Shown here piece by piece: positions 1-42,259 of a stretch of 42,259 nucleotides of DNA. The stretch is taken from NCBI GenBank assembly GCA_029945665.1, contig JAQSCZ010000022.1, positions 1 through 42,259 of the forward strand. The letters run 5' to 3'. The translations under genes and the position numbers were made by a program. This DNA comes from a bacterium (GTDB taxonomy: Bacteria > Bacteroidota > Bacteroidia > NS11-12g > UBA955). The notes beneath the pieces are model-generated. The model was not told the DNA's origin, did no database searches, and saw only the letters and a list, made by a program, of their open reading frames with translations. Within the stretch, counting starts at the first letter, position 1. Each line of letters starts with the position of its first letter.

Positions 1-66
1 GAGCTCACGAATGATTTATTGCCAAATCTTGGAAAAGTTCGGATCAGTGTGATATGGATTGACTAA
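1..66 (+). CDS. Possible 3' end of an upstream gene (partial)
   Basis: Frame 1 is open from the first base to a TAA at 64-66 and would encode about 21 residues ending in KVRISVIWID. The hydrophobic/basic mix is compatible with a protein C-terminus, and the next gene candidate begins 20 bp further on in the same direction. The piece is far too short to assign a family, and an open frame of this length can occur by chance. Function unknown. Confidence 0.25.
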   Translation, partial: ELTNDLLPNLGKVRISVIWID

Positions 67-85
67 CTCTAATCGATAAAGCATT

Positions 86-727
86 ATGAAAAATGAACCA
101 AACACTTACAGACATCAACCATCAACAAGAGAATACTTGATTGCATTGGCAAACTACCCGTACTTTACAAACTTACTAAACCCTGAAAACAAGCCTTACA
201 AACAATTATTTTATTGGTTGAGATAAAAGGAGACCTATTTCAGCGAAGAACGTAGGAAGTTACCAAATATTAAAGAAATCGGAGAAGAGCTAAAGCTAGA
301 TTCGTCAAAAGTAACAAAACACATTAAAATGATTTATGATGACATTCATGAATTAAATGATAAACAACCAAATCTGTTTTGCTCTGCCGGTCATGAGATT
401 TGTTTTCTTTCCTTCACTTATCTTGGGGATTATGCATATTTTAATTTAGGATTGAATACAATTCCAAGAAAAGGTGAATCATTCAGATTTCCATTTATCA
501 GACCGAGAAATGGAGGAGATGCATTTTATGTTCAAGAGGTGGCCCATTCGATTGAAAAAGGAAAGCAAGAAATAAGCATTTACCTAACTCAGGAATATCC
601 CAACACATATTTTCAATTATTAAAGGAAAAGGCCTATTTATGGAGGGATATCTCATTTTCAGAGTTGATAAGAGAAGGACCTTATGGTTTTGAGGACAAA
701 CTAATCAAATTGCATAACAGTTTATAA
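86..727 (+). pseudogene. Unrecognised HTH-like protein gene interrupted by one in-frame stop
   Basis: Reading from ATG 86 gives one continuous frame to TAA 725-727 except for a single TAA at 224-226 (codon 47). The frame is the same on both sides: residues before the stop (PSTREYLIALANYPYF) and after it (LPNIKEIGEELKLDSSKVTK) both look like normal protein. The full product would be 213 codons. The stretch just after the stop resembles a helix-turn-helix (EIGEELKLDSSKVTKHIKMI); the rest is mixed alpha/beta and I do not recognise it. A shorter product of 132 aa could start at ATG 329, but that would lose the HTH. Either the gene is a nonsense pseudogene, or the TAA is a one-base sequencing or culture mutation. 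It lies at the left edge of a defence-type island; no promoter was identified. Confidence 0.55.
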
Positions 728-922
728 TTCTTTATTACATTTATACTGTGTCAATAATTCCATCAAATTATTAGTTTCTAAATTTAACCTTGAATTTGTT
801 TTTAACAATTGCAGCATTCAAGATTTAATAAAGTTCACTCCAAAAATCCGGCTTTATTTATATTGTTAATAATTGTGTGCTATTTGTTGACAAAAACCGT
901 AGGTAGGCAAAATAATTAAAAC

Positions 923-930
923 TATATTTG
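923..930 (+). promoter_or_regulatory. Bacteroidetes-type -7 element (TATATTTG)
   Basis: TATATTTG matches the Bacteroidetes -7 consensus TAnnTTTG and lies 23 bp before the ATG of the XRE/ImmA gene. No TTTG at the usual 19-21 bp upstream spacing was found, so only the -7 half is supported. Because the downstream gene encodes an XRE repressor-like protein, autoregulation is plausible but not shown. Confidence 0.4.
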
Positions 931-953
931 TGTCAACCAATAAATAATTTGCC

Positions 954-2024
954 ATGAATACATTTAATCACAAAATAACATTGCTGAGAGATATCTCGGG
1001 CTTTTCAATGAATGAGCTAGCTGAAAAAATTGGTGTTTCAAGACAAGCGATTTTTAAATATGAGAATGGTGACATGAAACCCGACAGTACTATTCTTATA
1101 AAATTAGCAAATGCTTTAGGTGTATCAACTGATTACTTTTTTCAAAATAATTCTTCTGGTCCAACAATTAAGCTAGCCAGTATAGCCCACAGAGAAAAGA
1201 ACAAGGTTGAGGAGCAGGAATTTGAGAAGATAAAAAGAGAAACAATTGATTTCATATTGCGTTTAATTGATTTAGAGCAGATTGCTAATGCAAGACAGGA
1301 ATTTAGCAATCCCCTAAGTGAAATTAGTATCAAGTCAAATAATGATATAGAGAAAGCGACCAAAGTATTAAGGAAAAAATGGAGCTTGGGAACGATGCCC
1401 ATAGCAAATGTTGTTCAACTTTTGGAATCAAAAGGTATTAAAATTTTTGAAGTTGAAAAATCAAATAAGTTTGAGGGATTTGCTGCTTGGGTAGGTAGGA
1501 TTCCAATAATTGTAATTAATTCTTCGATTCAAGAAGTTACCAGAGTAAGATTTACAACCCTCCATGAATTAGGCCATATACTATTAGACTTTTGTGAAAG
1601 CTTAGATGAAATTAGCATTGAAAGATTATGTGATGCATTTTCGAGTGAGCTATTATTTCCAAAGGAATTAGTAGTGATAGAACTCGGTGATACTAGAACA
1701 AAAATTAGTGTTGAAGAGCTAATATATGTTAAAAAAAAGTATGGATTTTCGATACAGGCAATAATCTTTTCGGCACTTAATGCTAATGTTATTAGTAAGA
1801 CCACATATTTTTCATGGAAAAAGTTATACGACCAATGGTATAAAGAGGGCCGAGATTTTGGCAAATATGAAGCAAATGAATGTCCACAGCGATTTAATAT
1901 GCTCTTATACAATTGTATTTCAGAGGATAAAATATCAATCGGAAAAGCATCAATTTTATCTAAACAAGATGAGAGTGAATTAAAGAAAAAGTATCAACTA
2001 TTTGACAACCACATAACTGATTAA
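954..2024 (+). CDS. XRE-family HTH / ImmA-IrrE metallopeptidase regulator
   Basis: This 356-aa protein has an N-terminal XRE helix-turn-helix at about residues 8-63 (ELAEKIGVSRQAIFKYENGD). Its second half is a zinc-dependent ImmA/IrrE peptidase (DUF955): the HELGH motif gives H204, E205 and H208, and E223 in the following IERLCDAFSSELLFP segment fits the third zinc ligand. Proteins of this architecture are known from phages, integrative elements and toxin-antitoxin-like loci; ImmA-type peptidases cleave a partner repressor to switch on an element or stress response. It is followed after only 4 bp by a PIN-like gene, so the two are probably co-transcribed as a regulator/toxin-like pair. Which protein it cleaves cannot be seen. 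The start ATG 954 sits 23 bp from a TATATTTG -7 element. High confidence for the domains, moderate for the role. Confidence 0.9.
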   Translation: MNTFNHKITLLRDISGFSMNELAEKIGVSRQAIFKYENGDMKPDSTILIKLANALGVSTDYFFQNNSSGPTIKLASIAHREKNKVEEQEFEKIKRETIDFILRLIDLEQIANARQEFSNPLSEISIKSNNDIEKATKVLRKKWSLGTMPIANVVQLLESKGIKIFEVEKSNKFEGFAAWVGRIPIIVINSSIQEVTRVRFTTLHELGHILLDFCESLDEISIERLCDAFSSELLFPKELVVIELGDTRTKISVEELIYVKKKYGFSIQAIIFSALNANVISKTTYFSWKKLYDQWYKEGRDFGKYEANECPQRFNMLLYNCISEDKISIGKASILSKQDESELKKKYQLFDNHITD

Positions 2025-2028
2025 GAAA

Positions 2029-2415
2029 ATGAATATAATTTGTAGAGATTTAGAAGATTTTAAAAAACTGTATGACAGGAAAATAATTCAATCGGCCATG
2101 TTATTGGGCGACTCTTTTTCATCTACAGATTTTGTTATGGATTCGTATAAGAACATTATTAATGAAATCGATATTAGTTGCATGACAATTAAATCATTTC
2201 CCAAAAATGAATTACTTGAAATAAATAAATTACACAATAAATTTAGTCAAAATCTATCCTTTACTGATTGTTCAATTTTACTCCTAGCAATAAACTCTGG
2301 AGGGTATGTATTGTCAAATGAAAATATAATTGCAAGAATATGTGCAATGTACCAAATAGTTACCTACACAACAGAAAATTACAGTTTAAATATAAAATTA
2401 AAAAAAACAGGATAA
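2029..2415 (+). CDS. PIN-like domain protein, partner of the XRE/ImmA gene
   Basis: The 128-aa product starts 4 bp after the XRE/ImmA stop codon. Its second half has the signature order of PIN-domain ribonucleases: LSFTDCSILLLAI (D80 in the position of a conserved acidic residue) followed by GGYVLSNENIIARICAMYQI, which matches the family's vLt.D..l...a...gi segment. The last acidic position appears to be Asn/Glu (SNEN) rather than Asp, and the usual N-terminal Asp of the strand-1 motif is not obvious, so catalytic activity is uncertain. Homologous XRE-peptidase plus PIN pairs occur in mobile regions. It may be a toxin whose activity or level is controlled by the upstream metallopeptidase, or a degenerate PIN-fold regulatory partner. 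The gene is AT-rich like its neighbour. Confidence 0.6.
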   Translation: MNIICRDLEDFKKLYDRKIIQSAMLLGDSFSSTDFVMDSYKNIINEIDISCMTIKSFPKNELLEINKLHNKFSQNLSFTDCSILLLAINSGGYVLSNENIIARICAMYQIVTYTTENYSLNIKLKKTG

Positions 2416-2430
2416 TCATATAGCAAAAAA

Positions 2431-2447
2431 CCAGGCGGGGAGCCTGG
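2431..2447 (-). terminator. Hairpin terminator, U-tract on the minus strand
   Basis: CCAGGC (2431-2436), loop GGGGA, GCCTGG (2442-2447) forms a strong stem. Read on the minus strand it is followed by six T (the AAAAAA at 2425-2430), so it is a good rho-independent terminator for leftward transcription. On the plus strand the stem is followed by CTTAAAA, a weaker signal. It may still end the XRE/PIN transcript. Confidence 0.55.
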
Positions 2448-2448
2448 C

Positions 2449-2571
2449 TTAAAACTTCGTCGGTTTTAATTGTAATCTTTTATAGAAGGGCTCGCAACCC
2501 AAATCTATATCGGCAAAAATAGCTTTATTTTTGATATAAACAATAGCTTCATCCCCCCGCTTAAAAATTTC
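2449..2571 (-). pseudogene. Minus-strand C-terminal gene remnant ahead of the hairpin
   Basis: On the minus strand a frame open from 2571 to a TAA at 2449-2451 encodes about 40 residues including DEAIVYIKNKAIFADIDLG. It ends two bases from a hairpin with a T6 tract, exactly where a gene end would be expected. The frame is closed upstream by TAA (2572-2574) and no intact start is present, so it looks like the surviving 3' end of a leftward gene disrupted when the flanking operons were acquired. Family unknown; the call rests on the protein-like composition plus the terminator. Confidence 0.35.
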
Positions 2572-2684
2572 TTACATTAGAAGTATCTGTTAAAAGTTAG
2601 CAGATTAATTGTCATCCTTTAATGGTATTCCATTCAAAGTAGCTAGATAATTGCCTTGAAATAGGCAAAATTAAACAAGTCGTT

Positions 2685-2708
2685 AAACAAACAAACAAAC
2701 AAACAAAC
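2685..2708 (+). repeat. Six-unit AAAC tetranucleotide tract before bilA
   Basis: Six perfect copies of AAAC (2685-2708) continue into an A/C-only stretch (AAAAAC, AAAAAAAC) up to ATG 2726. It occupies the 5' leader of the Ubl-E2-DUB-E1 operon. Tetranucleotide tracts in promoters or leaders are a known substrate for slipped-strand phase variation. A-rich leaders are also normal at Bacteroidetes translation starts, so the tract could simply be a translation enhancer. Confidence 0.85.
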
Positions 2709-2725
2709 AAAAACAAAAAAACAAA

Positions 2726-3217
2726 ATGAATAAGTCTATTCAAATATTTCTCCATAGCGAGAATACAAAAGAACCCAAATTAGTGGATGTAGCAGAAAAT
2801 GCTACTGTTGATCAAATTTGCATGAAAAACAATGAAGTTTTTCACAATCCTGATGATTCGGAAGTTAAATTTCTAGTATTTAATGAGGACGAGGATGCCC
2901 CAATAGAAAAGAAAATGGGCAAAATCGAAAATGGCAAACGCCCAAGGATACATTGTCATAGATGTAGCAAGGTTGATGTCAGCGTTAATTATATGGATAA
3001 AACAATTTCCTTATCCTCTTCTCCTTCATTTACAATTCATAAAATTCGGTTTAAAGCCGCAAAAGAATTAAATATCAGTGAAGCAGATGCTGCAGATTTA
3101 GTAATTATGTTTAATAATGAGGTTTTAAGCGACACAAGTCATATTGGCTCGTATGTCAGTTACCCTGACTGTAAAATCAAGTTATCCTTAGTACCTGATA
3201 AACGTGTAAATGGATGA
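2726..3217 (+). CDS. bilA: Ubiquitin-like protein with two beta-grasp domains (BilA-like)
   Basis: The 163-aa product has two ubiquitin-like segments. Residues about 3-75 run from SIQIFLH through a KFLVFNEDED strand; residues about 83-158 run from VDVSVNYMDKTISLS through KIRFKAAKEL, AADLVIMFNNEVLSD and KIKLSLVPDK. They are joined by a conserved-looking linker, RIHCHRCSKV (C77 and C80). The chain ends in KRVNG with glycine as the last residue, as required of a conjugatable Ubl, so it may not need proteolytic maturation. Two fused Ubl folds next to E2, JAMM peptidase and E1 genes is the BilA architecture of the bacterial ISG15-like antiphage system, in which BilA is conjugated to a phage tail-fibre protein. 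The stop codon overlaps the next ATG by 4 bp (ATGA). Family assignment is by motif and gene order; no database search was possible. Confidence 0.85.
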   Translation: MNKSIQIFLHSENTKEPKLVDVAENATVDQICMKNNEVFHNPDDSEVKFLVFNEDEDAPIEKKMGKIENGKRPRIHCHRCSKVDVSVNYMDKTISLSSSPSFTIHKIRFKAAKELNISEADAADLVIMFNNEVLSDTSHIGSYVSYPDCKIKLSLVPDKRVNG

Positions 3218-3690
3218 GCATAGATTTATTAACGTTTAGAAAGGATTTAGAAGAAGCCAATTTTCAGATTGGAATTGACAAAGGCATGTGGAATGTTGCA
3301 GATGAAAATCTGCAATGCTCCACATGGCCTAAGGTCATAATTTGGATTAAAGCAGCTTCTAAGAATGATGGTCCGGAAAGGTACTATTTCAATTTTGACC
3401 TTACAGGATATCCGAATACAGCGCCAACATGCTGTCCTTGGAGTTCAGTAAAGGATGAAAGATTGCCGGATGAATTATGGCCAAAGGGAATCAAAGTTGT
3501 TTCTTCGGTATTTAATCCCGGTTGGAATAAGACTGCATTATATGCTCCATGTGATAGAGTAGCAATGATTGGGCATGAGAATTGGAAAAGTGAATTTCCG
3601 CATCTATGGTGGAATCCAAGTTTTACAATTGAAAAATATCTTAATTTTCTTTATAGAATACTTAACTCTTCAGATTATGCAAATTCCTAA
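3214..3690 (+). CDS. bilB: E2-like ubiquitin-conjugating protein (BilB-like)
   Basis: This 158-aa protein starts within the bilA stop (ATGA overlap). Its pattern fits bacterial E2 proteins of Ubl operons: a beta strand (YYFNFDLTGYP), a proline-rich turn (YPNTAPTCCPW), then NPGWNKTALYAPCDRVAM and a C-terminal helix (FTIEKYLNFLYRIL). C113 in LYAPCDR is the best candidate for the thioester cysteine, since it lies in the position where E2 folds place the active site after the beta sheet; C73 and C74 are less likely. The expected role is to take the activated Ubl from the E1 and pass it to a target without a recognisable E3. The last 14 bp overlap the bilC start. Moderately high confidence, based on neighbours as well as motifs. 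Confidence 0.8.
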   Translation: MSIDLLTFRKDLEEANFQIGIDKGMWNVADENLQCSTWPKVIIWIKAASKNDGPERYYFNFDLTGYPNTAPTCCPWSSVKDERLPDELWPKGIKVVSSVFNPGWNKTALYAPCDRVAMIGHENWKSEFPHLWWNPSFTIEKYLNFLYRILNSSDYANS

Positions 3691-4141
3691 ATTAATTATA
3701 CCTAAGAAGGTTTGGCAATGTCTCATTAAAGACTTAAAAGTTAAAGGCGAAGGTAAACGCGAAAGTGGAGCGTTCTTACTTGGGACGGATAATAACATTA
3801 CTGAGTACATATGTTATGATACACTTTATTCAAAGTCATTTGAAAGTGGAATAATCGAATTTGAAAGTATAGGATACATACCCTTATGGGAATACTGCAA
3901 GAGGAACAAGTTGAAGGTTCTTGCTGATGTGCATACACATCCCTATCAATGGACTGGCCAAAGCACTCTTGACAAAGAACATCCAATGATTACAGAAGTT
4001 GGCCATTTTGGCCTTATTGTGCCACAATATGCATCCAAAAGAAACCAAGATTTAACTGGTGTTGGAATTTACGAATATCTAGGGAAATATAAATGGAGAA
4101 CATGGAAAACTGAATCAGGAATTTTAACAATAAAATCCTAA
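3677..4141 (+). CDS. bilC: JAMM/MPN+ metalloprotease, deubiquitinase-like (BilC-like)
   Basis: Start ATG 3677 gives 154 aa (MQIPKLIIPK) and a 14-bp overlap with the E2 gene; a longer reading from 3569 would overlap by about 120 bp and is unlikely. The complete JAMM zinc motif is present: E29 in RESGAFLLG, then H86-x-H88 followed by seven residues, S96, two residues and D99 (VHTHPYQWTGQSTLD). This is the H-x-H-x7-S-x2-D signature of isopeptidases that remove ubiquitin. In Bil operons this enzyme removes BilA from conjugates or processes its C-terminus. Because this BilA already ends in glycine, deconjugation is the more likely job here. All catalytic residues are intact. Confidence 0.9.
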   Translation: MQIPKLIIPKKVWQCLIKDLKVKGEGKRESGAFLLGTDNNITEYICYDTLYSKSFESGIIEFESIGYIPLWEYCKRNKLKVLADVHTHPYQWTGQSTLDKEHPMITEVGHFGLIVPQYASKRNQDLTGVGIYEYLGKYKWRTWKTESGILTIKS

Positions 4142-4145
4142 AACA

Positions 4146-5492
4146 ATGGAAATTACAGAAAACAATGCAAACAGACTTGCATTTGCCCTTATAGAGAAAC
4201 ATCAATTGTCCTATTCTGATGCAGAAAGCAACCTTTTAAATTTAAATTTAAATCTACAATGTGGTGAAAAAATAAAGGAATCTATTCCATTACAAGCGGC
4301 GATTTTAACTGCTATAAATACTGGAAAAAGAGCATTTTTAGGAGGTGTATTTATTAATTTACCTGATAATACTCCTTGCCTTGTCAATTGGCCTCAGAAA
4401 CTAAACTTTAATGAGTTAGTTGAATTTTTAGGTGCAAAAATAAATAAGGAATTAGAATGCGACAATTTTTCATTGTACTTTGGATTGCCATGTATAAATA
4501 AAAATTCACTTAGAGTGGTTTGTGATAGTTGGAAAGGCGGGGTTTTAACACCTGATGATTCTTTTGTTTTTGAAGAAAATGGAAATCTCCCTTTAGGCGG
4601 AATATTAGCAGGAGCACTAGGTATTTGTCATGCTTTTTATAAGGCTTCCAATATTGATAATATTTGCGGAAATGAATCCTTTGGCTTGTCTTTACTTGAT
4701 TTGGATGGTGAATGGAAAACTTGTCAAAATGAAGAACCAGAAATAATTTACCTTCCAAAAAACTATTGGATTTTAGGTTTAGGGCATTTAGGGCAAGCAT
4801 ACCTATGGAGTATAGGTTTATTACCATACCAAATGCATAAAAAGGTCAATTTTATTCTTCAGGATTATGATATTGTTAATGAAGCAAACTATTCTGCTGG
4901 CTTATTGTGTGAAATGGCCCACGACAAATTAAAAAAAACGAGAGTATGTGCTAACTGGCTTGAAGAAAGAGGGTTCATTACTTCAATTTCTGAAAGGATG
5001 TTTAATTCCAATACTGTTCGTATAGAGGATGAGCCATTTATAGCGTTATGCGGATTTGATTCTGGTAAATCAAGACTTGCACTTGAAAACGCTGGATTTG
5101 ATTTAGTTGTTGAAGCCGGATTAGGAGGAAGACTTTCTAATTTTGATACTATTGTTATTCATACTTTTCCAAATGGTTCAAAACAACCTAATGAAATATG
5201 GACTTCTGACACTGCTGTCAATATAAATCCAAGCCTCTTAAATGCTTTTGAAGGCAACGAAATTTGCGGTATCTTACCAATTAAAATTGCTAGTAAATCT
5301 ATTTCAGCTTCATTTGTAGGCGCATTTACTGGGGCAATTGTTATTGCAGAATTATTGAAAGGATTGCATGGAAAAAAACGAATAGATAAAGCTGTGATTT
5401 CAATGAGGAATCTGGATTATAAGAAAATTATTTATAATGAGATTAACTATACTACAGAAATGGCTAAAAATGGGTTTGAAGAGAATAAATAA
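4146..5492 (+). CDS. bilD: E1-like Ubl-activating enzyme (ThiF/E1 fold, BilD-like)
   Basis: The 448-aa protein begins 4 bp after bilC. Residues about 200-440 form the ThiF/E1 adenylation domain. They contain an ATP-binding GLGHLG loop (211-216), the acidic pair in LQDYDIVNEANYSAG (D240, D242, N245/N248), and a late cysteine in EGNEICGILPIK (C374) that is a candidate catalytic thioester residue, followed by the hydrophobic SASFVGAFTGAIVIAELL helix. The N-terminal 200 residues are unlike canonical E1 parts and resemble the extra N-terminal region of bacterial E1s in Ubl operons; their function is unknown. Expected reaction: ATP-dependent adenylation of the BilA C-terminal glycine and transfer to the E2. 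It closes the operon; 139 bp separate it from hsdR. Confidence 0.85.
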   Translation: MEITENNANRLAFALIEKHQLSYSDAESNLLNLNLNLQCGEKIKESIPLQAAILTAINTGKRAFLGGVFINLPDNTPCLVNWPQKLNFNELVEFLGAKINKELECDNFSLYFGLPCINKNSLRVVCDSWKGGVLTPDDSFVFEENGNLPLGGILAGALGICHAFYKASNIDNICGNESFGLSLLDLDGEWKTCQNEEPEIIYLPKNYWILGLGHLGQAYLWSIGLLPYQMHKKVNFILQDYDIVNEANYSAGLLCEMAHDKLKKTRVCANWLEERGFITSISERMFNSNTVRIEDEPFIALCGFDSGKSRLALENAGFDLVVEAGLGGRLSNFDTIVIHTFPNGSKQPNEIWTSDTAVNINPSLLNAFEGNEICGILPIKIASKSISASFVGAFTGAIVIAELLKGLHGKKRIDKAVISMRNLDYKKIIYNEINYTTEMAKNGFEENK

Positions 5493-5631
5493 ACATAATG
5501 ACTAATTAGCTTTTTTGAATATCCCTAATTTCGGAAAGCTATAACAAGTTTTGAATAAGTGAATAATTTGGCAATCAGACTGAAAGCCTCTATTTTTGAA
5601 GAAAAAGAAAGATTTGTCTTTTAATTAATCA

Positions 5632-8046
5632 ATGATAGATAAAAAAAGCCTCTCAGAACGAGATATCTGCACTAAGTTTATTACACCTGCCGTTGAAAAA
5701 TCTGGATGGAATACACATACCCAGTTATTAGAGGAGGTTTCCTTCACTGATGGCAAAATATATGTAAGGGGTAAGCTAACTGCCAGAGGCAATAAGAAAC
5801 GGGCTGATTATATCCTTTATTACAAGCCCAACATTCCTATTGCAATTATTGAAGCCAAAGATAATAAGCATTCTGTAAGAGCAGGAATTCAACAGGCTTT
5901 GGACTATGCGCAAATATTAGATATTCCTTGTGTTTTCAGTAGCAATGGTGATGGTTTTTTATTTCATGATCGAACCGCAACAGACGGAAACATAGAAACA
6001 GAAATTGGAATTGATGACTTCCCTACTCCTGAACAACTTTGGGAAAAATACAAAAAGTACAAAGGTATTTCGACACCAACAGCTGAAAAGATTTCTTCAC
6101 AAGATTATTACTTTGACGGAACAAGCCGAAAACCAAGATATTACCAACAAATTGCTGTAAACAGAACTGTTGAAGCCATTGCAAACGGACAAAACCGAAT
6201 TATTTTGGTGATGGCAACAGGAACAGGAAAAACCTATACGGCTTTTCAAATCATTCACCGACTTTGGAAAAGCGGAGCAAAAAAACGGATTCTGTTTCTT
6301 GCCGACCGCAACGCTTTGATTGACCAAACTCGAAGAGGCGACTTCAAACATTTTAAAGATAAAATGACGGTGGTAAAACACCGCATGATTGATAAGAGTT
6401 ATGAGATTTATTTGGCTTTGTATCAAGGCTTGTCAGGCACAGATGAAGATGCTAATGTGTACAAACAGTTTTCGCCTAACTTTTTTGACTTGATTGTTAT
6501 TGACGAGTGCCACAGAGGAAGTGCCAAAGAAGATAGCAGTTGGAGAGAAATTTTATCGTACTTCAAAAATGCTACACATATTGGTTTGACAGCCACTCCA
6601 AAAGAGACCAAAGAAACCAGCAATACTGAATATTTTGGAGACCCTATTTATACGTATTCTTTGAAACAAGGTATTGACGATGGTTTCCTTGCTCCATATC
6701 GTGTGGTAAGAATTGGTTTAAATGTAGATGCCGAAGGTTGGCGGCCAGACAGAGGAAAAACCGATAAAGAAGGCAACGCAATTGAAGATAGAATATACAA
6801 CCGCAAAGATTTTGACCGCAATTTGGTTATTGAAGAACGGACAGAATTAGTTGCAAAAAAACTCACAGAGTTTTTAAAAGGTTACGACCGCTTTGCAAAA
6901 ACAATTGTTTTTTGTGTAGACATTGACCATGCTGAACGCATGAGAACTGCACTTGCAAAACAAAATGCTGATTTGGTTGCTGATAATTACAAATACATCA
7001 TGCAAATAACTGGCGACAATGACGAAGGTAAACGTGAGTTAGACAACTTCATAAATCCCGAAGAAAAATATCCTGTAATTGCCACTACTTCCGAATTGAT
7101 GACAACAGGCGTAGATGCACAAACGTGTAAAGTAATTGTATTGGATGCCAACATAAATTCAATGACCAAGTTCAAACAAATCATTGGACGTGGAACTCGT
7201 ATCAATGAAGAATTTGGGAAACTCTTTTTTACCATTTTAGATTTTAGAAATGCAACAGATTTGTTTGCAGATAAAGATTTTGATGGTGACCCAATTCGTG
7301 TAAAACCAGTTTCGCAAGAAGAAGATTTATCATTGGTAGTTATCGAAGAAGAAGAAAACACAATTAAAGTTTTAGATGAAGCAACAGGCGAAGAAATTGT
7401 TTTTGAAAAAGCGAAAATCCGATATCCTGATGGTTCAAAATTAAACGGCAATTGGGTTGCAAGAGAACCAGATGCAAAAAGAGAAAAGATATATGTAAAC
7501 GGTGTTGATGTTTCCGTTTTAGTAAGCCGAGAAATGTATTTCGACCAACATGGCAAGCCTATTACAACAAGTTTAAAAGACCATACAAAAGAAATCATCA
7601 AAGAAAAATTTGGTTCGTTGGATGCCTTTTTAAATAAATGGAATGCCACCGATCGCAAAGAAGCAATAATTACTGAATTGCAAGAACAAGGTGTAATGGT
7701 GGAAGCCCTTTATGAGTCTGTAGACAAGCAAGTAGATTTATTTGACTTAATTTGTCATGTCGCATTTGATCAACCACCTATGACCCGTAAGGAAAGAGCA
7801 AACAATGTAAGGAAGCGAAACTACTTTACAAAATATAGCGAACAAGCAAAAAAAGTTTTAGAAGCATTGCTAGACAAATATGCAGACGAAGGTATTAGTA
7901 ATATTGAAAGTATTGAAGTGTTAAGAGTAAATCCATTTGACGAATTTGGTTCACCGACTGAAATTATCCATGAGTTTGGAAACAAAGAGAAATATTTGCA
8001 AGCAGTAAAAGAATTGGAGAAGGAATTATATAAAGTAGCAGAATGA
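5632..8046 (+). CDS. hsdR: Type I restriction enzyme, R subunit (HsdR)
   Basis: The 804-aa product is the motor/nuclease subunit of a type I restriction system. The N-terminal PD-(D/E)XK nuclease shows D59 and the E74-A-K76 motif (ADYILYY... IIEAKD). It is followed by the superfamily 2 helicase motifs ATGTGKT (195-201), DECH (291-294), GLTATPKE (318-325) and a motif VI segment, IIGRGTRINEEFGKLFF (about 510-526). The C-terminal part (about 560-800) is helical and would contact the methyltransferase. It cleaves unmodified DNA after ATP-driven translocation. It ends with a 4-bp ATGA overlap with the PD-(D/E)XK gene downstream, so the operon is translationally coupled. It appears intact. Confidence 0.95.
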   Translation: MIDKKSLSERDICTKFITPAVEKSGWNTHTQLLEEVSFTDGKIYVRGKLTARGNKKRADYILYYKPNIPIAIIEAKDNKHSVRAGIQQALDYAQILDIPCVFSSNGDGFLFHDRTATDGNIETEIGIDDFPTPEQLWEKYKKYKGISTPTAEKISSQDYYFDGTSRKPRYYQQIAVNRTVEAIANGQNRIILVMATGTGKTYTAFQIIHRLWKSGAKKRILFLADRNALIDQTRRGDFKHFKDKMTVVKHRMIDKSYEIYLALYQGLSGTDEDANVYKQFSPNFFDLIVIDECHRGSAKEDSSWREILSYFKNATHIGLTATPKETKETSNTEYFGDPIYTYSLKQGIDDGFLAPYRVVRIGLNVDAEGWRPDRGKTDKEGNAIEDRIYNRKDFDRNLVIEERTELVAKKLTEFLKGYDRFAKTIVFCVDIDHAERMRTALAKQNADLVADNYKYIMQITGDNDEGKRELDNFINPEEKYPVIATTSELMTTGVDAQTCKVIVLDANINSMTKFKQIIGRGTRINEEFGKLFFTILDFRNATDLFADKDFDGDPIRVKPVSQEEDLSLVVIEEEENTIKVLDEATGEEIVFEKAKIRYPDGSKLNGNWVAREPDAKREKIYVNGVDVSVLVSREMYFDQHGKPITTSLKDHTKEIIKEKFGSLDAFLNKWNATDRKEAIITELQEQGVMVEALYESVDKQVDLFDLICHVAFDQPPMTRKERANNVRKRNYFTKYSEQAKKVLEALLDKYADEGISNIESIEVLRVNPFDEFGSPTEIIHEFGNKEKYLQAVKELEKELYKVAE

Positions 8047-9230
8047 ATGAAGCATCGAAAGAAATTAGTGAATCAGATTTGATTAATTTATTAAATGATA
8101 TTCACTTTGATCGAATTGAACTTGGGTTAAGAAAAGTTAATTTCTTTGATATCCTTCAGATATCGAAAGCAGAGATTAGGCACTCGAATTTTTTAGGATG
8201 GTTATTTGACCCCAATGAAGCACATGGTCTTAAGGAATTAGTTTTGAAGAGAACACTAAGGGATATTTTTTCAGATGAAAGAGCGGTTGGGTTGAATGCC
8301 CTCGATGCAGATTCAATTGATTATAGAAATGTGGAAATTAAGCGCGAATGGCAAAATATTGATTTGTTGATTCTGATAGATGGAAAGATAATTTGCATAG
8401 AAAACAAAGTTGATTCAAAGGAACATTCAAATCAATTAAATAGATATAAGAAGATTGTCCAAGATAATTTTCCTAAACGACAAATTGTATTTGTATTTTT
8501 AACTCCACAAGGTGATTTGCCTCAAGATGTCAATATTGGTTACATTCCTTATTCTTATGTAAGATTTAATGAGAATCTTGAAAAGTTGATGGAAATTTAC
8601 GGAAATACTCTGAATCAAAAGATTCAAAATTATATTAACGATTACATTTCAGTATTAAAAAGAAATATTATGAAAAATGATTATTTAAATGAACTTGCTA
8701 TAAAATTATATAAAAGTCATAAAACCACGCTAAATTTTATTTTTGAAAATATGCCTGATTTAGAGCAGGAAATTCACGAATTGTTTGAGCAAAAAGTTAT
8801 TGAATCAGGTTGGGTTTTAGGCAGCAGAAACAAGGGTTATGTAAGATTTTTGACGCCATCATTAAATAATATAATACCGCGATACGATTCAAATAATGGA
8901 TGGCCTTTAAGAGAGGCATTTTTATTTGAAATTGACTTCTTCTGGACAAGTAAGAATGCATTAAATATTAAAACCATTATATCTCCCGGGGAGGATACTA
9001 AACGGGATATCTTAAAAGATGTATTATCAAAAGTTGAAGGGGCACAAAAGCCTTATGGCGAAAAATGGATAAGCCATTTTATTTTAAAGAAGAAATTCGA
9101 ATTTGAGAAAATGAATGAACTTGACGAAATGGAAAGGATGACTAAAATAAATTCGATTTGGTCTGATGTTGAAGAATTGGTAAATAAGGTTGAAACAGCT
9201 ATATTAAATGATGGGAGAATGTCAAAATAA
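8043..9230 (+). CDS. PD-(D/E)XK nuclease-family protein inserted in the hsd operon
   Basis: The 395-aa protein has a PD-(D/E)XK core near its N-terminus: RHSNFLGWLFDPNEAHGL (46-63), an acidic strand (D107 in NIDLLILIDG), then E120-N-K122 in IICIENKVDS and Q131 (SNQLNRY). The opening HSxFLxWLxDPxxxHGL segment is the hallmark of the PDDEXK_4-type family (PF14281-like), often found near restriction systems. The remaining 260 residues are alpha/beta and unrecognised. The gene overlaps hsdR by 4 bp and stops 3 bp before hsdM, so it is built into the operon. Possible roles are an extra nuclease, an anti-restriction safeguard or an abortive effector; none can be chosen from sequence. Its base composition looks more AT-rich than hsdR and hsdM, which suggests later insertion. 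Confidence 0.85.
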   Translation: MNEASKEISESDLINLLNDIHFDRIELGLRKVNFFDILQISKAEIRHSNFLGWLFDPNEAHGLKELVLKRTLRDIFSDERAVGLNALDADSIDYRNVEIKREWQNIDLLILIDGKIICIENKVDSKEHSNQLNRYKKIVQDNFPKRQIVFVFLTPQGDLPQDVNIGYIPYSYVRFNENLEKLMEIYGNTLNQKIQNYINDYISVLKRNIMKNDYLNELAIKLYKSHKTTLNFIFENMPDLEQEIHELFEQKVIESGWVLGSRNKGYVRFLTPSLNNIIPRYDSNNGWPLREAFLFEIDFFWTSKNALNIKTIISPGEDTKRDILKDVLSKVEGAQKPYGEKWISHFILKKKFEFEKMNELDEMERMTKINSIWSDVEELVNKVETAILNDGRMSK

Positions 9231-9233
9231 CAA

Positions 9234-10670
9234 ATGAGCAACATTTCAGGTATCATAAAAAGCATACAAAATATCATGTGGCAGGATACTGGCCTCAATG
9301 GTGATGCACAAAGGATAGAACAATTGGGTTGGATGCTTTTTTTGAAAATATTTTCAGATAAAGACAAAGAATTGGAATTACTAGACGACAAATACACATC
9401 GCCTATTCCCGATAAATTCCATTGGGTAAAAGAAAAAGGCAATTGGGCAGGTGATGATGAAGGAATGACAGGCGATGAATTGTTAGAGTTTGTGGATAGA
9501 CAATTGTTTCCTGCATTACGCAATTTAGATTTAAGCACAGGGAACCAACGAGCCGTGATTGTTCGTGAAGTATTTGAAGGCAACAACAACTATATGAAAA
9601 GCGGGATCAATATTCGTAAGGTGTTGAATAAGCTGAACGAAATTGATTTTAACATTGCCAAAGACCGCCACGCTTTTGGAGAACTGTACGAAACCATTTT
9701 AAAAGAATTACAAAGTGCTGGCAAGAGTGGTGAGTTTTATACACCAAGAGCCATTACACAATTTATTACAGAAACCATTAATCCGCAATTGCGTGAAAAA
9801 ATATTAGACCCTGCTTGCGGAACAGGTGGCTATTTAACATGTGCCATTGAACATTTAAAAGCGCAAGCCAAAAATGTAGAACAGCGCAAAAGCATAGAAC
9901 AAAACATTGCAGGCTGGGAATACAAACCTTTGCCGTATTTGTTGGCAACTACCAATTTAATTTTACACGACATTGAAATTCCCAGCATTAAATTTGGTGA
10001 TGCTTTAGATCAGCCATTAAGCAACTTTACCGAAAAGCACCGAGTAAATGTAATATTGGCAAACCCTCCATTTGGTGGCATTGTAGCCAACAACAATGAA
10101 ACTAATTTTCCGCAGACCTACCGTACAAAAGAAAGTGCCGACTTGTTTTTAATCTTAATGATTCATTTGCTAAAGCAAGACGGACGAGCAGGAATTGTTT
10201 TGCCCGATGGCAGTTTAACAGGCGATGGTGTAAAACAACGCATACGCCAAAAATTATTGGAAGATTGTAACCTGCACACCATTATCCGTTTACCAAATTC
10301 GGTTTTCCAACCTTATGCAACGGTTGCAACCAACTTGTTGTTTTTTGACAAAGGCAAACCAACAAAGGACATTTGGTATTACGAACACCGTATGCCCGAA
10401 GGATATAAAGCCTACAACAAAACAAGGCCGATACAAGCCAAAGAATTTGAACCAATTACAAAATGGTGGAATAAACGCAAAGAGAGTGATATTGCCTGGA
10501 AAGTAAATATTAAAACCATTATTGAAAGAGGTTATGATTTGGATATAAAAAACCCAACAAAGCCTGAGGAAGAAAAAGAATATAATAGTGCAGAACTAAT
10601 GGAGATGCTAAATGCTTCTTTTGATAAAAGCCATAAATTATTGAACCAACTAAAACAAGCTGTGAAATGA
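9234..10670 (+). CDS. hsdM: Type I restriction-modification DNA methyltransferase (HsdM)
   Basis: This is a 478-aa N6-adenine methyltransferase. The N-terminal HsdM domain (about 5-140) precedes the catalytic domain, where the SAM-binding motif DPACGTGGY (192-200) and the catalytic NPPF (277-280) are intact. The GEFYTPRAITQFI segment (167-179) typical of HsdM lies between them. It methylates the recognition site chosen by HsdS and joins HsdR for restriction. It starts 3 bp after the nuclease gene and overlaps hsdS by 4 bp (ATGA). Length is typical for the family. Confidence 0.96.
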   Translation: MSNISGIIKSIQNIMWQDTGLNGDAQRIEQLGWMLFLKIFSDKDKELELLDDKYTSPIPDKFHWVKEKGNWAGDDEGMTGDELLEFVDRQLFPALRNLDLSTGNQRAVIVREVFEGNNNYMKSGINIRKVLNKLNEIDFNIAKDRHAFGELYETILKELQSAGKSGEFYTPRAITQFITETINPQLREKILDPACGTGGYLTCAIEHLKAQAKNVEQRKSIEQNIAGWEYKPLPYLLATTNLILHDIEIPSIKFGDALDQPLSNFTEKHRVNVILANPPFGGIVANNNETNFPQTYRTKESADLFLILMIHLLKQDGRAGIVLPDGSLTGDGVKQRIRQKLLEDCNLHTIIRLPNSVFQPYATVATNLLFFDKGKPTKDIWYYEHRMPEGYKAYNKTRPIQAKEFEPITKWWNKRKESDIAWKVNIKTIIERGYDLDIKNPTKPEEEKEYNSAELMEMLNASFDKSHKLLNQLKQAVK

Positions 10671-11998
10671 GTTGGAAGAGAGTAAAATTGGGAGATATTT
10701 TAACCGAAAGTAAAATCGTTTCAGAATATCCAAATCCAGACCGCAGAATAACTGTAAGGTTGAAAGTGCTAGGTGTTGAGAAAAGAGGATTAGAAAATGA
10801 AGTTGAAGGAGCAACTAAACAATATGTTAGAAAAACAGGACAGTTCATTTATGGGAAACAAAATTTTCATAAGGGAGCATTTGGAATTGTACCTCCCGAA
10901 TTAGATGGATTTGAAAGTAGTTCTGATTTGCCTGCATTTGACGTTGATAAATCTTGTTTGCCAGAATTTATTTTTTACTTTTTTAAACAAGGTAATTTCT
11001 ACTTAGAACTTTCTAAAATTGCTTCTGGCGTTGCAACACAACGCATTAATACAACTCAACTATTTGAATTAGAATTATTACTACCTGATATTAAAACTCA
11101 AAGACAATTAATTTTAAATATTCAGTTATTAGAGAAAAATGGTTCGCAGATTTCCACCGAACTCACCCACCAACTCTCTTTAGTAAAAAAACTCCGTCAG
11201 CAATTATTGCAAGATGCTGTGCAAGGGAAATTGGTGGAGCAAAATAAAAAAGACGAACCAGCAAGCGAATTGCTTAAAAAGATAAAAGCAGAAAAAGAAA
11301 AACTCATTGCAGAAAAGAAGCTAAAAAAAGAAAAGGAATTAGCACCCATCAAACCCGAGGAAATCCCTTTTGACATACCCGAAAGTTGGGTTTGGTGCAG
11401 ATTGGGGGAAATGTTTGAAATTGTTAGAGGCTCATCTCCTAGACCAAAGGGAGACCCAAAATATTGGTCAAAAGAAAGTACACCCTTTCATTGGATTACT
11501 ATTGCAGATTTTACTCCTTATGGAATTAATGGAAATCTTTGCGACACTAAAGGATTTCTTACCGAAGAAGGCTCAAAAAAAAGTCGAATAGTGAAAATAG
11601 GCGATTTGTTAGTTGCCTGTAGTGGTGTTGGAAGCGTAGGACGTTCAATTCATACTAGTATTGATGGATTCATTTATGATGGCATATTAGCAATAAGAAG
11701 TATACCCAATGAATCACTAAAAGAATTAGTCAAACATTTTTTAAAATATAAAGAGGAACAAATTTATTCAGTTGCTTCTGGTGCAAACTGGCTTAATATC
11801 AATATTGAGATTTTAAGTAATTATATTTTTCCGCTGCCACCATTGTCCGAACAAAAACGTATACTTGAAAAATTAGATGAATTGATGCAGTATTGCAATG
11901 AGTTGGAAGCAAGTATTAAAGAAAGTGAAACACAAAATGAAAAATTATTGCAACAGGTTTTGAGAGAGGCTTTGAGGAAAGAATTAAAATCTGTTTAA
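10667..11998 (+). CDS. hsdS: Type I restriction specificity subunit (HsdS)
   Basis: The 443-aa specificity protein has two target-recognition domains. TRD1 (about 1-145) ends in GVATQRINTTQLFELELLLP and is followed by a first helical conserved region (about 146-190, LRQQLLQDAVQGKLVEQ). A Lys/Glu-rich linker (about 205-232) leads to TRD2 (about 238-390), which starts IPESWVWCRLGEMFEIVRG and ends with SNYIFPLPPLSEQKRI. A second helical region follows (about 395-440). Two TRDs imply a bipartite target; the site cannot be predicted from sequence. TRD1 lacks the usual opening IPxxWxxxxL seen in TRD2, so the halves are of different origin. It is followed 4 bp later by a DUF3800 gene. Confidence 0.93.
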   Translation: MSWKRVKLGDILTESKIVSEYPNPDRRITVRLKVLGVEKRGLENEVEGATKQYVRKTGQFIYGKQNFHKGAFGIVPPELDGFESSSDLPAFDVDKSCLPEFIFYFFKQGNFYLELSKIASGVATQRINTTQLFELELLLPDIKTQRQLILNIQLLEKNGSQISTELTHQLSLVKKLRQQLLQDAVQGKLVEQNKKDEPASELLKKIKAEKEKLIAEKKLKKEKELAPIKPEEIPFDIPESWVWCRLGEMFEIVRGSSPRPKGDPKYWSKESTPFHWITIADFTPYGINGNLCDTKGFLTEEGSKKSRIVKIGDLLVACSGVGSVGRSIHTSIDGFIYDGILAIRSIPNESLKELVKHFLKYKEEQIYSVASGANWLNINIEILSNYIFPLPPLSEQKRILEKLDELMQYCNELEASIKESETQNEKLLQQVLREALRKELKSV

Positions 11999-12002
11999 TA
12001 CT

Positions 12003-13166
12003 ATGACAAACAAGGAAGTTGCACATATATTTATTGATGAATTTGGAACCAATGTTTATATTGCTGACAACCCAACTGTTACAAGTCATTTTGTTTATGC
12101 TTCTTTAATTATTCCAGAATCAAAACTTGCAACAGCACGAAAAATTAGACAAGATTTAGCAGATAAATACCATCAGGGAACTGCATTTTCTTCCAAAGAA
12201 TTTGACAAAAAAGATAAAAAAAAATCACTTCAAAAAAGAATTGATTTTTTAAATGACCTAGTTAAAATGTTGGATTTTACAGTTGATATTCTTGTTATTG
12301 ACAAAAAAGCAATTGATGGAGATGGTCTTAAATTTAAAGAGATATTCTACAAGTATTTTCAAGGCTTGTTTGTAAAAAAGTATAATAATAGATTTGAATC
12401 TTTTCACATTAATGCGGATAATATTGGATCCACCGAGTATGGAATAGAACTTTCGAAATATATTAATAAAAACAACATTGAACGTGACTTATTTAATCCT
12501 GAAAGATTTTTCAGATTAAAAGATGATAAAATTGAAGAACCTATTCTTCAATTAATTGATATGATTTGTGGCTCTCTAGGAAAATTTTATTCTTCAAGCC
12601 ATTTTAATCAACATTCTCAAAATATTTACGACATTTTACATACTAGAATATCATGTGAGTACTTTCCAAAGTTCGAGGTGGCTAACACATTCAAATTGAG
12701 TAATATTGAATTGGATAATAAAATTAGAGAAATTTCATTAGCATCCGTTGATCCAGAAAAGATTAAATTGAAAGATAATCAAATAGCAAAAAGACTTGTT
12801 GAATATCTACAATCTCACTACAAATCAAATCCAAAAAGATTTATTCAGACATATGAAATTCAAGAGTATTTGAGAAATTTTGAACCTGATATTAGTACAG
12901 AAAAAATCAGACGATTGGTTCGAGATTTAAGATATGAAGGCGCATTTATTATAAGTGTTTCACAGCAAAATGGGTATAAAATTGCCTTTGATTCTTCTGA
13001 TATTTTTGAGTATTTTACTCATTATTCAAATTATTTTATTCCTATGCTTCAAAAAATAAAAATCATTAATCAAGAAATAGCAAAAGATTCGTTTAATGAA
13101 TTTAATATACTTGAGAAGGATGAAACTTTTATACTTTTCAAGAAACTCTTGTCAGTTATCGATTAA
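12003..13166 (+). CDS. DUF3800 protein with a C-terminal winged-helix domain
   Basis: The 387-aa product opens with FIDEFGT (D12, E13) and has QLIDMICG (D186). These are the spaced acidic motifs of DUF3800, a family proposed to have an RNase H-like nuclease fold and common in restriction and phage-defence neighbourhoods. Residues about 255-332 look like a winged helix: a helix (IAKRLVEYLQSHY), a recognition-helix segment (ISTEKIRRLVRDLRYEG) and a beta wing (AFIISVSQQNGYKIAF). The gene starts 4 bp after hsdS and is probably co-transcribed with the restriction operon. A nuclease guided by its own DNA-binding module is a reasonable inference; activity is unproven. Confidence 0.75.
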   Translation: MTNKEVAHIFIDEFGTNVYIADNPTVTSHFVYASLIIPESKLATARKIRQDLADKYHQGTAFSSKEFDKKDKKKSLQKRIDFLNDLVKMLDFTVDILVIDKKAIDGDGLKFKEIFYKYFQGLFVKKYNNRFESFHINADNIGSTEYGIELSKYINKNNIERDLFNPERFFRLKDDKIEEPILQLIDMICGSLGKFYSSSHFNQHSQNIYDILHTRISCEYFPKFEVANTFKLSNIELDNKIREISLASVDPEKIKLKDNQIAKRLVEYLQSHYKSNPKRFIQTYEIQEYLRNFEPDISTEKIRRLVRDLRYEGAFIISVSQQNGYKIAFDSSDIFEYFTHYSNYFIPMLQKIKIINQEIAKDSFNEFNILEKDETFILFKKLLSVID

Positions 13167-13215
13167 TTGCTTTTAAGTTAAAATAGAATATCTAAAAATA
13201 AATTAAAATATTGTA

Positions 13216-14157
13216 ATGGTAAATGTCAAAATAGAACATATTTCAGTTGAATCTGAATCAATTAATCCCGCTTTATCAATTAACATATTAGTTGAATGTA
13301 ATTTTTTAACAGAATCTCCTATCTCGGTCAGTGGCACTTTATCTGTTGATGGAAAGGTTGTTTCATATTTGACTGAATTGAAATATTTTGACCGAGGCTA
13401 CACAGAATTAGCAATTTTAGGAGAAGAACAAGTTGTAAAAATAAACTCTGGGAATAGATTAAATATTTATCAAACTAATTTAACAGCTTTACTTTCACCG
13501 ATTGCAATTGATTGGATTGAGAAATCAAGAGAAAAAGAAAGAGAAAAATCTGTCAATCTAAGTTTTGAATTTGCAGTTAGATATATTGAAATGACTGCAA
13601 AATCGAATAGACTTTATGGCACGAATCCCCCTTTTCAAAGAATTAAACAATCAAAGGAATTCAGAAGCTATATTATTAGCCAAAGTGATTGGATAAATAG
13701 ATTTTACAATTATATAGGTGCAGGCAAGTTTATACTAGTCGAATTACCTTTAATCGGAGAAGCATCGACTATTCCTTTATGGAAGGACCTTACAAATGAA
13801 TTATATGGTAATATTCAAGAAATGGATTCCAAAGTAAAAATCGGAGATTGGCAGTCAGTTATTGTGGTTTCGAGAAAATTCTTTGAAAATATAAAAATTG
13901 GAGATAACAAAGCTGGAAACAAAAAATTTAGAGATGATTTTAACCAAAAGTTAAAGCAATTAAATCATGATGATGAAGGCATAAAAAATCTTCATGATGC
14001 AATTTGGCAATTGTTTGAGTTTTCCTCAAAATTTATTCATACCAAAAATAAAACTGGAGAGCTTAAACAGATTCCCACTGCTAATAAAGAAGATGCCTAT
14101 CTTGTTTATTCACTTTCTATATGTCTGTATAATATCTTGATTAGAAATATTAAATAA
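13216..14157 (+). CDS. Unrecognised protein, beta-rich N-terminus and helical C-terminus
   Basis: This 313-aa protein lies 49 bp after the DUF3800 gene on the same strand. Residues 1-110 alternate short beta strands (ILVECNFLTESPISVSGTL, VVSYLTELKYF). A charged helix (SREKEREKS) leads into a mostly helical half. The segment ISQSDWINRFYNYIG, then a GDWQSVIVVSRKFFENI helix and a terminal LFEFSSKFIHTKNKTGE helix resemble the layout of HEPN-like helical domains, but I see no clean R-x4-6-H motif and do not claim it. There is no signal peptide or membrane segment, so it is probably cytoplasmic. Context suggests a defence-associated gene. Confidence 0.6.
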   Translation: MVNVKIEHISVESESINPALSINILVECNFLTESPISVSGTLSVDGKVVSYLTELKYFDRGYTELAILGEEQVVKINSGNRLNIYQTNLTALLSPIAIDWIEKSREKEREKSVNLSFEFAVRYIEMTAKSNRLYGTNPPFQRIKQSKEFRSYIISQSDWINRFYNYIGAGKFILVELPLIGEASTIPLWKDLTNELYGNIQEMDSKVKIGDWQSVIVVSRKFFENIKIGDNKAGNKKFRDDFNQKLKQLNHDDEGIKNLHDAIWQLFEFSSKFIHTKNKTGELKQIPTANKEDAYLVYSLSICLYNILIRNIK

Positions 14158-14174
14158 CCTCTTAATAAATTAAA

Positions 14175-14762
14175 ATGGAAATTGAAATTAAATCGGAATT
14201 GTTGTCAATTTTTAACATCCTTTATAATGCAGGTCAGATAAAAATTCCAGACTCAAATATAATACAGGAATGGAATTATGTTTTAAAACTTTGGATTGAA
14301 GATCACGAGATGACACTTTTTGCTAGAAAGGGCGGTGAGACAAGGGGTTCAATTGTAAATAACAATTTCAATAGACGAATTATAACTACGGATAATACTC
14401 CCGCACATTGGGTTTTTAAAACAATAGTAATGGATAAAAGCAGACCGAATAAAGACTTTATTAAAAAGACAATTCAAGAAAATAATTTTCCTATTTCTTT
14501 TGTTAAAAAAAGATCCGACATTCACCTTATAGGCAAAATGGTCGATCCTAGCATAAGAAGCCTTAATGTTGAATGGAAACTTGCCCATATCAATAAAATT
14601 GCATTATCACGTTCTACAAACAAAACAATTAGTGATTATGAAGAACATCATTTTAAATTTCTTTCATTAGACAATATATATCTAATAGACAAAAGGTATT
14701 CTGGAATTGCAGAAATTGCAGAGTTTAATGAGATAGTTAAAAATCATAAAAAAGCTCTCTAG
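14175..14762 (+). CDS. Unrecognised 195-aa protein, last gene of the plus-strand island block
   Basis: It starts 17 bp after the previous gene and so is probably in the same transcript. The 195-aa product is basic and mixed alpha/beta: an N-terminal helix (LLSIFNILYNAG), a central KKTIQENNFPISFVKKRSD segment, a WKLAHINKIALSRSTN stretch and a helical end. No known catalytic motif or membrane segment is visible. It ends 22 bp before the convergent minus-strand HTH gene. It could form a two-gene module with the preceding gene; this is inference from spacing only. Confidence 0.55.
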   Translation: MEIEIKSELLSIFNILYNAGQIKIPDSNIIQEWNYVLKLWIEDHEMTLFARKGGETRGSIVNNNFNRRIITTDNTPAHWVFKTIVMDKSRPNKDFIKKTIQENNFPISFVKKRSDIHLIGKMVDPSIRSLNVEWKLAHINKIALSRSTNKTISDYEEHHFKFLSLDNIYLIDKRYSGIAEIAEFNEIVKNHKKAL

Positions 14763-14784
14763 CAGAAAAGTTCTAATGTGCTTT

Positions 14785-15111
14785 TCATTTTCTTTTAATT
14801 AGGTAGTTTGTCGCTTTTTGTTCAATTTCATCAATACTCATTCTTCGATTTTGCATTACCCAATTATCAATCTCAATTTTCTTAAAATAGACCCTTTTTC
14901 CACGCTTATAATTTGGTATTTCCTGTTTATGAATCAATCCATATATAGTTGACTTCGACAATGTAAGATATTCTGCGGTTTGCTGTATATTAAAAAGCTC
15001 AATATTATCTTTGAGTTTGACTGGTTCGAGTGTGATGGCGGATAATATTTCCTGAAGTAATAATTCAATTACTTCTAATCGTTGGTTAATAATTTCAAAA
15101 GGATTCTCCAT
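14785..15111 (-). CDS. Excisionase/MerR-like helix-turn-helix protein
   Basis: The 108-aa protein has a predicted coiled N-terminus (about 5-28, EIINQRLEVIELLLQEI). It is followed by the helix-turn-helix of the excisionase/DUF3853-like family: FNIQQTAEYLTLSKSTIYGLIHK (about 40-62) and the wing IPNYKRGKRVYFKKIEIDNWV. Such proteins are frequent in Bacteroidetes mobile islands, where they act as excision factors or local regulators. It lies 43 bp downstream of the DUF4238 gene on the same strand, so it could regulate that gene or mark the former mobile element. No integrase is visible next to it. Confidence 0.8.
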   Translation of the reverse strand: MENPFEIINQRLEVIELLLQEILSAITLEPVKLKDNIELFNIQQTAEYLTLSKSTIYGLIHKQEIPNYKRGKRVYFKKIEIDNWVMQNRRMSIDEIEQKATNYLIKRK

Positions 15112-15154
15112 AAAAAAATTTGATTTAATCTAGTGAAAATAAAATTTGCTTATG

Positions 15155-16264
15155 TTAAACTGTAAAATATCCTCCTTTAGCTAATTCAATAATAAGTTTT
15201 CTGAAATTTGGATCCTTATCATGAATCGCCTTTTTTCTCATCATCTTTACTTCATTTGCGGTTTGCGGACTATAAAACCCATATTTTTCCATAATTTCGG
15301 TTAGCTTTTGCATATCTTGAACTTGGCCAATAAATTCATCAGCATATTTTACATTTTCACTGCTAAAGGCTTCATATTTTATTTTATCTTTTAGATATTT
15401 GGTTATTGTTCCGGGCTTACCCAATATCCAATCCTCAGAACCTTTGTCTACACCTCTATTAACATTAATCGCAAACCAATTGTCTCTTTCCTGACGAAAC
15501 AGATGTGTATCAATACTATCAACTGTATTTGGAAATATTACCAAATAGTGCTGATTATCTAAAGGCAATTCAATCATATTAGTTGGATCAAAAACATCAA
15601 ATTTATGCAATTCTATACTATGAATTATTACTGGATTATCAGAGGAAATTAATTCTACATCTCCATTGATTTTATATACAGTAAGTCCTGCCTCTTGTTT
15701 GAAATTTACAAATTCATGCCATTCCTTAAGATGATTTTGCAGAAAATTAAACTTATTCTTTATTTTATAATGTTCTAAAATACTTTCAACATTATCAACA
15801 TGAAAGTCAAGTTCAAATTCTTGATGTGTAAATTTTACATTTCCTTTTTTATCACAATGACGAGTCATTGCATATTTAATAATCGCCTTAATCCTTGATG
15901 AATTAATATTTAAGAACTTTGGGGTTCGAAAAAACAAACTCAATGTGGTCATCAGTATTTTTTTTCTTTCCTCCTTTGTTAATCGCATTTTGTCTGGCGA
16001 TGTTAGCATTTGATATACTTCAGGATAAACTCCGTCTACTTCATTTGCATAGTATCTCTCTATTTTATATTTGTCATCACCTTCAATATGCGGAATAGTA
16101 TATAAGTTCTTATTAACGCATATATCTTTTGTACTTAAAAGTTTTGACCTTGGAATTTCTTCATTCTTCAATTTTCCTTCTACCCAATGTTTCCCATTTT
16201 CTACTACAGCAAAATTGTTAAGGTAAGATCTTGGGATGAAGTGTTGATGTGTTGGTCCAGACAT
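15155..16264 (-). CDS. DUF4238 family protein
   Basis: The chosen start is the ATG at 16264, giving MSGPTHQHFIPRSYLNNF, the conserved opening of DUF4238 proteins; a longer frame reaching 16405 adds 47 residues that do not look conserved. Length is then 369 aa. The HxHFIPRxYLxxF motif and a later GDVELISSDNPVI / PLDNQHYLVIFP region (roughly residues 200-250) are the family landmarks. DUF4238 proteins are sporadic in bacteria and often sit in accessory regions; function is unknown. It is the last island gene before the tRNA-Arg gene and is followed on its own strand by the excisionase-like HTH. Confidence 0.8.
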   Translation of the reverse strand: MSGPTHQHFIPRSYLNNFAVVENGKHWVEGKLKNEEIPRSKLLSTKDICVNKNLYTIPHIEGDDKYKIERYYANEVDGVYPEVYQMLTSPDKMRLTKEERKKILMTTLSLFFRTPKFLNINSSRIKAIIKYAMTRHCDKKGNVKFTHQEFELDFHVDNVESILEHYKIKNKFNFLQNHLKEWHEFVNFKQEAGLTVYKINGDVELISSDNPVIIHSIELHKFDVFDPTNMIELPLDNQHYLVIFPNTVDSIDTHLFRQERDNWFAINVNRGVDKGSEDWILGKPGTITKYLKDKIKYEAFSSENVKYADEFIGQVQDMQKLTEIMEKYGFYSPQTANEVKMMRKKAIHDKDPNFRKLIIELAKGGYFTV

Positions 16265-16429
16265 AGCATTATAAATATTAAAATCAATTTTATTGCAATA
16301 GCTAGACCAAATCAACTTAAATGTCAAATTGTCTCTCAATGGAAATTTATTTTCAAAGGTAATAGACGAGTTTATTGAATTTAAACTATTCATCCCCTTA
16401 AACATCCCCTCATAAAAATTAATTTAATT

Positions 16430-16464
16430 AAAATGGCTGTAAATCAATTGATTACAGCCATTTT
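16430..16464 (-). terminator. Hairpin terminator downstream of tRNA-Arg
   Basis: AAAATGGCTGT (16430-16440) pairs perfectly with ACAGCCATTTT (16454-16464), and the loop contains a further palindrome (AATCAATTGATT). It lies 4 bp beyond the 3' end of the minus-strand tRNA-Arg and is followed, reading leftwards, by an A/T-rich tract. It probably ends the tRNA transcript. Confidence 0.75.
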
Positions 16465-16468
16465 ACAG

Positions 16469-16542
16469 TGATCCCAACAGGATTCGAACCTGTGACCTAC
16501 AGATTAGAAATCTGTTGCTCTATCCAGCTGAGCTATAGGACC
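16469..16542 (-). tRNA. tRNA-Arg (anticodon TCT)
   Basis: Read on the minus strand it begins GGTCCTATAGCTCAGC, has an anticodon arm ACAGA-TTTCTAA-TCTGT (anticodon TCT), the T-loop GGTTCGAATCC and a 3' acceptor strand TGGGATC with discriminator A. CCA is not encoded. The acceptor stem pairs with two G-T wobbles. Its 3' end faces the defence island, the orientation usual for tRNA genes used as integration targets. Confidence 0.95.
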
Positions 16543-16555
16543 ATGCTCTTAAATT

Positions 16556-16589
16556 AAAAAATCCGTCCGCCTCAGGCGGACGGATTTTT
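16556..16589. terminator. Perfect palindrome between tRNA-Pro and tRNA-Arg
   Basis: AAAAATCCGTCCGCC pairs with GGCGGACGGATTTTT around a TCA loop (about 16556-16588). GC-rich stem with flanking A and T tracts on both sides makes it a bidirectional rho-independent terminator, or a mobile hairpin repeat in the tRNA spacer. Confidence 0.7.
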
Positions 16590-16595
16590 CTGTTG

Positions 16596-16669
16596 TCGGG
16601 GTGGCAGGATTTGAACCTACGACCTTCTGCTCCCAAAGCAGACGCGATACCGGGCTACGCTACACCCCG
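16596..16669 (-). tRNA. tRNA-Pro (anticodon TGG)
   Basis: On the minus strand it starts CGGGGTGTAGCGTAGCCCGG and has an anticodon arm TCTGC-TTTGGGA-GCAGA (anticodon TGG), the T-arm GTAGGTTCAAATCCTGC and a 3' strand CACCCCG with discriminator A. CCA is not encoded. The CGGGGTG start is diagnostic of bacterial tRNA-Pro. Confidence 0.95.
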
Positions 16670-17124
16670 AAAGTGTTTTTTAAGAACTGGGCTGCAAAAG
16701 TACAATTTTATTTTACTTATGCAAATTCTTTTTTAAAATATCTGTTTTTAGAGAGACTTAATGGTCTTTTACCCTCCTGATAATAAAAAACACTTTCTTT
16801 TGAGGATTACTGCATGATTCCAATGCGATGGCCTGCAGTGAAGCGTGATAACCCCTGCAACGCAGTGTTTTTATTTTAATCCGGCAAGCGCGCAAGCGCT
16901 CCTATCTAACTAAATCCTTTCTTTCGAATGGGGTAATCACTGCTTCAGTGCGGTGAGGGAGGGGTTATTGCATGATCCCAATTGGAGGGTCCTGCAATAA
17001 AGTATAGACAACCTTGCTTCGCAAGGTTATTTTTGTTTTTTATTTTGGGCAAATTCGCAAGCGATTTGCCCAACTAAAAACAAAAAACCCTTTTCGTTAG
17101 AAAAGGGTTGTCTATACTTTGTTG
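16670..17124. repeat. Palindrome-rich tRNA spacer with nested hairpins
   Basis: No gene is visible in these 455 bp. There are two related units. Unit A (about 16782-16875) has outer arms AATAAAAAACACT / AGTGTTTTTATT and an inner ACTGCA / TGCAGT hairpin. Unit B (about 16964-17125) has an inner TTATTGCA / TGCAATAA hairpin. It also has 20-bp outer inverted arms (16994-17013 and 17106-17125, one mismatch) that enclose three perfect or near-perfect hairpins at 17010-17028, 17047-17071 and 17086-17109. The core of A (16805-16845) and B (16964-17005) is alignable, with about three quarters of bases identical by eye. Confidence 0.75.
16950..16963. repeat. 14-bp direct copy of the tRNA-Ser 3' end
   Basis: GCGGTGAGGGAGGG here repeats exactly at 17124-17137, where it covers the 3' end of the tRNA-Ser gene. 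The two copies bracket 160 bp of hairpin-rich DNA, as expected of att-like repeats left by integration at a tRNA 3' end. Confidence 0.65.
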
Positions 17125-17211
<87 letters not shown>

Positions 17212-17453
17212 CTTTTTAAGGGATTGCAAAAGTAAGATTTTTATCAAAAAAACAAAAAGTATTTTTTAATTAAATGTTTCCAAATGCTTTTAAACGAATT
17301 TTTGAACATTTTTTTTTAAGTCTTTTGTTGGCTTGTAATAAGTTATAACCACAACTAGACAATGCTGCACATCCTGTAGATTAAAATGCTAAATCGTGTG
17401 CGTTTTATTTCTTTTTTCTTTGTAATATTGAACTTTATTTCCCCTTATTTATA
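17212..17453. other. Spacer between tRNA-Ser and the AAA+ gene
   Basis: AT-rich, no gene seen. It should hold the divergent promoters of the leftward tRNA cluster and of the AAA+ gene. TAATATTG near 17421 is one base off the TAnnTTTG consensus and could be the AAA+ gene's -7 element. Confidence 0.4.
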
Positions 17454-20105
17454 ATGAACTACAAGGATTGTTTAAAATTTCGAGATATCAAGACTTATGG
17501 CAGCACTGAATGGTTGGCCAATAATGCTAAAAAATACCGCTCTGTTTTCGATGAACAGGAAGCTTCTTATGTTTACTGCGAATTTTCGTTTTTTAATAAA
17601 AAGTATGACGAAGAGAACTGGGACCTTAAACTTAAACTTAAATGTTTAAACGAGCAGGACGAGGAAATATGTGAACTAAATTGCGATCGTCCAATTGATA
17701 AACGCGATAATATTGTTTTTGTGCGTGAAGGATGGGGTGTTAAAACACCGAGTACTTATTGGAAATCAGGTGTCTACCGCTGGGAAGCCTTTATCGAAGA
17801 TGAGCTTATTGGTTCAAAAAGTTTCTATATTGAACGCCAAGGTCTCGTGCGCAATGGCATCAATCCATACTTTAAAGTTGAAGCTGTAAAGTTATATGAA
17901 GGTCCTGATGCCAACATGGTACAAGGTGAACGCAAATATTACGTCGGCTTTAACGCGCTTAGTACACGCTATATTTGGATTGAAATAAATTCCAAAAATT
18001 TGGTTCGTAAGAGTACCGACTGGGCTTGCGAATTGACCTTCAATTACAAAACATCCTCAGGACATTTAAAAGGCTCTGCTTCTAAATTGTTTTTTGTAAA
18101 GCCTGATGAAGATTTCTTTAATACTACTGTTGGTTGGGGTAGCGATATGTTAGGCACTTGGGGCCGCGGTCGTTATTATATCGAAGTGGTTTTTATGGAT
18201 GAATTGGTGGCCAGTGTGCCATTCGAAGTAAGCGATGATTATATCGAAGCAGTTGAGGAAGACTTTATTCCTTTGGTGCAAACAGGTTTTTATTTCGATG
18301 CAGATTTCGATTTGTTAGATGATGATTTGGATGGCGAACCTTCTGAGAAGTCCGAGAGTGCAGGACCAGCAATACCTGATTCATACGAAAATGTGATGAA
18401 GGATTTAGATAGCATGGTGGGTTTGGATTCAATTAAAGACAAAGTAAAAGAATACACGAGTTATCTTAAATTTTTAGCATTAAGAAAAGAAAAGGGCTTG
18501 GCTGATGATGAACACATCAATTTGCACGCTGTTTTCAAAGGTAATCCTGGTACTGGTAAAACCACTGTAGCCCGTATGTTGGGTCGTATTTATAAAGAAT
18601 TGGGCTTATTGAAAAAAGGCCATGTGCATGAAGTGGATAGAGGTGATTTAGTCGCTGAATTTATTGGTCAAACAGCCCCAAAAACCAAGGAAGCAATTAA
18701 GAAAGCGAAGGATGGGATTCTATTCATTGATGAAGCTTATTCACTGGCACGCAAAGATGACGATAGCAAAGATTTCGGTAAGGAGGCCATTGAAATATTA
18801 TTAAAAGAATTAAGTGATGCCAATGATATTGCCATAATTGTAGCTGGTTATCCTGCTGAGATGGATATTTTTATGGAATCGAATCCAGGGTTGAAATCAA
18901 GGTTCACAATGACCTACGATTTTCCCGATTATGTGCCACAAGAATTGGCGCAGATAGCCACTTTTGCCTGCGAAAAACGCGGCGTGAAATTGAGTAAAGA
19001 AGCCATTGATGCTTTATACAAACATTTAGTTTCGAACTACCGTGAGCGCGATAAGTTTTTTGGCAATGCCCGCATGGTTAACTCATTAATAGATGAATTT
19101 AAAATGAATCTTGGTTTAAGAGTTATGAAAACCAAAGATCCTAAAAAATTGACAATCGAGAGTTTAAGTACCATCGAAAAAGAGGATGTAGACAGAACAT
19201 ACCTAGAGCATAAAGGTAAGCTTGCAGATATTCCGATTGATGAAGATTTATTGAAAGAATCTACGAGTAAATTAAAAAAATTAACTGGGTTACAATCTGT
19301 TAAACATGACATTGATGAATTGATTAAATTAGTGCGTTTTTATAAAGAGTCGGGCAAAAATCCGAGAGAAATATTCTCATTGCACTCCGTATTTTTAGGA
19401 AATCCTGGTACTGGTAAAACAACGGTAGCCCGTATTTTGGCGCAGATTTATAAAGCCCTTGGAATTCTTGAGCGCGGCCATTTGGTTGAATGCGATAGAC
19501 AATCCATGGTTGGTGGGTATATTGGTCAGACCGCCATTAAAACTGCTGAGATAATTGAGAAAGCCATGGGTGGCGTTTTGTTTATAGATGAAGCCTATGC
19601 ACTAACAGAAGGTGGCGGCAATGATTACGGTCGCGAAGCAGTTGAAGCATTGTTAAAAAGAATGGAAGACCAACGCGGCAAATTCATCGTAATAGCTGCT
19701 GGTTATACTCAAAATATGGAGCGTTTCTTAGAAGCCAATCCTGGCTTAAAATCGCGTTTCGATAGAACCTTTAATTTCGAAGACTTTAAACCAGATGATT
19801 TATTTGATATTGCCTTGCAACAGTTGGCCGATCATAATATTACGCCAGATGAAGAAACAAGTATTCATTTAAAAACTTACATCACATACATGTACGAAAA
19901 ACGCGATAAGTTTTTTGGAAATGGAAGAGCGGTTAGAAAAGTAGTAGAAGAAGCTGTTAAAAATCAACACTTGCGCTTGAGTGAATTGCCTAAAACAAAA
20001 AGAACACCTAAGGTTGTAGGTGCGCTCACCTTGGCTGATGTTTTAGAATTTAAGGCAGATAATATTCCAACACAAAGAACTGGTATAGGCTTTAAAATAA
20101 ATTAA
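17454..20105 (+). CDS. Tandem AAA+ ATPase (CbbX/SpoVK-like) with duplicated N-terminal domain
   Basis: The 883-aa protein has two AAA+ modules of the CbbX/SpoVK clade. Module 1 has Walker A GNPGTGKTT at about residues 363-371 and Walker B ILFIDEAYSL at about 422. Module 2 has GNPGTGKTT at about 649 and VLFIDEAYAL at about 709. Both have arginine-finger-type segments (FFGNARMVNSL and FFGNGRAVRKV), so both look active. The N-terminal 270 residues contain two beta-rich repeats, each ending in a similar stretch (SGVYRWEAFIEDELIGSKSF and GRGRYYIEVVFMDELVASVPF), followed by an acidic linker (DLLDDDLDGEPSEKSE). The protein is probably a cytoplasmic hexameric remodeller; the substrate is unknown. It overlaps the GT2 gene (TAATG). 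Confidence 0.88.
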   Translation: MNYKDCLKFRDIKTYGSTEWLANNAKKYRSVFDEQEASYVYCEFSFFNKKYDEENWDLKLKLKCLNEQDEEICELNCDRPIDKRDNIVFVREGWGVKTPSTYWKSGVYRWEAFIEDELIGSKSFYIERQGLVRNGINPYFKVEAVKLYEGPDANMVQGERKYYVGFNALSTRYIWIEINSKNLVRKSTDWACELTFNYKTSSGHLKGSASKLFFVKPDEDFFNTTVGWGSDMLGTWGRGRYYIEVVFMDELVASVPFEVSDDYIEAVEEDFIPLVQTGFYFDADFDLLDDDLDGEPSEKSESAGPAIPDSYENVMKDLDSMVGLDSIKDKVKEYTSYLKFLALRKEKGLADDEHINLHAVFKGNPGTGKTTVARMLGRIYKELGLLKKGHVHEVDRGDLVAEFIGQTAPKTKEAIKKAKDGILFIDEAYSLARKDDDSKDFGKEAIEILLKELSDANDIAIIVAGYPAEMDIFMESNPGLKSRFTMTYDFPDYVPQELAQIATFACEKRGVKLSKEAIDALYKHLVSNYRERDKFFGNARMVNSLIDEFKMNLGLRVMKTKDPKKLTIESLSTIEKEDVDRTYLEHKGKLADIPIDEDLLKESTSKLKKLTGLQSVKHDIDELIKLVRFYKESGKNPREIFSLHSVFLGNPGTGKTTVARILAQIYKALGILERGHLVECDRQSMVGGYIGQTAIKTAEIIEKAMGGVLFIDEAYALTEGGGNDYGREAVEALLKRMEDQRGKFIVIAAGYTQNMERFLEANPGLKSRFDRTFNFEDFKPDDLFDIALQQLADHNITPDEETSIHLKTYITYMYEKRDKFFGNGRAVRKVVEEAVKNQHLRLSELPKTKRTPKVVGALTLADVLEFKADNIPTQRTGIGFKIN

Positions 20106-21241
20106 TGCTACCTCTCGACCTGTCTCCCATAGCCATTGCCTTACTAGCGGGGCTTGTTATATTTGTGATTATACAATTGGTTTATCACTTGGTTGTTTTT
20201 GGAAAATTATTAAGTGTGACAAAAAGGCCCGATTATGATGGAAAATGGCAACCAGTTAGTATCATTGTTTGCGCGCAAAGTGAATTTGATAATTTGCAAT
20301 TATTGGTGCCTGCATTGTTGAATCAGCAGTACAGTGATTTTGAAATCGTATTGGTTGATGATGCCAGTTGGGACAAAACGACTTCTTATTTCGAAACTTT
20401 GCAAATTGAAGAACCACGTATAAAATCGGTTTTTATCACCGATGATATGAAGAAGAATACAAAAGGTAAAAAGTTGGCACTGACTCTTGGTATTAAAGCT
20501 GCCAAACACGAGTTGCTATTATTTACAGATGCCGATTGTCTTCCAAATTCAGAGCATTGGGTTACAGAGATGGTTAAACCATACCATACCGAACCTAATA
20601 CCCAAATTGTATTGGGATATTCACCCTTTGCAAAACGCAATTCGTTAGTCAATTTATTTGCCCAAATGGAAAATATTTTAACAGCTTGTTCTTATTTTGG
20701 TTATGCTATGAATCACAATCCATACATGGGCGTTGGCAGAAATTTAAGTTATAAGAAGTCCTTATTCTTTAGTGTGAAAGGTTTTGCAAATCACCATCAC
20801 ATTGCCTCTGGTGATGATGATTTGTTTATTCAAGATGCAGCGACTGCGCAAAACACAGCGGTATGTATAGATCCCAAAGCCTTTGTAAATACCTATTCTA
20901 AAAAAAGTTTTGGAGAATGGTATAATCAAAAGGTAAGACATAACTATGTTGGAAAGTATTACAAAAGAAAGCACCGAACGCAATTGGGCTTATTTGCAAT
21001 TACCCATGCTTTGCAATGGTTGTTTCTGATTGCATGTATTATATATGAGCCTACCCGTTATTGGAGTTTGATATTTTGGGCTCTGATTTGGTTGGTTAAA
21101 GTTCCATTGATGTATAAAATATTCAAGAAATTAAAACGCAGCAACTACGCATTCTGGTTGCCTATATTTGACTTCATCTATGTCTTTTATAATTTGGTAT
21201 TTGGAGCCGTTGCAACTTTTGGCAAACAGAAAAAATGGTAA
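20105..21241 (+). CDS. Membrane-anchored family 2 glycosyltransferase
   Basis: The 378-aa protein has an N-terminal membrane helix (about 9-33) and a GT-A glycosyltransferase domain (about 50-270). The domain shows VSIIVCAQSE, LVDDAS (D85/D86, nucleotide binding), the metal-binding TDADC (141-145), a GDDDLFIQ acceptor-site motif (about 236-243) and a KVRHNYVGKYY segment in the Q/RxxRW position. Two to three C-terminal membrane helices follow (about 295-370). It transfers a sugar to a lipid or polysaccharide acceptor at the inner membrane; the substrate cannot be read. It overlaps the AAA+ gene by 1 bp and rsmG by 7 bp, so the three genes are one transcript. Confidence 0.9.
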   Translation: MLPLDLSPIAIALLAGLVIFVIIQLVYHLVVFGKLLSVTKRPDYDGKWQPVSIIVCAQSEFDNLQLLVPALLNQQYSDFEIVLVDDASWDKTTSYFETLQIEEPRIKSVFITDDMKKNTKGKKLALTLGIKAAKHELLLFTDADCLPNSEHWVTEMVKPYHTEPNTQIVLGYSPFAKRNSLVNLFAQMENILTACSYFGYAMNHNPYMGVGRNLSYKKSLFFSVKGFANHHHIASGDDDLFIQDAATAQNTAVCIDPKAFVNTYSKKSFGEWYNQKVRHNYVGKYYKRKHRTQLGLFAITHALQWLFLIACIIYEPTRYWSLIFWALIWLVKVPLMYKIFKKLKRSNYAFWLPIFDFIYVFYNLVFGAVATFGKQKKW

Positions 21242-21858
21242 GCGCTGAAATTATATATCAATATTTTCCAAATTTAAGTGAGCATCAAAAAGCTCAGTTT
21301 GAAAAATTATATCCTTTATACGAGGCATGGAATGCTAAAATAAACGTGATATCGCGAAAGGATATCGAAGAATTGTATATACACCACGTATTGCATGCAC
21401 TGTCGATTGCTAAATTAGTGAATTTTAAAAATGTGCATTCTATTTTAGATATCGGCACAGGAGGTGGTTTCCCTGGTATACCGTTGGCTATATTGTTCCC
21501 AGATATACAATTTCATTTGGTAGATTCGATTGGCAAGAAAATTACGGTTGTTCAAGCTGTTGCCGATGATTTGGGGTTAACAAATGTTAACGCAGAGCAA
21601 GCTAGGGCCGAGCAGATAGTGGGTAAGTATGATATTGTGATGTGTCGTGCGGTTACACAATTGATAGAGTTTTATGGTTGGATAGCAAAGAATTTGAAAC
21701 CCGATTCTGAGGTAGTATGTCTAAAGGGGGGCGATTTGCATGATGAGATACAGATATTTAAATCGGCTTTTAGAAACAAAAAAGTGAAAGAATATTTTAT
21801 TTCTAGCCTTTTCGAGCATCCATTTTTTGAAACCAAGAAATTGGTATTGGTCAGGTAG
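21235..21858 (+). CDS. rsmG: 16S rRNA (guanine-527-N7) methyltransferase RsmG
   Basis: The 207-aa product matches RsmG (GidB) throughout. It has the opening WNAKINVISRKD, the SAM-binding LDIGTGGGFPGIPLAI (71-86), HLVDSIGKKITVVQAVADDLGL, and the late MCRAVTQLIEF segment. It methylates N7 of G527 in 16S rRNA using S-adenosylmethionine. Length is typical. It begins inside the end of the glycosyltransferase gene. A 182-bp gap follows before acpP. Confidence 0.95.
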   Translation: MVSAEIIYQYFPNLSEHQKAQFEKLYPLYEAWNAKINVISRKDIEELYIHHVLHALSIAKLVNFKNVHSILDIGTGGGFPGIPLAILFPDIQFHLVDSIGKKITVVQAVADDLGLTNVNAEQARAEQIVGKYDIVMCRAVTQLIEFYGWIAKNLKPDSEVVCLKGGDLHDEIQIFKSAFRNKKVKEYFISSLFEHPFFETKKLVLVR

Positions 21859-22040
21859 AAAAAAAAATAAATTCAACAAATATCCAAAACAGGGGCTCTT
21901 TATGGCTATATTGCTGTATGTTTGAGTTTGAAAATCAATTCATTTTTGAAACTTAACTAGCTGAAAAAAACCTTCTTAAAAAAAATTTGGCATTTAAGCG
22001 TAAAAAATGGTTATTTGCACCAACCAAAAATTTAAAAATC

Positions 22041-22277
22041 ATGTCAGAAGTAGCAGCAAAAGTAAAGTCAATAATCGTTGACAAATTAGGTGTAGAAGAA
22101 AGTGAAGTAACGCCTGAAGCAAGTTTCACCAACGATTTAGGTGCAGATTCATTAGATACAGTTGAATTGATCATGGAATTCGAAAAAGAATTCAATATTG
22201 CAATTCCTGATGAGCAGGCAGAAAAAATCGGTACTGTAGGTGATGCAATTACTTACATCGAAAACAATTCAAAGTAA
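22041..22277 (+). CDS. acpP: Acyl carrier protein
   Basis: The start at ATG 22041 ([12 protein letters not shown]) gives the standard 78-aa acyl carrier protein; an upstream ATG at 21987 in the same frame adds a basic stretch not found in the family. The phosphopantetheine attachment site is S37 in [15 protein letters not shown], and the chain is strongly acidic. It carries growing acyl chains as thioesters in fatty-acid synthesis. It is followed 26 bp later by fabF, the common acpP-fabF-rnc order. Confidence 0.97.
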
Positions 22278-22303
22278 TTTATTAAATATCCTAAACCATT
22301 TAC

Positions 22304-23557
22304 ATGCAACTAAAACGTGTAGTAGTTACAGGATTGGGTGCGCTTACCCCGTTGGGCAATAACGTTCAGGATTACTGGACCGGATTGGCTAACGGAGTGA
22401 GTGGTGCCGATATGATTACGCAGTTTGATACCACCAAGTTTAAATCAAAATTTGCTTGTGAGGTAAAGAACTTCAATCCTGAAAATTTTATGGAGCGAAA
22501 AGAGGCCCGTAAAATGGACCGTTTCGCGCAGTTTGCTTCTGTTACTACAGACCAAGCTATTCTTGATTCAGGTATTGATTTAGGAAAAATCAATAAGACA
22601 AAAATAGGTGTTATCTGGGGCTCTGGTATTGGCGGACTAACTTCGTTTTTCAACGAAAGTGCCGATTATGCTAGAGGTGACGGTACGCCTCGTTTCTCAC
22701 CATTCTTTATTACCAAAATGATATCCGATATCGCTGGTGGTTTAGTGAGTATAAAATATGGTTTTGGTGGTCCCAATTATACCACTGTTTCTGCATGCGC
22801 ATCTAGTAATAACGCCCTAATAGATGCATACACCATGATACAATTGGGTAAAAGTCCAATGATTATCACAGGTGGTTCCGAAGCATGTGTTAACGAGCCT
22901 GCCGTTGGCGGTTTCGTTACAATGAAGGCGCTAAGCGAAAGAAACGATAGTCCCCAAACTGCATCAAGACCTTTTGACAAAGACAGAGATGGTTTTGTTT
23001 TAGGTGAAGGTTCAGGTGCCTTGGTTCTCGAAGAATTAGAACATGCCAAAGCAAGGGGCGCTAAAATTTATTGCGAAATAGTTGGTACTGGAATGAGTGC
23101 CGATGCATACCACATGACCGCTCCACATCCTGAAGGATTGGGTGTTATCAATGTTCTTAACTGGGCATTGGAAGACGCAAACTTAAAACCTTCTGATGTT
23201 GATTATATTAATGTTCACGGTACTTCTACACCTTTGGGTGATGTTGCCGAACTAAAAGCCATACAAGCGGTGTTTAAAGAAGATGCTTATGGATTGAACA
23301 TTAGCTCAACCAAATCAATGACTGGTCACCTTTTAGGAGGTGCTGGTGCTATTGAGGCGGTAGCTTCTATTATGGCGATGCAAAATAATTTGGTGCCGCC
23401 TACTATTAATCATTTTACCGACGACGAAAATATAGATTCAAAATTGAATTTGACATTCAATGTGGCTCAGAAAAAACAAATTGATATTGCAATAAGCAAT
23501 ACCTTTGGATTTGGAGGGCACAATGCATCTGTTATTTTTAAGCGTTACAACGGTTAA
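22304..23557 (+). CDS. fabF: 3-oxoacyl-ACP synthase II (FabF)
   Basis: This 417-aa condensing enzyme has the complete Cys-His-His triad: C165 in TVSACASSNN, H305 in NVHGTSTPLGD and H342 in SMTGHLLGGAGA, with K337 in the conserved STKSMTGH. It condenses malonyl-ACP with acyl-ACP in fatty-acid elongation. Length and motif spacing are standard for KAS II. It lies between acpP and rnc on the same strand. Confidence 0.97.
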   Translation: MQLKRVVVTGLGALTPLGNNVQDYWTGLANGVSGADMITQFDTTKFKSKFACEVKNFNPENFMERKEARKMDRFAQFASVTTDQAILDSGIDLGKINKTKIGVIWGSGIGGLTSFFNESADYARGDGTPRFSPFFITKMISDIAGGLVSIKYGFGGPNYTTVSACASSNNALIDAYTMIQLGKSPMIITGGSEACVNEPAVGGFVTMKALSERNDSPQTASRPFDKDRDGFVLGEGSGALVLEELEHAKARGAKIYCEIVGTGMSADAYHMTAPHPEGLGVINVLNWALEDANLKPSDVDYINVHGTSTPLGDVAELKAIQAVFKEDAYGLNISSTKSMTGHLLGGAGAIEAVASIMAMQNNLVPPTINHFTDDENIDSKLNLTFNVAQKKQIDIAISNTFGFGGHNASVIFKRYNG

Positions 23558-23591
23558 TCATTAATAGTATCCTCTAATCCCATTTTAAAAA

Positions 23592-24320
23592 GTGCTGAGA
23601 CGTTTATATTGTCTAAAATTTTCCCGCAATAAAGCACTTTACCAAAAGCTATACAATGTATTGGGTTTTTGCCCTACGCGTTTGTCTCTTTATGAAATTG
23701 CTTTAACTCATCATTCTTATAAACACAATCACCGCAAGGTAGATAAGCAAAGTAACAACGAGCGGTTGGAGTTTCTTGGCGATTCGGTTTTGGGCTTTAT
23801 CATTGCCGAAAAATTATACAATTTATTCCCTTATAAAAATGAAGGGTTTCTAACAGAAATGCGTTCAAAGGTGGTAAGCCGACAGAAGCTTAATTTCCTA
23901 GGAAAAAAAATGGGGTTGCAACAACTTATTAAATTTGATAAAGTATTAGCTTATAACAATACTTTTATGGAAACTATTTGTGGCAACGCGCTCGAAGCAT
24001 TGGTAGGCGCTATATACATGGACAAAGGGTTTAAATTTACCCAGCGTTTTATATTAAATAAAATGATTGGTCTTCACATAGATATAAAAGCTTTAGTAGA
24101 AGATGAATTGAGTTACAAAGCGCGTCTAGTAAAGTGGGGGCAAAAGGAAAGAAAGAAAATTACTTTTGTAATAAAAAACATGGAGATTGTAAATAAACGG
24201 AAGCTTTACGAAGTGGCAATTGTAATAGATGAAGAAGAGTTAATGGTAACCCGCAATCACTCGAAGAAAACAGCAGAAGAACAGGCCAGTGAAAGGCTTT
24301 GCAATCAAATGTCGATTTAA
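23592..24320 (+). CDS. rnc: Ribonuclease III
   Basis: The 242-aa product is read from a GTG start at 23592; no better ATG precedes the conserved region. The RNase III signature NERLEFLGDSVLG (56-68) holds catalytic E60 and D64, and the second acidic motif is NALEALVGAIYMD (about 133-145). A C-terminal double-stranded-RNA-binding domain follows (about 170-240), ending in SKKTAEEQASERL. It processes rRNA precursors and other double-stranded RNA. It ends 43 bp before the convergent FAD oxidoreductase gene. Confidence 0.95.
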   Translation: MLRRLYCLKFSRNKALYQKLYNVLGFCPTRLSLYEIALTHHSYKHNHRKVDKQSNNERLEFLGDSVLGFIIAEKLYNLFPYKNEGFLTEMRSKVVSRQKLNFLGKKMGLQQLIKFDKVLAYNNTFMETICGNALEALVGAIYMDKGFKFTQRFILNKMIGLHIDIKALVEDELSYKARLVKWGQKERKKITFVIKNMEIVNKRKLYEVAIVIDEEELMVTRNHSKKTAEEQASERLCNQMSI

Positions 24321-24363
24321 AAAAGATTTAACTTACACCCAGTAATTGCTAAATTATTTTGGC

Positions 24364-25413
24364 TTACAATAAACTGTATTTTAAATATCGCTCAGTGCTA
24401 ATCTCTTTATCCAATGGAATGCCATTAATTAAATGGTTAGTCATTAGTGTGCTGTAATAGGGCACCAATGCAACGCCTTTCGATCCAAGACCATTGAATA
24501 CAAATGCATTCGTATAGGGTTTTAAAGCCCCTAGTATGGGTCTTCTGTCGCCACTCGAAGGTCGCACACCAGCATAATGATCGATAATCTCATAGCTGCC
24601 TTTAAAGAATTTTTCGAGTTTGGTTACGATTTCTTTTTTACCTGCTTCTGTTGGCGTTTCATCCAGCGTATCCCACGAAAAAGTAGAACCTACTTTATAT
24701 ATTTGATCGCCCAATGGCACCATAAAGACGCCTTGTTGTGCAATGAAATCAATATCTAGTTCGGTTTTAATAATCAATATTTCACCTTTTGCAGGTTTCA
24801 ATGCTAAATTTGTATTAAAAGTATTGTTTAAAATATCACAACCCTCGCAAAATACAATATGCTTGGCTTTAATGCCCTTGTAATTGATTTCTGCTTCTGA
24901 AATATTAAGCTCTGAGTACTCATAATGTTCATTGGTAAGCGCACCTTGTTCCATAAGTTTTGCTTTAATACCAGCCGTCATTTTTTTTGCATCGGCCCAT
25001 CCCGAATGTTTAATTTTTAAGAAGCCATTGTTGGCTTTGAAATTATAATCACTGCGGCTTGTATGCACCTCAATCCAATGACTTAAATGCGAATTATAAG
25101 CATGCGCACTCCAGTCGTTTTGCTCGGCTTGGGTTTCTATAAAATAGTGAATAGGTTGCTTGAAATGAATGGTTTCACCTAAATATTGCTCTAGTTCGAG
25201 GTAGTAAGATTCTATGATTGGGTAAATATACTCAGCTTGATAAGCGACTTTGTGGTGACGAGGCAATAATGGATTGTAAATTCCCGCAGCAATATTGGAT
25301 GCGGCATGTGGACTGTTTTCGTCAATTAAGTGCACCGACCGACCATTTTTTAACAGATTATAAGTTAAGTTACACCCCGCCATACCCCCGCCAATTATCA
25401 GATAATCTATCAT
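24364..25413 (-). CDS. FAD-dependent oxidoreductase, DAO family
   Basis: The 349-aa protein opens with the dinucleotide-binding YLIIGGGMAGCNLTYNLL (GxGxxG at about 8-13) and the acidic HLIDE end of strand 2. Near the C-terminus it has GVRPSSGDRRPILGAL and VFNGLGSKGVALVPYYSTLM, the typical FAD/substrate closing segment of the D-amino-acid-oxidase superfamily. It probably oxidises an amine or amino acid, using FAD and oxygen or a quinone; the substrate is not identifiable. It is a single minus-strand gene, convergent with rnc and divergent from the amine oxidase. Confidence 0.88.
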   Translation of the reverse strand: MIDYLIIGGGMAGCNLTYNLLKNGRSVHLIDENSPHAASNIAAGIYNPLLPRHHKVAYQAEYIYPIIESYYLELEQYLGETIHFKQPIHYFIETQAEQNDWSAHAYNSHLSHWIEVHTSRSDYNFKANNGFLKIKHSGWADAKKMTAGIKAKLMEQGALTNEHYEYSELNISEAEINYKGIKAKHIVFCEGCDILNNTFNTNLALKPAKGEILIIKTELDIDFIAQQGVFMVPLGDQIYKVGSTFSWDTLDETPTEAGKKEIVTKLEKFFKGSYEIIDHYAGVRPSSGDRRPILGALKPYTNAFVFNGLGSKGVALVPYYSTLMTNHLINGIPLDKEISTERYLKYSLL

Positions 25414-25735
25414 TGTTTCAATTTTTCTTAATGGGGTGCAAGTTAGCTATAATTAATGGTGAAGGAGGAGACAATTTGAAATAAAAAATCAGTGATTTTT
25501 AAGCCTTTTTTTGGGGCTTATTTGATCTGATTTTTAGTGTCTTTTTAGTGTTAAAATTGAGTTTTTATAAGTATTTACTATTATAATTATACCTTTTAGG
25601 AGGTCTATTTTGAAAATATATTGCTTGTAAAATATTGTAATACAGTTTAATATATTAAAATTTGCGTTTGTAGATTGGGTTTGTGTTTGACAAATAGTAT
25701 TTAAATACTATTTTTGTTGAAACTAAAAACTACTG
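25414..25735. other. Divergent intergenic region between two flavoenzyme genes
   Basis: These 322 AT-rich bp hold the promoter with embedded palindrome described at 25684-25718. Nothing coding was seen in the rest. Confidence 0.5.
25684..25718 (+). promoter_or_regulatory. Bacteroidetes promoter with a 22-bp palindromic operator
   Basis: TTTG (about 25685-25689), a 19-bp spacer and TATTTTTG (25709-25716) match the -33 TTTG / -7 TAnnTTTG consensus. A perfect 22-bp palindrome made of two AAATAGTATTT-type half sites (25692-25713) fills the spacer and overlaps the -7 box. A dimeric repressor bound there would block RNA polymerase. The amine oxidase ATG lies 20 bp downstream. Confidence 0.65.
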
Positions 25736-27115
25736 ATGAATTCAAGACGCAGCTTCATTAAAAATATGGCCTTTGCGCTCCCGGCCATTTCTCTTGCTGA
25801 AATATTATTATCTTCTTCTTGTGTGAAATCAAGCGAAATTTCACATATAAAACGCATCGGTATTATTGGTGCTGGTATATCTGGATTGCAAGCGGCCTAT
25901 CTGTTAAAGTTACAAAACAAATTTGAAATTGAAATTCTGGAAGCCAGCGATGCAATTGGTGGTAGAATTCAATCCTTGAACAATACAAGTTTTTCTAGCA
26001 ATACAAATATTGAGTTAGGTGCCGATGTGGCTTATGGCAATCAAAACAATGCATGGTATGATATTATTAAAAAATACCAACCCATCAATTTAGATAGCAA
26101 CAAAGAAAAGGCTTACGTGATTGATGAGACCATTAAATCTGAAAGTGCTTTAAGAGGGGATGCGGATTTTTTGAAAGTTAATTCTATCATGAATAGCAGC
26201 ATGAATTATGCAAGTAGCGATGTATCCATCGAGCAGTTTATGGTAAGCAATAATGTACCTGAGCGTGTTAAATTTATTTATCGCAATAACATGGAAGCCA
26301 ATGTTGGTGGTAGCATCGACCGTGTTTCTCTTTTAATGGCCAACGCAGAAGGTTTGAAAAATAGCCAAGAGAGTCACTTTAGATTGAAAAACATGAATTT
26401 TTCAGATATTTTGATCAAAGAATATAGCAGTGTTTTAACTAAAGTGAAAAACAATACCATTGTTCGTGAAATTGAATATGTAGGCGATGTTGTTAAAGTA
26501 AAAGATCAGAATGGTGTAACGCGTATTTATGATAAATTAATTGTAACAGTGCCACTTTCTATTTTAAAAGATGGCGATATTAAATTTTCCCCTGAATTGC
26601 CGTCAGCTAAAAAAGAAGCGATGAGTATGTTGGGTATGGATGCTGGTATTAGAATTATACTTAAAGTTAAAAATAAATTTTGGCCAGACGATACTACTGT
26701 TTTATATAGCGGTGGCGATGCTGGTGTTTTCAATATTGAAAATGAGAATAATGGCACCTATATCTTATCTTCGTTAGTGGTTGGTAAAGCAGCCGAAAAG
26801 ATGAACAACAGAAGTGCAACAAATATTATGAATGATATTCAGGCCGACTTTACCAATTTATTTGGTGCTGTGGCTGGCCAATCTGTCATCGATTCTAAAG
26901 TTGTTTTCTGGTCGGATATGCCTTTTGTAAAAGGAACTTATTCTTACCAAAAGGTTGGAGGGAGTATGAACAACAGAGTTGAATTAAGTAAGCCCATTAG
27001 CAATAAAATTTTCTTTGCAGGCGAGGCTACTCATTCAACAGGAAATAGTGGTACAATCCATGGTGCTATGGAAACGGCCAATCGTGTAACAAACGAAGTA
27101 TTGGCATCATTCTAA
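25736..27115 (+). CDS. Flavin-containing amine oxidase, Tat-exported
   Basis: The 459-aa protein begins with a twin-arginine signal (NSRRSFIKNMAFALPAISLAEIL) followed by SSSCVKSS, so it is exported folded and may be lipid-anchored on the cysteine near residue 30. The flavin domain starts at about 38 with RIGIIGAGISGLQAAYLL, has GGRIQS and GADVAYG, and closes with FFAGEATHSTGNSGTIHGAMETANRV, the monoamine-oxidase C-terminal FAD motif. It oxidises an amine in the periplasm; the substrate is unknown. The stop overlaps the next ATG (TAATG). Expression is probably governed by the palindromic promoter upstream. Confidence 0.9.
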   Translation: MNSRRSFIKNMAFALPAISLAEILLSSSCVKSSEISHIKRIGIIGAGISGLQAAYLLKLQNKFEIEILEASDAIGGRIQSLNNTSFSSNTNIELGADVAYGNQNNAWYDIIKKYQPINLDSNKEKAYVIDETIKSESALRGDADFLKVNSIMNSSMNYASSDVSIEQFMVSNNVPERVKFIYRNNMEANVGGSIDRVSLLMANAEGLKNSQESHFRLKNMNFSDILIKEYSSVLTKVKNNTIVREIEYVGDVVKVKDQNGVTRIYDKLIVTVPLSILKDGDIKFSPELPSAKKEAMSMLGMDAGIRIILKVKNKFWPDDTTVLYSGGDAGVFNIENENNGTYILSSLVVGKAAEKMNNRSATNIMNDIQADFTNLFGAVAGQSVIDSKVVFWSDMPFVKGTYSYQKVGGSMNNRVELSKPISNKIFFAGEATHSTGNSGTIHGAMETANRVTNEVLASF

Positions 27116-27573
27116 TGATTAAACAAAGCGTATATAGCGTCTTTATCCTTTTTTGCTTATACCTATTCGCATGCACACCTAAACAAAAACCAGTTAAAAT
27201 TGTTGATTACAAAACAATAGAAGTGATAATGCAAAACCAATTGAAGGCATGGAATAATGGAAGTGTTGATGGTTTTATGTTGGGTTATTGGCATTCAGAT
27301 AGCTTAAAATTTATTACGCAAAAAGGCATAAGAATGGGTTACGATTCCGTAACAGCAAATTATAAAAGGCACTACAATACACCCGAAAAAATGGGTCAAT
27401 TGTCTTTTGATCATTTAGTTTTTAATACCTTGGACACCCATTCAGAAATAGTGCAGTGCACTGGTCAATGGCATGTTGTTACCAAAGGTATAAGCGGTGG
27501 TTCTGGTTTGTTTTCATTGCTCTTTAAACAGATCAATGGTGAATGGAAAATCATTGTTGATCACACTTGGTAA
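27115..27573 (+). CDS. NTF2/DUF4440-like lipoprotein
   Basis: This 152-aa protein has a lipoprotein signal (VFILFCLYLFAC, cysteine at about residue 20). The body fits the NTF2-like/DUF4440 fold: an N-terminal helix IEVIMQNQLKAWNNGSVDGFMLGYW, then strands ending QINGEWKIIVDHTW. Such folds bind small ligands or act as calcium/calmodulin-kinase-association-type scaffolds; here it is probably a periplasmic or surface partner. It starts inside the amine oxidase stop codon, so the two are co-translated. Confidence 0.8.
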   Translation: MIKQSVYSVFILFCLYLFACTPKQKPVKIVDYKTIEVIMQNQLKAWNNGSVDGFMLGYWHSDSLKFITQKGIRMGYDSVTANYKRHYNTPEKMGQLSFDHLVFNTLDTHSEIVQCTGQWHVVTKGISGGSGLFSLLFKQINGEWKIIVDHTW

Positions 27574-27586
27574 TTAATAGAACGCT

Positions 27587-29005
27587 TTGAAAAAATTTCT
27601 ACTTTTTTTAAGCCTGAATTTACTTTTACATTTTCCTTTTTTAAATCTACCTCCAAGTGGTACACATGTTTGGCGACAATGCAATACTTTGGCCATGTCG
27701 CGGAATTTTGCTGAGGAAGGCATGAACATAGTTGAACCCAAAATTGATAGACGGAATGAAACCAATGGCATCACAGGGTCGCATTTTCCATTATATGAAT
27801 GGACCTTAGCATCGATTTCGAAAGTGTTTGGATTTTCGGATGCATTGGCCCGTGTTTTTAGTTTGCTGATTTTCACTTTTGGTATGTTAGCATTTTATAA
27901 GTTGCTTTTGCTTTTTAATGTGTCGTCGTTTCTAGCACAAGGAGGTGCTTTTCTTTTGCTCTCTATTCCTGAATTGTATTACCATGGCATTAATGCTATG
28001 CCCGATGTATTGGCGCTCACCCTGGCACTTTGGGCCATGGTGTATTGGTTGGTTTGGCAAAAAAACAATAAGGGTGTACAGCTATTATTGGCGCTACTTT
28101 TTTCGTTGGGTGCTGGACTCATCAAATTTCAATTTTTAATGTTACCATTGGCAACTTTGGTTTTTATACCTTTTAATGTAAAATCGATCGTTAAAAATGG
28201 ATTAATTTGGTTGGGTATTGGTGGACTTGTTTTTTCTTGGTATGCTTATGCCTTAGCCTTAACAAAATCCAGTAATTTAAAGGAATTTGGATTGTGGATT
28301 GCGCCGATTTCGAACACCACAAAATGGACGACTTTTTTAGGAAATTTAAGCATGGATGCACCCGAAGTATTAGTTGGTTGGCCCTTGTTGTTGTGCTTAA
28401 TTTATTTTGTATTTAAAACCATTCGCACATGGAAATGGGGGCGCATGGCATGGTTTATATTGGCATGGTTGTTCATGTTCATTTGTTTTTATGTGGTAGC
28501 CATCGAGCGCATGAAAAATCATACGTATTATTTTATGCCGGTGATTCCATTAATTATTGTATTGGCAATTGTTTTAATGAAAAACATTCGCATTTCACCA
28601 AAGGTATTAATGGTTATACTTCTACTGAATTTTACTTGGGCACTCGTGCGCATTATTCCTTCGCGTTGGGTTGAATCCAAAAGGCAAATACCTGTTGAAT
28701 TCTCCGATGCCAACATGCGCAAAGCATTTAATGAAGTACTGCCAATCAATAGCAAATGTGTGGTGGGCCCAGATATTTCGGGTTGTATCTTTTTTTATTT
28801 CACCCATACCAAAGGGTATTCTTTCGAATTTGTTGAGGAGCTTGTAAAAGTAAAACAAGACCGAATAGATATAGACAACATGCGGGCTGCAGGCATTCAA
28901 TATTTAATCATAAAAGATGGAAATATTTTACAACCATACTTGCCCGCCATTCATTTAAAACGCAAAATCAAAACGATTGGCAGTTTTGAGATTTGGGAAC
29001 TTTAG
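27587..29005 (+). CDS. GT39/ArnT-like polytopic glycosyltransferase
   Basis: The start is TTG 27587, giving 472 aa. The N-terminus (MKKFLLFLSLNLLLHFPFLN) is a membrane helix. It is followed by THVWRQCNTLAMSRNFAEEG and the PLYEWTLASISKVFG loop, which match the first periplasmic loop of GT39/GT83 (PMT/ArnT) enzymes that use polyprenyl-phosphate sugars. About nine to ten further membrane helices fill residues 80-370, and a short soluble C-terminus follows. It probably transfers a sugar to a periplasmic lipid or protein; the acceptor is unknown. It follows the lipoprotein gene by 13 bp. Confidence 0.8.
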   Translation: MKKFLLFLSLNLLLHFPFLNLPPSGTHVWRQCNTLAMSRNFAEEGMNIVEPKIDRRNETNGITGSHFPLYEWTLASISKVFGFSDALARVFSLLIFTFGMLAFYKLLLLFNVSSFLAQGGAFLLLSIPELYYHGINAMPDVLALTLALWAMVYWLVWQKNNKGVQLLLALLFSLGAGLIKFQFLMLPLATLVFIPFNVKSIVKNGLIWLGIGGLVFSWYAYALALTKSSNLKEFGLWIAPISNTTKWTTFLGNLSMDAPEVLVGWPLLLCLIYFVFKTIRTWKWGRMAWFILAWLFMFICFYVVAIERMKNHTYYFMPVIPLIIVLAIVLMKNIRISPKVLMVILLLNFTWALVRIIPSRWVESKRQIPVEFSDANMRKAFNEVLPINSKCVVGPDISGCIFFYFTHTKGYSFEFVEELVKVKQDRIDIDNMRAAGIQYLIIKDGNILQPYLPAIHLKRKIKTIGSFEIWEL

Positions 29006-29066
29006 GTATTTTATGATTTATTTTGAGAGAAACCATTATAGGGCATTATATACATTTTAGATACTT

Positions 29067-29138
29067 AATGACCCCGAAGGCGGTCATATATTGTTTGAAC
29101 AAAATTGCAGTACCAGAAAACGACCCCGAAGGTGGTCG
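29067..29138. repeat. Pair of GACCCCGAAGGYGGTC hairpin repeats
   Basis: Two copies of a 16-bp core (29070-29085 and about 29122-29137) form hairpins with paired flanks: ATGACC...GGTCAT in the first and CGACC...GGTCG in the second. Pairing is kept while bases change, and both are followed by an ATAT-type tract. This is the pattern of the short interspersed hairpin repeats common in Bacteroidetes intergenic DNA. Confidence 0.7.
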
Positions 29139-29290
29139 AATATTTGAATATGAGTTTCTTTTTTAAGAAAATTTTCTCGATTGGTCCAATAAAGATTGTG
29201 CAAATCGATGTCTATGCTAGACTGAGCATTTATCAAATTCATTGCAATACAATAAAATATTACCAAAAATCCAAATATAAATTTTTTCAT
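29084..29290 (-). CDS. Short secreted ORF, tail encoded by hairpin repeats
   Basis: The ATG at 29290 lies 3 bp after the upstream lipoprotein's stop. The 68-aa product has a convincing secretory signal (MKKFIFGFLVIFYCIAM, cleavage after INA-QSS). After about 25 ordinary residues the frame runs through both GACCCCGAAGG hairpin repeats and stops inside the outer one, so the tail (DHLRGRFLVLQF) is repeat-derived. It is probably the truncated front end of a secreted-protein gene cut by repeat insertion. It may still be translated with the lipoprotein operon. Confidence 0.45.
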   Translation of the reverse strand: MKKFIFGFLVIFYCIAMNLINAQSSIDIDLHNLYWTNRENFLKKETHIQIFDHLRGRFLVLQFCSNNI

Positions 29291-29292
29291 AT

Positions 29293-29985
29293 TTACTTAA
29301 TTATTTTGTAGTTAATTAAACTCCAAGAAATATTTTTAATTTTATCAATTTTTTTAATGAGTCCTACATTTGTTCCCCAATAATAAATAGTTGATGTTGG
29401 GGGTTCTCCCATTGCGCCAATAAAATCAATATCAATATCAAATGAGACCACCATATAAAATTTGTCAGTATTAATATTCAGTATACTATCTAATGAAACA
29501 CACTTAGTATATGATGCAGCACTTGCCATTTTTTCACCAACTACAAAAGGGTTAAAAAAAACTAAATTTGATCGAGCTCCTAAATATCTACTCATTATAG
29601 TTTTGAGCGGTCTAATTGCATTTGGGTTATAAAAACCTGTTTCATCATAAAATTCTGATTTATTAAATGAACTATAAATTACCCGATTGATTCTTTCATA
29701 TTCAACTGTTATATGCTTTGTGTTTTTTAATGTCCCTCTTTCAATCACAGTATCGAGCAAAAAGCCAGTACAAGTTTGAGTATCCAATTCCCCAGTTGCA
29801 GAATTTTTGTATATCCAATAACTACCAGGCAAAGCATATAAATAATCTTTTGCTTCGCCCAATGGCATTCTTCTGTAATCTTCTGCGCAAGTTCCATCCT
29901 CATGGCAATCTTTGGGTTTACACCCATTATAAAAGAGAATCGCTAGGCAACCAATAGCCAATGTTTTTACATATCCATTTTTCAT
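29293..29985 (-). CDS. Putative lipoprotein, tandem paralog 1
   Basis: The 230-aa product has a lipoprotein-like signal (MKNGYVKTLAIGCLAILFYNGC) followed by KPKDCHEDGTCAEDYRRM, a cysteine-rich start. The conserved body includes YALPGSYWIYKNSATGELD and a closing YYWGTNVGLIKKI segment. It is clearly homologous along its length to the gene at 30123-30827, including 5' leader bases. PGSYWIYKNSATGE is typical of small Bacteroidetes periplasmic or surface lipoproteins of unknown function. Signal and anchoring are inferred; no enzymatic motif is visible. Confidence 0.75.
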   Translation of the reverse strand: MKNGYVKTLAIGCLAILFYNGCKPKDCHEDGTCAEDYRRMPLGEAKDYLYALPGSYWIYKNSATGELDTQTCTGFLLDTVIERGTLKNTKHITVEYERINRVIYSSFNKSEFYDETGFYNPNAIRPLKTIMSRYLGARSNLVFFNPFVVGEKMASAASYTKCVSLDSILNINTDKFYMVVSFDIDIDFIGAMGEPPTSTIYYWGTNVGLIKKIDKIKNISWSLINYKIIK

Positions 29986-29995
29986 ATTACATATT

Positions 29996-30003
29996 CAAAT
30001 TTA
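29996..30003 (-). promoter_or_regulatory. TAAATTTG element conserved before paralog 1
   Basis: TAAATTTG (minus strand) fits TAnnTTTG and lies 10 bp before the ATG. The same element and flanks precede paralog 2 at 30838-30845. Closeness to the start codon makes a leader function as likely as a -7 box. Confidence 0.4.
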
Positions 30004-30122
30004 ATTTTTATTGCTAAAAAGTGAGTAAAATTAACCTTTAATTATTAATGGAAGAATCTTAATTCAGCATTGCATTTAACGCCTACATTGTAAAACAAAG
30101 AATTTAAGATTTAAAATCATTT

Positions 30123-30827
30123 TTATTTAAGAATATTATATTCAATTAATTCCCAGGAGTAATTTTCGGATTTATTCCATCTTTTTATTAAACCAACATC
30201 CTTTGCCCAATAATAGATTGCATTTGGGTATTGGTTTGTAGAATACCAGATGTCATCCATATCAATATCAAACTTTGCCACATTATAATAGGTGTTGCCT
30301 TGAACTATTAAACTTGTATCCATTCCTTTTGAAATAGTTGCAGAAGACCCATTGCTTGTTGCATCGCCATCATTGAACGGATAAAAAAATGGACTAATTT
30401 CTCCACTGGTATTACTTGCTATTCTATGCAGAATAATTCTGCCACTATTGAAATTTTCGAAATTGGGTGAATTTGGACCATTTCCATCACTATAATTCCA
30501 TTGATTGAAAGAACTTTTAATTGTTCTTCTTAATACATCATATTCAATAGTAATAAAGCTTGAATTTGGCTGATCACCTCTGACTTTAACAGAGTCATAC
30601 AAAAAGCCAATACACGTTTGGGTATCTAAATCACCTGTTTTAGTATTTTTATATATCCAATAACTACCGGGCAAAGCCCAAAGGTAACTTTTAGGTTCTT
30701 TGATTCTAATTCGATAATATTCCTCTGCACATGAACCATCTTCCTTGCAATCCTTAGGTTTACAGCCATTATTCAAAAAAATCACCAAACCAACAAGCAA
30801 CACAATTTTTACATATCCATTTTTCAT
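30123..30827 (-). CDS. Putative lipoprotein, tandem paralog 2
   Basis: The 234-aa product has the same layout as the gene at 29293-29985: signal MKNGYVKIVLLVGLVIFLNNGC, KPKDCKEDGSCAEEYYRI, LWALPGSYWIYKNTKTGDLD, DTQTCIGFLYDSV, and a closing AIYYWAKDVGLIKRW. Several cysteines are kept in both copies. The middle of the protein (FNQWNYSDGNGPNSPNFENF) has diverged most. The pair arose by tandem duplication and sits on one strand with 137 bp between the genes. Function unknown; surface or periplasmic location is inferred. Confidence 0.75.
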   Translation of the reverse strand: MKNGYVKIVLLVGLVIFLNNGCKPKDCKEDGSCAEEYYRIRIKEPKSYLWALPGSYWIYKNTKTGDLDTQTCIGFLYDSVKVRGDQPNSSFITIEYDVLRRTIKSSFNQWNYSDGNGPNSPNFENFNSGRIILHRIASNTSGEISPFFYPFNDGDATSNGSSATISKGMDTSLIVQGNTYYNVAKFDIDMDDIWYSTNQYPNAIYYWAKDVGLIKRWNKSENYSWELIEYNILK

Positions 30828-31120
30828 ATTACAAATTCAAATTTAATTTTTATTACACAAAAGGTGAATTTTATTTTCGCTATGGTTGCCATTTTATTTC
30901 ATCTGTGTATCTATAGTCCTGTTATGCAGCATGCTGCGCTTTTAAACTCTCTACAGATTCCCAGATTATAGGTTTTTATCTGTGTTTATATATTCTCAAT
31001 TCTCCTATGTGAATCAGTGGCGCAAGACCTACTCTTAGCAATATGTACAGAAATTCAAACACTGTGGCAATAAGTATTCCGCATTATGCGTTAATTTCGC
31101 ACTTCATATTAAATACTATT
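30828..31120. other. Divergent intergenic region before gldA
   Basis: These 293 bp contain TAAATTTG (30838-30845, minus strand), a perfect GCAGCATGCTGC palindrome (30926-30937) and remnants of the degenerate TCTGTG / AATCAGTGGCG type intergenic repeat (about 30900-31025). No gene is seen. Confidence 0.5.
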
Positions 31121-32026
31121 GTGTCTATTCGTGTAGAAAATTTGGTTAAAACGTATGGTCAACAAAATGCCGTTAATGATATTTCATTTAATATTAACTC
31201 TGGCGAAATTGTTGGGTTTTTAGGTCCTAATGGGGCTGGCAAAACCACCACCATGAAAATGCTAACGTGTTTTATCCCGCCTAGCAGTGGTAGGGCATTT
31301 ATAAATAATATGGATGTTGAATTACAAGCCATAGAAGTGCGTAAACAAATTGGGTATTTACCCGAGCACAATCCATTATATACCGATATGTATGTGAAGG
31401 AATATTTGCAGTTTATAGCCAGTATTTATAAGTTGTCCAATAGCAATCAAAGGGTGGCTGAAATGATTGAATTAACAGGTTTGCAAGTAGAACAAAAAAA
31501 GAAAATTGGTCAACTGTCGAAAGGTTATCGCCAGCGTGTTGGTCTTGCACAAGCCATGATACACAATCCTTCGGTGTTGATTTTAGATGAACCTACCAGC
31601 GGTTTGGATCCCAATCAAATTGTTGAAATTAGAAATTTAATTACAACCATTGGTAAACAAAAAACGGTTTTATTGTCAACCCATATTATGCAAGAAGTAG
31701 AGGCCATGTGTTCACGCGTAATGATCATAAACAAAGGTCAGATAGTAGCCAATGGCAAGCCAGGGGAATTGAAACAACAATTTTCTTCGGATATTATTTT
31801 AGTAGTGAAATTTAATCAAGCGCTGAGCAATCTTCAACTGAAAGAATTAAAAAATTTAGTGAATGTCAATCCAGTGGCTGGAGCCGAATATCAATTGGTA
31901 GGCAAGGATGAAGAAGCCATGAAAGCCTTGGTGTTTAATTTTGCAGTAAAGAATCAACTCATGTTATCGGAAATGAAAGTAAATGAGAATTCATTGGAAG
32001 ATATTTTTAAAAATGTAACCCGTTAA
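31121..32026 (+). CDS. gldA: Gliding-motility ABC transporter ATPase GldA
   Basis: The start is GTG 31121 (MSIRVENLVKTYG), giving 301 aa as in known GldA; an upstream ATG at 31043 adds residues from non-conserved leader. ABC motifs are complete: Walker A GPNGAGKTT (35-43), signature LSKGY (132-136), Walker B LILDEP (153-158) and a switch histidine in STHIMQEVEAM. The C-terminal third (FSSDIILVVKFNQ) is the GldA-specific extension. It energises the GldA-GldF-GldG inner-membrane complex needed for gliding in Flavobacterium. The genes are adjacent here (20-bp gap to gldF). Confidence 0.92.
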   Translation: MSIRVENLVKTYGQQNAVNDISFNINSGEIVGFLGPNGAGKTTTMKMLTCFIPPSSGRAFINNMDVELQAIEVRKQIGYLPEHNPLYTDMYVKEYLQFIASIYKLSNSNQRVAEMIELTGLQVEQKKKIGQLSKGYRQRVGLAQAMIHNPSVLILDEPTSGLDPNQIVEIRNLITTIGKQKTVLLSTHIMQEVEAMCSRVMIINKGQIVANGKPGELKQQFSSDIILVVKFNQALSNLQLKELKNLVNVNPVAGAEYQLVGKDEEAMKALVFNFAVKNQLMLSEMKVNENSLEDIFKNVTR

Positions 32027-32046
32027 TTTTATAAAAAAAGAAATTC

Positions 32047-32775
32047 ATGTTTAGTATTTTAAAAAAGGAAATCAGAAGTTTTTTAAGCTCGCTTATCGCC
32101 ATCATTGTGATAGTGGTTTTTCTGATTGCCAATGGTTTGTTTTTATGGGTTTTTAAGGAAACCAATATTCTGGATGCGGGCTATGCCAATATCGACCCCT
32201 TATTCGATTTGGCTCCTATCATTTTTATATTCTTGATATCGGCCATTACCATGCGCTCGTTTAGCGAAGAAAAAAAGAGCGGTACTTTCGAAATTTTAAC
32301 CACCAAACCATTAACAGATATGTCTATCATTATGGGCAAATATTTGGCGGGTTTAATCATTGTTATTTTCGCTATTCTACCAACATTGATTTATTATTAT
32401 ACGGTTTATAAATTAGGTTTACCTGAAGGAAATTTAGACAATGGTGCTATATGGGGAAGTTATATGGGACTAGTCCTTTTGAGTGCTGGCTATGTGGCCA
32501 TTGGATTATTTTCTAGTATCATTACCGATAATCAAATTGTCTCTTTTATAGTGAGTATGTTCTTGTGTTTCTTTTTCTATTCAACCTTCGATTATTTAGG
32601 CTCTTTTGCTATATTTAAGAACACCGATTTCTTTATTGAATGGATGGGCATTAGTTACCATTACAGAAACATTAGTAAGGGAGTAATCGACTCGCGAGAT
32701 ATTGTCTATTTCCTAAGTCTGATTGGTTTATTTTTATGGTTAACAAAAATTATTTTTAGCAGCAGAAAATGGTAA
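32047..32775 (+). CDS. gldF: Gliding-motility ABC transporter permease GldF
   Basis: This 242-aa permease has six predicted membrane helices. It has the opening FSILKKEIRSFLSSLIAIIVIVVF and the conserved RSFSEEKKSGTFEILTTKPLTDMSIIMGKYLAG loop of ABC-2 GldF proteins. It forms the membrane channel with GldA and GldG. It overlaps gldG by 7 bp. Confidence 0.92.
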   Translation: MFSILKKEIRSFLSSLIAIIVIVVFLIANGLFLWVFKETNILDAGYANIDPLFDLAPIIFIFLISAITMRSFSEEKKSGTFEILTTKPLTDMSIIMGKYLAGLIIVIFAILPTLIYYYTVYKLGLPEGNLDNGAIWGSYMGLVLLSAGYVAIGLFSSIITDNQIVSFIVSMFLCFFFYSTFDYLGSFAIFKNTDFFIEWMGISYHYRNISKGVIDSRDIVYFLSLIGLFLWLTKIIFSSRKW

Positions 32776-34586
32776 AAGTGAAAAAACAAAAACGCGCTTA
32801 CAGGCAACAATCATTTATAGAACTACTTTTACTCATTGTAGTGATAGTGATTGTAAATATATTGGCCACCAAGTATTATAAGAAGATTGATTTAACGAAA
32901 GAACAACGGTTCACACTTTCTAATACCTCCAAAGAATTAGCCTCTAAAGTCGAAGATCGCATGTACTTTAAAGTGTATCTGGAAGGCGATAATCTTTCTA
33001 CAAAGTTTAAGCGGCTGCGTACAGCAACACTCGATATGTTGCGAGAATTCAGAGATTTGAGCAACAATAAAATTGACTTTGAATTTATCAATGTATTAAA
33101 AGATAAAACAGACAAAGAACGCAGTGAAATTATCAAGCAATTGTCTGAAAAGGGACTGAATTATTATAACGATATAGAACTTGAAGCCGACCAGCAAAAA
33201 CGCAATTTAATATTGCCTTGTGCCGAGGTTACTTATGGGGCTAATAACGAGTATACCGTTAATTTATTGAGTACCGAAATGGGGCGAGCCGAAGAAACCG
33301 CAATTAATAAATCGATAGAAAATTTAGAGTACGAAATTGCCAATGCCATCAGAAAATGTTTGATTGTTAAACCACAGAAAATTGCATTTTTATATGGACA
33401 TGGCGAGCCTGATGAAGCGCATCTAGATGATTTGATGAGCTCGTTGAGCGATAACTATGCCATCGATAGATTCTTCTTTAACTTAAGAGATGAGGAGTTT
33501 CTTCGTCAGTTTGTTGGCGATGCAGAGAAGGTAACAGACTATGATAGTTTAGGGGCCTTGGTTATTAAAAAAACCTTGAAAATGATGCAACAGTATGATG
33601 GTGTTGTTATTGTTAAACCTATTGCGCCATTGGATAAGGATGAGGCTTATATACTCGATCAGTATATTATGCACGGTGGTAAAACCATTTGGATGATTGA
33701 TCCAATAATGGCTGAACAGGATAGTTTAAGGCGCAATCCAAAAGTTAATTTCCCAGATTACAATAACGAGAATTTACGAACCATGTTATTCAATTATGGG
33801 GTGCGTTTAAATTCGAATTTATTAATGGATTTAAATTGCAATAATATTGTTTTAAACGACCCAAATAGACAAGGTAGAATGGTGCCATTTGCATGGGTGT
33901 ATTATCCTGTTTTTGCATTTCAAGGCAATAACCACCCAATAGTAAAAAATCTAGAGGTTGTGTGGGGACAATACAGTGGGACGCTAAAACCAATTGCTCG
34001 TAAGGATTTAAAAGTTACCAATCTTTTAATAAGTAGTGATAAAACAAAGTTGCAAGAGGCGCCAGCTTACGTTGATTTAAGTATGGTCGCGAATAATTAT
34101 GATCGCAATTACATAGCGACCTTTAAGCAAGGTACGCAAGTGGCGGGTGTTTTATTGGAAGGTGATTTTAAATCAAATTTTAAAAGACCAGATAAAATTT
34201 ATCAGTATCCAGTAAAAGAAAGCTGTACCAATAGTATGATTGTAATTGCCGACGGCGATATTGCAATTAATCCTGTTAAGATGAGTACAGGCGAGATATT
34301 CCCATTGGGCTACGATAGAGAGACAGGTAGGCAATTTGCGAATAAAAAATTCTTATTGAATTGCTTCGATTATATGTTCGACCAAAGTGGATTAATAGAA
34401 GTGAGAACTAAGGAAATTAATTTGCGATTATTGAATCGCGCAAAAATCAATACTCCGCCAGAAGAAGGTGATTGGTTGAAAGAAAAAACCAAATGGCAAC
34501 TCGTTAATACGGTTGTACCGGTGCTGGCTGTTATACTCTTTGGTATTTTTAATTCGTGGTACAGAAGAAGAAAATACGCGAGATAA
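32769..34586 (+). CDS. gldG: Gliding-motility ABC transporter substrate-binding component GldG
   Basis: The 605-aa GldG has an N-terminal membrane helix (about 17-37, ELLLLIVVIVIVNILATKYY) and a large periplasmic DUF-type domain with IAFLYGHGEPDEAHLDDL and IVVKPIAPLDKDEAYILDQYI. A C-terminal membrane helix (about 580-598, VVPVLAVILFGIFNSWY) is followed by basic residues. It works with GldA and GldF in gliding motility or secretion. A hairpin terminator follows 22 bp after its stop. Confidence 0.92.
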   Translation: MVKVKKQKRAYRQQSFIELLLLIVVIVIVNILATKYYKKIDLTKEQRFTLSNTSKELASKVEDRMYFKVYLEGDNLSTKFKRLRTATLDMLREFRDLSNNKIDFEFINVLKDKTDKERSEIIKQLSEKGLNYYNDIELEADQQKRNLILPCAEVTYGANNEYTVNLLSTEMGRAEETAINKSIENLEYEIANAIRKCLIVKPQKIAFLYGHGEPDEAHLDDLMSSLSDNYAIDRFFFNLRDEEFLRQFVGDAEKVTDYDSLGALVIKKTLKMMQQYDGVVIVKPIAPLDKDEAYILDQYIMHGGKTIWMIDPIMAEQDSLRRNPKVNFPDYNNENLRTMLFNYGVRLNSNLLMDLNCNNIVLNDPNRQGRMVPFAWVYYPVFAFQGNNHPIVKNLEVVWGQYSGTLKPIARKDLKVTNLLISSDKTKLQEAPAYVDLSMVANNYDRNYIATFKQGTQVAGVLLEGDFKSNFKRPDKIYQYPVKESCTNSMIVIADGDIAINPVKMSTGEIFPLGYDRETGRQFANKKFLLNCFDYMFDQSGLIEVRTKEINLRLLNRAKINTPPEEGDWLKEKTKWQLVNTVVPVLAVILFGIFNSWYRRRKYAR

Positions 34587-34608
34587 TATAAGGTTTTATA
34601 AGATTTAT

Positions 34609-34639
34609 AAAAAAACATACCAATTGGTATGTTTTTTTT
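34609..34639 (+). terminator. Rho-independent terminator after gldG
   Basis: AAAACATACC pairs with GGTATGTTTT around AATT, flanked by seven A before and eight T after. It is a strong symmetric terminator ending the gldAFG transcript. Confidence 0.85.
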
Positions 34640-35152
34640 GTTTCTGTTTATTTCATCCATACTTCTTGTTTTATCTTAGTTTTGGTATTGAAAGTACTTT
34701 GTGCTCAATATTGCAAGCAATGCTGCTTCGCGGTGCATGAATTCTCTTGGTGTTCTTTGAGGTTAAGAAAAGAGTTTTGGCTTACCCCAAGGCTTTTGGG
34801 ATTTTAACCACAAAGAAAGCAAAGCTGGAACCCACAAAGAGCGCAAAGTATACTGCAAATGATAAATCTCTGTGTCCTTTGTGGTTAAGAAAAGAGATTG
34901 GAGAGACAACAAGCTTTCGGGAATTTTAACCACTAAGGAGGCAAAGCTAGAGCCCACAAAGTTCGCAAAGATTATAACGAATGTAAAAAACTTTGTGTCC
35001 CTTTTGCAAGCAATGCTGCTTCGCAGTAAATGCATTCTCTTGGCGTTCTTGGTGGTTAAGAAAGGAATTTGGACAATATTAGGCATTGTGAATCAATGTT
35101 TCAATTCAATGATTTTTATCATTGGCGAAATGTTTTTTGATTTGAAATTTTG

Positions 35153-35160
35153 TATATTTG
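35153..35160 (+). promoter_or_regulatory. -7 element TATATTTG before the TA pair
   Basis: TATATTTG matches TAnnTTTG and ends 20 bp before the antitoxin ATG. A TTTG exists at 35136-35139 but at 13 bp, which is shorter than the usual 19-21. Confidence 0.45.
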
Positions 35161-35179
35161 CATAAGCTGCCTTAAAATC

Positions 35180-35413
35180 ATGGAATATATTGCCAATAGA
35201 ATTACAATTGATGATAAACTTTGTAATGGAAAACCAACCATTAGAGGTAAGAGGATAACTGTTCAAAGTATATTAGAATATTTGAGTGCAGGGGAGTCTG
35301 AAGACGAAATTCTAAAACAATTTCCTTCACTTGAAAAGGAAGATATCAAAGCCTGTTTACTGTTTGTGTCTGATTTAATGAATAGAAATTACACTATTAA
35401 AGTTGTTGCTTAG
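35180..35413 (+). CDS. DUF433 antitoxin-like protein
   Basis: The start ATG 35180 (MEYIANRITIDDKLC) gives 77 aa. The IDDKLCNGKPTIRGKRITV opening, the AGESEDEILKQFPSLEKEDIKACLLF helical segment and overall size are diagnostic of DUF433, the VapB50-type winged-helix antitoxin family. It binds its own promoter and neutralises the PIN-like partner encoded immediately downstream (1-bp gap). It lies directly after the repeat array. Confidence 0.88.
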   Translation: MEYIANRITIDDKLCNGKPTIRGKRITVQSILEYLSAGESEDEILKQFPSLEKEDIKACLLFVSDLMNRNYTIKVVA

Positions 35414-35414
35414 C

Positions 35415-35756
35415 ATGGCAAAGTATCTAATTGATGCTAATCTACCCTATTACTTTTCGCTTTGGAATAATAATGATTTTATTCATCAATATGATCTGAA
35501 TGATTGCAGCAATGACCAAGAAATCTGGGATTTTGCAAAATTGAATAACTTAATTATTGTTACAAAAGACGCAGATTTTACCAATATGATCCTTTATAAA
35601 CAACCACCCCCAAAAGTCATACATTTGAGGGTGGGTAATATGAAGATCAAAGAATTTCACAAATTTATTGCTTCTGTTTGGAATGAAGTTGAAACATTAG
35701 CTAACGGACATAAATTGGTCAATGTCTTTCAAGATAGGATAGAAGCAATAGAATAA
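35415..35756 (+). CDS. DUF5615 PIN-like toxin
   Basis: The start ATG 35415 (MAKYLIDANLPYYF) gives 113 aa, 1 bp after the antitoxin gene. It carries the PIN-like acidic residues D7 (LIDANLP) and D52/D54 (VTKDADF), and the NPxxVIHLRVGN-type closing strand of DUF5615. It is a predicted metal-dependent ribonuclease toxin held in check by the DUF433 partner. It converges on the TonB-dependent receptor gene with a 3-bp gap. Confidence 0.87.
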   Translation: MAKYLIDANLPYYFSLWNNNDFIHQYDLNDCSNDQEIWDFAKLNNLIIVTKDADFTNMILYKQPPPKVIHLRVGNMKIKEFHKFIASVWNEVETLANGHKLVNVFQDRIEAIE

Positions 35757-35759
35757 TTT

Positions 35760-38114
35760 CTAAAAATTCACCCTGTAGTTAAAATTAGGAAATAAACCCA
35801 ATTGATACTGGGTGGTAATTTTACCTTTCGAAACATCGTACCCTTGTAGGAAAATGTTTTTGCGATTGGTGATGTTTTGTATATCAATGAACCATTCTTG
35901 GGTTATTTTTTTACCGCTTCTGCGATAGGTTACTTTAAAATCTAAACGTGCATAGGGGTCGAACTGCTTGTCATAAGTTTGCTCGTTAAAACGTACCTCA
36001 CGCTTCTCTAGTCGCGACTGATCGATATTGATAGGCGTGTATCTTTTACCTCCTGCTAAAGTAATTTTAGTGTCGAATGCCAATACGTTTTTCTGACTCA
36101 ATCTAATTTCTTTGCCAGCCAATATATTCAGGATATAGTTGCCGTTGTAGGCAGTATTGCGCTCAATATCATTGCTGCCTTTGTATTTCGACTGATACAA
36201 TGAAACAGTATTCAGCATATAAAATCCTTTTGAAAAATATTTCTCGAGTGTGAATTCTAATCCATAGTTTTTGCCAGTTCCTTTGTTCGTTAAGCTATCG
36301 GTATTCGGATTGTTGAAATCGGTGCCTTCATTGATTGCTGAATAATATGAAGAATAAGTATTGACAGGAATATTATAGAGGTATTGATAATAGGCTTCGG
36401 TTTTAAATCGCCATGTTCTGTTGAAGGCATAATCGTATGCAATGACATTGTGTACACTTTTTGTAAAACCTAATGCCTTATTGGTTTCAAGTATGGTAGC
36501 ATTAGCATCGTTCAATGTAGTTTTTAAATAATAGGTTTGCATGGTTTGCATTTGACTGTGCAGTCCCGAAGCAAAGCTAATTTTTTTGTTTTGTGTTAAT
36601 TGATGTGTAAGACCTATGCGAGGTTCCAAAGCCATGCTTTGATTTAATGCTAAAGCTTGGTAATGCAAGCCAGAATTGAGTGTTGTGCGTTGCGAAATTT
36701 TGTATTGATGTGTGATAAAGGTTTGGAACAAAATGGTGTTGCCTTTGTCATCGCGGAGGGTGTTAAATCGGTTGTTGAAGTATAAGCTATCGTTAAAATT
36801 ATAACGAATATTTTGGACATTGATACCTATTGAGAAATTTTGTTGTGCATTCTTTTTATAATTTAAAGTACTACTTAAAACATAGCGTTGTAAGCTAGAA
36901 TTGTCGCGGTATTCAGGCTGACGACCGAATTCCCAAACAGAATCTTGAATGGTTTTAACACTTGAAATTGTGGCCCCAACGGAGGTCTTTAAAAATAGTT
37001 GAGAAGTGAAATAATGTGTAAAAGCGGCTCCAGCAACACCCATTCCAGTGCGGTATTTAAGGTCCCTGTTGGCATTTGAATATAAGTTAGAGGTGTCTTT
37101 ATTGTCAGCGCTGTTAAAATGAATATTGCTAATACCACCAATTCCAAAAATGGTGAGTTTGTCTTTTTTTAATGGGACATCTATTTTAAAACTCAAATCT
37201 TGGTAATAGGGTAGTGCAGTACCCGTTCCAAAATTGATGCCTATTTTCTGTAAAATTGCTAAAGTAGAATAGCGATAATTGATGAGGTATGATGCTTTTG
37301 AACGGCTAGAAAATGGACCTTCGACACCTGCTTCGAAACCATTGAATCCAATTTGGCCAGTATATTCTGTTTTGTTTTTATTGCCATTTCGCATTTGTAA
37401 ATCAAAAACGCCTGCTGTTGCATTTCCATACATAGCAGGGAAAGCACTTGTAAGAAAATCTGATTTGGCCAATACATTGTTATTAAGAATGCTCACTGGT
37501 CCACCACTAGCGCCCATAGCGCCAAAGTGATTGGGGTTTGGAATATCAATGCCATCCATTCTCCAAAGCAAACCTTGGGGTGAATTGCCGCGAATGATAA
37601 TATCATTGCGAGAATCATTGTTGCCTACTACTCCAGCAAAATTACTGGCCATACGTGCTGGATCATTTCTGCTTCCCGCAAAGCGCCTTGTATCTTCGAT
37701 ATCAAAACTTTTGGCACTTAAAGAAATGTTACTATTATTTACAGTATTTTTTGATTTAACCTTAATACCCGAGGTTTTAAAACTCACTACTTTCTCAGAA
37801 AGTTCGATTTCTAGCGAAGTTTGTTTGCCACTAACATGGTTGATATTATTGGCGTAATATTCATTGTAGCCAATCAGACTTATCTTTACTGTAATACGTA
37901 CTATTGACACATTGGGAATTGAAAAATAGCCATTCTGGTCACTGGTGCCAATGGCCAATGTTTTTCCCGAGTCGATTATTTCTATACTGGCTTTGGGTAT
38001 GGGTAAAAAAGTTTGTGCATCAACAACTCTGCCTTTCACAGTTTGTGTTAGTGGTTGTGAAAAACTAAGGTTTTGAATGCAAATGGCAATTAAAAATAGT
38101 AAGGCGTATTTCAT
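35760..38114 (-). CDS. TonB-dependent outer-membrane receptor
   Basis: This 784-aa protein has a signal peptide (MKYALLFLIAICIQNLSFS) and a carboxypeptidase-regulatory-like beta domain (about 25-105, VKGRVVDAQTFLPIPKASIEI). A plug domain follows (about 130-240, with IIRGNSPQGLLWRMDGIDIPNP split over 169-190), then a beta barrel ending in the aromatic NYRVNF. It imports a ligand across the outer membrane using TonB energy; the ligand is unknown. There is no SusD partner beside it, so a polysaccharide-utilisation role is less likely than metal or small-molecule uptake. A Crp-like regulator gene lies 44 bp upstream on the same strand. Confidence 0.9.
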   Translation of the reverse strand: MKYALLFLIAICIQNLSFSQPLTQTVKGRVVDAQTFLPIPKASIEIIDSGKTLAIGTSDQNGYFSIPNVSIVRITVKISLIGYNEYYANNINHVSGKQTSLEIELSEKVVSFKTSGIKVKSKNTVNNSNISLSAKSFDIEDTRRFAGSRNDPARMASNFAGVVGNNDSRNDIIIRGNSPQGLLWRMDGIDIPNPNHFGAMGASGGPVSILNNNVLAKSDFLTSAFPAMYGNATAGVFDLQMRNGNKNKTEYTGQIGFNGFEAGVEGPFSSRSKASYLINYRYSTLAILQKIGINFGTGTALPYYQDLSFKIDVPLKKDKLTIFGIGGISNIHFNSADNKDTSNLYSNANRDLKYRTGMGVAGAAFTHYFTSQLFLKTSVGATISSVKTIQDSVWEFGRQPEYRDNSSLQRYVLSSTLNYKKNAQQNFSIGINVQNIRYNFNDSLYFNNRFNTLRDDKGNTILFQTFITHQYKISQRTTLNSGLHYQALALNQSMALEPRIGLTHQLTQNKKISFASGLHSQMQTMQTYYLKTTLNDANATILETNKALGFTKSVHNVIAYDYAFNRTWRFKTEAYYQYLYNIPVNTYSSYYSAINEGTDFNNPNTDSLTNKGTGKNYGLEFTLEKYFSKGFYMLNTVSLYQSKYKGSNDIERNTAYNGNYILNILAGKEIRLSQKNVLAFDTKITLAGGKRYTPINIDQSRLEKREVRFNEQTYDKQFDPYARLDFKVTYRRSGKKITQEWFIDIQNITNRKNIFLQGYDVSKGKITTQYQLGLFPNFNYRVNF

Positions 38115-38158
38115 GGCACAAAACTATTTATATGGTATTAGGCCAATCTTAACATTTG

Positions 38159-38743
38159 TTAATTTATTTGAACGTTTATCGATTTTCTAATTCGACTTAA
38201 GCTTTCAGGTTTAATGCCCAGGTAAGAAGCAATGTGTTGGAGTTTTGTAAGTTGTAGAAGTTCAGGATTCTGTTTAATTAGTTCGATATAACGCTCGGAT
38301 GCACTCATAGTTAGTAAACTAAGTTGACGATCTTCTTTAAAACGGAAATAATTTTCGGCATTGATTCTACCGAGTCGCTCGCCAGTGGAACATAGTTGGT
38401 AGCAAGTATTTAAATCGGCATAGCTAATACTTAACAATAGGGTGTTGTCAAGCGATTCTACATTTAATCTTGAAGGTGTTTGTGATACAAAAGAGGTGTA
38501 GCTGCTTGTAAAACAATTGGCAGTTGCAAATTCAATAGAAACATCTTCACCAGCGGCAGTAACAGCAAATAAACGCGTTGAACCTGAGATGATGAAGGAT
38601 AAATAATTTTCAATATCGCCTTCCATTAAAATGATACTGCCTTTGCGGAATCTGCGTTCTACGAGTTTACTTTCAAAAAAAGCCCATTCCTCATCGGTTA
38701 ATATGGCTTGAGAATCGAAAAAATTGCGTACTAAAGTTTTCAT
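38159..38743 (-). CDS. Crp/Fnr-family transcription regulator
   Basis: The 194-aa protein has a cyclic-nucleotide-binding-like beta barrel (about 25-120, including GSIILMEGDIENYLSFIISG) and a C-terminal helix-turn-helix LQHIASYLGIKPESLSRIR (about 170-188). It has the compact Bacteroidetes Crp form. Key arginine/glutamate residues for cAMP binding are not clearly present, so the ligand may differ. Its position immediately upstream of the TonB-dependent receptor on the same strand suggests it regulates or is co-transcribed with it. Confidence 0.85.
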   Translation of the reverse strand: MKTLVRNFFDSQAILTDEEWAFFESKLVERRFRKGSIILMEGDIENYLSFIISGSTRLFAVTAAGEDVSIEFATANCFTSSYTSFVSQTPSRLNVESLDNTLLLSISYADLNTCYQLCSTGERLGRINAENYFRFKEDRQLSLLTMSASERYIELIKQNPELLQLTKLQHIASYLGIKPESLSRIRKSINVQIN

Positions 38744-39186
38744 TTAAAATGTAAAATTACATACTTATTAAAATATATAAATGCAAATAACCGACTGATT
38801 GTTTTTATGGCAATTTAATGACTTGAATGCTAGCGATAAAAAAGATTTCGATGAATTTAATTGAATCCCTTTTAGATAAATATTTGAATAAATTAATGTA
38901 TTATTTAAAAAATATATTAATGCAGGTTGTGCCTAAATTTATAAATTGTAAATCGTAAAAATACGCGGCCTGAAAAAAAGTTGAGATTATGCATAATTGA
39001 TGGAAGTGCAATAAAATCAAGTGGTTTGAAATGAAGGGTTTAAAGTTGTGGACACAGGCTCTAAAATGAATTGTCATATTTTTAGAATTGTTTAGTTATT
39101 TAACAAGTAATCGATTAGATTTACATAGTTTTTTAAGTTTATACCTCAAATGCAAGTGGATTGGTGTCTTATAAATAATAAAAATA
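38744..39186. other. Divergent intergenic region before the PKD protein
   Basis: 443 AT-rich bp between the leftward Crp-like gene and the rightward PKD gene. It must contain both promoters, but I recognise no clear element, hairpin or small gene. Confidence 0.4.
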
Positions 39187-42100
39187 TTGAATAGAACCTT
39201 ACTTTTTATATTGTTCTTATCCAGCAGTCTCAAGGCATATTGCTTTGTTAATGCGGGAACTATACCCTCGGTAACCACCGGGTGTGCCCCGCTTATTGTT
39301 AATTTTACAGATAATAGCTCTTCCACCAATACGATTAGCACCTGGGCTTACAGTTTTGGTGATGGCGGAACTTCTTCTCAGAGTAATCCAAAATATGTGT
39401 ATTCAGTTGCTGGAAAATACAGAGTTATTTTAGAGGTTAAAGATGTAAATGGCAATAGTGATAAAGACACCGTTTATATCGTTGTTAAACGAGGTCCAAA
39501 TGCCAATTTCTCGACACCTAATGCTAGTTATTGCAATAATATTTCTATACCTTTTAAAAATTTAAGTACCGATGGCGATACGGGGATTCGCAATTGTACT
39601 TGGGATTTTGGTGATGGACAAACAGCAACTGCCAAAGGTGATGTAACCAAAGCCTATTCCAAAGAAGGGACATTCAATGTTATTCTAACTGTGCGCGATT
39701 ATAATGGTTGTGTCAATACAATTATTAAGAATAATTTTATTACAATTAATCCCACCCCAAAAGCCGATTTTACATTTAATCAAATTTACAGTTGTACTGC
39801 TCCCATGAATGTAAATTTTAAAAACAAGTCGACCAAGAACCCTACTTATGTATGGGATTTGGGCGATGGTAATACCACAACAGATGCTAATCCTTCGACT
39901 GCTTATGGCACCGAAAAAAAATACAACATTACACTTACTGCTACTACATCTAATGGATGTATGGATGTAAAGACCGCTATTTTAAATGTTAAATTCGGAG
40001 AAATTAAGGCTAACTTTAGCATGGTAAGCGATGTGGGTTGTATTCCCTTCACTCCTGGTTTTACTAGCACTACCAAACCCGATAGCGTGTTTTTTAATTA
40101 TGCTTGGTCATTTGGCGATAACACTACCTCGAGTGCCGAGAATCCCAATAAATCTTATAACAAAGTAGGAACCTATACCATTAAACTGAAAGTTTCTGGT
40201 GTTGGATGTTCAGATAGTATTAACAAAACATTATTGGTTTCCGACCGACCGAAACCTATACTGAAAGCAAGTGATACCCTTGGTTGCCATGGAGTACTTA
40301 GTACAACGCTTTCGGCTAAATGTAAGTTGGGGAATAAATGGACATGGTACATTGATGGGAAAAATATTGAAAACCAAACGGGTGTGTTAAATTATTACTT
40401 TGGTGATACTGGTATTTATAAAGTGATTGTGCAAGTAGATGATTCTGCAAATTGTTCGGAGACTGTACAATTTACGAAAATGGTGGTACAAGATTTAAAA
40501 GCCGATTGGTATTTTCCGGATACCAACAGTTGCGCACCCTTTTATCCTGGGATAAAAAATACAACCTTTAATGCTTTAAATGCAAAGCTTAGCTATGCCT
40601 GGCAACAACACGATGGTAAGCGAACCTATATAAAAATTCCAACACCTTATTATCCTGATACAGGAAAGTTTAATATGCGTTTGATTGTAAAAGATCAATA
40701 TGGTTGCATGGATTCGCTCGAACAAATTATACCCGTTGGTAAAAGAATTAAACCTGATTTTACAATTGATAAAACAAAAGTTTGTATTGGTGAAAAAGTA
40801 AAATTTGTAAATACTACTAATTCTGTTTTGGCCAAATTAGTAAATATTTGGTATTGGCAATTGGGTAATATTATTTCTTCAGAAAAAGACAGTGTGATTA
40901 CCAAATTAACTCAAATACCAGCGTTTGTGAATTTGATGTTAGTGGCCGAACACAACGGATGTAGGACCTTTATAAAGAAAGATACTGCCCTAATGATGCA
41001 AGGTGCTTTTGCCAATTTTGATTTCAGTTTTGATACCTGTTACTCCCACAATGTGCGATTAAGAAATGCTTCGGATAGTTTTACTTCTATTAAATGGGTG
41101 ATGCCTGATAATTCGGTACGCAATGATTTTGAATTTACTTATGCTGCTAACCCTAATGCCGACAGTAAAATAAGACTAATAGCCTATAATACAAGAACCA
41201 AATGCACCGATTCAATAACGAAAGTGTTTGGGGTACCTAAGTCGGTGAGCGATATTTATTATTATTTTAAACCAGATTGTACACCACAAATGGTTACTTT
41301 TTATAACAAATCCTATGGCGCCTATCGCACCCATTGGGAGTTTGGAAATGGAGATACCACCGACTTATTGATAAATAAGGGTGATAGTTTTCGCTATACT
41401 TATACGAGCCCAGGCGATTTTAAAATTGTATTACAAGGTTGGGATAATAAAGGTTGTTTATATGAATCTTCAAAAATTTTAAGTATTAAAGGGCCTGCCG
41501 TGGAATCCAAAGTATGGCCATTAAAAGGTTGTTTGCCACTAACCATCAATCTTAAAGATTCTAATTCTAATGCGACCATTAAAAAGAAATTTTGGTTGAT
41601 TAATTATAAAGACACTGTTAGAATTTCTAAAAAAGGACCTATCACTACTTTTACAATAAATGAAATGCCTTTGTACGATTCATTGGTGAGTTTTACGCTA
41701 GTGGTTATGGATAGCAACGGTTGTGTTTCAAGTAAAACACATCATGTTCGTCCATATGGACCCAAGGCCGATGTGTTAATTACACGCAAAACATCATGCG
41801 ATGCAATGCGATGTTATTTCAATGCCGAAATAGATTCTATTTCTACAGCTTTGCCAGTAAAAATTACTTGGAATTTAGGGGATGGAAATAATGTCTACAA
41901 TTCTACGAAGGCCGAACATATCTACGGGACCGAAGGCTATTACTATCCTGTGTATACGATGACCGATGCTGCAGGTTGTGTATATGAAGAAAAATTAGTT
42001 TTGTATTCAACCGAACCTGTTTTGTTAGCAAAATTTGGTATTGCCAATAATATTGGCAAATGTCCTCCATTATTAGCCGAATTTACTGACAGAAGTATTC

Positions 42101-42259
42101 AAAATGGTTCGCCTATCGAAGAGTATTTGTGGGACCTTGGAGAAGGCTATATATCATACGAACAAAATCCTGGAAAATTATTTACTCACTCGGGTAATTT
42201 CGATATTAAATTATATGACTGTTACGAAGGTTGCACATATGGCTGGTACCACGGCTTAC
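39187..42259 (+). CDS. PKD-repeat secreted surface protein (partial, runs off the right end)
   Basis: The start is TTG 39187, preceded in frame by TAA at 39172; the frame is open to the end of the window for 1,024 codons. The N-terminus is a signal peptide (NRTLLFILFLSSSLKAYC). The body is a row of PKD-type domains marked by W-x-FGDG-like motifs: YSFGDGG (about nt 39352), WDFGDG (39601), WDLGDG (39853), WSFGD (40110), WEFGNGD (41338), WNLGDGN (41871) and WDLGEG (42130). Most units end with a cysteine such as NGC. Proteins of this kind are secreted by the type IX system and attached to the surface, often with a C-terminal sorting domain that would lie beyond the window. They act in adhesion or as gliding-associated surface proteins. 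Confidence 0.9.
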   Translation, partial: MNRTLLFILFLSSSLKAYCFVNAGTIPSVTTGCAPLIVNFTDNSSSTNTISTWAYSFGDGGTSSQSNPKYVYSVAGKYRVILEVKDVNGNSDKDTVYIVVKRGPNANFSTPNASYCNNISIPFKNLSTDGDTGIRNCTWDFGDGQTATAKGDVTKAYSKEGTFNVILTVRDYNGCVNTIIKNNFITINPTPKADFTFNQIYSCTAPMNVNFKNKSTKNPTYVWDLGDGNTTTDANPSTAYGTEKKYNITLTATTSNGCMDVKTAILNVKFGEIKANFSMVSDVGCIPFTPGFTSTTKPDSVFFNYAWSFGDNTTSSAENPNKSYNKVGTYTIKLKVSGVGCSDSINKTLLVSDRPKPILKASDTLGCHGVLSTTLSAKCKLGNKWTWYIDGKNIENQTGVLNYYFGDTGIYKVIVQVDDSANCSETVQFTKMVVQDLKADWYFPDTNSCAPFYPGIKNTTFNALNAKLSYAWQQHDGKRTYIKIPTPYYPDTGKFNMRLIVKDQYGCMDSLEQIIPVGKRIKPDFTIDKTKVCIGEKVKFVNTTNSVLAKLVNIWYWQLGNIISSEKDSVITKLTQIPAFVNLMLVAEHNGCRTFIKKDTALMMQGAFANFDFSFDTCYSHNVRLRNASDSFTSIKWVMPDNSVRNDFEFTYAANPNADSKIRLIAYNTRTKCTDSITKVFGVPKSVSDIYYYFKPDCTPQMVTFYNKSYGAYRTHWEFGNGDTTDLLINKGDSFRYTYTSPGDFKIVLQGWDNKGCLYESSKILSIKGPAVESKVWPLKGCLPLTINLKDSNSNATIKKKFWLINYKDTVRISKKGPITTFTINEMPLYDSLVSFTLVVMDSNGCVSSKTHHVRPYGPKADVLITRKTSCDAMRCYFNAEIDSISTALPVKITWNLGDGNNVYNSTKAEHIYGTEGYYYPVYTMTDAAGCVYEEKLVLYSTEPVLLAKFGIANNIGKCPPLLAEFTDRSIQNGSPIEEYLWDLGEGYISYEQNPGKLFTHSGNFDIKLYDCYEGCTYGWYHGL

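Follow-up and report, generated by a model that had tools for sequence, protein, structure and literature searches.

The window, a stretch of 42,259 nucleotides from a bacterium of the Bacteroidota, carries at 2726-5492 four consecutive genes in which a sequence-only reading saw a complete ubiquitin conjugation operon resembling the bacterial ISG15-like (Bil) antiphage system. Is this an intact Bil operon, and would it act as its experimentally tested counterpart does? Profiles, gene order, catalytic residues, predicted fold and phylogeny agree on the Bil assignment, and we consider it very probable that the operon is intact and works by conjugation of BilA.

Four genes in the Bil order

Each of the four genes is matched by a single PADLOC Bil model, and no other PADLOC family was found for bilA to bilD:

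2726..3217, + strand, bilA, two-domain ubiquitin-like protein (163 aa; PADLOC BilA, 3.2e-34)
3214..3690, + strand, bilB, E2-like protein, Pfam DUF7665 (158 aa; PADLOC BilB, 1.9e-50)
3677..4141, + strand, bilC, JAMM/JAB deconjugase (154 aa; PADLOC BilC, 4.7e-50)
4146..5492, + strand, bilD, E1-like activating enzyme (448 aa; PADLOC BilD, 5.8e-123)
2685..2725, + strand, (AAAC) tandem repeat of ~10.8 imperfect units, directly 5' of the bilA start codon

The operon is thus complete, in the canonical order Ubl, E2, JAMM, E1, and the HMM comparison proposed against BilA-D came out positive for all four products (E of 3e-34, 2e-50, 5e-50 and 6e-123). The genes had been described as tightly overlapping, which holds for bilA/bilB (4 nt, ATGA) and bilB/bilC (14 nt) and not for bilC/bilD, which are spaced by 4 nt. 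The operon of Collimonas sp. OK412, taken as a positive control, matches the same four models, and a contrast locus of another kind (L005, with E2, JAMM and E1) matches only BilD among the Bil models (5e-15). In NCBIfam none of BilA-BilD falls into a named family, the only match, for BilA, being at chance level. The (AAAC) repeat was not seen in the 60 bases 5' of bilA in ten relatives (27 bases only for L024), and promoter-like sites around the operon are fewer than in shuffled sequences (9 versus 14.1).

Conserved residues across relatives

Relatives are common: we retrieved 184 in one alignment-based genome scan, which superseded an earlier single-protein scan giving 27 pattern matches and no relative. 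All four bil genes are present in 92 of 98 loci (L001, L002 and L003 left out). The residue counts exclude L001 and L003, which belong to the window's own genome, L002, which is the same place as L022, and L004 and L005, operons of another kind that we take to be Bub-like; L061 was left out of the BilD count only.

The motif residues named from the sequence are all present in BilA-BilD and, as their conservation across relatives shows, are not there by chance. BilA ends with Gly163, a glycine in 87 of 89 distinct rows, window included, the other two being gaps. In BilB, the putative catalytic cysteine C113 sits in LYAPCDR and is a cysteine in 79/91 distinct rows, window included. The JAMM motif of BilC is intact as claimed, with E29, H86, H88, S96 and D99 all present and these positions reading E/H/H/S/D in 93/93 distinct BilC, window included. 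The ThiF/E1 motifs of BilD were likewise found where predicted: GLGHLG spans 211-216, D240 and C374 are D and C in 96/96 rows (window included, not dereplicated), and K264 and D305 also fall in conserved columns. The available text of PMC11354881 names Cys417 as catalytic; in BilD here, the conserved cysteine known from the alignment of relatives is C374.

BilB matches PF24702 (DUF7665) at 6.1e-41. By spacing alone it departs from the CEHH motif (Cys, Glu, His, His; +6, +8, +13), having C113, I119, H121 and S126, but this motif may not separate families, since the CEHH-type bacterial E2 is itself termed BilB in the accessible part of PMC11354881. A search of the window's own genome with Pfam Prok-E2_B was uninformative, because nothing matched anywhere, controls included.

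Predicted folds and solved structures

The sequence-only reading had staked the assignment on two structural points, that the 163-aa protein folds as two beta-grasp domains and that the 158-aa protein resembles E2 folds, and both are borne out by the predicted models. The AF2 model of BilA (pLDDT 92.1) shows two beta-grasp domains, and its full-length Foldseek matches are linear di-ubiquitin and ISG15; a second fold comparison aligned mainly residues 81-163, so that the N-terminal domain is drawn from AF2 and the full-length Foldseek matches. Against solved structures, a BilA profile matched polyubiquitin (among the best 60 of 175 rows) and the single sequence gave no convincing match. For BilB (pLDDT 94.2), the top fold match in both rankings is the bacterial E2 8tz0_C, tied with eukaryotic E2s (Foldseek E 4.8e-3; VIA Z 10.9, rmsd 3.8 over 131); no single Foldseek match reached E 0.001 or better, and no convincing match to solved structures was found by sequence. 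BilC matches the solved BilC chain 8tyx_B at 1.6e-4 as a single sequence and 1.4e-14 as a profile. For BilD, a Pfam search relaxed to E 10 found nothing, no solved structure matched convincingly by sequence and no phage record matched, and its profile gave weak matches to NEDD8 E1, ThiF and MccB (E 0.06-0.5); its E1 identity is based on PADLOC, the motifs and these weak profile matches.

Within the solved bacterial E1-E2-Ubl and Ubl-DUB set (PDB 8tyx, 8tyy, 8tyz, 8tz0), the E2 fold is matched by BilB, the Ubl fold by BilA in its C-terminal half, and the DUB by BilC at the sequence level; no sequence-level match to these entries was listed for BilA (profile: best 60 of 175), BilB or BilD. The solved Ubl chain aligns over 82-83 residues, i.e. 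one domain, whereas BilA has two. Human and mouse ISG15 and linear di-ubiquitin share with BilA the tandem beta-grasp domains and the C-terminal Gly, at 8-20% identity in two-domain rows, but whole-molecule superposition is loose (TM 0.37-0.44), so that the angle between the two BilA domains differs from theirs.

A distant member of a described system

The operon is a distant member of the Bil system already described in other bacteria. The novelty implied for it is not supported: Bil has already been published, a Bil-like system of Bacteroides among the cases (PMC12135933, PMC11364771 and PMC12948488, in the parts available), and within Bacteroidota 16 other rows besides the window carry BilD in our tree, where the Bacteroidota copies that were examined group into a single clade. 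The operon contributes a Bacteroidota case of bacterial ubiquitin-like conjugation that is both complete and divergent.

The Collimonas sp. OK412 operon (L080) has the same A-B-C-D order, a JAMM BilC and an E1 BilD, a BilA that is also 163 aa and ends at Gly163, and a BilB cysteine also at position 113. Identities to the window are 24, 35, 34 and 35% for BilA, B, C and D, and its BilD falls in another part of the tree. Common descent with this experimentally tested operon is indicated by the shared PADLOC models, the 24-35% identity across all four proteins and the presence of both in the BilD tree. Closer are three Chitinophagaceae loci with the same four genes (Limnovirga soli, L022; Flavihumibacter, L020; Flavipsychrobacter, L025), which share 36-46% (A), 51-56% (B), 53-58% (C) and 50% (D) identity with the window and join it in one starred 7-row BilD set of the tree; unlike that of the window, the Flavipsychrobacter BilB carries Leu in place of the cysteine. 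Ten window neighbour proteins were queried in these three loci and none was found.

Genomic context

The operon is part of an accessory island, whose border is the 3' end of a tRNA-Arg gene. As had been proposed, it is embedded among defence genes, with an RmrA-like gene on one side and type I restriction-modification genes on the other:

954..2024, + strand, HTH + ImmA/IrrE (M78) protein, RmrA-like (PADLOC RmrA, 8.8e-46)
2029..2415, + strand, small PIN-like protein (weak PIN match, E 0.033, below the Pfam cut-off)
5632..11998, + strand, type I restriction-modification genes
5632-8046, + strand, HsdR
8043-9230, + strand, PD-(D/E)XK protein
9234-10670, + strand, HsdM
10667-11998, + strand, HsdS
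16468..16542, - strand, tRNA-Arg(tct), 3' end at the island border
16595-16669, tRNA-Pro, after tRNA-Arg
17124-17211, tRNA-Ser, after tRNA-Pro

Among the repeats listed for 1-17300, none repeats the tRNA-Arg end as an attachment site, and no integrase was recognised among the island proteins scanned; of the eight integrase matches elsewhere in this genome, seven score above the cut-off, and all eight are on other contigs. Among 70 genomes of the family, BilB is present in the window's own genome only.

The 954..2024 protein, with Pfam domains HTH_3 and Peptidase_M78, also has weaker PADLOC matches to capP (6.7e-18) and capH (1.5e-11). Compared with Rosmerta (HTH-ImmA antitoxin RmrA + toxin RmrT), the pair at 954-2415 has the RmrA match and a partner with the weak PIN match and no PADLOC match, possibly the toxin of the RmrA-like gene. 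That the HTH-M78 gene regulates Bil upon DNA damage, in the manner of CapH/CapP, was kept as a lead and not adopted: between this gene and bilA lie one ORF and then 310 nt, it matches RmrA best, and in the stretches available two loci only (L016 and L066) have a relative of it.

Proposed function and alternative explanations

In keeping with published Bil function (PMC12948488, part available), the operon would most probably defend the cell by attaching a ubiquitin-like protein to phage proteins. BilD would activate BilA by adenylating its C-terminal Gly163 and then carry it as a thioester on C374; BilA would pass to C113 of BilB, which would join it to protein lysines by an isopeptide bond during infection; BilC would then remove or recycle it. 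As Gly163 is the encoded last residue of BilA, there is probably no maturation step for which BilC would be indispensable, and deconjugation is its likelier role. The likely outcome, extrapolated from Collimonas, would be progeny phage with a BilA-blocked central tail fibre, or tailless.

The conjugation could be functional with a main substrate other than the tail fibre, modifying other phage or host proteins or working as a stress response, a reading that we hold less probable and that is compatible with Bil membership, its odds overlapping with those of the main explanation. With only 24-35% identity to the tested Collimonas proteins the target may indeed differ, and deletion of the Bil-like system in Bacteroides jmh43 left hankyphage assembly unaffected, for one prophage, according to the accessible text of PMC12135933. 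Tail fibre modification by Collimonas Bil is, on the other hand, the published precedent (PMC11364771, available part), and the defence genes flanking the operon on both sides speak for an antiphage role.

E1, E2 and JAMM parts are shared with other bacterial systems, and the BilD profile has its weak ThiF and MccB matches; Bub operons, which are ubiquitination-like with similar regulators, are treated separately from Bil in the available text of PMC13373217. We find a Bub, type II CBASS Cap2/Cap3 or sulfur-carrier ThiF/MoeB identity extremely improbable, given one Bil model per gene at 3e-34 to 6e-123, the weak score of L005 for BilD alone among the Bil models, a two-domain Ubl, separate E1 and E2 genes where type II CBASS has the fused Cap2, and the lack of a CD-NTase in the PADLOC scan of sixteen window proteins. 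The accessory nature of the operon and its restriction to a single genome among the 70 of the family searched could also fit a decaying or silent remnant, which is very unlikely in view of four open frames, overlapping or 4 nt apart, with their conserved residues intact. An intact, conjugating Bil operon remains our preferred reading.

Variation in BilA and BilB

The relatives provide three testable points. In BilA, H76/H78/C80...C149 are conserved at the domain junction, and the cysteine pair co-varies across relatives, both being kept or both replaced. In BilB, 12 of 91 distinct proteins have no cysteine at the C113 position (cysteine-free BilB occur, for example, in L032 and L014), a repeated loss that leaves the E1 and JAMM residues invariant; the E2 step may therefore not be essential everywhere. 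It is conceivable, and in our judgement unlikely, that H76/H78/C80/C149 form a metal-binding or redox clamp or switch for conjugation and that some members of the family can do without the E2 thioester, with E1 handing BilA over and BilB serving as an adaptor that needs no cysteine; the window operon, being complete, would lend itself to testing both ideas. We did not encounter the pair, the cysteine loss or the fusions described below in the passages of secondary Bil literature consulted, in a search directed at the BilB cysteine. Lastly, BilA and BilB are fused in three relatives, and in this Ubl-E2 fusion clade the reactive glycine is internal.

The operon and its profile assignment

The window covers contig C22 from end to end (42,259 bases), in an assembly of 126 contigs, and carries four genes in the order of the bacterial ISG15-like (Bil) system. 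In PADLOC, each product is matched over most of its length by one Bil model of its own:

2726-3217, + strand, bilA (ubiquitin-like protein, Ubl), PADLOC BilA 3.2e-34
3214-3690, + strand, bilB (E2-like), PADLOC BilB 1.9e-50
3677-4141, + strand, bilC (JAMM), PADLOC BilC 4.7e-50
4146-5492, + strand, bilD (E1-like), PADLOC BilD 5.8e-123

bilA and bilB have an ATGA in common, bilB and bilC overlap by 14 nt, and a 4-nt gap separates bilC from bilD. The sequence-only reading had proposed a four-gene Bil-like operon; with an own model for each gene this observation is confirmed, and the residues that it named are all present in the four products. Pfam is a weaker guide: BilB is DUF7665 (6.1e-41), BilA and BilC have sub-threshold matches to ubiquitin (over 91-154, 0.022) and Prok-JAB (0.03), and BilD has no Pfam match. 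An (AAAC) repeat of about 10.8 units (2685-2725) abuts the bilA start codon; its copy number could vary, altering expression.

As a control we used the operon of Collimonas sp. OK412 (locus L080), found in our genome scan, whose ISG15-like system is reported to attach Ubls to the central tail fibre (PMC11364771). It is matched by the same four models (BilA to BilD, 1e-51, 8e-62, 6e-68 and 2e-171). The window proteins share 24.4, 35.3, 33.8 and 34.6% identity with their Collimonas counterparts, and BilA Gly163 and BilB Cys113 are numbered alike in both. In a contrast locus, an E2/JAMM/E1 operon of another kind (L005), BilD alone among the Bil models matched (5e-15).

We modeled BilA and BilB with AF2 from 46-row alignments, comprising the window protein and 45 relatives hand-picked for spread from pools of 72 (BilA) and 74 (BilB) candidates. 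The BilA model (mean pLDDT 92.1) has two beta-grasp units, with strands and helices over 4-78 and 83-157. Linear di-ubiquitin is its top Foldseek match (E 7.6e-9), with ISG15 entries from 6e-7; BilA-normalised TM-scores among the rows listed span just 0.37-0.44, indicating that its two domains are arranged differently from those of the di-ubiquitin and ISG15 rows. For the C-terminal domain, the solved bacterial Ubl 8tyx_A is the first alignment (Z 11.8, rmsd 3.2 over 81), level to within 1 Z with FAT10, ubiquitin of archaeal and human origin, and ISG15. The BilB model (mean pLDDT 94.2) has the bacterial E2 8tz0_C on top in both rankings, tied with eukaryotic E2s (Foldseek E 4.8e-3, TM 0.54; VIA Z 10.9, rmsd 3.8 over 131). 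Foldseek returned no BilB match at E 0.001, and it is the agreement among the listed matches, more than any one strong hit, that supports the E2 fold. Two outcomes had been named as fatal to the Bil reading, a BilA that does not fold as two beta-grasp domains and a BilB that matches no E2 fold; the predicted models show neither, and so do not refute that reading. Together with the Collimonas control, they support the Bil interpretation. Overall, the operon adds a new and divergent member to the known Bil family, in a defence island of ordinary kind. The finding in itself is of modest interest; what merits specialist attention are the family-level observations below.

Relatives and distribution

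A profile-guided scan of GTDB representatives gave 184 encoded BilD relatives, of which the best 80 were retained; to these we added 14 of 36 plasmid records and two viral contigs, while the phage records searched had none. The full BilA-D set is present in 92 of 98 loci, a sample biased to the window's kin by selection for similarity to a window-headed alignment, and leaving aside L001 and L003 (own genome) and L002 (same place as L022, Limnovirga soli). The six others are L004 and L005 (other kind), L034, L044, L064 and L086. Both viral contigs (IMG/VR; L100, L101) carry Bil operons. L100 and Neoroseomonas marina (L065) have identical BilD proteins, so this contig may be proviral or may be host DNA under a wrong label.

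On a 97-row BilD tree, built by a quick method and with the window flagged among rows of unusual letter make-up, all 16 Bacteroidota-labelled rows and the window together make up one side of a branch (96, starred). Within it, a starred set of seven rows joins the window BilD to Chitinophagaceae and further Bacteroidota rows; the Collimonas BilD is placed elsewhere. BilB was found in 1 of 70 genomes of the genome's own family, the window's own, and BilD matches (E 1e-10) in 4 of 395 genomes of the phylum: the own genome, Limnovirga (L002/L022) and two weak matches of another kind. The distribution is patchy.

Conserved residues, losses and fusions

Scored from the last letter of the ORF, BilA ends in Gly in 56 of 88 distinct relatives, in a tail past the conserved Gly in 29 and in a BilB fusion in 3. 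These Ubl-E2 fusions, single ORFs with the reactive glycine internal (Bacteroidota; L038:5580-6515, L051:5599-6534, L076:5577-6536), form one starred clade of the BilD tree with L086, whose contig is cut ahead of bilA and bilB. In Dawidia soli, BilC and BilD are a single ORF (JAMM-E1 fusion, L066:6512-8428).

The putative catalytic BilB Cys113 is missing from 12 of 91 distinct sequences (L014, L016, L017, L018, L025, L032, L033, L035, L038, L039, L066, L094), replaced by L, V, F, W, S, I or A, with at least eight changes on the BilD tree; the aligned BilB of L014, L017, L032 and L094 has no cysteine at all. Meanwhile 93 of 95 rows retain D114 and R115 and 94 retain H121 and W124, counts containing one misplaced row (L061), and BilD C374 (96/96 rows) and the JAMM residues (93/93 distinct BilC) are invariant. 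Some losses may be recent or errors, since L039 and L041 are nearly identical apart from a Ser in the former at the place of the Cys in the latter; several of the loci are metagenome bins.

Among 89 distinct BilA sequences, window included, 84 have both C80 and C149, four lack both at the aligned places (L009, L013, L019, L073) and one is contig-cut; the pair changed at least three times on the BilD tree, a count excluding L098, whose BilA by its sequence has both. In L009 and L019 cysteines lie one and three places before the aligned one, so their status is alignment-dependent. The cysteines are kept or replaced as a pair, and two histidines just before C80, H76 and H78 in the window, are often conserved (H76, H78 and C80, window 2951-2965; C149, 3170-3172). 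In the AF2 model C80 and C149 precede strands 83-89 and 150-157 of the C-terminal domain, which in ubiquitin-like folds are adjacent strands. At this domain junction the residues could bind a metal, form a bond as a redox site, or simply pack together. We did not meet the cysteine pair, the BilB cysteine loss or the fusions in the parts consulted of the general Bil literature, primary Bil papers aside, and make no claim that they are unpublished.

Proposed mechanism

Operon anatomy and published accounts, in part, of the Collimonas and related systems suggest that BilD would activate BilA Gly163 and then carry BilA on C374, that BilB would take BilA onto C113 and link it to lysine residues, and that BilC would reverse the conjugation. 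For another BilA, glycine exposure is described as BilC-dependent (PMC11354881); the window BilA, in contrast, is already Gly-terminated, so its BilC is more likely a deconjugase. The target of conjugation and the protection against phage we infer by analogy.

Defence neighbours and the island border

The defence-island setting, also proposed earlier, is borne out on both sides. Upstream (954-2415) lie an HTH-ImmA/IrrE gene (RmrA 8.8e-46) and a small PIN-like ORF, a possible Rosmerta-like toxin-antitoxin pair; RmrA-like genes also occur near Bil in L016 and L066. Downstream follow, in order, a type I restriction-modification set including a PD-(D/E)XK gene, DUF3800, two proteins without Pfam match and DUF4238. 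The PD-(D/E)XK gene (8043-9230), between HsdR and HsdM, is a PADLOC candidate, PDC-S26 (3e-120).

Genes for tRNA-Arg, tRNA-Pro and tRNA-Ser (16468-17211) and then an AAA gene come next, the latter being present in 15 of 17 genus genomes, own included. We compared this border with ten relatives' stretches (0.6-18 kb each), all ten with the AAA gene. tRNA-Arg is present in six (absent from L116, L121, L123 and L125), including L124, whose contig terminates with it and is hence uninformative. In L117-L120 and L122, DNA similarity ends at window 16462-16468, the tRNA-Arg 3′ end. Beyond it L117 has a tyrosine integrase beginning after ~50 bases, with a phage tail gene behind (L117:1084-2379), L118 a Gabija GajA gene beginning after 1.3 kb (L118:12425-14128), and L119 an aconitase gene. 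Fifteen island proteins, BilA-D among them, were not found in the ten stretches. The end of similarity at tRNA-Arg, this absence and the varied content of the relatives show that window 1-16467 is an accessory island, with its other end beyond the contig. Within the genus, the Arg-Pro-Ser cluster has the appearance of an integration hotspot, at tRNA-Arg. The tRNA block itself varies: in L118 tRNA-Ser and tRNA-Pro are 10 kb apart, and in L122 tRNA-Ser is inverted. The cluster is bordered by a defence island in the window, an integrase and a phage gene in one relative, and Gabija in another.
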